This document shows positions 1 to 64,000 of a stretch of DNA of 64,000 nt, in pieces. Source of the DNA: Crambe crambe (taxonomy: Eukaryota; Porifera; Demospongiae; Poecilosclerida; Crambeidae); contig OZ004587.1 of assembly GCA_963924555.1 (NCBI GenBank), positions 4,712,001-4,776,000 of the forward strand, read 5' to 3'. A program made the translations under genes and the position numbers. The notes beneath the pieces were generated by a model that ran no database searches, was not told the origin of the DNA, and was given only the letters and a program-made list of their open reading frames with translations. Numbering within the stretch: position 1 is the stretch's first letter; each line of letters opens with the position of its first letter.

Positions 1-625
1 GTGTATCCACAGAATTTTGAGTGGCCCGGTGTGCTTGTGCATGGGATTACCATACCCTTTACCCACTTATCAGAAGGATGTTAATGTGATCATGATTCTT
101 GAAGGTTCATATAATCACTTAGCTAACTCTGCAGGCATGGGATGAAATTATAATTATTAATTGGATAATCGGACCAACCGGAGTGGTGGATACGCCCCTG
201 TATAAACCAAACAGCAAAATCTTCTAAGAGTTATGGCACTAAAGAATGCTTGCTCGCTCACTGTCAACTGAATGTTGAACATTGCCCTAGTAATAATTGC
301 TGAAATTGTTAAGCATTGGTGATAGCATATCAAAATATCTAATCTTCCTTGAAACTTCTGCTCCACTCAATATCTATGTCATTACATAACTTTTTGGCTC
401 ACTCTATTACTCTATTATTATGACAAATTTTTCTCTAATTGTAATTAGAAACATGCAAGTCTCCTGGTAATGCTGTAATTTTCTAGCCTGGTCCATTGTA
501 GGCAATAATATTATAATAGCTTATGATACCATCTAGCGACCATCCACAAAAATTTAACCACAAATAATTCCATTTTCCCCGAAACTATAAGAATATTCCT
601 TATAATCAAGAAAGACTGAGCACAC
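1..625. other. Window edge: intron remnant and unassigned sequence
   Basis: Bases about 297-510 match the intron that precedes the NACHT exon in NLR4 and NLR2 (shared CTATTACTCTATTATTATGAC). Bases 1-296 match nothing I can find elsewhere in the window and show no coding signal. They are probably an insertion or the unit junction. Confidence 0.4.
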
Positions 626-1797
626 CTTTTGGAATATCTCCTTCCATAAATTTTGGGCCTGCCATGGTAGATGGAGGTGAGGTGGAGTCCATTGGATGTG
701 ATGGAGGATTCACAAGACAACCTGCAACACAGAATAGCACGTATTAATTTTTAACTCTCCTCTTCAATAATTACCTTTGAGAGAGATGTTGTGAGTGTTG
801 CTAGTGGCAGTGATGGTGTCCTTGAGGAAAGGGGAGGTGAGGTTGATTTGGCAAGTGTATTGACCAGCATGGGACAGAGAGAGAGAAGGGAAAGAGAGAG
901 TGTTGTCTAAAGACTCAACCAGCACTACTCCATTGTGACTCCAGCAGTATGTGATGGTAGGACTGAAATCTTCAGCACCTGATACAGTGCAGGAAAGGCA
1001 GTACTTCTCCTCCACTGAGGGGTTGCCCCCAGAAATCACCACTTTGATTGGAGGGGCTATAAATGAAGGAGAGAGAGTCTGGTCATAGCGTTAATCGACA
1101 TTGTTTTGTGTTAATGGGACTACATGACATTAATGTGGCCAGAACTACAAGACAAAGTTATGGTAGCATTCTACAAGAAATCATTGCAGCTAGTTAGTAA
1201 ATGGACATTCTAGGGTCAGATAGAAAAACCATTATGTTAGCTACATCAGATATCAGTACTGTAGATTATTCAACTTACCATCAAGGAAGACTTTTTCCTC
1301 CTTTACTATTTTTTCAGCTAAGCTCTTAAATCCTACGGTAGGCTTGATCAGAGCGGACACAACAGCTTTCCATGAGATCTCACCACCACATCCATTCAAC
1401 CACTCCACCAACATGAAAGTGAAGCACTTATCCTGGTCGTCGCGATAGTTGACCCCCAACACTTGCAGGATGTCAATTGGGAGATGTAACTGGAGTCCAA
1501 AGGTGAACCACTTGGTCCTCGCTTCCCACAGACAATTTTGAATGTCGGCAAAATTGGACGAAATCAATTCAACTATGAATCATAATTAAAATACTGAAAT
1601 TGTATTGTTTCTACTGATATTGCATGCAAAGCATAGCCATAACTACTTGACTGACTTCCTGGACCAGGGTTGGTCTCGATGTCCCCAGCACAGTGTAGTA
1701 GACAGCATATAATGGTGATAGAGAAGGCCACAAACAAGTACACACCAAGTCCTTTCAATATCTTCTGTTTACTACAACTTCCAGGGGCTTGGGTCAT
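626..1797 (-). CDS. NLR1, 5' part only: 2A signal exon, Death domain, Ig and linker exons
   Basis: Four exons of an NLR receptor are visible: 1647-1797 (hydrophobic signal plus 2A motif), 1279-1572 (Death domain), 775-1056 (Ig domain) and 626-721 (Pro/Ser linker). All junctions are phase 1 with GT-AG borders, as in the four complete paralogues. Translation is taken to start at the ATG at 1795-1797; release at the 2A site would give a 45-residue leader. The Death domain has the family's Trp and Leu pattern (LWEARTKW, EWLNGCGG, VGFKSLAEKI). The Ig domain has its Cys pair (LSCTVSG, YTCQINL) and core Trp. The large NACHT-LRR exon is not found. Intron sequence at about 297-430 aligns with the NLR4 intron at 42905-43035, which lies only about 140 bp from its NACHT exon, yet 1-296 has no NACHT coding. 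The gene is therefore either interrupted by an insertion or truncated. It could be a pseudogene. Confidence 0.75.
1660..1686 (-). other. 2A ribosome-skipping motif of NLR1 (GDIETNPGP)
   Basis: The complement encodes G-D-I-E-T-N-P-G-P, a full match to the 2A consensus D-[VI]-E-x-N-P-G-P. It follows directly after a hydrophobic stretch (residues about 17-37 of the leader). In known 2A peptides the Gly-Pro bond is not formed, so the leader is released and translation resumes at Pro. Confidence 0.85.
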
Positions 1798-1899
1798 ACA
1801 GGAAGTGTCTGTTAAGGGAAAAGGAAGATTCAGATCAGAGGTGTGTGAATTTGGTAAAGGGTTCACAACATGGTAAAGGGTCATAATAAGTACTACTAT

Positions 1900-2020
1900 A
1901 GTAGTATACAGTGAACAGCTCCCTTTAATCAGGACACCTAAAATGAGGTCACCCCACACTTTTTGAACTCCACCCCTCTAATCAGGACACTTCTGCTGGC
2001 CCCCAAGGTGGCCAGATTAG
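1900..2020. repeat. Short interspersed repeat with CTAATCAGGAC motifs
   Basis: Copies of a TCTAATCAGGACAC-like motif alternate with AAATGAGG(C/T)CACC and end with GGTGGCC(A/G)GATTAG. Related blocks sit upstream of NLR2 (13480-13570), NLR3 (27390-27510) and NLR5 (59208-59330), and a looser array lies at 19690-19870. This looks like a small dispersed element family that was duplicated with the units. Confidence 0.5.
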
Positions 2021-2156
2021 CATGCAATATTGACAACATGTTGGTGTTTCTTGGTCATTCTACTCATCTAAATAACACTCTTTTAAACTGATTTCTCAAA
2101 AATAATTTCTACCATTACAATTGAGATTGTAGTATTGTGAAGGATGAGGTTTATAC

Positions 2157-2205
2157 CTTGGAGGCGGTATACATCACTTATTTGGAACCAAGGCTCTATG
2201 AAAAA
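2157..2205 (-). promoter_or_regulatory. Candidate 5' untranslated exon of NLR1
   Basis: A short block ends in a conserved donor-like CCAAG|GTATAAAC, about 360 bp upstream of the coding 2A exon. The coding exon is preceded by an acceptor-like TTAACAG just before the ATG. Equivalent blocks are at 13747-13795, 27685-27715 and 59501-59531. No conserved reading frame crosses them, so I infer a noncoding first exon. No transcript evidence is available. Confidence 0.3.
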
Positions 2206-2519
2206 ATGGCAATCCATGAATCATTGCACTCATAAGAAGTGTAACGAGGCTGTCTGGCTCACCAATGCTCGAGTCTTAGAATTTTGCAAAGACTGATTAT
2301 CATTACTTAAACTCACAACTACATACTGTCATAGCACAAAACAGGATATGAAAACAAACCACAGGATGACAATATTACCACAGAATGAATGAGCACAAAC
2401 TATCAAACAATCAGTATTACAGAAGAGGGTAAAATGATTTCAATCAATATGAGGTCATTTCTACTAGCAGCTTTGTGAGGGATGTAGAGTCAGGACAGGG
2501 GTCAGGTGGGTGAACTGAC

Positions 2520-2649
2520 CTATTAGCGAGAGTAGGAACTCTTCCAGGATTTTGTTGGGAGAAATAGAGTGGCATTTCATTGAAGCACGAGAATGGGCAG
2601 CATTGTTCAGGCCCACACTGGCCCTCCACTGCTCCATACTGACTGGCAT
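2520..2649 (-). pseudogene. Solitary FIH-like first exon (unit 1)
   Basis: The exon begins ATG (MPVSMEQWRASVGLNNAA) and ends at a GTCAGT donor in phase 1 (LLSLIG). Its end, C-H-S-[IV]-S-P-N-K-I-L-E-E, resembles the start of the FIH-like locus found elsewhere in the array (SCSVPLNHSDILEEFLL near 35340-35440). No matching second exon follows before the NLR gene. I therefore read it as a stranded duplicate of a FIH-type first exon. It could instead be the last exon of the aminotransferase gene or a small unknown gene. Confidence 0.4.
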
Positions 2650-3029
2650 GGTTACGGGAGTACTACCTGTGTAAGAAAAGGCAAGGGGTGAATTCTCCAT
2701 TCACTTCAGTAAATCACCAATAGATAGCTCATGGGAAAGCCGAAGCAACTGTTTACGAGGCTAAAATATCCCATCCTACTTCTTTAGCTAGATAGGACAC
2801 TTACCCTGTCTCACTCTGGGAGAGATTCTGCTACTAGATAAGTAATTTTGTGTGGGAGGAGCTTGTAATGTGGGCGTGGTTATAATCAACGCGCGCGCAT
2901 CATACTAATATCCAGTTCAGTAAGAATAACCATTGTAGCAAAAAAGCATTTTAGCATCTGTGATTGCCATAAATGGTAGCTAGTTGACGATTTCAGACAC
3001 ATAGCTTGCTCTATTTCTTTTCTGTCAAC

Positions 3030-3600
3030 CTTTATCACTGGTTCCAGACTCAACTCCATTGAGTCCAGAGAAATTGACCTGAGAAAATAATCAGTACAGG
3101 GTCCCCCTGTGTCACAGTGGATCCATGCATATGCCACTGGGGATTCAAGGGAGTTCTGGAGCTTGAGAGCAGGACAATCAGTCAGAGCTACATTCAGCTG
3201 ATTGAAGCACCTGTACACAATACTGTGACCAACCTTGACCTGCACACAGGGATCAATTTTTGGTGATCAGTGATTGCTATTATTTTGCCAATCAAAAAAT
3301 AATAATAACTGCTGCTAGAATACAATGTAAAGCTAAGAAGTAATTGATTGTATAAAATTAAGTGACCAAGCTTTGTGGCAGCTAGTCAAGTGTCTTTGGA
3401 CAGAGAGTAGCCTCAAAACTGGAGAGCAATGTCTGCTGATATATTGCTATGATAATGGACGAAGCCACTTCCGACATGCTATCTGCAAAGCTTGGATCAT
3501 GATCCAAACCCAAACTCTGCACCTGAATGGTACCTGCAAAACCACAAAAAAGGACTGTTGAGTGAGTGGAGTTCAGAAGGGGGTACTGCATGAACAGAGG
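3030..3600 (-). pseudogene. Alliinase-like aminotransferase remnant (unit 1)
   Basis: The segment 3030-3239 encodes a relic of the C-terminal exon (NQLNVALTDCPALKLQNSL and AWIHCDTGGPC), with a deletion of about 36 bp at its start and a frameshift before its end. The segment around 3390-3545 is a relic of the PLP-lysine exon: it still reads DSMSEVASSI but has lost the Ser-Ser-Lys and Arg-Phe-Gly-Trp residues seen at 31488-31645. No usable product is likely. Confidence 0.6.
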
Positions 3601-4546
3601 GTGCATTTTAGGGAGGCTTGGCTATGCTACACAGCTACAATTAACAAAGCACACATTGGCAGAGGAGGAGGGGGCTGGTACTAAGTACCATCCAACTTAG
3701 AGTGCCAGTAACTTCAAGGATCTGAGCTTTGAGAGATCTTTCTGAATCTAGGATCGGTGTCCACAAAGATGCAGCGACTCACTCTCTGGAAAAACCACCT
3801 CCCCCCGCTTACTTGACTCCTGGTGGGTGTTGCAAAAAAACCTGCTTGTTGAAGGGGAAGACACACTCCACCTTGTGGACATGGTGAAAGTGGCAGTTTG
3901 CCAAACATGTTCTAGTACAGCAACTCACAGTGGCTCCAGGCTCCTTGCACTGCATAAAAAACAAGTACATTAATGTGTGAATTACTTCATTATTTAAAAA
4001 AACAAAATCCACGAAATTTCACCATGCACCTCTGCATATTTTATTTGCCATCACTTTGCACTAATAATTATTAGCCAATTATTGAGAGGGTTTCACTCTA
4101 ATTTCTCTGCTGATAGCAGTTTAGACACAAGAAAGGATATTCCCAGAATGTTCCTCACATGTTTCCACAGACCAAATGGTACAGTTGACGTGTATCCACT
4201 CAACAACACCACAAGGCAGCAATCGTCCTGCCTCCTGTACTGACTACATGTACATGCATTACGGAATGCCTGGGAGTGGGTAGTTGAATCTTCTGAGGCT
4301 GTGTCAGAGGTTAGAAAGATCGATCCCAACCAGTTTGGGGTGGAGTTAGGGAGTGTGATGTATAACGTAATTATTATTTCCATCAGAGTTTGCTTCTAAT
4401 CTCCAATAAACATCCGTAATGATAAAGAAACTATCTGCAGTCTATCACATTGAAGTGTGAAACTTTCACAGCTTAAGTCATTAACTTTGCACCATAATCA
4501 ACAGCTTTCACTTTCCATGGATGCTTTCAAAATATAACCAAGGAGC

Positions 4547-5944
4547 TGTGTGTGTCTATACTGATCCCATCCCTGTGATGCTAGGGTCTTCTTATTGCTT
4601 CTGCCTACGTTTTCACAAGCTTTTGCTTACTACTTTTTGCACAGTTTTCCACAGCTCAGTAAAGAGTTGTTCCTCATAATAGTAATAAATGTACAGTTTT
4701 CAGTTATTTTTCTGATAACGAACCGTAGTCAATTCTCTACTCCAATGTTCATGCAACAAGTTATATTCTGACAGCTATCACTGCTCTCAGAGGTACCTAT
4801 CTATCTTCAGTACATCGGATATCTCGATGCAAAATGGATTAGGCCTTTGATACCTTGCATGTAGATAGCCGACAGTAGCTATAAACTATAATAATCTTGC
4901 AAAAAAAAGTCTAGCTTGAAAAAAAGAATGAACTGCAGGACAATGAAATGTCACAAAAAATCACTTCTTTTGGAGTGACACAGCAAACTTTCTACTTATA
5001 AAAGGTTTCTGAGACTTGAATGGAGGCTTTCTTTATAATGTGGAGCACTCAGATTGCTTGTATGTTTAACAAGTTATTCAAGTACTACTTTCTCCAAACT
5101 GGTCAAAATTAGTACACTGACATCTCGATGTAAAATTAATGGTCTGTTCCCAAAATTTTAAGTTGCTGTCTGATTCACACAGTTTGAACTTTAATATGAT
5201 ACAAGATATGCACAAAATCCAGAAACGAAATATGACTGTTGAAAAGTATAGAAAATATCTGGTTTACAGCTCCTGACTCACTTTCGTGATGTCATCAAAA
5301 CGGGCACTGTGCACTGGGTGTAATTCGATACACGGTTTTGTGGCTGCAACAAAGGTGGTCATTAAAATAACATGTCTCTCCATTACATGAAGCCTTATGA
5401 AACATCATTATAGCGTGGTTTCATAATATACGTCCAGACATTCCACAATCAGGCATTTTGGTGTAAAAAGTTTCCGATCACCAAAGCCAGAGGTCTTAAA
5501 ACCACAATTGATACAAACCTTTTGTTCTACTGAGTCACAGTGTACATAGACCTGGTGATTTCTTTGAGCACAAAAGTGCTTGGTCTAAAGGCTCTATAGC
5601 TCTAGCAATGGCAAAAGTGAGGAAACTTGCTGTATGGCAACTGTGACCAACACAATGCTATAATACTAAGACTTTATCTGACAATACTCTATTACAGTGG
5701 AAATTGTGGAAGGAAACAATCAGAGGGAAAGAAAAATATTGTATCCCAAGTACAAATCTGGAGGGTTCGTCATCAGAAAAGTAACTGAAAACTGTACATC
5801 TGTTGTTGTTTTTTGAGGAACAACTCTTTACTGAGCTGTGGAAAACTGTGCAAAAAGTAGTTTTCAAAAGCTTGTGAAAACGTAGGCAGAAGCAATAAGA
5901 AGACCCTATAGCATCACAGGGATGGGATCAGTATAGACACACAC
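4547..5944. repeat. Large inverted duplication, arms 4547-4724 and 5764-5944
   Basis: The two arms of about 180 bp are reverse complements with a few differences. They share the block for CTACGTTTTCACAAGC and CAGTTTTCCACAGCTCAGTA. The interior is about 1.04 kb. Compared with the sister sequence at 34600-35160, the left arm is an extra inverted copy inserted into AACCAAGGAG|TAGTCAATTC. About 840 bp (4795-5635) also has no counterpart there. No coding potential is seen. Confidence 0.7.
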
Positions 5945-5979
5945 AATTCACTGATGTATATGCAACCAGGGTTTCAATT

Positions 5980-6900
5980 AGAAAATGGTCAGGGGGGGAG
6001 GGGGGGCTGCACACTTATTTGAGAGTTTATAGCAGTATAGCTACTGCCGTTTTTGAGAGAGTTGGAACTCTTCTTTCAGGGTTTAATTCAGGATTTTGCT
6101 TGAGGGGGGTCAAATGGCTAGTGAAAAAATTGAGGAGGGGCAACTACAAACCAGTACATGTATGTGATTATCTCATTACAAAAGCTAGCTAATTCTTAGG
6201 GGGGACAAGCCATCATTTGGGGGTGAGGGGGGAGCAGAAGCCCCTTGAAATAAATCCAGTTGTTGAGAGGGACACTGCAGCTTTTCATTGAAGTATGAGA
6301 ATGGGCAGGCCAACACTGACATTCACGATTAGCTAAACAGTTCATTATGATATCTTTAAAGTGATGCATGCACGATCATTAAGGATGTTACATAAAGGAA
6401 AGTGCAGGGTCAAATGCCTGGGCAAAATGAGGAGAGGCAAAGCTAGCCAATTCCTGGATTGGGGGGGGGGGGGGGCGGCCCCTGAAATAAACCCTGATGG
6501 AAATGGTCCATGTTGCACAAGCACCAAACATGCAGGTCATGTATAGGGTGCAAAATTACTAAAGTAATTACTTACCAATACATGGGTTCATAAAAAAAAA
6601 TCTTCTGGCTTCAGTACACATTCATTTCTGAACTGAGAGAGATGATGCACAAGTGTTTCCTGCTGTTCTTGCAGTGGAGTATTTCCTGTTTGATAAAGTG
6701 CAAAATGCGTGGGAGAGCTACAGCCACACCTCCCAAGATTAACATTCTTTCTAAGATAAGTCCAAGGTTTAAATACAAAATGAAATCTTTTTGTGTAAAG
6801 TGAAAGATACAAAGTGAGTGATGTGTTTAAATGCACAAAGCAAGTGAGCAAAGTGTTCAATAATACAAAAGGCTGGTAAAAAATTATTTATAAGGTGTAT
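5980..6900 (-). pseudogene. FIH-like JmjC locus, decayed copy (unit 1)
   Basis: At about 6570-6640 the complement reads ECVLKPED, followed by a run of Ts that shifts the frame before the PMY(W) residues. It is the counterpart of the intact exon at 19220-19326. Around 6250-6310 there is an eroded copy of the first-exon block. The remainder is low-complexity G-rich sequence and degenerate flank. There is no open gene. Confidence 0.5.
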
Positions 6901-6924
6901 AGTGGTAAGCAAACTAGTAGCTAG

Positions 6925-7005
6925 TTACTTTTTGTTGTTGTTGTTGTTGTTGTTATCTTTTTTTCTTCTTTTTTCTTCTCTTTTTTCTTCTTTTTTTAAT
7001 GGTTG
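6925..7005. repeat. Conserved pyrimidine/TTG tract at the unit boundary
   Basis: A T-rich tract with (TTG)n follows GTGGTAAGCAAACTAGTAG. The same arrangement occurs at 21420-21505, 38600-38690 and 52983-53080, each about 1.1-1.2 kb beyond an NLR stop codon. It marks the junction between a FIH remnant and the NLR 3' flank. Confidence 0.6.
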
Positions 7006-7103
7006 AAACTCATCAAGTAAAATTTAGATCTGTGAAAATCAAAGTCACCATGTAAATGATGACAGTACAGCCAATTGAATGGAGAAAACTGCAATTGTGG
7101 CAT

Positions 7104-7105
<2 letters not shown>

Positions 7106-7168
<63 letters not shown>
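7106..7168. repeat. (CA)n microsatellite
   Basis: About 31 uninterrupted CA units. Long open frames across it encode only Thr-His or Cys-Val repeats and are not genes. Confidence 0.95.
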
Positions 7169-7170
<2 letters not shown>

Positions 7171-7399
7171 TAAAACACACTGTAAATTTAAACACACTAG
7201 TATAATAGAGGATAATAGTATTATTCTGAGTTACAGGCAAAATGAGAGTTACAGGCATCCCGTTAATCCAGTGGAAATTCTGAATAATTTGGGACCCAGT
7301 CTTTTGTCATTTATAGAGAGGTTATCCTCTTATAAACATTATTTAGTATAGAGTATATACAAAGGTTGTCCTTTGTTGAGAGTTTTGCCCTCTTTCAGA

Positions 7400-8208
7400 G
7401 TGTCCTTATCAGAGGTTCCATTGCTTGGTCTTACAATTACAGCTTTCAATATAGTTACTGGTTGGTGATTAACAGTCTATGTCTGTGACTTCAGAAATAG
7501 CTATAGCTAATACATCAAAGAATGAACCCTGTACCCACCGACCCACAATAAATTGAGCAATGCTCACATAGAGGGAGGCATTATAGTCCATGCAAACATG
7601 ATATTGTGTTTGGTAAACTGTGTTCTAGGTACCATGTACAGCAATGATTATTAATTACTTCAATGGCAAGAGACATAACAGTAGAGTTAGAGATGGCTGT
7701 CCATAAGAACCAGTGGGTCACAAGGACCATATTGAATTCCACTTGTATAGGGAAATATAGTATGATATGCTATCTTGACAGTATCAGATTAGAAGCAATG
7801 CTTTAATGACCCCATTAATCATGGCTTGACATGATACAACACCAACATCATTACATGCAGTGATATGGAAGGACAAAGGAAGGTATGATGAGCTAATTAT
7901 TCCACACCATGTTAGTCATTATCACCACAAATCTATAGTGGACATTAAACACAAGGTTGCTTGGTCTGTACTTCAGTACTAGATGAGGACTATGCACCCA
8001 TACGACATAGCTAAACATCACAAGTTTCTACCAGCAATAGTCAACACTCAACATCTAAAACTAATCAATTTGATGATCACATAAAAGTTCTAAAACCAAG
8101 CAGTATGATCACATCACTGTCTCCACATGTCTCATCAAGTATCAATTGTAGCATGGACCACCACTACATGCACACATGCATACACATAATCACACAGTCC
8201 TCACCTTA
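7400..8208 (-). other. Conserved NLR 3' flank (unit 2)
   Basis: This stretch of about 800 bp below the NLR2 stop is almost unchanged below NLR3 (21740-22557), NLR4 (38965-39781) and NLR5 (53420-54207). It probably holds the 3' UTR and downstream sequence duplicated with each gene. I see no open reading frame conserved between copies. Confidence 0.5.
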
Positions 8209-11200
8209 TCACCACCACTCCACTCTAGGGTATGCTGGTTGCTTGTATCTCTTTGATAAACAAAGTTCTGTTAAACTTGTGTTCTGCTGTAGACTTGATA
8301 GGATTACATCAACTCCTTCTTCAAATGAATCATCTCTATGTAGATATAGTTCCTTTAGTGAAATGTTTTTCTCTAGCATCTCACTCATTGCCTTAGCTCC
8401 TTCCACTTCAATCGCATTGCCTTGCATCTCTAATACTAACAAGGTGGAGTTTTCAGATAGTGCTGCAGCGATGTGAATGCATCCTTGTGATGTTATTTCA
8501 CAGTAAGCTATACCAAGGTGTTTTAACACTGCATTAGTTTTAATCACATCACCAATGGAAGCTGCTCCAATATCTCCTATTGGGTTCCCCCATAGTTCTA
8601 ATTTGGTGAGTGACTTATTGACGGCAAGACCTGCTGACAACTGCACAGCTCCCTCACTGGTAATTTCACAGTCATCTATATCAAGGTGTTCTAACACTGC
8701 ATTAGTTTTAATCGCATCACCAATGGAAGCTGCTCCAATATCTCCTATTGGGTTCTCCTTTAGTTGTAAAAGGGTGAGTGATTTATTGATGGCAAGAACT
8801 GCTGACAACTGCACAGCTCCCTCACTGGTGATACAACAAGATCTCAATCGTAAAATCCTTAAGCTCATCATTGCACATGTGAGTTCGAACATAAGAGTTG
8901 AGGAAATTACATCAAGTTTGTTGTAGCTAAAATACAATTCAATAAACTGCTGGAGTATAGGATGAGGGATGTTTACAAAATGTTCAATGCTATGAATATC
9001 ACATTCATCAAAGTAAGCACTTGTTATTTCTCCTTTCCAAGTTACTGCTCTCATCTTCATCAACCCTTTGGAAAACATTTCTATTCCCTCATTTCCCATA
9101 TATGAAAAACTAAAGTCCAATCTCCACTTGCTTTGAGAATATGCCATAGAATGGCCCACCACGAAGTAATCAAGAGGACTCCATTCATGAGATGAGAACA
9201 CTTCTATTGACTCACAAGATGCCAGCAGATTAGAAACTGCCTCAGTATCACCAGCTTCATACATCCAGTGATAGGCAGCTGCACTTTCATCATCTGAGAT
9301 ATGCTTTTGAATCATTTCTGAAGTGAAGGCATTAAACTTGGAGAGACCAAAATAGAATTTCATCACCACACTCAGGTGACCTACTTTGACATGTTCTCTT
9401 ATTAGCTGCTGTTGTGTGTGGAGAGGCAACTGTGTGATGTGGTAGGCAGCTAGAAACTCTTGAAGTGTCAGATGGATGAAGTGGTAGGAGAGCTCGGCAT
9501 CCTGTCCACGATAGAGCTCTTTCACTGATTCCATCAATCCTAGAGTCACTCCACCTACATCAGCACTGCTGAATGTCAGCTGTTGCTTCATGATTCCTTC
9601 CCAAGCCAGTTTGCTTAGGGCCAGCAGCTGTTGATGCACATCTGGAGGGAGGTCCTCAAGAGATCCAATCTTCCAGGACTGTTTGCCGTGTGCCTTATGT
9701 CCTGAAAAGTGCTGCATCAGCAGTTTACATATATACACTGTGTAGAGTCGGGTAACGGTGGTTGGGGGGGTTGACTCCATGTCTCGGCTCCACTTGAATA
9801 CATCTGTCACTATGTTGGCAGTCACAGGAGTGTGCATGGCTGCCTTCATTGCTGGGTAATAGTTCACATAGTCCAAAAATTTTCTACGGATGTCGGAATG
9901 AACCCTCTCTTCCCTCAATACTCGACTTAACTCTAAAGTAGGAGTTGTGACGAGTTCAATATGTTGGTCCACTCGGATTGAAGTGCTCTTGACAATTGGC
10001 TTTGTGGCCCATGGTCGGCTGGTTATGATTATGGTAGCTTTGGGTAGCTTGCGACCATGTACTAAATCAAGAAATATTGAAGATTCTTCCCTCATTTTTT
10101 GTTCCAGTTCGTCCCAGGCTTCCAGCCACAGGACTACACCCTCTCCTTGGCTGCTCTCCACTTCCTGTGCTATGGCCCCCTGGAGCTGAGGGTGGTGGAA
10201 GAGGTCAGAGATACTTTTGGCTGATCTTACTCTGTTGTCTCGTAGGGGAAGGAGGACCAGTAGGTTGTGGTCATTTAGACGTTGGCCCTGAGACCACTTG
10301 AAACAGAATTGTTCACTGAATGTGGTCTTGCCCACACCTGGAGCTCCTTCAATCAGAACTAGTCGTGGCTTCTTCCATTTAGTTTCATGTGTGGCCTGAG
10401 CAACTTCATCTTCTGTCATAGGGTATTTCTTGTAGATGACATCATCTTTGTCTCCCCTGATCGTACTCTTAGTGAAGCTGTCTATTTTACTCCGATCAAT
10501 CTCCTCCTTCTCTATCCATGCCAATTTGAAAGCAGCGAGGTTCTTGCCCTCCATGGTGGAATAGGTGTCCTTCAGGAAGGCTGCATACTTTGGAATACTC
10601 GAATATTTGTATTCTTTACCATCGATGGTCATGCATTCGATTTTGTGTTCCTTGAAGAATCCTTTATTGTCAGTGTTCTCCAGGTCCTGCACTAAAGTGG
10701 AGGCGATCTGAGCAGGCAGCAACCATGTGACTATCAAACTGCCATGTGATACTTTCTTCAAGATGAGGGCGAAGGAGGGGAGGAGGAACTTGCGGATGAT
10801 GTGACCTTTCAACTCTTCTAGTTGCTCCAAAGTGCATGTCTCCCAGTCTAATTTCAGGTGGAGTACAAATTCCTTCAGATCCACTTCGCTAGGTCTGCTT
10901 TCAACTACTGGACAATGCTTGGCAAAGTCACACAATCGAGTGTTACGTCGAAAAGATTCCAGTGAACTCAGATAACTCTTCATATTCTGCTTGAGTGAAT
11001 GGTCTCCAATGTTACGAATTAAATTTTCCAATAGTGTATAATTCATAAAGTTCCAGTACTCACTAAGTTTTCGCCAAATGCAGTTAATGGTGGACTCACC
11101 ATCCAATTCTTTTGCCATTTGTTCAAAAAATTCCTTATGTTCTTCTTTGTACTTGATCGGCAATGTCATGAGGCGAGCTTTGAATCGATTGACAGTATAA

Positions 11201-13376
11201 TCTTTTTCAATTTTATCATACGTCCGAATTGATATGTCATTAAATTCATCTTCAAGGTCTTGTGTTTGCTGTGAAATTGTTTTTTGAAGGAGACCTGCAA
11301 TATACAAAATAACAGGTATTCAACTCAGAGATATATGTAGTGATTATTGTTATGATAATTTATTGTTCTGCACATAAGGAAATTCTATTACTCTATTATT
11401 ATGACATGGTTTCAGATTTTTCTCAAGTCTCCTGGTAATGTTGTAATTTTCTAGTCTGGTCGATTGTATATACCTTAAGGTGGGTATTATTGGCGACTTT
11501 AGCGAGTAGGCCTTTATTTGCTAATAATTATAAGCACACACTAATAATAAAATTACGTATAATTAGAAGTAATATTGAACAAAACAGTGTCAAACTAGGC
11601 TAGCTGTGTGAACGTGAGTGTCCTGGCGGAGTTAGCTAGCTAGCTAGATTGCTGTTGTCTTCATCAGAGTCTGTTTGAGATACTTCATCATCATCTAATT
11701 TCATGGACTCAAGAATGGCAGTAGTAGGGGTGGAAAAAGGCAGGAGTGACAGGTGTGATAGATGGAAGTATCACTATTCCCAATGAAGATCCTTTTTGTT
11801 CAATCTACAAAATATAACTCTCCAATGATAGTTACTGACACAATAATGCATTGTATTGTTTGTGTCTGATATTCTTGAAGCAACTTCATATGAACTTACA
11901 TTAAAAATAGCTATTACACAAAGCTCAAAATAGCTAAAATTAATACCCGCCAAATACGACGTGCAAGAAATCAACCACGCGTGTCTGTCCCATCCGGTGC
12001 CGCCCCCAGCTATGTTTCTGGAAGATCGAAAAAAGAAGCCGATACTTTGAATGCAAAAGACTTGTCTTCTGGATCCCCAAGGCCCCCCCTTTCAAGGATT
12101 GTACCTTCTTCACTGGTGTAGAAAGTTGCTATGGAAGATTGTCCAGGCAGAAGGCATAATAAGTACGCTAAATATAAATATGATCCACATACTGGCTTCT
12201 ACCATGAATGAGCACAATTAACTTCTACTTCTAGGACAGGCACCTGCAACTCTTGCAGATGATTCATTTATGCATAGTGCATGGCTGGCTACAGCTAGCT
12301 GTATGCACCGACCATCCACGAAATTTAACCACGAACAATTTCATTCCCCCCATAACACAAAATTTTTACCCCTTGAAAATAACCCGATTTTATATAATCA
12401 AGAAAGTTTGAGCACACCTTTTGGAACTTCTCCTTCCATGGTAGATGGAGGTGAGGTGGAGTCCATTGGATGTGATGGAGGAGTCATAGGACAACCTGCA
12501 ACAACAGAATAACTGATTAGAAATTTACTCTCCTCTTCAATAATTACCTTTGAGAGAGATGTTGTGAGTGTTGCTAGTGGCAGTGATGGTGTCCTTGAGG
12601 AAAGGGGAGGTGAGGTTGATTTGGCAAGTGTATTGACCAGCATGGGACAGAGAGAGAGAAGGGAAAGAGAGAGTATTGTCTAAAGACTCAACCAGCACTA
12701 CTCCATTGTGACTCCAGCAGTATGTGATGGTAGGACTGAAATCTTCAGCACCTGATACAGTGCAGGAAAGGCAGTATTTCTCCTCCACTGAGGGGTTGCC
12801 CCCAGTAATCACCACTTCGATTGGAGGGGCTATATAATATAATATTATGACACATCATTGAACTGTTTATTACTAACAGTACCTGCTAGATATATTTGGT
12901 GTTCTCTGGCTATCTTCATGGCCAGATTCTTGTGTCCCACACAGGGCTTCTTCAGAGCTTCCAATAAATTCTCCCATGAAGGTAAAGGGTCAATCATTTT
13001 TAGCCACTCGGAAAGCATCTCTCTGAAGCAAGCCTTCACGTCAGTGGGGTTCTCTTTTTTGATAGTCTGCAGTGTTGATTCACTGAGGTTTAATTCCAGT
13101 CCTAGGTCATACCACTCAGTCTTGGCATCCCAAATAACATTGCGCACTTTTGACAGGTTTGCTGGAACCATCTCAACTATAAGCAGTAAATATTAATTTC
13201 AACATCAAAGCACAGCTATAACTACTTGACTGACTTCCTGGACCAGGGTTGGTCTCGACGTCCCCAGCACAGTGTAGTAGACAGCATATAATGGTGAGAG
13301 AGAAGGCCACAAACAAGTACACACCAAGTCCTTTCAATATCCTCTGTTTACTGCAACCTCCAGGGGCTTGAGTCAT
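8209..13376 (-). CDS. NLR2: 2A-Death-Ig-NACHT-LRR receptor, complete
   Basis: This is a complete NLR innate-immune receptor of 1296 aa in five exons: 13226-13376, 12883-13176, 12548-12829, 12418-12495 and 8209-11294. All introns are phase 1. In order it has a hydrophobic leader with 2A motif GDVETNPGP (residues 38-46), Death domain (about 51-148), Ig domain (149-242), Pro/Ser linker, an N-terminal region with YWNFMNYTLLENLI, and NACHT with Walker A GAPGVGKTT (about 585-593), Walker B VVLWLEAWDE (about 655-664) and sensor ATIIITSRPW. HLTLQEFLAAYH lies in the helical region after it, then RI-type LRRs with two copies of a 56-residue module. NACHT proteins oligomerise on nucleotide binding and Death domains recruit signalling partners. 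The Death domain is unlike that of the sister genes (VPANLSKVRN, LSEWLKMID), and the following intron is only 53 bp against about 205 bp in NLR1, NLR3, NLR4 and NLR5. Confidence 0.9.
11295..12417 (-). other. NLR2 intron 4
   Basis: A 1.1-kb intron between the linker exon and the NACHT-LRR exon. It has the acceptor TATTGCAG|GTCTCC and the donor AAAAG|GTGTGC. It holds AT-rich sequence with TAGCTAGCTAG runs. The first 150 bp are shared with the NLR1 and NLR4 introns. There is no coding signal. Confidence 0.6.
13239..13265 (-). other. 2A ribosome-skipping motif of NLR2 (GDVETNPGP)
   Basis: A full D-V-E-x-N-P-G-P match in the first coding exon, immediately after the hydrophobic leader. The strong donor CAA|GTAGTT lies 12 bp after the final Pro codon. 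Confidence 0.88.
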
Positions 13377-13746
13377 ACAGGAAGTGTCTGTTAAGGGAAA
13401 AGGATTAGATTTGGTAAAGGGTTTTCAACATGGTAAAGGGTGGTCATAATACTACTATGCATATGGTAGTATACAGTGAACTCCCTCTAATCAGGACCCC
13501 TGAAATGAGGCCACCCTTCTTATTAGGACACTTCTGCTGGCTCAAAGGTGGCCGGATTAGAGGGATTCAATTGTATCACATTCAGGAATTATACTGTCTT
13601 TCAGGAAACTCTTTCAATGCAATGACATGTTGGTGCTTCTTGGTCATTCAACTCATCTAAATAACATTTTTTAAAGTGATTTCTCAAAAATATTTTCTAC
13701 CATTACGATTGAGATCGTAGTATAATGTGAAGGATGAAGCTTATAC

Positions 13747-13795
13747 CTTGGAGGCAATAATATACGAGGTATACATCACCTATTTGGCACCAAGG
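13747..13795 (-). promoter_or_regulatory. Candidate 5' untranslated exon of NLR2
   Basis: Counterpart of the block at 2157-2205, with the same CCAAG|GTATAAGC donor and an ATAG acceptor-like start. It is an inferred noncoding first exon. Confidence 0.3.
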
Positions 13796-13799
13796 CTCT

Positions 13800-14948
13800 A
13801 TGAAAAATGGCATCCATGTACCATTAAAATGCCAATATTCTGACTTCCAATACACTCATAAGAAGAGGGGAAGAGGGTAAATGATTTCAATCAATATGTG
13901 AGGTCATGATCGAATTTTCTACTAGCAGCTTTGAATGGAGATCTGCTCACTTATTACTCACATGAGACTACTTTTCACACTGAGGAGTAAAGTACAACTG
14001 TCAGGTGTTTGCCTTGGCAATGAAGCATGTAGAACATGTTGATACAGGCCATGGTTAGCCAAGCTAATACAGTAGACCTTCGATTATCCAAACAGCTCCG
14101 GACAGAAGAGTAGTAAAAGCATGTCGGATAAGTAAATGTTCACCACACCCACCTTGACATGACCATACCCCCGTTACGAAGTGGCGCGATGAAGTGAACC
14201 ACTGGCTACCAACTATGACAAGTACTCTAGCTAGCTAAAACCTGTGATAAGCACTATAGCTAGGTAGAAAACTGATTATAGTAGACCCAGAACGAACTCT
14301 AACCTTGAAATTGATCTATAGAACAGCTACAAAAAAAATTTGATTGAAGTACTGTGTATGTGCAATGTGTATTCCGAGCTTTGACCTTTAATATTCCCAA
14401 TCTGGATAATCGAGGTTTCGGATATTCGAGGTTCGGATGTTCTGTAAGCGCACCTTGAGATAACGGTCTAACAGGAGGACTACATGCCCCAGAAAGAACA
14501 GGAACAGCAAAGACAACAGTCTATGATTGCTTGAGTATACAGCAATTAATTATGAGAGCCATGATGAGCGTGAATAAAGACATGATTTAGCTAGGCAACA
14601 ACAAAGCCAAGAGCACTAAGATCAACAACTACATACCAGAAAATCAGCCAGACATCAGGAAGGCTGAGTACAAGCCTTTTATGGAAGAAATTCCAATCAG
14701 AGAGCACTTACCAGAGAATATAAATTTACAAGTCATTGACTACCCTTCAAACTTTAAATATAGCTAGAATTGAGTGTGCACTATTAAGATATTACCTACC
14801 TAAGTCCATATAGGCCTAGCTAGCTAACAGTGCCGAGGCATTAGTCTTTTTAAAGACGACTTGCTATGCACATTTTTAGCTTACGAAATATGTAAGGGGT
14901 GGTTCATGAGGGAGATAGCGTCAGAACGGGGGTGGGAGCTGAACTGAC
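13800..14948. other. Intergenic sequence upstream of NLR2
   Basis: AT-rich sequence, partly matching 27770-28560 and 59590-60380 (shared CTTTGAATGGAGATCTGCTC and GTCAGGTGTTTGCCTT). About 400 bp at 14060-14460 has no counterpart in the other units and may be an insertion. No gene is seen. Confidence 0.4.
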
Positions 14949-15078
14949 CTATTAGCGAGAGTAGCAACTCTTCCAGGATTTTATTGGGAGAAATAGAGTG
15001 GCATTTCATTGAAGCACGAGAACGGGCAGCATTGTTCAGGCCCACACTGGCCCTCCACTGCTCCATACTGACTGGCAT
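14949..15078 (-). pseudogene. Solitary FIH-like first exon (unit 2)
   Basis: Copy of the 2520-2649 exon (MPVSMEQWRASVGLNNAARS to LLLSLIG, phase-1 GTCAGT donor). Sequence just before the ATG differs in length between units (16, 17 or 24 bp after the acceptor-like ACACAG). Only the ATG-started frame is therefore shared. Confidence 0.4.
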
Positions 15079-15788
15079 GGTTACAGAGTACTACCTGTGT
15101 AAGAACAAGGCAAGGGGTGAATTCATTATTCCACTTGATTCACTTCAGTAGATCACCAATAGCTGGTGTAGGACTGGTTCAACAAGCATCTCTTATTCCC
15201 ACATCAAAAGCCACAAAATCTCATGGGAAAGTGTTTACCTATTCTTATCGAGGCTAAAATATCCCATAGGACACTTACGCTGTCTCACTCCGGGAGGGAT
15301 TCTGCTACTATAACCACTCGATAGGTTAAATAATCAGATTTGGTTAACTAAAAGCAGGACTCCCTAGGTAATGTTTCGTCTACATGTGTGGGAGGAGCTC
15401 GTAATTATGGGTGTGGTTATAAGCGTGATCACTACGCGCGCGCGTCATGCTTATGATAATGATAATAGCAAGAACCAATTCAGTGTACTACTGTAATCAG
15501 TACTGTTTCAAGAACATAAAAGTTTAACTTTTTCCAGCAAGGTGATAGACTCAACTCTAGGCAGGAGCATAGTGAATCGAATATCTACAAGAAAGTAGCA
15601 AAAAACATTTTAGTACTGAAAAGGATTCTGAAATTGCCATATTAATGGTGTAACTACCATGTAAAATAGCTAGTTGGTATTGATGGCCATAGCTATTACT
15701 GGCAATTCATAAAAAATACTACCCTTATAATTTTAGACACATGAAGCTAGCTAGCTATACTTATCTCTAGCTCTATACAGCTGTCAAC

Positions 15789-18256
15789 CTTTATCACTGG
15801 TTCCAAACTCAGTTCCATTGAGTCCAGAGAGGTTAACCTGAGCAAAGTAATCAGCACAGGGTCCCCCTGTGTCACAGTGGATCCATGCATACGCCCCTGG
15901 CAGAGGTGTTGGAAGTAAGATTCGATTGGTCAGGCCCGAATCTACAGATTACTGAAGCTCTATATTTGAGCATCTTTCTTTTGTTTTTGATTGATAGCTA
16001 CTTAATAACCTTGTTTTCCCCCAAATATTGGTCAGGCCTGAGCCTGACTGGCCTGACCTGTTCCACCACCTATGCCTGGGGAGTCAAGGGAGTTCTGGAG
16101 CTTGAGAGCAGGACAACCACTCGAGCTGAATTCAGCTGATCGAATAGACTGTACATGACATTACGACCATATTCATACAGTCCTAGCAAGCCACTTGGAC
16201 CTAAACCTTGACCTGCACACAGGGATCAATTTTGGTGAATGGTGATTACCTAATCAAAAAAATAATCCCCACTAGCTAAAATGTATAAGAAATGCCATGT
16301 TACAATGAATTGTATAAAATAGTCAATGATTTGTAGTGCCACAAGAAATAAGTCAGTAGATAGCTATGTAATAACCAGACAAAGGTTATAGGTGAAGCTT
16401 TGTGGTAGCTATTCAAGTTTAGCTAACTCTTTGGACTTACTGAGAGTAGCCTCAAGATTGGAGAGTACTCTCAACTCAATGTCTGCTGATTGTGCTATGA
16501 CAATGGATGAAGCCACATCTGACATGCTATCAGCAAGGATTGGATCACGAACCAAACCCCATCCAAATCTGGTACCAGCCAGTCCATCATTTTTTGAACT
16601 GATAATAGCTACAATACATCAGTATGTGATTGATACACTCTATAGTAAACCTCTGAATATGATATACAGTACATCAATTAACATGTAAAAGATGATCAAA
16701 TGCTATAGATACATGAAAGAGGAACTTCCCATGGACCCACAGTATCCTTTGTTCAGAGGTTAGCTACACTGCATAGCTAACAAGCTATCTCTCACCTTGA
16801 GAATATCATGATGGATTTGTTCATCACTTGGTCTATGTTGGTGAACATGGGCCAGTAATATACCATGTCTGTTATGACATGGTCTGGATCCTTCACTAGT
16901 GGTTTCTTCTTCGAGCCATCCAGGTTGTTGGGGTAACTGCAACCATGCATTGAATTCATGGAATGGATAATATTATCGGGGGTTTAACCTTCAGCTATTT
17001 TTAAGAAGGTAGCTTGCTATAATATATACTTTGTCAATTTGCACCTCAATTGTTTTATACATAAAAACCTATATGATAGCTATAGAGCTACCAATATAAT
17101 TAGTAAGTATACAGAACGAACGTTTACAATCTCAATGGTCCAAGGAGAGTTAGGATCAGCACTGAGATTCCACCTTGCAGTGGAGATGCGAGCAATGATG
17201 TCAGGGTAATTAAGAAGCATAGTAAGGGACTTGTGCTAACACATCTACTCTGTCAGGACAATTCACACTGCAACTCTTCAAGATTTTCTCAGTCTATGCT
17301 TAGCTACCACAGTAATATAGATTACCATGGTAGCACCCATGCCTGTTACTATGTGGTAGCCTTCTGTCACAGCATTCTCAGTCTTTAAAGAAGTAAAAAC
17401 AACAGATAATATGATTAGCATTGAAACAAGTAGCTACTGAAAAAGACTTAGTAATAAAGAAATGATAGCTGCATATAAGCCTAGTCTGAAACTGCAGCTT
17501 CATATACTTTCCATTATACTGGCAATTTTAAAGCCAGCACACTAGCTAGTACATGTAAGCTTACTATAGAGTGTAGTCTTTGAATGGAAGAAACTAGAGG
17601 AGGTAAAGCTGCATTAGAGATGGCAAAATTAGATGGAAACTGGTAGGCTTGTCTGTAAAATAAGATATAAATAATAAACTATTGACTAGCTGACTAGCTA
17701 CGATAATTATAAGATAGATTTTTTGGTGGATAACTAAAATAAGACAGTGGAAGATGTCACAGCATTCACTCTCTCATCTACTCCTCCCTCCCCTTGAGTA
17801 TCAGACCTTTAGCTAGCTGAGTTTCCACTCAGTAGCTACATGATAGCTGCAGTCTTGTGGGATGACAAAGTAAAAACTTCCAGCAGTGGAGTGGCTTCAG
17901 GTGCCCACTCTGGATGCAGATTCCCGTTCACCTCATTAATATAATATTTATAGCTGCTACTTAACAACTTCTAGACTAGCTGAAAGGTTAGTTACGTGGC
18001 TAGACCTGTTGAGCACTGGGTGACTTTTCACATATCTGCACTCCCTAATCGACATCTATTCTTGTTGGCCACTTCACTTCGGCCACACACCTCTGACAAC
18101 AGCAAGCACAAGGATAATGATAATCGATAACACTTGCAGACAATTCCTTTTTCCAGTTAGTGATTGCCACAACCCTCCCCACTGATTTGATACCACCTGT
18201 GCATATATATCAGAGAGTGCGCATGTCCCATCGTGGACCACCTCCAGGGCAAGCAA
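15789..18256 (-). pseudogene. Alliinase-type PLP aminotransferase, broken copy (unit 2)
   Basis: This locus belongs to the alliinase C-terminal family, a fold-type I PLP aminotransferase group best known from plants. Exons run from a membrane-segment exon near 18091-18256 (NCLQVLSIIIILVLAVV), through one near 17845-17935 (NLHPEWAPEATPLLEVF), to 17565-17652, 17122-17382, 16796-16936 (YPNNLDGSKKKP), 16441-16598 (PLP-lysine exon, SKNDGLAGTRFGWG) and 15789 to about 16210. Exon 17122-17382 carries a 5-bp and a 4-bp insertion relative to the unit-3 copy. These shift the frame and create a stop after VVAKHRLRKS. A 174-bp transposon sits inside the last exon. It is the only copy that keeps the 5' exons, but it cannot make the full enzyme. 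Confidence 0.65.
15901..16074. mobile_element. 174-bp MITE inserted in the aminotransferase exon
   Basis: The insert is flanked by a 5-bp direct repeat CCTGG (15896-15900 and 16075-16079). Its ends are imperfect inverted repeats CAGAGGTGTTGGAA and TTCCACCACCTATG. The unit-3 and unit-5 copies of the exon read CGCCCCTGGGGAGTC without it, giving clear empty sites. Confidence 0.85.
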
Positions 18257-18805
18257 CAGCGTTAGTATTCAAACATCATTGGTTCTCCAATTCCAGCTCT
18301 AGCCCCTCCCCATTATTTAATGCGCATGCGCCTTGGATCTCGTGCACCATTGGTATGTGGTCTGCATGTACTGTTAGAAAAAAACAGCAACAACAAAAAA
18401 CAAAAACAAATGAAATAAAAGAAAACCAACAAGAACAAAAACTATGCATTATGTGATCCAGTGATTATGTACGTACTATGAAAAGTCTTATAATAATGAA
18501 TGTCCACAATCACTTCATATAGCAGTAATAAGTTATTAGTATAAAAATGAGAAAAGAAAGTCTAGAAGTTTTATAATTACTTAGTAACGACCATCCACCA
18601 TCATTCGCATGAGTGGACCAACCTGTAGAAAACAGGCAGTGTTGAAAATCAATTAAACATCAGACTCCATTTATATCCCCATCCACGCCACAGAACTATG
18701 ATAGACTAGCTCTGACAGAAACGTAGTTAAATCCCCCTGCCTCCAGAACGTTCTACCATATTGCCCACTGTACACAGAGGTACTACTTGCATAACTGGAT
18801 CCCTA

Positions 18806-21072
<2,267 letters not shown>

Positions 21073-21239
21073 ACTAACAAGTTTAAAGAAGAGAGAGAGA
21101 GATGATGCGGAAGTGGAATTTTATACTTCTGCTGTGCTGCAGTGCAACACTTCCTGCTTGACTAAGTGCAGAAGGCGTGGGAGTGCAACAGCCACACCTC
21201 CCAAGATTAACATCCTGCAGGGACTACTCTAGGATCATA

Positions 21240-22557
21240 AGTCTAAGGTTTAAGTATAAAAATAAAACCTTTTTGTGTAAAAAATACAAAGTGAAAGATA
21301 CAAAGTGAGTGATATTTTTAAATTCACAAAAAAAAAGTGAACAAAGTGTTCAAATACGTACAAAAATCAAGTAAAAAATTATTTATAAGGTGTATAGTGG
21401 TAAGCAAACTAGTAGTTACTTTCTTTTTGTTTTTGTTTTTTATTTTTTTTTGTTGTAATTTTTTCTTTCTTAATTCTTTTTTTCTTTTCTTTCTTCTTCT
21501 TTTAATGGTTGAAACTTATCAGGCTTTCAGATCTGTAAAAATCAAGTCACCATGTAAATGTTGACCATACAGCTAATTGAACTAATAGAGGAAATCTCAC
21601 TCATCCACAAGTATTATTCTAAGTTACGGGCACCCTGCAGTCAATCCAGTGGAATTTGTGAATAATTTGGGACCCAGCCTTTTGTCATTTATACAGTAGA
21701 GAGGTTGTCCTCTTTTAAACATTCCTTATCAGAGGTTCCATTGCTTGGTCTTACAATTACAGCTTTCAATATAGTTACTGGTTGGTGATTAACAGTCTAT
21801 GTCTGTGACTTCAGAAATAGCTATAGCTAATACATCAAAGAATGAACCCTGTACCCACCGACCCACAATAAATTGAGCAATACTCACATAGAGGGAGGCA
21901 TTATAGTCCATGCAAACATGATATTGTGCTTGGTAAACTGTGTTCTAGGTACCATGTACAGCAATGATTATTAATTACTTCAATAGCAAGAGACATAACA
22001 GTAGAGTTAGAGATGGCTGTCCATAAGAACCAGTGGGTCACAAGGACCATATTGAATTTCCACTTGTATAGGGAAATATAGTATGATATGCTATCTTGAC
22101 AGTATCAGATTAGAAGCAATGCTTTAATGACCCCATAATTATGACTTGACATGATGCAACACCAACATCATTACATGCAGTGATATGGAAGGACAAAGGA
22201 AAGTATGATGAGCTAATTATTCCACACCATGTTAGTCATTATCACCACAAATCTATAGTGGACATTAAACACAAGGTTGCTTGGTCTGTACTTCAGTACT
22301 CCTACAGAAAGATGAGGACTATGCAACACCATACAACATAAACATCACAAGTTTCTACCAGCAATAGTCAACACTCAACATCTAAAACTAATCAATTTGA
22401 TGATCACATCAAAGTCCTAAAACCAAGCAGTATGATCACATCACTGTCTCTACATGTCTCATCAAGTATCAATTGTAGAAATCAAAAGTTTCCCTCATGC
22501 ACTCATGGACCACCACTACATGCACACATGCATACACATAATCACACAGTCCTCACC
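21240..22557. other. Unit boundary and NLR3 3' flank
   Basis: The pyrimidine tract (21420-21505) is followed by the conserved flank of about 800 bp below the NLR3 stop. There is no coding signal; the long T-run frame at 21337-21564 is low complexity. Confidence 0.5.
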
Positions 22558-25500
22558 TTATAAATCACGCCACTTCACTCTAAAATCTGCTGGTCGCTCG
22601 TATCTGTCTGATAGCACGAGTTCTGTTAAACTTGTGTTCTGCTCTAGACTTGATAGGATTACATCAACTCCTTCTTCATATGAATGATCTTCATGTAGAT
22701 GTAGTTTTTTTAGTGAAATGTTTTTCTCTAGCATCTCACTCATCGCCTTAGCTCCTTCCACTCCAATAGCATTGCCTTTCATCCGTAATATTAACAAGGT
22801 GGAGTTTTCAGATAGTGCTGCAGCGATGTGAATGCATCCTTGTGATGTTATTTCACAGTAATCTATATCAAGGTGTTCTAACACTGCATTAGTTTTAATC
22901 GCATCACCAATGGAAGCTGCTCCAATATCTCCTATTGGGTTCCGCCATAGTTTTAATTTGGTGAGTGACTTATTGACGGCAAGACCTGCTGACAACTGCA
23001 CAGCTCCCTCACTGGTAATTTCACAGCCACTTATTTTAAGGTATTCTAACACTGCATTACTTTTAATTGCATCACCAATGGAAGCTGCTCCAATATCTCC
23101 TATTGGGTTCCCAAATAGTCCTAATCTGGTGAGTGATTTATTGACGGCAAGACCTGCTGACAACTGCACAGCTCCTTCACTGGTGATACCACAAGAATAC
23201 AATATTAAAGTCCTTAAGCTCGTCAGTGCATGAGATAAAAGAGTTGAGGAAATTACATCAAGTTTGTTGTTTGAAAAATCCAATTTGATAAACTGCTGGA
23301 GTATAGGATGAGGGATGTTTAGATAATGTTCAATGCTATGAATGTCACAGGCCTTAAAGTTAGCTCTTGTTATTTCTCCGTTCCAAGTTACTGCTCTCGT
23401 CTTCATCAACCCTTTGGAAAACATTTCTATTCCCTCATTTCCCATATATGAATAAGAAAAGTCCAATACCCACTTGCTTTGAGAATGCGCTATCGAATAG
23501 CCCACCACGAAGTAATCAAGAGGACTCCATTCATGAGACGATGACACTTTTATTGACTCACGAGATGCCAGCAGATTAGAAACTGCCTCAGTATCACCAG
23601 ATTCATACATCCAGTGATAGGCAGCTGCACTTCCATAATCTGAGATATGCTCTCGAATCATTTCTGAAGTGAAGGCATTAAACTTGGAGAGACCGAAATA
23701 GAATTTCATCACCACACTCAGGTGACCTACTTTGACATGTTCTCTTATTAGCTGCTGTTGTGTGTGGAGAGGCAACTGTGTGATGTGGTAGGCAGCTAGA
23801 AACTCTTGAAGCGTCAGATGGATGAAGTGGTAGGAGAGCTCGGCATCCTGTCCACGATAGAGCTCTTTCACCGATTCCATCAATCCTAGAGTCACACCAC
23901 CGATATCAGCACTGCTGAATGTCAGCTGTTGCTTCATGATTCCTTCCCAAGCCAGTTTGCTTATGGCCAGCAGCTGTTGATGCACATCTGGAGGGAGGTC
24001 CTCAAGAGATCCAATCTTCCAGGACTGTTTGCCGTGTGCCTTATGTCCTGAAAAGTGCTGCATCAGCAGTTTACATATATACACTGTGTAGAGTCCGGAA
24101 ACGGTGGTTGGGGGGGTTGACTCCATATCTCGGCTCCACTTGAATACATCTGTCACTATGTTGGCAGTCACAGGAGTGTGCATGGCTGCCTTCATTGCTG
24201 GATAATAGCTCACATAGTCCAAAAATTTGCTACGGATGTTGGAATGAACTCTTTCTTCTCTCAATACTCGACTTAACTCTAAAGTAGGAGTCGTGACAAG
24301 TTCGATATGCTGGTCCACTTGGATTGATCTGCTCTCAACGATTGGCTTTGTTGCCCATGGTCGGCTGGTTATGATTATGGTAGCTTTGGGTAGCTTGCGA
24401 CCATGTACTAAATCAAGAAATATTGAAGATTCTTCTCTCATTCTTTGTTCCTGTTCGTCCCAGGCTTCCAGCCACAGGACCACACCCTCTCCTTGGCTGC
24501 TCTCCACTTCCTGTGCTATGGCCCCCTGGAGCTGAGGGTGGTGAAAGAGGTCAGAGATACTTTTGGCTGACCTCACTCTGTTGTCTCGTAGGGGAAGGAG
24601 GACCAGTAGATTGTGGTCATTTAGACATTGGCCCTGAGACCACTTGAAACAGAATTGTTCACTGAATGTGGTCTTGCCCACACCTGGAGCTCCTTCTATC
24701 AGAACTAGTCGTGGTTTCCATTTAGCAACTTCATCTTCTGTCATAGGGTATTTCTTGTAGATGACATCATCTTTGTCTCCCCTGATCGTACTCTTAGTGA
24801 AGCTGTCCATTTTTCTCCGATCAATCTTTTCCTTCCATATCCTTGCCAGTTTGAAAGCAGTGAGGTTCTTGCCCTCCATGGTGGAATAGGTGTCCTTCAG
24901 GAAGGCTGCATACTTTGGAATACTCGAATATTTGTATTCTTTACCATCGATGGTCATGCATTCGATTTTGTGTTCCTTGAAGAATCCTTTATTGTCAGTG
25001 TTCTCCAGGTCCTGCACTAAAGTGGAGGCGATCTGAGCAGGCAGCAACCATGTGACTATCAAACTGCCATGTGATACTTTCTTCAAGATGAGGGCAAAGG
25101 AGGGGAGGAGGAACTTACGGATGATGTGACCTTTCAACTCTTCTAGTTGCTCCAAAGTGCATGTCTCCCAGTCCAATTTTAGGTGGAGTACAAATTCCTT
25201 CAGATCCGCTTCGCTAGGTCTGCTTTCAACTGCTGGACAATGTTCTGCAAAGTCACAAAGTCGAGTGTTACGTCGAAAAGTTTCCAGTGAACTAAGATAA
25301 CTCTTCATATTCTGTTTGAGAGAACGGTCTCCAATGTTACGAATAAGGTTTTCTAAGAGTGTGTAATTCATAAAGTTCCAGTATTTACTCAGCTTGATCC
25401 AAATACTATTGATGGTCGACTCTTTTTCTAGTTCATTCTCAATTTGTTGGAAGAAGTCTTCGTGTTCTTCTTTGCACTTGATCGGCAATGTAATGAGGCG

Positions 25501-27274
25501 AGCTTTGAATTGATTGACAGTATAATCTTTTTCAATTTTATCATATGTCCGAATTGATATGTCATTGAATTCATCTTCAAGGTCTTGTGTTTGCTGTGGA
25601 ATGATTTTTTGAAGGAGACCTGCAATATACAAAATAACAGGTATTAAAAGTCTATCATTATTATTGTTATAATTGTTCTGATAAGGAAACTCTCCACATT
25701 AATAATGAAAAGGATCATGTGTATGAAAAAATAATAAACGCAAAAAGACTTGTCTTCATGATCCCCAAGGCCCCCTTCAAGGATTGTACCTTCTTCGCTG
25801 GTGAAGAACGTTGCTGTGGAAAATTATCCATCAGGCATAAGGCATAAATAATACACTAAGTAACTGGCTTTTATCGGGAATGAGCTAGTCATAGTTCTAC
25901 TTCTAGCATACGTAGGCACCTGCCACTCTTGCAGCTCATATATGCTTAGTGCATGCATGGCCAGCTACAACTAGCTCTACACACAGACCATCCACGACCA
26001 CGAATAGTTACACTTGCCCCAAAACACGAAATTTTTACCCCTCGAAAATAACCCGCTATACGGTAATCTATAGCCTTCCATGTATATTCCATACAAGCAA
26101 GAAAGATTGAACATACCTTTTGGAACTTCTCCTTCCATAGGACCTTCCATGGTAGATGGAGGTGAGGTGGAGTCCATTGGATGTGATGGAGGAGTCACAG
26201 GACAACCTACAACACAGAATAACTGATTAGAATTTTTAATTTTTTACTCTCCTCTTCAATAATTACCTTTGAGAGAGATGTTGTGAGTGTTGCTAGTGGC
26301 AGTGATGGTGTCCTTGAGGAAAGGGGAGGTGAGGTTGATTTGGCAAGTGTATTGACCAGCATGGGACAGAGAGAGAGAAGGGAAAGAGAGAGTGTTGTCT
26401 AAAGACTCAACCAGCACTACTCCATTGTGACTCCAGCAGTATGTGATGATAGGACTGAAATCTTCAGCACCTGATACAGTGCAGGAAAGGCAGTACTTCT
26501 CCTCCACTGAGGGGTTGCCCCCAGAAATCACCACTTTGATTGGAGGGGCTATAAATGAAGGAGAGAGAGTCTGGTCATAGCATTAATCGACATTGTTTTG
26601 TGTTAATGGGACTACATGACATTAATGTGGCCAGAACTACAAGACAAAGTTATGGTAGCATTCTACAAATCACTGCAGCAGGTCACAGACATTTTAGGGT
26701 ACCATTATGTTAGCTATATCAGATATCAGTACTGTAGATTATACTAACTTACCATCAAGGAAGACTTTTTCATCCATTACTATTTTCTCAGCTAAGCTCT
26801 TAAATCCCACGGTAGGCTTGATCAGAGCGGACACAACAGCTTTCCACGAGATCTCACCCCCACGTCCATTCAACCACTCCACCAACATGAAAGTGAAGCA
26901 CTTATCCTGGTCATCACGATTGTTGGCCCCCAATACTTGCAGGATGTCAATTGGGAGACGTAGCTGGAGTCCAAAGGTGAACCACTTTGTCCTCGCTTCC
27001 CACAGACGATTTTGAATGTCAGCAAAATTGGACGAAATCAATTCAACTATGAATCATAATTAAAATACTACTGATATTGCATTGATTCTACTGATATAGC
27101 ATGCAAAGCATAGTCATAACTATTTGACTGACTTCCTGGACCAGGGTTGGTCTCGATGTCCCCAGCACAGTGTAGTAGACAGCATATAATGGTGATAGAG
27201 AAGGCCACAAACAAGTACACACCAAGTCCTTTCAATATCCTCTGTTTACTGCAACTTCCAGGGGTTTGGGTCAT
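22558..27274 (-). CDS. NLR3: 2A-Death-Ig-NACHT-LRR receptor, complete
   Basis: This receptor has 1289 aa if exon 1 ends at 27133: 27133-27274, 26753-27046, 26267-26548, 26117-26206 and 22558-25619. The domain order is as in NLR2. The 2A motif is GDIETNPGP. The Death domain is of the common type (FADIQNRLWEARTKW). The Ig domain has ITYCWSHNG and YTCQINL, and the NACHT has GAPGVGKTT and WLEAWDEQEQ. Two 56-residue LRR modules are present. The donor used by NLR1, NLR2 and NLR4 (CAA|GTAGTT) is mutated to ATAGTT here. The nearest replacement, GAA|GTCAGT, lies 9 bp upstream, keeps phase 1, and places the junction one residue after the 2A Pro. If this weaker donor fails, exon 1 reads on to a stop and yields only the short leader. 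The 5' half is nearly identical to NLR5. Confidence 0.88.
27137..27163 (-). other. 2A ribosome-skipping motif of NLR3 (GDIETNPGP)
   Basis: A full 2A consensus after the hydrophobic leader. The inferred splice donor is only 4 bases past the last codon of the motif. Confidence 0.87.
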
Positions 27275-27684
27275 ACAGGAAGTGTCTGTTAAGGGTAAAG
27301 AAAGACTCTGGATGTGTCAATTGGTAAAGGGTTTTCAACATGGTAAAGGGTGGTCATAAGTACTACTATATAGTACATATATACAGTGAACTCCCTCTAA
27401 TCAGGACCCCTAAAATGAGGCAACCCTGGTATTTAAAAAAGTCCTTCATAATATAAATTCACCCCTGAAATGAGGCCACCCCTCTAATCAGGACACTCCT
27501 AAGGTGGCCGAGTCCATTGTATCTCATTTACGAATGTCAATCAATTTCAGGAAACTCTTTCACTGTAAAAAGCTTGCAATAATTATGTTGGAGTCTCTTG
27601 GTCCTTTTACTCGTCTAAAGAACACTCTTTTAAAATGATTAATTTTCTACAATTACGATTGAGATTATAGTATGAAGTTTATAC

Positions 27685-27715
27685 CTTGGAGGCACGAGGT
27701 ATGCATCACTTATGG
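27685..27715 (-). promoter_or_regulatory. Candidate 5' untranslated exon of NLR3
   Basis: Shares the CCTCCAAG|GTATAAAC donor-like end with the blocks upstream of NLR1, NLR2 and NLR5. It is inferred from conservation only. Confidence 0.3.
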
Positions 27716-28567
27716 CTCTATCATCTAAAGTAATCCATGAATCATTAAAATGCCAATATTCTGACTTCCAATGCACTCATAAGAAGAGGGTAAATGATTC
27801 AACATGATCAAACTTTCTACTTAATAGCAGCTTTGAATGGAGATCTGCTCACTTAATGCTCCATTTACCTCACATGAGACTACTTTTCAAACCAAGAAGT
27901 AAAGTACAACTGTCAGGTGTTTGCCTTAATTGGCACTGAAGCATGTAGAGTATGTTGATACAGGCCATGGTTAGCCAAGCTATTAAGAGCACCTTGAAAC
28001 GACAGTCTAACAGGAAAGCCAAGAGCACCTAGAGAACAACGACAACATGCTCAAGAAAGAACAGAAACAGCAGAGAGAACAATCTATGATTGCTTGAGTA
28101 GACAGCAATTAATTATGAGAGTCATGATGAGCGTGACTAAAGACATGATTTAGCTAGGCAACAACAAAGCCAAGAGCACTAATATAAACAACTAAATACC
28201 AGAAAATCAGCCAGACATCAGGAAGGCCGAGTACAAGCCTTGCATGGAAGTGAACATTTGAAATTCTAATCAGAGAGCACTTAACTACAAGAGAATATAA
28301 ATTTAGAAATCAGTTCAGAATTGACACCTAACTCTACCCTTCAAACATTGAGTGTGCACTATTAAGACATTACCTACCTAAGTCGATATAGGCCTAGCTA
28401 GCTAACAGTGCCGAGGCATTAGTCTTTTAAAGACAAACTTGTTATGCACTTGTCTACTTACATTTAGCTTATAAAAAATGATATCCATTATCAGCAGAGC
28501 AAGTAAAATCACATAGTTATAATTATGAGGGAGGTAGAGTCAGGACAGGGGTGGGAGCTGAACTGAC
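27716..28567. other. Intergenic sequence upstream of NLR3
   Basis: AT-rich sequence, nearly identical to 59530-60383. No open frame or RNA gene is recognised. Confidence 0.4.
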
Positions 28568-28697
28568 CTATTAGTGAGAGTAGGAACTCTTCCAGGATTT
28601 TATTGGGAGAAACAGAGTGGCATTTCACTGAAGCACGAGAACGGGCAGCATTGTTCAGGCCCACACTGGCCCTCCACTGCTCCATAGCGACTGGCAT
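28568..28697 (-). pseudogene. Solitary FIH-like first exon (unit 3)
   Basis: In this copy the frame is open back to an acceptor-like ACACAG (VVLPDTVTMPVAMEQWRASV). It may therefore be an internal exon, not a first exon. It ends with the same phase-1 GTCAGT donor. The copy at 60384-60513 is the same. No partner exon is identified. Confidence 0.4.
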
Positions 28698-29414
28698 GGT
28701 TACAGTGTCAGGGAGTACTACCTGTGTAAGAACAAGGCAAGGGGTGAATTCATTATTCCACTTGATTCACTTCAGTAGATCACCAATAGCTGGTGTAGGA
28801 CTGGTTCAACACGCATCTCTTATTCCCACATCACGAAGCCACAAATCTCATGGGAAAGTGTTTACCTATTCTTATCGAGACTAAAAATCCCATCTCACTA
28901 GATAAGTATGACACTTACGCTGTCTCACTCCGAGAGGGAGGGATTACTACAACAACTCGATAGGTTAAATAATCAGATTTGGTTAACTAAAGCAGGACTC
29001 TCTAGGTAAGACACGACAGTGTTGTTTCGTCTACATGTGTGGGAGGATCTAGGAGCTCGTAATTATGGGTGCGGTTATAAGCGTGATCACTATGCTCGCG
29101 CGTCATGCTGATATTATGAATAATAATAATAACAAGAACCAGTTCAGTATAATTACTGTTTCAAGAACATAAAAGTTTAACTTTTTCCAGTAAGGCGATA
29201 AACTCAACTCTAGGCAGGAGCATAGTGAATCGAATATCTACAAGAAAGTAGCAAAAAGCATTTTAGTACTGAAAAGGATCCCCATGTAAATAGCTAGTTG
29301 ATATTGATAGTCATAGCTATTACTGGCAATTTGTAAAAAGTACAACCCCTTATCATTTTCATACATAATGTAGCTAGCTAGTTATACTCTCTCTAGCTCT
29401 ATACAGCTGTCAAC

Positions 29415-32400
29415 CTTTATCACTGGTTCCAAACTCAGTTCCATTGAGTCCAGAGAGGTTGACCTGAGCAAAGTAATCAGCACAGGGTCCCCCTGTGTCA
29501 CAGTGGATCCATGCATACGCCCCTGGGGAGTCAAGGGAGTTCTGGAGCTTGAGAGCAGGACAACCAGTCAGAGCTGCATTCAGCTGATCGAAGCGACTGT
29601 ACATGACATTGCGACCATATTCATGCAGTCCTAGCAAACCACTTGGACCTAAACCTTGACCTGCACACACGGATCAATTTGGGTTAATGGTGATTACTGT
29701 TTATTTTGCCAATCAAAAAAAAATAATGCCCACTAGAATATAAGAAATGCATGTAAGGTTAGTCAATGATTTGTAGTGCCACAAGAAATAAGTCAGTAGA
29801 TAGCAAGGGTGTAGGTAAGGGGGGGGGGGGGGGCTTGGGGGGCTAAAGCCCCCCAGAATTTTTGAATCGTATATCTTATTATTTAGTATTATATATGATG
29901 AACTCATTTTGCAACTGTAAAGGAATGGTCAGTTTTGTTCTTGTGTACATGTAGTGCAGGGGCTGATCCAGAGTTTTTGGAAAGAGGGGGCCGTGTGCTT
30001 GCACCATGGCCCCTGGATCAGCTCCTGATTATGTATGGTTAACTTTGAAGTATCTCAATCAAGATGTTGGATTTCAGTGCATGAACATAAGCATCATTAA
30101 TTATTTCAAAACCCAGAAACTGTAGTGGAGACTCTAGGGATGAAATGGGTCCCTCTCAAATGAGCAACACATTGTAACAACCTGATGCATATCACTGGGT
30201 CTGATGTTCAACAGTCCTTTAGGGCCGTAGACAAGTTTTGCTAGCAAGTGTTCACCTGTGAGATTGTGTAAATTATTTGTGATCACACCACATCCCGTTC
30301 CAATGTATTTCATGAATTAATTAGTGGGTGGATGAATACCACATAACTTGCAGCAATTTCATACTCCATTACTCTAATTAGTGGGTGGATGAATACCACA
30401 TAACTTGCAGCAATTTCATACTCCATTACTCTAATTAGTGGGTGGATGAATACCACATAACTTGCAGCAATTTCAATTTCACACTTCATTAATTGCAAGT
30501 TATGTGGTATTCATCCACCCACAATGAAGTTATAATTCTATAGCCTAGCTGATTTAAGAAAGCATGGCGAACCATGGGTGCACAATGTGATTTCTAAATT
30601 TTGGCACTATTTATTGTTCACCCCTTTTTAAAAGCTCATGATTATATAATAAAGTTGTATATAAACTCAGAGACTAGCATTCTCAAGTGTCCTTACCTGA
30701 GATGCTTTGAATAACCTAATGGTGCTGCACATTCACACAGATGAAACCGATAGTTTATCCAAGTTCAGTTGCAAATTAATTTGTTGGTAGTAGAGAAGGT
30801 AGACTAAGATCATTTTTGACAAATTTGATGCTCCATATTGCACCAGACTGAATCTGAGACACCCTAAAATCTAATTTTTTTTCTGGGCCAAGATGATGCA
30901 CTTTGCACAGTATGTGGTCACAAGCCATACCACAATAAAATAGCTAGCTCCGGCCCTGTGCACATGGAAAATTTTTGGCTCATACTTCTGTTCTTGTCTA
31001 GCTACATGTAGTCTTTCTCTGGCTCAAAGTATGTCTTTAATTTACCTTTCATTTAAACCACAATAAATATATCTACAGCTACATTGAACCATGCAGTGAG
31101 TATACTGTGGCTAATGGTAATGGAAAAGGGGGGGCCCATGCAGGTCCCTTAGGCCCCTACCTGGATCAGTCCCTGGTATGTACTGTTATATAGTAAATTA
31201 ATAGTGATATAATCACCTCATATCACACAAGAAGCAATCTCAGAACACCTGAGATTCAAAATTTTCCCGGGGGAGCATGCCACTGGACCCCTCTAGATAA
31301 TGCAGTGCTGCATTTCACACATAATATACATTCATGCATGCATATTTAGCCCCCCCCCCCCCCCCCCCCCCCCCCCAGTTGAAAAAACTTATCTACACCC
31401 TTGGATAGCTATGTATTTATGACCAGATAAGGCCAGTTTAGGTTATAGGTGGTAGCTATTCAAGTTTAGCTAACTCTTTGGACTTACTGAGAGTAGTCTC
31501 AAGACTGGAGAGTACTCTCAATTCAATGTCTGCTGATTGTGCTATGACAATGGATGAAGCCACATCTGACATGCTGTCTGCAAGGATTGGATCACGAACC
31601 AAACCCCATCCAAATCTGGTACCAGCCAGTCCATCATTTTTTGAACTGTTAATACCATACATCAGTAGCTATGTGATTGATACACTCTAGCTAAACCTCT
31701 AAATACAGTAGCTACATCAATTAACATGTAAAAGATGATCAAATGCTATAGATACATGAGAGAGGAACTTCCCATGGACCCACAGTATCCTTTGTTCAGA
31801 TATTTAGCTACACTGCATAGCTAGCAAGCTATCTCTCACCTTGAGAATATCATGATGGATTTGTTCATTACTTGATCAATGTTGGTGAACATGGGCCAGT
31901 AATACACCATGTCTGTTATGACATGGTCTGGATCCTTCACTAGTGGTTTCTTCTTTGAGCCATCTGGGTTGTTGGGGTAACTGCAACCATGCATGGAATT
32001 CATGGAATGAATATTATCAGGGGTTTACCCTTCAGCTATTTTTAAGAAGGAAAGAATATAGTTAGCTTGCTATAGCTACCTTGTCAATTTGCACCTCAAT
32101 TGTTTTATACATAAAAACCTGTAGCTACCAATAATTATAGAGAACTAACGTTACAATCTCAATGGTCCAAGGAGAGTTAGGATCAGCACTGAGATTCCAC
32201 CTTGCAGTGGAGATGCGAGCAATGATGTCAGGGTAAGAAGCATAGTAAGGGACTTGTGCTAACACATCTACTCTGTCAGGACAATTCACACTGCAACTCT
32301 TCAAGATTTTCTCAGTCAATGCTACCACAGTAATATAGATTACCATGGTAGCACCCATGCCTGTTACTATGTGGTAGCCTTCTGTCACAGCATTCTCAGT

Positions 32401-32670
32401 CTTTAAAGAAGTAAAAACAACAGATAATATGATTAGCATTGAAACAAGTAGCTACTGAAAAAGACTTAGTAATAAAGAAATAATAGCTGCATATAAGCCT
32501 AGTCTGAAACTTCAGCTTCATATACTTTCCATTATACTGGCTATTTTAAAGCCAGCACACTAGCTAGTACATGTAAGCTTACTATAGAGTGTAGTCTTTG
32601 AATGGAAGAAACTAGAGGAGGTAAAGCTGCATTAGAGATAGCAGAATGAGATGGAAACTGGTAGGCTGGT
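29415..32670 (-). CDS. Alliinase-type PLP aminotransferase, five intact exons without the 5' end (unit 3)
   Basis: Exons 32583-32670, 32150-32400, 31840-31980, 31488-31645 and 29415-29660 join in consistent phases (0, 2, 2, 1). They encode AYQFPSHSAISNAALPPLV, VTEGYHIVTGMGATMVIYI, YPNNPDGSKKKP (substrate/PLP-binding Asn region), YYWPMFTNIDQ, MIFSSSKNDGLAGTRFGWG (PLP Schiff-base Lys after Ser-Ser-Ser, conserved Arg) and GAYAWIHCDTGGPC. This matches the alliinase/tryptophan-aminotransferase-related fold-type I family. The membrane and NLHPEW exons seen in unit 2 are absent: homology to unit 2 stops at about 32798. The final exon after TSDK could not be fixed. A 1.6-kb transposon lies in the last intron found here. 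The substrate is unknown. Confidence 0.65.
29804..31403. mobile_element. 1.6-kb TIR transposon in the aminotransferase intron (unit 3)
   Basis: Ends are CAAGGGTGTAGGTAAG and CTTATCTACACCCTTG, flanked by a 5-bp duplication GATAG (29799-29803 and 31404-31408). Poly-G (about 29819-29834) and poly-C (about 31350-31377) lie just inside the two ends. Unit 2 has the empty site GTCAGTAGATAGCTATG near 16355. No transposase is seen, so it is non-autonomous. Confidence 0.88.
30319..30521. repeat. Three 57-bp direct repeats plus an inverted copy
   Basis: AATTAGTGGGTGGATGAATA starts at 30319, 30376 and 30433. The inverted core, ATTCATCCACCCA, ends at 30521. The block lies inside the 1.6-kb element and could fold into alternative hairpins. 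The same block lies near 62141-62343. Confidence 0.85.
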
Positions 32671-32997
32671 CTGTAAATAATACACTAATGACTAGCTGAC
32701 TAGCTACGATAATTATAAGATAGATTTTTTGGTGGATAACTAAAATAAGACAGTGGGAGATGTCACAACATTCACTCTCTCATCTACTCCTCCCTCCAAA
32801 AGTTCTGCAGGATTCTCCACTGAGTTCTTCTTCTGCCCACTTCCCACTTCTTTAGCAACTGATAAACTACTTGGTGAAATAGAGACTATGCCAACCAGTC
32901 CTTTTTGCCAGTAGGACTACTGCAGCTGTTATCCTCAAAACAAGCACACCAATTACCTGCACTTCACTTGGCAGGTTTAGATAAGTGAAGGTCCATG
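32671..32997. other. Junction of aminotransferase remnant and FIH remnant
   Basis: Sequence matches unit 2 until about 32798 (CATCTACTCCTCCCTCC). It then switches to sequence also found at 35690-35835. It is a duplication breakpoint with no gene. Confidence 0.5.
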
Positions 32998-34465
32998 GGG
33001 TCATTCCATGTGAGATCAACATGAAAAATTGACACGTCTTTCAGATCTCTCTATATACACAGAGTATGTATGGAGATATAAAACCACAACAATTTTTAGG
33101 TGCTTAAGTTGTATGGCTTCTAAGAAATAATAGGGACTCTTTGTACACATTTCATTGTACCTTGGCACATAAATGGATTATATCTCTGTATTGGATTGAG
33201 ATATTACAAAAAAAAATGGGATATTCTCGTAGCACACGAAAAGGGCTTTAAGATGATGTTTCACATGATTGGATTAGGGTCGAGGTCAATTTTCAGAGAT
33301 AATTACTCTAATTTTTCCCAGGTCGGGATCCTCTAATTTTTGTGAAAATCTGTTCAAATGTACCTTTGACCTTCCTGAGTATGTGGTTAAAATTTTGTTT
33401 GGGCTGTCCATGAGCTTGAATTTTCAGTGTCATTATACAGTTCGAGGTTATGTATTTCTAATGGATACTTTAATGATAAAGAATTTTTGCATACGAATAA
33501 AGTTGAAAATGGGATAATTATATAAGTAGCTTTTTTAGTTTTTGTGTAGCAGCCTTGCTTTCATCTTGTGTGAGTGAGTATGAACGGCTGTTGTGGTGCG
33601 GGGCTTTACAACAGTCAAAATATCTGTTATTGGAACATGAAGGATATTTTGGATATATGGTGAATCTGATGAGGTGGATGTGCTTGAGTCACTTCCAGGA
33701 TCTAGAGCAAGATCAGAAACTTGAGACAACTTTGCCAGCTTCTTCCTACAAGTATCACATATTCTCAAGCCTGTATGAAGAAGGGAGTTCTTCTCACACA
33801 TCCATTTTGAAACTGGTCTCAAAGAGTTCTTCCTTGCAGTATGACCTTGAATTTGAAATGGATTACAACAAGTGCTCCTCCAAGTAGATTCAGATTTAGA
33901 AACAGCCATGAGATTACTTCACTCTATATTGCTACCTTGCAGCTTTGTTGATATAATTAAATTCTTTGGTTAATCATGAGTATGGGTTTACAGTGCATTT
34001 ATCACAACTGGACTTATATAATGACACTGAAAATCCAAACCCATGGATGGCCCAAAACAAAATTTTAAGCACATACTCAGGAAGGTAAAAAGTGCATTTG
34101 AACACAAAAATTAGAGGATCCCGACCTGGGAAAAATTAGAGTAATTATCTCTGAAAATTGACCTTGACCCTAATCCAATTAACCATATACATGTGAAACA
34201 TCATCTTAAAGCCCTTTTCGTGTGCTACGAGAATATCCCATTAGTTTTGTAATATCTCAATCCAATACAGAGATATAATCCATTATGTGCCAAGGTACAA
34301 TGAAATGTGTACAAAGAGTCCCTATTATTTCTTAGAAGCCATACAACTTAAGCACCTAAAAATTGTTGTGGTTTTATATCTCCATACATACTCTGTGTAT
34401 ACAAAGTTTGAGAGAAATCTGAGAGGCGTGTCAATTTTTCATGTTGATCTCACATGGAATGACCC
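32998..34465. mobile_element. Foldback element with arms of about 440 bp
   Basis: The left arm is 32998-33437 and the right arm 34017-34465; they are reverse complements with minor differences. The ends are GGGTCATTCCATGTGAGATC and its complement. The paralogous site at 35800-35890 lacks the element. The interior of about 580 bp contains a 124-codon open frame. Target-site duplication is not clear. Confidence 0.85.
33535..33909 (-). CDS. Cys/His-rich small ORF inside the foldback element
   Basis: A 124-residue frame from ATG to stop. It has a Cys/His cluster (CCNPF, QGHTARKNSLRPVSK, then GLRICDTCRKKL), followed by a Ser/Thr/Asp-rich tail (GSDSSTSTSSDSP). The spacing suggests a small zinc-binding module, perhaps DNA-binding, carried or captured by the element. 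I do not recognise a named family and cannot show it is expressed. Confidence 0.35.
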   Translation of the reverse strand: MAVSKSESTWRSTCCNPFQIQGHTARKNSLRPVSKWMCEKNSLLHTGLRICDTCRKKLAKLSQVSDLALDPGSDSSTSTSSDSPYIQNILHVPITDILTVVKPRTTTAVHTHSHKMKARLLHKN

Positions 34466-34479
34466 AAATACAAAGCTAA

Positions 34480-36391
34480 GATCTTAAAACTTACCCTATA
34501 CCAAATTGTTATCAACACACCTATTGCTAATGACTCAATATAATGCCACTTATAAGAACTTTAGACTTTAAGCACCAGACCTAAATCAAGAGCTTTCACT
34601 TTCCAAGGAATGCTTTCAAAGTATAACCAAGGAGTAGTCAATTCTCTAAACCAATGTTCATGCAACAAGCTATCTATATTCTGACAGCTATCACTGCTCA
34701 CAGCATTTACAATTCAATTTCCTGTACAAACAATAGAGGCCTGGCACACCACAAACTGCAACAATGACCAACACAATGCTAACTCTTACAGTGAAAACTG
34801 TGGAAGGAAACAATCAGAGACCAAGAAAGGAAACATAATTTTGTGTCCCACAAGTATAAACCTGGAGGGTTAACTCTACATATTTTTTCTATTCAATAGG
34901 ATATGTGGAAGAACTGTGGAAAATCGTGCAAGAAAGTAGGAGTGTGAAAATAAAAACAATTACTGTTCCACCTCCATTTTGGAAAAACCAAGCAAATGGT
35001 GGAAGATAAATCCTGTTAGTTATCAGATGGAAATGTTTGTCTAAATAAATTATTTTCACAGCACATGCTGGTAGTATCACCCTTACTATTCAACCCTGCC
35101 ATCCCTGTAGTACCACAGGGCTCCTCACACTAGGATGGGATCAGATAGACAGGGTACCCAACACAATTATATGGAAACCAGAGGGAGGGGCGTCATCTAC
35201 TTACTGTCAAATCCAGTCATAAAAGTGATAGACTTCCAAGGGAGGGGGAGGGGGACAAAATATATAAACCAAAGGGGGGCCTTTGAAATGTAATCCTGCA
35301 CACCTATTTGAGAGAGTTTAAAATACTGACCTATATTTGAGTAGGAACTCTTCTAGGATGTCACTGTGGTTGAGAGGGACACTGCAGCTCTTCATTGAAG
35401 TATGAGCTCCAGAACAGGCAGAGTTGTTCAGACCCACACTAACATTCACAGCTAGCTTAACAGTCCATTTTGAAAATTTTTATATCTTTAAAGTAACACA
35501 TGCATCGTCACAGGTGCATTCACAGCTAGCTTAACAGTCCATTTTGACATCTTTAAAGTGACACATGCACGATCATTAAGGATATGTTACATAAAGTGTG
35601 ATCTTGAAAGTACAAGCCAAAGTACAGACAGTGAAGACAGATATGTTGCTTATAACCTACGTACATACATATCAAAATAACTGTTAAACTACTTGGTGAA
35701 ATAGAGACTATGCCAACACGCCCTTTTTGCCAGTAGGACTACTGCAGCTATTACCCTCAAAACAACACCAATTAAAGGGTGACCTGCACTTCACTTGCAC
35801 TTCACTTGGCAGGTTTAGATAAGTGAAGGTCCATGAATGAAACTTGCAAATACAATGTCACTATAAGCTAGGATCTTAAAATTTACCCTATACCAAATTG
35901 TTATTGACATGGTAACACCACCTCTTGCTAATGACTCAATATAATGCCATTTATTGAAACATAGTAAAAACAACACAAGTATGCATGCACTTTTAATGAG
36001 CTGGCTGAAAAAATGTGATTTTGAATTGCAGAACTTTATAATGCAACTAGAACTTTAAAGCATATCATTACTTTGATCATATGTACTCAACACTTGCATG
36101 GAAGCAGGGTTCAAATTCAGGATTTGACTTGAGGGGGGTCAAATGCCTATGACAAAATTTGTGGAGGGGCAACTATTCTATTTAGGAAAGCTAGCCAATT
36201 CCTGGATGGGTGGGGGTGGCCCCTGAAATAAACCCTGATGGAAGTGGTCCATGCTGCACAAGCACCCAGCATGCAATATAGATGCATGGGTCATGCGTAG
36301 GGTGAAAAATTACTGAAGTGATTACTTACTAGTACATGGGTTCATAAAGAACATCTCCAGGCTTCAGTATATACACATCATTAAAGAACTT

Positions 36392-36468
<77 letters not shown>

Positions 36469-38590
36469 AGCATACACCTATCATAACAAACCGAACATAA
36501 TCGGCACTCCATATTTCTTTATTATAATGAAACTACATACACCCACACAGTCAATCATAAAGACAAGTAACATCTCATTTGGTCATGTCTCATTGATAAT
36601 GAATTCCAAGGATGTGTATTTGTGATAGCCCCAGATAGAAATCAAATATTAGATGCATTGATTCTTTGCCACTTTTTCCACACTTTAGCTGTCCATAACT
36701 CATGACTACTAGTGGCCTACAGGTCTTGTGATTTGCTATAGAGATAGTTCAATTGTTATAGAACACATGACAGAAGTTTGGGACAATTTTATCAAGACAT
36801 GTTTGACAAATTGCCCATTCAATTACAATTCAATTTCTACCTGGGACTGTCATATTTGTGTGTGGGTGTTGTTGTTATCAATCCACCACATCACTTGAGT
36901 GGATCAACGAAAATGAGGGAATAACATAATGAGAAGGCAACTTGTAGAGTTCCATCAAACACTAAAGGTACAGGAGTACAACATGAAATTTTCGTGAGGT
37001 CAAATTTTCATGGATTTCAAGATTTTGAAAATCAATACACAATTTTGAATTAATACGGACCATACTGCAAAAACCAACAGGACCTACAGACTTCCTTTCA
37101 GAAGCTCTGGATTAGGACTATCCTCAGGTACTACTCAGTAATATAACACTATCCAATGCACACTTTATTTCAAGCACTGCAGTCATGTAGGACACCACTC
37201 ACTTTTTTTTTTATCATCAAAGTAGAGGAAGTGTCTGGTCTTGGAGATAAATACTGTGTACTTGCTGCTGCCAATGTTGTCCTCCAGGTAGTTAGCTATA
37301 AGTGACAATGAGGGGGGAACCAGATCTGTCCCTGTCAGGATCACTGGTCGTTAGGATAGTATATACCCACCAATGAAAAGAAGAGTAGTAGTAGCTGTGT
37401 GAGGGAATGGGAGGGGGGAAATTAATCACAAAAATAATAATTATCTGATACCATAGCTAAAAACTAGAGTATCTCATACAGACTAGCCAATGCAGCTTTT
37501 TGAACTAGCAGAAATTGATGGCATACTTAATTTCATTTGGTGATCAGACTTACCTACATATGCATAGTTATTCCAGTTGTCCTGGAAATGCTCAAAGCTC
37601 TAAGCCAGACCCACGATTAAAAAATTTTTGATTTAAAATAAAAAAATGGCCTGCTGCCATGTGTAGTAGTCCAATAACTCAAAAGCACATGTACAGTACA
37701 AGTATTAGCTACTGCCCAAGTTGCATGATCCCTGAAACTGCTACATACGTACAGACCCTCTTCCTCCCTCGGGTTGGCAACGGGTAGAATGTACACATAC
37801 AGTGGAGGTCAGAGTCTGATGATCTTTACCTCATGCAGATGTGGGGTCCTCCCACTGGGATGGGATCAGTTATAGTCACACACACCATCCACTGATAAAT
37901 ATACAACAATTATTATTTACATGCCACAAATATAAATCCTATAATGCAAAGTGCATTGAGAGAAATGTAGTTTGCAATGTTCTGGCCATCAGGGTTTAGA
38001 CCTATAGCTTTCTAGAATAAATACATACTTGGTTAATGAGTTTGATGCAGCATAATACTGCATCTGAAGATCACTTGGTTGAAGGATGGTAGATTGTAGT
38101 TGTAGTAACTAATCAAGTCAGTAAAGTGTGAGAACTTCAGCTATAACTACCCATAGTGTAAGTACAATAGTGATCTATCTACTTGGTATACTCAACTATT
38201 TTGAGAGAGTCTATAGCAGTGAGAATACTGACCTATTTGAACTCTGTGGTTGAGAAGGGAACACTGCTACACTTGATTGAAGCTGCACGAGAACTGTTCA
38301 GGTTCCATGCATACTGACAGACATGTTACGTACAAGAAGACAGTGATGATGCGGAAGTGGAATTGAAATAATTATAGACTGCTACATGCAATGCAGTACT
38401 TCCTGTCGCGTGGGAGAGCTATAGCCACACCTCCTAAGATTAACATCCTGCTGGGTTGATATATAAAATTTAATGTGTAAAAGATACAAAGTGAGTGGTT
38501 TTTAAATGCACAAAGAAAGTGAACAAAGTGTTCAATTATACAAAAAGCAGGTAAAAAATTATTTATAAGGTGTATAGTGGTAAGCAAACT
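34480..38590 (-). pseudogene. FIH-like JmjC locus, decayed and partly duplicated (upstream of unit 3)
   Basis: Recognisable pieces include an exon-1-like block at about 35340-35440 (VGLNNSACSG, SCSVPLNHSDILEEFLL). There is an [12 protein letters not shown] block at about 36327-36395 in which the Trp codon is a stop. An intact-looking exon 2 lies at about 37205-37352 (ILTGTDLVPPSLSL, NYLEDNIGSSKYTVF, FLYFDD), with a second exon-1 block at about 38235-38330. The order and duplications rule out a working gene. Segment 36515-38640 is nearly repeated at 50970-52990. Confidence 0.5.
36395..36459. repeat. (CT)n microsatellite
   Basis: About 32 CT units, in the same relative place as 19358-19418 in the FIH-like locus. 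Confidence 0.95.
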
Positions 38591-38639
38591 AGTAGTTACT
38601 TTCTTTTTGTTTTGTTTTTGTTTGTTTTTTTGTTGTTAT

Positions 38640-39781
38640 TTTTCTTTCTTAATTCTTTTTTTCTTTTCTTTTTTTCTTTCTTCTTCTTTTAATGGTTGAA
38701 ACTTATCAGGCTTTCAGATCTGTAAAAATCAAGTCACCATGTAAATGTTGACCATACAGCTAATTGAACTAATAGAGGAAATCTCACTCATCCACAAGTA
38801 TTATTCTAAGTTACGGGCATCCTGCAGTCAATCCAGTGGAATTTGTGAATAATTTGGGACCCAGCCTTTTGTCGTTTATAGAGAGGTTGTCCTCTTTTAA
38901 ACATTATTTAGTATAGAGTATATACAAAGGTTGTCCTTTCTTGAGAGTTTTGCCCTCTTTCAGAGTGTCCTTATCAGAGGTTCCATTGCTTGGTCTTACA
39001 ATTACAGCTTTCAATATAGTTACTGGTTGGTGATTAACAGTCTATGTCTGTGACTTCAGAAATAGCTATAGCTAATACATCAAAGAATGAACCCTGTACC
39101 CACCGACCCACAATAAATTGAGCAATGGTCACATAGAGGGAGGCATTATAGTCCATGCAAACATGATATTGTGTTTGGTAAACTGTGTTCTAGGTACCAT
39201 GTACAGCAATGATTATTAATTACTTCAATAGCAAGAGACATAACAGTGGAGTTAGAGATGGCTGTCCATAAGAACCAGTGGGTCACAAGGACCATGTTGA
39301 ATTCCACTTGTATAGGGAAATATAGTATAAAGTATACATGTAGTTGTGTAAGTCATGATATGCTATCTTGACAGTATCAGATTAGAAGCAATGCTTTAAT
39401 GACCCCATAATTATGACTTGACATGATACAACACCAACATCATTACATGCTGTGATATGGAAGGACAAAGGAAAGTATGATGAGCTAATTATTCCACACC
39501 ATGTTAGTCATTATCACCACAAATCTATAGTGGAAATTAAACACAAGGTTGCTTGGTCTGTACTTCAGTACTCCTACAGAAAGATGAGGACTATGCAACC
39601 ATACAACATAAACATCACAAGTTTCTACCAGCAATAGTCAACACTCAACATCTAAAACTAATCAATTTGATGTCTCTACATGTCTCATTAAGTATCAATT
39701 GTAGAAATCAAGAGCTTCCCTCATGCACTCATGGACTACAACTACATGCACACATGCATACACACAGTCCTCACCTTATTA
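38640..39781. other. Unit boundary and NLR4 3' flank
   Basis: Pyrimidine tract, then the conserved NLR 3' flank. No gene is seen. Confidence 0.5.
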
Positions 39782-42700
39782 CTAACACTTCACTCTAGAG
39801 AATGCTGGTAGCTTGTGCCGGTATTTGCTTGATATGTAAAGTACTTTTAAACTTTTGTTCTTCCGTAGACTTGATAGGATTACATCAACTCCTTCTTCAT
39901 ATGAATCATCTCCTATTAGATCTAGTTCTTTTAGTGAAGTGTTTTTCTCTAGCATCTCGCTCATCGCCTTAGCTCCTTCCACTCCAATAGCATTGCCATC
40001 CATCTTCATTATTAACAAGGTGGAGTTTTCAGATAGTGCTGCACAGATGTGAATGCATCCTTGTGATGTTATTTCACAGTCACTTATATTAAGTTCTAAC
40101 ACTGCATTAGTTTTAATTGCATCAACAATGGAAGCTGCTCCAATATCTCCTATTGGGTTCTCAGATATTTTTAATTTGGTGAGTGACTTATTGATGGCAA
40201 GACCTGCTGACAACTGTACAGCTCCCTCACTGGTGATACTACAAGATACCAATACTAAAATCCTTAAGCTCGTCAGTGCACGTATGAGGAGTTCAGACAA
40301 AAGAGTTGAGGAAATTACGTCAAGTTTGTTGAAACTAAAATCCAATTTGATAAACTGCTGGAGTATAGGATGAGGGATGTTTACGAAATGTTCAAGGCTA
40401 TGAATGTCACAGTAAACAAAGTAAGCTTTTGTTATTGCCCCTTTCCAAGTTACTGCTCTCATATTCATCAACCCTTTGGAAAACATTTCTATTCCCTCAT
40501 TTCCCATATATGAATGAAAAAAGTTTAGTATCCACTTGCTTCGAGAATATGCAATGGAATAGCCTACCATGTAGTAATCAAGAGAACTCCATTCATGAGA
40601 TGAAATCACTTCTATTACCTTACCAGATGCCAGCAGATCAGAAACTTTCTCAGTAGCACCAGCTTTAAACAGCTTACGAAATGCCAGCTTATGAGATACC
40701 AGCAGATCAGAAATTGCTGCCTCAGTAGCACCAGCTTCACATATCCAGTGATAGGCAGATGCACTCTCATGATCTAAGATATGGTCTTGAATCATTTCTG
40801 AAGTGAAGGCATTAAACTTGGAGAGACCAAAATAGAATTTTATCACCACACTCAGGTGACCTACTTTGACATGTTCTCTTATTAGCTGCTGTTGTGTGTG
40901 GAGAGGCAACTGTGTGATGTGGTAGGCAGCTAGAAACTCTTGAAGCGTCAGATGGATGAAGTGGTAGGAGAGCTCGGCATCCTGTCCACGATAGAGCTCT
41001 TTCACTGATTCCATCAATCCTAGAGTCACTCCACCGATATCAGCACTGCTGAATGTCAGCTGTTGCTTCATGATTCCTTCCCAAGCCAGTTTGCTCAGGG
41101 CCAGCAGCTGTTGATGCACATCTGGAGGGAGGTCCTCAAGAGATTCAATCTTCCAGGACTGTTTGCCGTGTGCCTTATGACCTGAAAAGTGCTGCATCAG
41201 CAGTTTGCATGTATAAGCTGTGTAGAGTCGGGTAACGGTGGTTGGGGGTGTTGACTCCATGTCTCGGCTCCACTTGAATACATCTGTCACTATGTTGGCA
41301 GTCACAGGAGTGTGCATGGCTGCCTTCATTGCTGGATAATAGTTCACATAGTCCAAAAATTTGCTACGGATGTCGGGATGAACCCTCTCTTCCCTCAATA
41401 CTCGACTTAACTCTAAAGTAGGAGTTGTGACGAGTTCGATATGCTGGTCCACTTGTATTGAAGTGCTCTCGAAAATTGGCTTTGTGGCCCATGGTCGGCT
41501 GGTTATGATTATGGTAGCTTTGGGTAGCTTGCGACCATGTACTAAATCAAGAAATATCGAAGATTCTTCCCTCATTCTTTGTTCCAGTTCGTCCCAGGCT
41601 TCCAGCCACAGGACCACACCCTCTCCTTGACTGCTCTCCACTTCCTGTGCTATGACACCCTGGAGCTGAGGATAGTGGAAGAGGTCAGAGATACTTTTGG
41701 CTGACCTCGCTCTGTTGTCTCGTAGGGGAAGAAGGACCAGTAGGGTGTGGTCAGTTAGACGTTGGGCCTGAGACCACTTGAAACAGAATTGTTCACTGAA
41801 TGTGGTCTTGCCCACACCTGGAGCTCCTTCGATCAGAACTAGTCGTGGTTTCTTCCGTTTAGTGGTCTGAGCAATTGCATCTTCTTTCATAGGGTATTTC
41901 TTGTAGATGACATCATCTTTGTCTCCCCTGATCGTACTCTTAGTGAAGCTGTCCATTTTACTCCGATCAATCTCCTCCTTCTCTATCCCTGCCAGTTTAA
42001 AAGCAGCGAGGTTCTTACCTTCCATGGTGGAATAGGTGTCCTTCAGGAAGGCTGCATACTTTGGAATACTCGAATATTTGTATTCTTTACCATCAATGGT
42101 CATGCATTCGATTTTGTGTTCCTTGAAGAATCCTTTATTGTCAGTGTTCTCCAGGTCCTGCACTAAAGTGGAGGCGATCTGAGCAGGCAGCAACCATGTT
42201 ACTATCAAACTTCCATGTGATACTTTCTTCAAGATGAGAGCAAAGGAGGGGAGGAGGAACTTGCGGATGATGTGACCTTTCAACTCTTCTAGTTGCTCCA
42301 AAGTGCATGTCTCCCAGTCCAATTTTAGGTGGAGTACAAATTCCTTCAGATCCGCTTCGCTGGGTCTGCTTTCAACTGCTGGACAATGCTTGGCAAAGTC
42401 ACACAATCGAGTGTTACGTCGAAAAGTTTCCAGTGAACTAAGATAACTCTTCATATTCTGTTTGAGAGAACGGTCTCCAATGTTACGAATAAGGTTTTCT
42501 AAAAGTGTGTAATTCATAAAGTTCCAATATTTACTCAGCTTCATCCAAATACTATTGATGGTCGACTCTTTTTCTAGTTCATTCTCAATTTGTTTGAAGA
42601 AATCCTTGTGTTCTTCTTTGTATTTAATTGGTAAACTCATGAGGCGAGCTTTGAATCGATCGACATCAATATCCTTTTCTTTAATTTTGTCATATGTTTG

Positions 42701-45222
42701 AATTGTAATGTCGATAAATTCATCTTCAAGGTCTTGTGTTTGCTGTGGAATGGTTTTTTGAAGGAGACCTGCAATATACAAAATAACAGGTATTAGAAGT
42801 CTATACAAACTCTGAGATATATGTAGTGATTATTGTTATGATATTGCTCTGATAAAGAAACTCTTCACATTAAAAATGAAAAGGATGTGTATGAAAAAAT
42901 AATAATGGCTGAAAATTGTTATGCATTTTCTGGTGATAGCATATCTAAATATCTAATCTTCCTTCTGCTCAACTCAATATCTATAGATGTCATTACATAA
43001 CTTTTTGGCTCACTCTATTACTCTATTATTATGACATGGTTTCAGATTTTCTCTATTTGTAATTAGAAGCAAGGGAGACATGCAATAACAAGCAAGTCTC
43101 CTGGTAATGTTGTAATTTTCTAATCTGGCTATATATTGTATACCAGGTTTTTTTCAAGGGGTATTATTTTCGAGGGTGAAAGAACCACACATTTTTACCA
43201 ATGATACCTGATATACCACACGTGTATACCACACGTGCAAGAAATCAACTACATGCATCCCATCTGGTGCCATCCCCATGGCTGGTGCCATCCCCATGGC
43301 TGGTGCCATCCCCATGGCTAGCTAGCTATAAGATCATTGTAATAGACAAAAAAGCCTTTATTCCAATATTTTAAACGCAAAAAGACTTATATTCTGGATT
43401 CCTATATAAGGCCCCATTTCAAGGTTTGTACCTTCTTCGCTGGTAAAGAAAGTTGCTGTGGAAAATTGTTTGTCAGGCAGAAGACATAAATCATACACTA
43501 AGTATGATACACGTACTGGCTTCTTGGACAAATTGGGACCAGGGGTTTTATTCTTTATAGAGAGGTTGTCCTCTTTAAGAGGTTATGATCAGAATGCAAT
43601 ATTTTATACACAAAATCATAATATTATTGCAGGGTATTGTGATTATCAGAAGTCAATAACAAGACTTTATAACTTAAGAACTACTGTCATGATCAACAGA
43701 GGGGCTGGCTATGGACTAGAAATACCTTGTGAATGTAGACCCAAGGCGTACTGTGACAAACTTAAGCAACTTTTAACAAATGCAGGTTTCATTTTAATTG
43801 GAATGCATTGCAGTTTTGTCCGCTATTCGGAGATAAGAGGTGTCTACTTTAGGAGGTAAGTTTATACTAGCAGTTTCATAGAGAGCATTCGGTGCCACTT
43901 AGTTTGTCCGCTCTAGGGAGATTGTCCGCTCTTGGGGGAGTCCGTTAAGAGTATATTCTATACAAGCAAGAAAGATTGAACACACCTTTTGGAACTTCTC
44001 CTTCCAAAGGACCTTCCATGGTAGATGGAAGTGAGGTGGAGTCCATTGGATGTGATGGAGGAGTCACAGGACAACCTGTAACAACAGAATAACTGATTAA
44101 AAATACTATTACGTATTGCTCTCCTCTCTCGTATTAATGATTAGAAAATTTTTACTCTCCTCTTCAATAATTACCTTTGAGAGAGATGTTGTGACTGTTG
44201 CTAGTGGCAGTGATGGTGTCCTTGAGGAAAGGGGAGGTGAGGTTGATTTGGCAAGTGTATTGACCAGCATGGGACAGAGAGAGAGAAGGGAAAGAGAGAG
44301 TGTTGTCTAAAGACTCAACCAGCACTACTCCATTGTGACTCCAGCAGTATGTGATGGTAGGACTGAAATCTTCAGCACCTGATACAGTGCAGGAAAGGCA
44401 GTACTTCTCCTCCACTGAGGGGTTGCCCCCGGTAATCACCACTTCAATTGGAGGGGCTATAAATGAAGGAGAGAGAGTCTGGTCAATATTTTATAGCCTC
44501 AAATTGACATTGTCTAATGTGCCTTGATGTTAAGGGGCTACATGGCATTAATGTGGCCAGAACTACATACAAGACAAAAGTTATGTAGCATTCTAATAGC
44601 AGCTGGTTAGGCAACTGGGTCATAGACATTCTTGGGTCAAATAGAAAAACCATTATGTTAGCTACATCAGATATCAGTACAGTAGATTATACTAACTTAC
44701 CATCAAGGAAGACTTTTTCCTCCATTACTATTTTCTCAGCTAAGCTCTTAAATCCAACAGTAGGCTTGATCAGAGCGGACACAACAGCTTTCCATGAGAT
44801 CTCACCCCCACATCCATTCAACCACTCCACCAACATATCAGTGAAGCACGTATTAGGGTCGCTAATATATTTAGATCTTAATACTTGCAGGATGCCAACT
44901 GGGAGATGTAGCTGGAGTCCAAAGGAGAACCACTTGGTCCTCACTTCCCATAGACAATTTTGAATGTCGGCAAAATTGGACGAAATCAATTCAACTATGA
45001 ATCATAATTAAAATACTACTGAAATTGCATTGTTTCTACTGATATTGCATGCAAAGCATAGCCATAACTACTTGACTGACTTCCTGGACCAGGGTTGGTC
45101 TCGACGTCTCCAGCACAGTGTAGTAGACAGCATATAATGGTGATAGAGAAGGCCACAAACAAGTACACACCAAGTCCTTTCAATATCCTCTGTTTACTGC
45201 AACCTCCAGGGGTTTGGGTCAT
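39782..45222 (-). CDS. NLR4: 2A-Death-Ig-NACHT-LRR receptor, shortest LRR array
   Basis: This receptor has 1267 aa from exons 45072-45222, 44701-44994, 44175-44456, 43986-44075 and 39782-42768, all joined in phase 1. The 2A motif is GDVETNPGP. The Death domain is a variant of the common type (LRSKYISDPNTCFTDML). The Ig domain has a Ser in place of Thr near its end (SNSHNIS). Walker A is GAPGVGKTT and Walker B is VVLWLEAWDE. Only one 56-residue LRR module is present. After the NACHT, a local tandem duplication gives two similar helices (AGATEAAISDLLVSHK and AGATEKVSDLLASGK) where the sister genes have one. Sequence upstream of about 45310 does not match the other units, so its promoter region may differ. 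Confidence 0.89.
42769..43985 (-). other. NLR4 intron 4
   Basis: A 1.2-kb intron. It contains three 18-bp tandem copies of GGTGCCATCCCCATGGCT (43266-43319). Short GAGAGGTTGTCCTCTTTAAG-type repeats (about 43558-43577) are also seen in the 3' flanks. The open frame at 43458-43859 on the plus strand has no recognisable domain and lies inside the intron. Confidence 0.55.
45085..45111 (-). other. 2A ribosome-skipping motif of NLR4 (GDVETNPGP)
   Basis: A full 2A consensus directly after the hydrophobic leader, in an exon ending at the strong CAA|GTAGTT donor. Confidence 0.88.
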
Positions 45223-45309
45223 ACAGGAAGTGTCTATTAATGGAAAAGGAAGACTTAGAGGTGTGTCTATTTGGTAAAGGGTTTTCAATATGGTAAAGGG
45301 TGGTCATAA

Positions 45310-46521
45310 GTATTACTATATCATGTTAAATGGAATTCCATAATTTAATTCCATGTAATTCGATCTGAATTGTTTGAAACTACATGTATATACCAAAACC
45401 TCCAACCTCATAATGAGTAGCGCTTGTAAGCCTGAGAAGTTGAAAATGTTTGGAATTACCCCGCTTTTTGGAATAACTCAATAAGTCTTAATATTCCATA
45501 GAAAAGATAGATATAATGCAATGTGGCCAGCAGGATGTGGACGACTCATATCAAATTGTGCATGCATAAAATTAATAAATGAATAACTGTATAACTATGC
45601 ATTAATTATCGAGAACTTTTTCTTGACCATTTCCATTCTGCTTGCAATAAAATGCACAAGTTATGCAACATATTCCTTTGGGAAATAGTGGCTAGACAAA
45701 GCAGGCATGATCATATAATCTCTCTGCTCTAGCTACATATTTTCTATAAATCAAAAGTTCATGTTGTGTATAAATAATGTATGTACATATCGTATATTTT
45801 ACAAGCCTTTAATGTTTTGTACTGTAATATCAAGTAGCTACTATCACATCATTATGAACACTTATTCCTTTGTAGCTAGGTATAACAGTGATGAGTGCTA
45901 ACACACATTTTTTTGGCCAGCTAAGACACATTTGAGTGATGATCATTTACTCGTATGACATTGTGTAATAATTAGTGGAGAGGCTATTGGCCCACACAGC
46001 GCTATGCTAGCTAGCTATTATTACAACTACAAGATGAAAAACACCAAATAAATTGTTTACAAGAAAAACGACCAATATTTGGAACCTGATTCTAGACTTT
46101 CAGATAGCACTTACCAGTTGCTCTAAGCGCAGTCTGATACCTGACATTAACAGCTAGCTTAACAGTTCTTTAAAGTAACACGTGCATGATCACAAGTGCA
46201 TTCACAGCTAGTTTTAACAGTCCATTTTGAAAATATTGACATCTTTAAAGTGACACATTATGGTCACAGGACCTTACATAATATTATGATGGTTCCAAAC
46301 ATTGGTGAGTTGGAAATCATTTCGACTGGACTTGAAGTGGTAGATGATTATAGCTAAAAGGATCTGAAATCAAAATTTTTTTATTCACTCTTTCAGCAAA
46401 ACCGGAACTAGCTAGCTACATATGTACTTTTTAAACCATTATTTAGCTGATGAAAATGACACACATTACCAACTGTATTACTAAACCCTGGTTGTAATCA
46501 CGGGGTGGGAACTGAACTGAC
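45310..46521. other. Sequence unique to unit 4 upstream of NLR4
   Basis: It replaces the upstream block shared by the other NLRs. Short palindromic AT-rich stretches (TGGAATTCCATAATTTAATT) are visible. No gene is recognised. Confidence 0.4.
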
Positions 46522-46663
46522 CTATTTGTGAGAGTAGGAACTCATCCAGGATTTCTTCCAGGATTTTATTGGGAGAAATGAAGAGGGATTTCATCGAAGC
46601 ACGAGAATGGGCAGCATTGTTCAGGCCCACACTGGCCCTCCACTGCTCCATACTGACTGGCAT
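46522..46663 (-). pseudogene. Solitary FIH-like first exon (unit 4)
   Basis: Same exon as at 2520-2649, with an in-frame 12-bp duplication (CCAGGATTTCTT) that gives ILEEILDEFLL. It still ends with the phase-1 GTCAGT donor. Confidence 0.4.
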
Positions 46664-48763
46664 AATTACACACTGACTACCTGTATAAGAAAACAAGGTC
46701 ATGGGTGAATTCATCACTCCACTTGATTCACTTAGTGTACCATCAATAGCTATCTGATGTATGATTGGTTATGCATGCATTATTTCATTCCTCCTTTATT
46801 TCTTCTTACACCACACAAATCTCGCAGGGAAAGTTGAAGCTATATCGCTAGCCTAGTAGGACAACTTACGTAGCTACACTCTATTTTTTGGGGAAAGAAA
46901 TATTCTACAACCAGTTAGTTACTATATAGCTTTGCTCCGTACAGGACTCACTCTGACTCTTCACAAAACTCTTTATAACTGAGAGGACCTATAGGTTACA
47001 ACTGAGGTGTGGTAATACACTATATAATGTACATGCTAAAGTGTGCCGCATCAGTTTATATTGTTGTGTTTTTTTTAGCCCATTGCATTGACATTAGAGG
47101 GAAAATCAACTTCATTAGTGATAGATTACAATAACTTGGCCCTAGGACAACAAGTCCAGACTAAATCAGTGCTTGGCAAGGGCATGAGAATCAAAACGAT
47201 TTTAGCTAGTTATGTAACTGGAGGGGCTATTTTGTCGGAGGTCATTATTTTTAGGCAGGAGCATAGAGAATCTAGCTACAACCTAATCTGCAATGCCAGA
47301 TTAGCTACAGCCATGGATATAAAAACTCACCCACATTATACCTTAAGGCTGTTATGCTACACTGCAAAAAAAGACAAGATTAATCATCGTTGAAACAACC
47401 AAACAGTTTGTCATTTGACAATTTCAAATGATTAACCTCACCTAACTAAGTAGGTTTGTTAAAATAACAATTTCGTTTTTGCAGTGACATGGTGTGGCTA
47501 CCAGATCACATTTTGCTTATAATATGAATCTCATTAAATTCCTCTCTGTGGAAAGGTCTATACTTTTAGCTAGCTTGTAGTCAATTAATGTCTTTTTCTT
47601 CCTTTACGATGTCAAGACTCATCAATATATCTGTAAACCAAGTAACCATGCAGCAAAGGACAGTAGCTCATGGACTGTATTAGTTGTAATAATTATGGAG
47701 GGAGTGCACTTCAGCAATAGTGGCCACACACACAACACATAGATGGACTCACACATGCACACACTGTTTAGTTTGTTTAGTTTGTTTTTCCTTTCTGGCA
47801 TTTTTAGGTTGGTAGCTATAGGGAAATTATACTGGGGAAAAACTCCCATTCTCATTGCCCAATACTTTCCTGATTATGGGCAGCTAAAGAAGCACACTGA
47901 AACATTTCCCATGTATATAGCTATGGTTCTGACTTTTCACTGAATGTGCATGGCTATATCAAAATCACAGTTTATTCAAAAGTCAGTGATTCAGATATGG
48001 ATGCAGCTGCAGCTGAAGACTTGGCATGGACTAGCTACAAGTATAATGAATGGGTGACACTTTTTTTATGTAACTCATTTTTAGTTCCCTCCTCTTCACA
48101 ACTTTAAGAAGTATATAGCTATATCTCTGAGGAATGTTTATGTCTCCCTCCTCTTCAATATAGCTAAGTGTCACAATTAAGTGTGGGCAGGAACCTATGC
48201 ACATTACTACTAAGACCATGGGGACATGCCTACATTTTTTATTCCAACTTATTAGTGTGGGAGCCAGCCATCAATCTGCTTGGAACATCTCTGGAGCATT
48301 GTTTTCTATACGAGCTTATTATCATAGGATGTGCAAACTTAGGTACTCAGAGAAATTAATTAGCTGTTATTTCAACTTCTTATTCATCACTGAATAGGAA
48401 AATATCAAGCAACTTTAATTCAGCAGCTCTGACAGGGAAAAAGATTCTAGGTGATAATGGCAGAGCTGATGGTCCTGGCTATTAACTATAAATTTGGAAG
48501 ATACACTTTGATGGAGTTGAAGAAAGAAGTTGTACTGGATGCAGGTCAGTGTTAACATATCTTCCTTACAAGGTCATGATATCTTTCACAGAGTAATGAG
48601 GTGAAAGGAAGCTATCACATGGAAAAAGAGAGTAGAGCAATTAAAGAAGAATTTAAGATATTGTAACTGATAGTAGACAGACCATCTTTAAAATAATATT
48701 CTGCACATTAATGTGGTGATTATGAATGATAATTATGATAAGGGGAAACACATCCATAATTAT
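46664..48763. other. Intergenic stretch, no gene recognised
   Basis: A plus-strand open frame of 101 codons at 47088-47393 shows no family resemblance, and no partner exons are seen. The rest is AT-rich. The aminotransferase locus expected here is missing. Confidence 0.4.
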
Positions 48764-49067
48764 AACAAGTAAGGGAAAAATCATTTCTTGAAATGAAAAA
48801 AAGATGTAGGGATGACCACTGCTCAAAAAAGTAAGGAAACAAGAAGGATGGAAATGGGATCAATCTTTGTTCTGTATATCCAGCCAACAATCCCTACATA
48901 TACGTACATTACCTGAAGCTACCCGACGTATATGTAGGGATTGTTGGCTGGATATACAGAACAAAGATTGATCCCATTTCCATCCTTCTTGTTTCCTTAC
49001 TTTTTTGAGCAGTGGTCATCCCTACATCTTTTTTTCATTTCAAGAAATGATTTTTCCCTTACTTGTT
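48764..49067. repeat. Perfect long hairpin: 142-bp arms, 20-bp loop
   Basis: Arms 48764-48905 and 48926-49067 appear fully complementary. Outer ends are AACAAGTAAGGG and CCCTTACTTGTT. There is no clear target duplication and no coding. If transcribed, it would give a long double-stranded hairpin RNA. It may be a very young foldback insertion or an assembly fold-back. Confidence 0.85.
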
Positions 49068-49273
49068 CCTGGTCTTTTTTCCTCTCTTTTATAGTTTTAG
49101 CTATGTATAGAGTTCATTCTTCTATGTGTATGCAGGGTTCTCCAATAGTTCTCCAACATCATTATCAACGAGTCAAGGTGTTGTGTTATTGTTGAGCTAT
49201 ACTTGGAGGTCGAAGGAAGATGCTGAAATAGAGTCTACCGTCGTGAATCTAAATCCTCGAGTCGATACAGTAG

Positions 49274-49636
49274 TAGTCTGGCATAGCACCGCCCACCGAC
49301 TTGAGTAGTGGTCTGGTGACATATAATACAACGAGTTGTGCCGTTTAGCAGGAAAACTGCTAAATCAATGAATATCATTAAATGACGTTTAATGACGTAA
49401 AAGTACGCAAACACTTGGGGCCTTTTCCTGTAAGTTCGCACGCTAAAATTGTACCTGCCATGCTCGCCAATTAAATTAAGAATAACTATGACAACTGTGA
49501 TGTCACTGGCTGATTATAATACTGCTTCCTACGACACTTCCTGTTAGTAACGCGCATGCGCAATAGAATCCACCGGCACAACTCGTTGTATTGTATGTCA
49601 CCTACTAAAGTCGGTGGGCGGTGCTGTGCCAGACTA
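49274..49636. mobile_element. 363-bp MITE with 9-bp target duplication
   Basis: Flanked by ATACAGTAG on both sides (49265-49273 and 49637-49645). Ends are TAGTCTGGCATAGCACCGCC and the matching complement with one change. Inverted similarity continues for about 90 bp. The 9-bp duplication suggests a Mutator-type element; this class assignment is inferred. Confidence 0.85.
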
Positions 49637-49639
49637 ATA

Positions 49640-50970
49640 CAGTAGTCTATCTAGCTAGAGCTAGCTAGCTAGCTAACTTGAGACAGCTGAGTAATATTAT
49701 AATTTCGAATAATTGGATATCAAATACATGCGCATGCGCGTATTATAGAAAAGATGGCTTCCTAATTGAAATTAGTCGAGTGCTGTGCTCCATAGTGTCT
49801 CCTTTTTCATCGACTCTTTCGAGGATCAACGAGTAGAAAAGATCGTAGTTGGTAGAATTTGGAGTGGATTTGTCCAGAAATCATGGCTGTAGCTTGAGTG
49901 GTTCGAGAGATATGGTTGTCTAAGAAGAATAATAATAATAATAATAATAAATAGAGAAGAAGAAGAATATAGCGATTTACCTGCTTGCCGTATTTCTGAA
50001 ACGGTAAGCTCCCTGGTCCTGAAACTTGGTCTGCACATTGTAGTAGGCTCTAGTAGGCTGGATAATCATTCACAGTAGCTTTTGTTAGGTTTAAGTGGGA
50101 GAACTAGAATTTCACTTTAGTATTAGTCTATAGGCGGCGCGCGCGGCCGTCCGAGTCATCCCTACATAGAGAGTGCTACCGCACTCTCTGATGAACACTC
50201 ACTCTAGAGAACTTCCATCATGTAAACATGAATTAAAGGGAAGAAGGAGGGGGGGGGGAAATGGTTTAAGCCAGGAAAAAAGATAAAAGACATTTTCGGT
50301 ATCTTAATGAACATTGAAGATCAGTGCAATCAATCTCCAGTAAACTTCTGTGATGATAAAGAAAACATTTCCAGTCTATCGAACATTGAAGTGTGAAATT
50401 TTCACAGCTTAGTCATTAACTTTGCATCTAAATCAAGAGCTTTCACTTTCCATGGAATGCGTATAACTAAGGAGAAGTCAATTCTCTAAACAAATGCCTC
50501 TAAACCTATGTTCATGCAACAAGCTGTATTCTGACAGCTATCACTTCTCACAGCATACATGAAGTTTACAATTCAATTTCCTGTACAAACAATAGAAGCC
50601 AGGCACACCACAAACTGGAGGTTGGCAACTTTATTACAACAGTGACCAACACAATGCTGAAGAACACTTCAGTATTGGTTAGTAGTTGTAGTAACTAATC
50701 AAGTCAGTAAAAGTGTGAGAACTTAGCTATAACTACCTGTAGCTAGTGTATGTAGAATAGTGATCTATCTACTAAATACTCAACTATTTTGAGAGAGTGT
50801 ATAGCAGTGAGAATACTGACCTATTTGAACTCCGTGGTTGAGAGAGGAACACTGCTACACTTCATTGAACCTGCACGAGAACAGTTCAGGTTGACGTACA
50901 AGAAGAGAGCGAGAGTGATGATGCGGAAGTGGTTCCTCGAACAGTATGCTTGCACTTCCGGTGCAGTACT
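49640..50970. other. Intergenic with a small GC-rich spot
   Basis: Contains a (AAT)n run near 49926-49950 and a GC-rich patch at about 50132-50153 (GGCGGCGCGCGCGGCCG). A short perfect hairpin AGAGAGTGC-TACC-GCACTCTCT lies at about 50168-50189. These could mark a promoter but no linked gene is evident. Confidence 0.35.
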
Positions 50971-52800
50971 TATTATAATGAAACTACTTACTCCCACACA
51001 GTCAATCATAAAGACAAGTAACATCTCATTTGGTCATGTCTCACTTGATAATGAATTCCAATGTATGTGTATTTGTGATAGTCCCAGATAGAAATCAAAT
51101 ATTAGACACATTGATTCTTTGCCACTTTTTCCATACTTTAGCTGTCCATAACTCGTGACTACTAGTGGCCTACAGGTCTTGTGATTTGCTATAGAGATAG
51201 TTCAATTGTTATAGAACGCATGACAGAAGTTTGGAACAATTTCATCGAAACATGTTGCCCATTCAATTACAATTCAATTTCTACCTGGGACTGTAATAGC
51301 TATTTGTGTGTGGGTGTTGTTGTTATCAATCCACCCCAACACTAAAGCTATGGTAGTACAACATGAAATTTTCGTGAAGTCAAATTTTCATAGATTTCAA
51401 AGATTTTGAAAATTCAATACAACCAACACTTCCTTTCAGAAGCTCTGGATTAAGACTATCCTCAGGTACTACTCAGTAATATAACACTATCCAATGCACA
51501 CTTTATTTCAAGCACTGCAGTCATGTAGGACACCACTCACTTTTTTTTTTTTTATCATCAAAGTAGAGGAAGTGTCTGGTCTTGGAGATAAATACTGTGT
51601 ACTTGCTGCTGCCAATGTTGTCCTCCAGGTAGCTAGCTATAAGTGACTGTTGATCATAATGAGGGGGGAACCAGATCTGTCCCTGTCAGGATCACTGGTC
51701 GTTAGGATAGTATATACCCACCAATGAAAAGAAGAGTAGTAGTAGCTGTGTGAGGGAATGGGAGGGGGAAAATTAATCACAAAAATAATATCTGATACCA
51801 TAGCTAAAAACTAGAGTATCTCATACGGACTAGCTAATGGAGCTTTTTGAACTAGCAGAAATTGATGGCATACTTAATTTCATTTGGTGATCAGACTTAC
51901 CTACATATGCATAGTTATTCCAGTTGTCCTGGAAATGCTCAACGTTCTAAGCCAGACCCATGATTAAAAAAATTTCGTACTTAGTAATTTTTTTTTAATG
52001 GCCTGCTGCATGTGTAGCTAGTAGTCCAACTCAAATCATACAGCACATGTACAGTACAAGTATTAGCTACTGCCCAAGTTGCATGATCCCTGAAACTGCT
52101 ACATACAGACCCCCTTCCTCCCTCGGGTTGGCAAAGGGTAGAATGTACACATACAGTGGAGGTCAGAGTCTGATGATCTTTACCTCATGCAGATGTGGGG
52201 TCCTCCCACTGGGATGGGATCAGTTATAGTCACACACACCATCCACTGATAAATATACAACAATTATTATTTACATGCACAAAATATAAATCCTATAATG
52301 CAAAGTGCATTGAGAAAAATGTAGTTTGCAATGTTGTGGCCATCAGGGTTTAGACCTACAGCTTTCTAGAGTAAATACATACTTGGTTAATGAGTTTGAT
52401 GCAGCATAATACTGCACATGAAGATCGAAGGATGGTAGATTGTAGTTGTAGTAACTAATCAAGTCAGAGAACTTAGTTATAACTACCTGTAGCTAGTGTA
52501 AGTACAATAGTGATCTATATCTACTTGGTAGCTATACTCAACTATTTTGAGAGAGTCTATAGCAGTGAGAATACTGACCTATTTGAACTCTGTGGTTGAG
52601 AAGGGAACACTGCTACACTTCATTGAAGCTGCACGAGAACTGTTCAGGTTCCATGCATACTGACAGACATGTTACGTATAAGAAGAGAGTGATGATGCGG
52701 AAGTGGGATTTAAATATAGACTGCTACATGCAATGCAGTACTTCCTGTTTGACAACGCGTGGGAGAGCTATAGCCACACCTCCTAAGATTAACATCCTGC
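50810..52800 (-). pseudogene. FIH-like JmjC locus, decayed (upstream of unit 4)
   Basis: A near copy of 36515-38590. It has exon-1-like blocks near 50830 and 52590, and an exon-2 block near 51560-51700 where a TGA interrupts VILTGTDLVPPSL. No complete gene is present. Confidence 0.5.
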
Positions 52801-52979
52801 TGGGTTGAATTTAATGTGTAAAAGATACAAAGTGAAAGATACAAAGTGAAAGATACAAAGTGAAAGATACAAAGTGAGTGGTTTTTAAATGCACAAAGAA
52901 AGTGAACAAAGTGTTCAATTATATAAAAAGCAGATAAAAAATTATTTATAAGGTGTATAGTGGTAAGCAAACTAGTAGT

Positions 52980-54207
52980 TACTTTCTTTCTCTTTTTTTT
53001 TTGTTTTGTTTTTTTGTTTTTTTCTTGCTTGTTTTTTGTTTCTTTCTTTCTTTTTTTTCCTTCTTTTTTTCTTCTTTGACAAAATTAATGGTTGAAGCTC
53101 GAAGGTAAAATTTAGGCTTTCAGATCTGTGAAAATCAAAGTCACAATGTAAATGTTGACTGTTGACTGTAAATTTAAACACATTAGTATAATACAGGAAA
53201 TCTCACTCATACAAAAATACTATTCTGAGTTACAGGCAAAAATTAATGAGAGTTACGGGCATCCCTAGCATGTGGTCAATCCAGTGGAACTTCTGAATAA
53301 TTTGAGACCCAGTCTTTTGTCGTTTATAGAGAAGTTGTCCTCTATTAAACATTATTTAGTGTAGAGTATATACAAAGGTTATCTTTTGTTGCCCTCTTTC
53401 AGAGTGTCCTTATCAGAGGTTCCATTACAGCTTTCAATATAGTTACTGGTTGGTGATTAACAGTCTATGTCTGTGACTTCAGAAATAGCTATAGCTAATA
53501 CATCAAAGAATGAACCCTGTACCCACCGACCCACAATAAATTGAGCAATGCTCACATAGAGGGAGGCATTATAGTCCATGCAAACATGATATTGTGTTTG
53601 GTAAACTGTGTTCTAGGTACCATGTACAGCAATGATTATTAATTACTTCAATAGCAAGAGACATAACAGTAGAGTTAGAGATGGCTGTCCATAAGAACCA
53701 GTGGGTCACAAGGACCATATTGAATTCCACTTGTATAGGGAAATATAGTATGATATGCTATCTTGACAGTATCAGATTAGAAGCAATGCTTTAATGACCC
53801 CATAATTATGACTTGACATGATACAACACCAACATCATTACATGCAGTGATATGGAAGGACAAAGGAAAGTATGATGAGCTAATTATTCCACACCATGTT
53901 AGTCATTATCACCACAAATCTATAGTGGACATTAAACACAAGGTTGCTTGGTCTGTACTTCAGTACTAGATGAGGACTATGCACCCATACGACATAGCTA
54001 AGCATCACAAGTTTCTACCAGCAATATAGTCAACACTCGACATCTAAAACTAATCAATCTGATGATCACATAAAAGTCCTAAACCAAGCAGTCACTGTCT
54101 CTACATGTCTCATCAAGTATCAATTGTAGAAATCAAAAGTTTCCCTCATGGACCACCACTACATGCACACATGCATACACATAATCACATAATTATTCCT
54201 CACCTTA
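52980..54207. other. Unit boundary and NLR5 3' flank
   Basis: Pyrimidine tract at 52983-53080, preceded by four copies of AAAGATACAAAGTGA (about 52818-52876). The conserved NLR 3' flank follows. No gene is seen. Confidence 0.5.
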
Positions 54208-57200
54208 TTAAAACCATAACACTCTAGGGTCTGCTGGACGCCTGTGTGAGTATGATAGACTAAGTTGTCTTAGACTTGTGTTCTGCTGTAGACTTGATAG
54301 AATTACATCAACTCCTTCTTCATATGAATAATCTGTATGTAGATGTAGTTCTTTAAGTGAAATGTTTTTCTCTAGCATCTCACTCATCGCCTTAGCTCCT
54401 TCCACTCCAATAGCATTGCCTTGCATGTCTAATCTTAATAAGGTGGAGTTTTCAGATAGTGCTGCAGCGATGTGAATGCATCCTTGTGATGTTATTTCAC
54501 AGTAAGCTATAACAAGGCATTCTAACACTGCATTAGTTTTAATCGCATCACCAATGGAAGCTGCTCCAATATCTCCTATTGGGTTCGCAGATAGTTCCAA
54601 TCTGGTGAGTGACTTATTGACGGCAAGACCTGCTGATAACTGCACAGCTCCCTCACTGGAAATATCACAGAAACTTATACACAGGTAATTTAAAACAGCA
54701 TTAGTTTTAATCGCATCAACAATGGAAGCTGCTCCAATATCTCCTATAGGGTTCTCATTTAGTTCTAATCTGGTCAGTGACTTATTGACGGCAAGACCTG
54801 CTGACAACTGCACAGCTCCCTCACTGGTAATTTCACAGTCACCTATTTCAAGGTGTTCTAATACTGCATTAGTTTTAATCGCATCACCAATGCAAGCTGC
54901 TCCAATATCTCCTATTGGGTTCCCAAATAGTTCTAATGTGGTGAGTGATTTATTGACGGCAAGACCTGCTGACAACTGCACAGCTCCTTCACTGGTGATA
55001 CCACAAGAATTCAATGTTAAAGTCCTTAAGCTCGTCAGTGCATGAGATAAAAGAGTTGAGGAAATTACATCAAGTTTGTTGTTGCGTAAATCCATTTCAA
55101 TAAACTTCTGGAGTATAGGATGAGGGATGTTTAGAAAATGTTCAATGCTATGAATGTCACAGCCCGCAAAGTTAGCTGTTATTTCTTGTTTCCAAGTTAC
55201 TGCTCTCATCTTCATCAACCCTTTGGAAAACATTTCTATTCCCTCATTTCCCATATATGAATTACAAAAGTCCAATTCCCACTCGCTTTGAGAATATGCC
55301 ATAGCCATAGAATGGCCCACCACGAAGTAATCAAGAGGACTCCATTCATGAGATGAGAACACTTTCATTGACTCACGAGATGCCAGCAGATTAGAAACTG
55401 CCTCAGTATCACCAGCTTCATACATCCAGTGATAGGCAGCTGCACTTCCATAGATATGCAATCGAATCATTTCTGAAGTGAAGGTATTAAACTTGGAGAG
55501 ACCGAAATAGAATTTCATCACCACACTCAGGTGACCTACTTCGACATGTTCTCTTATTAGCTGCTGTTGTGTGTGGAGAGGCAACTGTGTGATGTGGTAG
55601 GCAGCTAGAAACTCTTGAAGCGTCAGATGGATGAAGTGGTAGGAGAGCTTGGCATCCTGTCCACGATAGAGCTCTTTCACTGATTCCATCAGTCTTAGAG
55701 TCACACCACCGATATCAGCACTGCTGAATGTCAGCTGTTGCTTCATGATTCCTTCCCAAGCAAGTTTGCTTAGGGCCAGCAGCTGTTGATGCACATCTGG
55801 AGGGAGGTCCTCAAGAGATCCAATCTTCCAGGACTGTTTGCCGTGTGCCTTATGACCTGAAAAGTGCTGCATCAGCAGTTTACATGTATACGCTGTGTAG
55901 AGTCGGGTAACAGTGGTTGGGGGGTTTGACTCCATATCTCGGCTCCACTTGAATACATCTGTCACTATGTTGGCAGTCACAGGAGTGTGCATGGCTGCCT
56001 TCATAGCTGGATAATAGTTCACATAGTCCAAAAATTTGCTACGGATGTTGGGATGAACCCTCTCTTCCCTCAATACTCGACCTAACTCTAAAGTAGGAGT
56101 TGTGACAAGTTCGATATGTTGGTCTACTCGGATTGAAGTGCTCTTGACAATTGGCTTTGTGGCCCATGGTCGGCTGGTTATGATTATGGTAGCTTTGGGT
56201 AGTTTGCGACCATGTACTAAATCAAGAAATATTGAAGATTCTTCCCTCATTCTTTGTTCCAGTTCGTCCCAGGCTTCCAGCCACAGGACCACACCCTCTC
56301 CTTGGCTGCTCTCCACTTCCTGTGCTATGGCCCCCTGGAGCTGAGGGTGGTGGAAGAGGTCAGAGATACTTTTGGCTGAACTCACTCTGTTGTCTCGTAG
56401 GGGAAGGAGGACCAGTAGGTTCTGGTTATTTAGACATTGGCCCTGAGACCACTTGAAACAGAATTGTTCACTGAATGTGGTCTTGCCCACACCTGGTGCT
56501 CCTTCGATCAGAACTAGTTGTGGTTTCTTCCATTTAGTTTGTCCTGTGACCTGAGCAATTATATCTTCTGTCATAGGGTATTTCTTGTAGATGACATCAT
56601 CTTTGTCTCCCCTGATCGTACTCTTAGTGAAGCTGTCCATTTTTCTCCGATCAATCTCCTCCTTCTCTATACCTGCCAGTTTGAAAGCAGAGAGGTTCTT
56701 GCCCTCCATGGTGGAATAGGTGTCCTTCAGGAAGGCTGCATACTTTGGAATACTCGAATATTTGTATTCTTTACCATCGATGGTCATGCATTCGATTTTG
56801 TGTTCCTTGAAGAATCCTTTATTGTCAGTGTTCTCCAGGTCCTGCACTAAAGTGGAGGTGATCTGAGCAGGCAGCAACCATGTGACTATCAAACTGCCAT
56901 GTGATACTTTCTTCAAGATGAGGGCAAAGGAGGGGAGGAGGAACTTGCGGATGATGTGACCTTTCAACTCTTCTAGTTGCTCCAAAGTGCATGTCTCCCA
57001 GTCTAATTTTAGGTGGAGTACAAATTCCTTCAGATCTGCTTCGCTAGGTCTACTTTCAACTGCTGGACAATGCTCGGCAAAGTCACATAGTCGAGTATTA
57101 CGTCGAAAAGTTTCCAGTGAACTAAGATAACTCTTCATATTCTGTTTGAGAGAACGGTCTCCAATGTTACGAATAAGGTTTTCTAAGAGTGTGTAATTCA

Positions 57201-59090
57201 TAAAGTTCCAGTATTTACTCAGCTTGATCCAAATACTATTGATGGTCGACTCTTTTTCTAGTTCATTCTCAATTTGTTGGAAGAAATCTTTGTGTTCTTC
57301 TTTGTACTTGATCGGTAATGTCATGAGGCGAGCTTTGAATCGATTGACATCGATATCCTTCTCTATAATTTTATCATACGTTTGAATCGATACATCCATA
57401 AATTCATCTTCAAGGTCTTGTGTTTGCTGTGGAATGGTGTTTTGAAGGAGACCTGCAATATACAAAATAACAGGTATTAAAAGTCTATCATTATTATTGT
57501 TATATTGTTCTGATAAGGAAACTTTCCACATTAAAAATGAAAAGGATCATGTGTATGAAAAAAATAATAAACGCAAAAAGATTTGTCCCCCTTCAAGGAT
57601 TGTACCTTCTTCGCTGGTGAAGAACGTTGCTGTGGAAAATTATCCATCAGGCATAAGGCATAAATAATACACTAAGTAACTGGCTTTTATCGGGAATGAG
57701 CTAGTCATAGTTCTACTTCTAGCATACGTAGGCACCTGCCACTCTTGCAGCTCATATATGTTTAGTGCATGCATGGCCAGCTACAACTAGCTCTACACAC
57801 AGACCATCCATGACAACGAATAGTTCCATTTGCCACAAAACACGAAATTTTTACCCCTCGAAAATAACCCGCTATACGGTAATCTATAGCCTTCCATGTA
57901 TATTCCATACAAGCAAGAAAGATTGAACACACCTTTTGGAACTTCTCCTTCCATAGGACCTTCCATGGTAGATGGAGGTGAGGTGGAGTCCATTGGATGT
58001 GATGGAGGAGTCACAGGACAACCTACAACACAGAATAACTGATTAGAATTTTTAATTTTTTTACTCTCCTCTTCAATAATTTAACCTTTGAGAGAGATGT
58101 TGTGAGTGTTGCTAGTGGCAGTGATGGTGTCCTTGAGGAAAGGGGAGGTGAGGTTGATTTGGCAAGTGTATTGACCAGCATGGGACAGAGAGAGAGAACG
58201 GAAAGAGAGAGTGTTGTCTAAAGACTCAACCAGCACTACTTCATTGTGACTCCAGCAGTATGTGATGGTAGGACTGAAATCTTCAGCACCTGATACAGTG
58301 CAGGAAAGGCAGTACTTCTCCTCCACTGAGGGGTTGCCCCCAGAAATCACCACTTTGATTGGAGGGGCTATAAATGAAGGAGAGAGAGTCTGGTCATAGC
58401 GTTAATCGACATTGTTTTGTGTTAATGGGACTACATGACATTAATGTGGCCAGAACTACAAGACAAAGTTATGGTAGCATTCTACAAATCACTGCAGCAG
58501 GTCACAGACATTTTAGGGTACCATTATGTTAGCTACATCAGATATCAGTACTGTAGATTATACTAACTTACCATCAAGGAAGACGTTTTCATCCATTACT
58601 ATTTTCTCAGCTAAGCTCTTAAATCCCACGGTAGGCTTGATCAGAGCGGACACAACAGCTTTCCACGAGATCTCACCCCCACATCCATTCAACCACTCCA
58701 CCAACATGAAAGTGAAGCACTTATCCTGGTCATCACGATTGTTGGCCCCCAATACTTGCAGGATGTCAATTGGGAGACGTAGCTGGAGTCCAAAGGTGAA
58801 CCACTTGGTCCTCGCTTCCCACAGACGATTTTGAATGTCAGCAAAATTGGACGAAATCAATTCAACTATGAATCATAATTAAAATACTGAAATTGCATTG
58901 TTTCTACTGATATTGCATGCAAAGCATAGTCATAACTATTTGACTGACTTCCTGGACCAGGGTTGGTCTCGATGTCCCCAGCACAGTGTAGTAGACAGCA
59001 TATAATGGTGATAGAGAAGGCCACAAACAAGTACACACCAAGTCCTTTCAATATCCTCTGTTTACTGCAACTTCCAGGGGTTTGGGTCAT
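54208..59090 (-). CDS. NLR5: 2A-Death-Ig-NACHT-LRR receptor, longest LRR array
   Basis: This receptor has 1350 aa from exons 58949-59090, 58572-58865, 58086-58367, 57933-58022 and 54208-57452, all phase 1. The 2A motif is GDIETNPGP. As in NLR3, the usual exon-1 donor is mutated and GAA|GTCAGT is inferred. The Ig exon ends at a weak donor, AAAG|GTTAAA, where the sisters have GTAATT, so skipping or misuse of this exon is possible. The Death and Ig domains are almost the same as in NLR3. The NACHT exon has GAPGVGKTT, WLEAWDELEQ and HLTLQEFLAAYH, then three 56-residue LRR modules. The 5' exons and upstream sequence match the NLR3 block almost exactly, but the NACHT-LRR exon differs from NLR3 more widely. 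Confidence 0.88.
58953..58979 (-). other. 2A ribosome-skipping motif of NLR5 (GDIETNPGP)
   Basis: A full 2A consensus following the hydrophobic leader, with the same arrangement as NLR3. Confidence 0.87.
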
Positions 59091-59500
59091 ACAGGAAGTG
59101 TCTGTTAAGGGTAAAGAAAGACTCTGGATGTGTCAATTGGTAAAGGGTTTTCAACATGGTAAAGGGTGGTCATAAGTACTACTATATAGTACATATATAC
59201 AGTGAACTCCCTCTAATCAGGACCCCTAAAATGAGGCAACCCTGGTATTTAAAAAAGTCCTTCATAATATAAATTCACCCCTGAAATGAGGCCACCCCTC
59301 TAATCAGGACACTCCTAAGGTGGCCGAGTCCATTGTATCTCATTTACGAATGTCAATCAATTTCAGGAAACTCTTTCACTGTAAAAAGCTTGCAATAATT
59401 ATGTTGGAGTCTCTTGGTCCTTTTACTCGTCTAAAGAACACTCTTTTAAAATGATTAATTTTCTACAATTACGATTGAGATTATAGTATGAAGTTTATAC

Positions 59501-59531
59501 CTTGGAGGCACGAGGTATGCATCACTTATGG
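59501..59531 (-). promoter_or_regulatory. Candidate 5' untranslated exon of NLR5
   Basis: Identical in form to 27685-27715, with the CCTCCAAG|GTATAAAC donor. Inferred. Confidence 0.3.
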
Positions 59532-60383
59532 CTCTATCATCTAAAGTAATCCATGAATCATTAAAATGCCAATATTCTGACTTCCAATGCACTCATAAGA
59601 AGAGGGTAAATGATTCAACATGATCAAACTTTCTACTTAATAGCAGCTTTGAATGGAGATCTGCTCACTTAATGCTCCATTTACCTCACATGAGACTACT
59701 TTTCAAACCAAGAAGTAAAGTACAACTGTCAGGTGTTTGCCTTAATTGGCACTGAAGCATGTAGAGTATGTTGATACAGGCCATGGTTAGCCAAGCTATT
59801 AAGAGCACCTTGAAACGACAGTCTAACAGGAAAGCCAAGAGCACCTAGAGAACAACGACAACATGCTCAAGAAAGAACAGAAACAGCAGAGAGAACAATC
59901 TATGATTGCTTGAGTAGACAGCAATTAATTATGAGAGTCATGATGAGCGTGACTAAAGACATGATTTAGCTAGGCAACAACAAAGCCAAGAGCACTAATA
60001 TAAACAACTAAATACCAGAAAATCAGCCAGACATCAGGAAGGCCGAGTACAAGCCTTGCATGGAAGTGAACATTTGAAATTCTAATCAGAGAGCACTTAA
60101 CTACAAGAGAATATAAATTTAGAAATCAGTTCAGAATTGACACCTAACTCTACCCTTCAAACATTGAGTGTGCACTATTAAGACATTACCTACCTAAGTC
60201 GATATAGGCCTAGCTAGCTAACAGTGCCGAGGCATTAGTCTTTTAAAGACAAACTTGTTATGCACTTGTCTACTTACATTTAGCTTATAAAAAATGATAT
60301 CCATTATCAGCAGAGCAAGTAAAATCACATAGTTATAATTATGAGGGAGGTAGAGTCAGGACAGGGGTGGGAGCTGAACTGAC
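59532..60383. other. Intergenic sequence upstream of NLR5
   Basis: Nearly identical to 27716-28567. No gene is seen. Confidence 0.4.
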
Positions 60384-60513
60384 CTATTAGTGAGAGTAGG
60401 AACTCTTCCAGGATTTTATTGGGAGAAACAGAGTGGCATTTCACTGAAGCACGAGAACGGGCAGCATTGTTCAGGCCCACACTGGCCCTCCACTGCTCCA
60501 TAGCGACTGGCAT
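60384..60513 (-). pseudogene. Solitary FIH-like first exon (unit 5)
   Basis: Same as 28568-28697, open back to an ACACAG acceptor-like site. Confidence 0.4.
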
Positions 60514-61230
60514 GGTTACAGTGTCAGGGAGTACTACCTGTGTAAGAACAAGGCAAGGGGTGAATTCATTATTCCACTTGATTCACTTCAGTAGATCACC
60601 AATAGCTGGTGTAGGACTGGTTCAACACGCATCTCTTATTCCCACATCACGAAGCCACAAATCTCATGGGAAAGTGTTTACCTATTCTTATCGAGACTAA
60701 AAATCCCATCTCACTAGATAAGTATGACACTTACGCTGTCTCACTCCGAGAGGGAGGGATTACTACAACAACTCGATAGGTTAAATAATCAGATTTGGTT
60801 AACTAAAGCAGGACTCTCTAGGTAAGACACGACAGTGTTGTTTCGTCTACATGTGTGGGAGGATCTAGGAGCTCGTAATTATGGGTGCGGTTATAAGCGT
60901 GATCACTATGCTCGCGCGTCATGCTGATATTATGAATAATAATAATAACAAGAACCAGTTCAGTATAATTACTGTTTCAAGAACATAAAAGTTTAACTTT
61001 TTCCAGTAAGGCGATAAACTCAACTCTAGGCAGGAGCATAGTGAATCGAATATCTACAAGAAAGTAGCAAAAAGCATTTTAGTACTGAAAAGGATCCCCA
61101 TGTAAATAGCTAGTTGATATTGATAGTCATAGCTATTACTGGCAATTTGTAAAAAGTACAACCCCTTATCATTTTCATACATAATGTAGCTAGCTAGTTA
61201 TACTCTCTCTAGCTCTATACAGCTGTCAAC

Positions 61231-64000
61231 CTTTATCACTGGTTCCAAACTCAGTTCCATTGAGTCCAGAGAGGTTGACCTGAGCAAAGTAATCAGCACA
61301 GGGTCCCCCTGTGTCACAGTGGATCCATGCATACGCCCCTGGGGAGTCAAGGGAGTTCTGGAGCTTGAGAGCAGGACAACCAGTCAGAGCTGCATTCAGC
61401 TGATCGAAGCGACTGTACATGACATTGCGACCATATTCATGCAGTCCTAGCAAACCACTTGGACCTAAACCTTGACCTGCACACACGGATCAATTTGGGT
61501 TAATGGTGATTACTGTTTATTTTGCCAATCAAAAAAAAATAATGCCCACTAGAATATAAGAAATGCATGTAAGGTTAGTCAATGATTTGTAGTGCCACAA
61601 GAAATAAGTCAGTAGATAGCAAGGGTGTAGGTAAGGGGGGGGGGGGGGGGGGGGCTTGGGGGGCTAAAGCCCCCCAGAATTTTTGAATCGTATATCTTAT
61701 TATTTAGTATTATATATGATGAACTCATTTTGCAACTGTAAAGGAATGGTCAGTTTTGTTCTTGTGTACATGTAGTGCAGGGGCTGATCCAGAGTTTTTG
61801 GAAAGAGGGGGCCGTGTGCTTGCACCATGGCCCCTGGATCAGCTCCTGATTATGTATGGTTAACTTTGAAGTATCTCAATCAAGATGTTGGATTTCAGTG
61901 CATGAACATAAGCATCATTAATTATTTCAAAACCCAGAAACTGTAGTGGAGACTCTAGGGATGAAATGGGTCCCTCTCAAATGAGCAACACATTGTAACA
62001 ACCTGATGCATATCACTGGGTCTGATGTTCAACAGTCCTTTAGGGCCGTAGACAAGTTTTGCTAGCAAGTGTTCACCTGTGAGATTGTGTAAATTATTTG
62101 TGATCACACCACATCCCGTTCCAATGTATTTCATTAATTAATTAGTGGGTGGATGAATACCACATAACTTGCAGCAATTTCATACTCCATTACTCTAATT
62201 AGTGGGTGGATGAATACCACATAACTTGCAGCAATTTCATACTCCATTACTCTAATTAGTGGGTGGATGAATACCACATAACTTGCAGCAATTTCAATTT
62301 CACACTTCATTAATTGCAAGTTATGTGGTATTCATCCACCCACAATGAAGTTATAATTCTATAGCCTAGCTGATTTAAGAAAGCATGGCGAACCATGGGT
62401 GCACAATGTGATTTCTAAATTTTGGCACTATTTATTGTTCACCCCTTTTTAAAAGCTCATGATTATATAATAAAGTTGTATATAAACTCAGAGACTAGCA
62501 TTCTCAAGTGTCCTTACCTGAGATGCTTTGAATAACCTAATGGTGCTGCACATTCACACAGATGAAACCGATAGTTTATCCAAGTTCAGTTGCAAATTAA
62601 TTTGTTGGTAGTAGAGAAGGTAGACTAAGATCATTTTTGACAAATTTGATGCTCCATATTGCACCAGACTGAATCTGAGACACCCTAAAATCTAATTTTT
62701 TTTCTGGGCCAAGATGATGCACTTTGCACAGTATGTGGTCACAAGCCATACCACAATAAAATAGCTAGCTCCGGCCCTGTGCACATGGAAAATTTTTGGC
62801 TCATACTTCTGTTCTTGTCTAGCTACATGTAGTCTTTCTCTGGCTCAAAGTATGTCTTTAATTTACCTTTCATTTAAACCACAATAAATATATCTACAGC
62901 TACATTGAACCATGCAGTGAGTATACTGTGGCTAATGGTAATGGAAAAGGGGGGGCCCATGCAGGTCCCTTAGGCCCCTACCTGGATCAGTCCCTGGTAT
63001 GTACTGTTATATAGTAAATTAATAGTGATATAATCACCTCATATCACACAAGAAGCAATCTCAGAACACCTGAGATTCAAAATTTTCCCGGGGGAGCATG
63101 CCACTGGACCCCTCTAGATAATGCAGTGCTGCATTTCACACATAATATACATTCATGCATGCATATTTAGCCCCCCCCCCCCCCCCCCCCCCCCCCCAGT
63201 TGAAAAAACTTATCTACACCCTTGGATAGCTATGTATTTATGACCAGATAAGGCCAGTTTAGGTTATAGGTGGTAGCTATTCAAGTTTAGCTAACTCTTT
63301 GGACTTACTGAGAGTAGTCTCAAGACTGGAGAGTACTCTCAATTCAATGTCTGCTGATTGTGCTATGACAATGGATGAAGCCACATCTGACATGCTGTCT
63401 GCAAGGATTGGATCACGAACCAAACCCCATCCAAATCTGGTACCAGCCAGTCCATCATTTTTTGAACTGTTAATACCATACATCAGTAGCTATGTGATTG
63501 ATACACTCTAGCTAAACCTCTAAATACAGTAGCTACATCAATTAACATGTAAAAGATGATCAAATGCTATAGATACATGAGAGAGGAACTTCCCATGGAC
63601 CCACAGTATCCTTTGTTCAGATATTTAGCTACACTGCATAGCTAGCAAGCTATCTCTCACCTTGAGAATATCATGATGGATTTGTTCATTACTTGATCAA
63701 TGTTGGTGAACATGGGCCAGTAATACACCATGTCTGTTATGACATGGTCTGGATCCTTCACTAGTGGTTTCTTCTTTGAGCCATCTGGGTTGTTGGGGTA
63801 ACTGCAACCATGCATGGAATTCATGGAATGAATATTATCAGGGGTTTACCCTTCAGCTATTTTTAAGAAGGAAAGAATATAGTTAGCTTGCTATAGCTAC
63901 CTTGTCAATTTGCACCTCAATTGTTTTATACATAAAAACCTGTAGCTACCAATAATTATAGAGAACTAACGTTACAATCTCAATGGTCCAAGGAGAGTTA
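61231..64000 (-). CDS. Alliinase-type PLP aminotransferase, cut by the window end (unit 5)
   Basis: Near-identical copy of the unit-3 locus. Exons are 61231-61476, 63309-63466 (PLP-lysine exon), 63661-63801 (YPNNPDGSKKKP) and 63971 onward past the window edge. Reading frames and splice sites are the same as in unit 3, and the 1.6-kb transposon sits at the same intron site. Whether the 5' membrane exon exists cannot be seen. Confidence 0.65.
61620..63223. mobile_element. 1.6-kb TIR transposon in the aminotransferase intron (unit 5)
   Basis: Same element and same GATAG duplication (61615-61619 and 63224-63228) as 29804-31403. The poly-G and poly-C runs differ in length between the copies. It was inserted before the two units separated. 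Confidence 0.88.

Follow-up and report, generated by a model that had tools for sequence, protein, structure and literature searches.

A putative StopGo (2A) module of two exons precedes the Death-Ig-NACHT-LRR receptor in NLR genes of a demosponge genome

The window analysed here, a 64-kb stretch of genomic DNA, holds five loci, all on the minus strand, and at each of them a leader is followed by G-D-[IV]-E-T-N-P-G-P. Upstream of each motif the protein reads MTQ...KGLGVYLFVAFS[IL]TIICCLLHCA, 37 residues counted from the Met of that exon. A preliminary description had placed a perfect 2A motif after about 37 residues with a hydrophobic core at five NLR loci. Its five coordinates were correct, with the shared minus strand left out; the 37 residues hold when counted from the in-exon Met, NACHT and LRR_6 were found in all four complete copies, and the motif is a canonical StopGo core in an L-rich ...LLHCAG context, where LLHCAG before the D matches, by eye, the L-rich (A/S/C)G class. 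The features of the five copies are collected in Table 1. Copies 3 and 5 arose from a single recent duplication (window 27000-32179 versus 58819-64000, 5.2 kb at 99.8% identity, covering the leader, exon 1 and upstream DNA), so the five loci are not five independent cases.

Table 1. Modelled exons and core motifs in the window (a slash marks the exon boundary)
Copy	Feature	Position	Strand	Content
1-5	core motifs	1660-1686, 13239-13265, 27137-27163, 45085-45111, 58953-58979	minus	
1	exon 1	2520..2649	minus	conserved exon 1
1	exon 2	1656..1808	minus	leader + GDIETNPGP
1	exon 3	1279..1572	minus	Death-like (position and pattern); rest, including NACHT-LRR, off window
2	exon 1	14949..15078	minus	start codon + MPVSMEQWRASVGLNNAARSRASMKCHSISPNKILEELLLSLI, donor AATAG/GTCAGT, phase 1; 43 codons, conserved; exon-1 core pN/pS 0.20
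2	exon 2	13235..13387	minus	hydrophobic leader + GDVETNPGP + G; acceptor CCCTTAACAG/AC, donor GGAA/GTCAGT, phase 1-1
2	exon 3	12883..13176	minus	Death domain, PF00531 E 4.7e-6
2	exon 4	12548..12829	minus	immunoglobulin domain, PF13895 E 7.2e-7, two N-glycosylation sequons
2	exon 5	8209..11294	minus	NACHT + leucine-rich repeats, PF05729 and PF13516
3	exon 1	28568..28697	minus	conserved exon 1
3	exon 2	27133..27285	minus	leader + GDIETNPGP
3	exon 3	26753..27046	minus	Death-like; no Pfam match at E 0.01
3	exon 4	26267..26548	minus	Ig, PF13895 E 2.2e-6
3	exon 5	22558..25619	minus	NACHT-LRR
4	exon 1	46522..46663	minus	12-nt in-frame insertion
4	exon 2	45081..45233	minus	leader + GDVETNPGP
4	exon 3	44701..44994	minus	Death-like (position and pattern)
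4	exon 4	44175..44456	minus	Ig, PF13895 E 7.3e-7
4	exon 5	39782..42768	minus	NACHT-LRR
5	exon 1	60384..60513	minus	conserved exon 1
5	exon 2	58949..59101	minus	leader + GDIETNPGP
5	exon 3	58572..58865	minus	Death-like (position and pattern)
5	exon 4	58086..58367	minus	Ig, PF13895 E 4.4e-6; weak donor GTTAAA
5	exon 5	54208..57452	minus	NACHT-LRR

We spliced the four complete copies with phase-1 introns, modelled from splice consensus and frame only. All four gave open proteins of 1314, 1306, 1285 and 1367 aa that are free of internal stops, and in each of these models the StopGo core, (D/G/C/N)(V/I)ExNPGP, is in frame with the receptor. The domain order is exon 1, leader-2A, Death or Death-like, Ig, NACHT-LRR. 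NACHT (PF05729) and LRR (PF13516) scored over the Pfam cut-off in all four, while copy 1 runs off the window. The Ig domain is present in the four copies, and L017 on C6, a divergent relative, has one too; in the four it occupies a symmetric phase-1 exon between the Death-type exon and NACHT, with two sequons (NLT and NIS). Copy 2 has a Death match (PF00531) over the cut-off. The second exon type was scanned in copy 3 and had no Pfam match at E 0.01; its label 'Death-like' refers to position and pattern. These two dissimilar Death-type exons stand behind near-identical leaders (W13265, L045, L055 and L076 versus the other rows), an arrangement that suggests exon swapping or gene conversion in the arrays. 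The first Met after NPGP lies 4 residues downstream in copy 2. In the other three copies it lies 55 residues downstream, inside the Death-like exon, which means that this exon needs an upstream start.

The preliminary description had the receptors start with the leader. Our gene model says otherwise: the leader is internal exon 2 of the gene, and a conserved coding exon 1 precedes it. Exon 1, which encodes MPVSMEQWRASVGLNN..., was found on the same strand and within 6 kb upstream of 28 of the 31 leader matches, those at E 5.7e-5 or better among the 105 from the leader protein search; it was downstream of the leader in 0 of the 31. Some of the 28 paired leader copies are broken (L083 and L087, for example), and 4 of the 32 exon-1 matches are left without a leader partner. 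The distance between exon 1 and leader is 0.3-4.1 kb across all pairs. In the five window copies, exon 1 encodes MPVSMEQWRASVGLNNAARSRAS..., lies 0.7-1.6 kb upstream of the leader and ends at a phase-1 donor. Of the 15 window-type copies, 14 have an exon 1 that measures 121, 130, 136 or 142 nt up to the matching donor, each length being 1 mod 3. In the fifteenth (L075) the matching AATAG/GT is present, but the donor pattern marked only a GTAAGT before it, which gives 106 nt and again 1 mod 3. An extra downstream donor site in another phase, flagged in 5 of the 15 exon-1 rows, was left unused. Exon 1 was also found in the three remoter copies (C1 and C3), with no convincing donor. In-frame stops occur inside the 20 residues printed upstream of the exon-1 ATG in 10 of 18 copies.

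The borders of the leader exon agree with this model. By eye, the 20 leader exons in the alignment, 5 of them from the window and 15 fetched, all open at an AG acceptor. Read in the same way, 11, 14 or 17 nt lie between the acceptor and the leader Met position, a length of 2 mod 3 in each case, and NPGP-G is followed by the donor GT[CG]AGT in every exon. We rejected an alternative donor, CAGTCAA/GTAGTT, because its GT is lost in several copies (at least W27163, W58979, L050 and L052), whereas GT[CG]AGT is kept throughout. For the main form of the gene, exon 1 upstream, the acceptor and the splicing phases also led us to reject the leader as first exon. A shorter form might still be made beside the exon-1 form, or replace it, if transcription or initiation took place at the exon-2 Met, which would turn the leader into a classical N-terminal signal-2A sequence as in the preliminary description. 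That Met is present in 17 of the 20 leader exons, and two intact leaders have no exon 1 within 6 kb (C10:4893273 and C10:6636307). However, this Met is replaced by TTG, ACA and ACG in three exons (L045, L051 and L053), the divergent leaders L072-L075 have no Met at that position and only an inner one (RIM), the acceptor is conserved, and exon 1 has a conserved start codon. We consider such a short form unlikely.

Genome-wide (143 Mb), the strict StopGo/2A core had 97 matches and a looser core, [DNGS][VIM]ExNPGP, had 214; a third pattern, for sites whose variable position is L, V or F, marked 79. The reversed patterns, strict and looser, had 0 matches in the whole genome, which rules out chance matches.

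NPGP is kept in all 25 best matches of the leader protein search, one of which (L055) has a stop in the leader. Of the next three matches, L083 and L087 are broken and without NPGP, and the third, on C6, has a stop inside according to its table row. Synonymous change exceeds amino-acid change in both exons of the module: pooled pairwise counts among related copies, taken without a phylogenetic model, gave pS 0.275 and pN 0.055 (ratio 0.20) for the exon-1 core (20 codons, 19 rows including the broken copy L083) and pN/pS 0.41 for the leader (50 codons, 20 rows). In the single comparison of copy 2 with L072, leader pS was 0.47 and pN 0.18. The pooled ratios draw on young, related copies and so lack independence; as counts on aligned sequences they suggest purifying selection on exon 1 and the leader. 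The view that retention of the leader in every copy speaks for function gains some support, and the dN/dS-type check proposed with it came out, on these pairwise counts, as more synonymous than amino-acid change in the leader exon.

These data also bear on whether the motif is a functionless relic that recent tandem duplication has multiplied or a retroelement has brought in. Some copies are indeed very recent, as the 5.2-kb duplication illustrates, and passages of the sea-urchin study of Roulston et al. 2016 (PMC4981915) mention 2A-like sequences in non-LTR retrotransposons. Nevertheless, we regard a relic as very improbable, given the excess of synonymous change and a core that is kept in the 25 best leader matches and gone from two broken ones. 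The core also ends many dissimilar leaders, but this counts for little because those leaders were chosen by the core itself. As to a retroelement carrier, among the fetched loci of one other leader type only L019 has, by eye, reverse-transcriptase-like frames, and we rejected this candidate, reading the frames, which lie about 4-7 kb downstream of the StopGo leader, as a likely inserted element. In a scan of viral_contigs, a pattern picked out three stretches, and no relative of the 154-aa leader-Death query was encoded in them, a result that speaks weakly against a viral origin of the leader.

We analysed the hydrophobicity of the leader. In the spliced proteins its helix occupies residues 63-81 (67-85 in copy 4) and is the most hydrophobic stretch of each protein, with KD19 of 2.38-2.42 versus 1.39-1.94 for the next. 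The simulated retention of hydrophobicity was not clearly above chance (fractions 0.05-0.65 for five leaders). Among 44 distinct leader rows, a sample of the 214 sites in which near-identical rows of one family were counted apart, so that this family is over-represented, KD19 reached at least 1.9 within the 37 residues that precede the core in 19 and stayed below this value in 25. L001, one of the 19, has its hydrophobic stretch end 17 residues short of the core. With more than half of these rows lacking a membrane-grade helix, StopGo appears as the common element and the helix as a feature of some families, which makes secretion unlikely as the shared purpose of the device. The N-terminal signal sequence of the preliminary description is also weakened: a coding exon 1 precedes the leader, and with a helix that begins only at residue 63 or 67, a signal anchor or a tail anchor is likelier than an N-terminal signal peptide that is cleaved off.

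These features have to be weighed against dual targeting as proposed for sea urchin, where the 2A leader is primarily a signal sequence and partial skipping sends one receptor to two destinations, cytosol and secretory pathway; on this view the sequon-bearing Ig domain would be of use to the exported form. In passages of the sea-urchin paper (PMC4981915), SpNLR2A6 reporters skipped at about 80% in vitro and a skip-dead mutant was secretory in HeLa cells; on the sponge side, the membrane-grade helix and the sequon-bearing Ig exon of all four copies would suit such export. The same passages, however, place the wild type in the HeLa cytoplasm, with only a faint extracellular signal in plants. Further points against it are the distance of the helix from the N-terminus, the 25 leader rows without a 19-residue window of KD 1.9 or above and, by our reasoning, Death and NACHT domains with no known use in the lumen. 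Dual targeting is possible, if somewhat unlikely, and we do not favour it as the general explanation; a reading in which the gene makes two proteins fits as well.

Many dissimilar StopGo leaders occur elsewhere in the genome (L009-L028 and L059-L071, on C1, C3, C5, C6, C8, C9, C10 and C11). Ten downstream frames from L009-L028 were scanned: six had Death matches at E <= 0.05 (two over the Pfam cut-off) and four had none. At L022 an ankyrin-repeat frame lies about 2.6 kb downstream of the leader. One large family, on C1, C5, C8, C10 and C11, has sequences such as RRRRVLQTVHYSDHQVVTSLLLILA before the core, and its leader exon is bounded as an internal phase-1 exon in 11 of 12 loci, L014 being without a pattern match. 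Within this family, the leader exons of L010, L015, L016, L018-L021 and L025-L028 have a second hydrophobic stretch, for example LYLNFLLTILWWKLAV, and a Cys-rich segment, for example CTMCTNH, before the StopGo core.

The genome also contains clusters of multi-exon Peptidase_C1 genes at C9:8.66-8.68 Mb and C15:0.86-0.89 Mb. Two of the three Peptidase_C1 exons fetched (L057 and L058, on C15) encode CGSSYAF and CGASYAF, which we take to be the silicatein signature (cathepsin L fold, Ser at the catalytic Cys), and on the strength of these silicatein-type exons the genome is treated as that of a demosponge. The C9 exon (L056) had no match to the silicatein pattern.

The principle of an NLR preceded by a hydrophobic 2A sequence is already known from sea urchin. 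Passages of Roulston et al. 2016 (PMC4981915) describe a 26-residue N-terminal 2A in 14 of 87 NCBI sea-urchin NLR entries; the fate of the released leader lay outside that study. To judge from them, SpNLR2A and the sponge genes have in common the NLR family and a hydrophobic N-terminal sequence ending in a StopGo core. Unlike SpNLR2A, the sponge genes have a two-exon leader of 92-96 residues with a conserved extra exon that supplies its head peptide; the helix begins at residue 63 or 67, and the receptor carries an Ig domain. The two cases also differ in phylum and in how many sites there are.

In the parts of Li et al. 2026 (PMC12846837) available to us, motifs 2 and 6 share with the sponge cores, by eye, D[VI]ExNPGP with its D at p12, a G at p11 and a hexamer that is rich in L and ends in (A/S/C)G. 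Activity in reticulocyte lysate is reported there for motifs 1, 3, 4 and 6 (the L-rich one), in each case for one representative. That survey covered viruses and, in those parts, calls StopGo use in cellular genes rare, whereas here a cellular receptor module accompanies 214 core sites in one genome.

For sponges, the passages seen of a paper on Dysidea avara NLRs (PMC12909245) describe, as here, Death-NACHT-LRR architectures in a large repertoire, with transmembrane segments in some, and propose membrane-bound NLRs. Those passages hold no Ig-containing NLR, unlike the Ig-bearing NLRs of the window, and '2A-like', 'NPGP' and 'skipping' are absent from the main text. The 'membrane-bound NLRs' of Dysidea might be NLRs with StopGo leaders. 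In the open-access literature we found no paper linking a 2A-like sequence with Amphimedon, or StopGo with porifera; among the literature matches listed, '2A-like' occurred only in the sea-urchin paper and in one picornavirus paper. Cellular proteomes have reportedly been searched for 2A by Rao et al. 2025 (Cell Rep 44:115822), who may already list sponge cases.

Taken together, the genes probably encode a Death-Ig-NACHT-LRR receptor preceded by a two-exon StopGo (2A) module that is released as a separate protein. Ribosome skipping at these cores is likely from their sequence. Ribosomes would start at exon 1 (MPVSMEQWR...) and then translate the membrane-grade helix; at ...CAGD[VI]ETNPG/P the Gly-Pro bond would mostly not be made. 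Skipping would free a peptide of 92-96 aa with the hydrophobic helix at its very C-terminus, and the receptor would then follow as a cytosolic protein of its own that lacks the leader and begins with P-G-I-E. In this scheme we infer the efficiency of skipping, the start codon used, the localisation and the released peptide as a product of its own.

When the ribosome decides at Gly-Pro, about 10-30 residues separate a helix so placed from the peptidyl-transfer centre, which leaves the helix within the exit tunnel. A helix still in the tunnel at the skip gives the released peptide a C-terminal helix, that is, a tail-anchored layout. Without the skip, the helix would emerge from the ribosome and could act as a signal anchor, so that a receptor made by non-skipping ribosomes would keep it as an internal signal anchor. 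Since the residues just before the helix are basic and those after it acidic, this unskipped receptor would be expected on the lumenal or outer side.

More tentatively, sponge NLR genes may be two-protein genes, in which a tail-anchored microprotein with a conserved MEQWRASVG head is made 1:1 with a cytosolic receptor. By the same tentative reading, membrane-bound sponge NLRs may be split from their membrane segment, and the layout may be reused with many leaders across the receptor arrays. This one early-branching animal genome holds 214 core sites, with in-frame NLR splicing modelled for the window type. If the cores are active, gene predictions would err in calling such NLRs transmembrane, every receptor mRNA would give a second peptide in stoichiometric amount, and StopGo would be in large-scale use in animal innate immunity.
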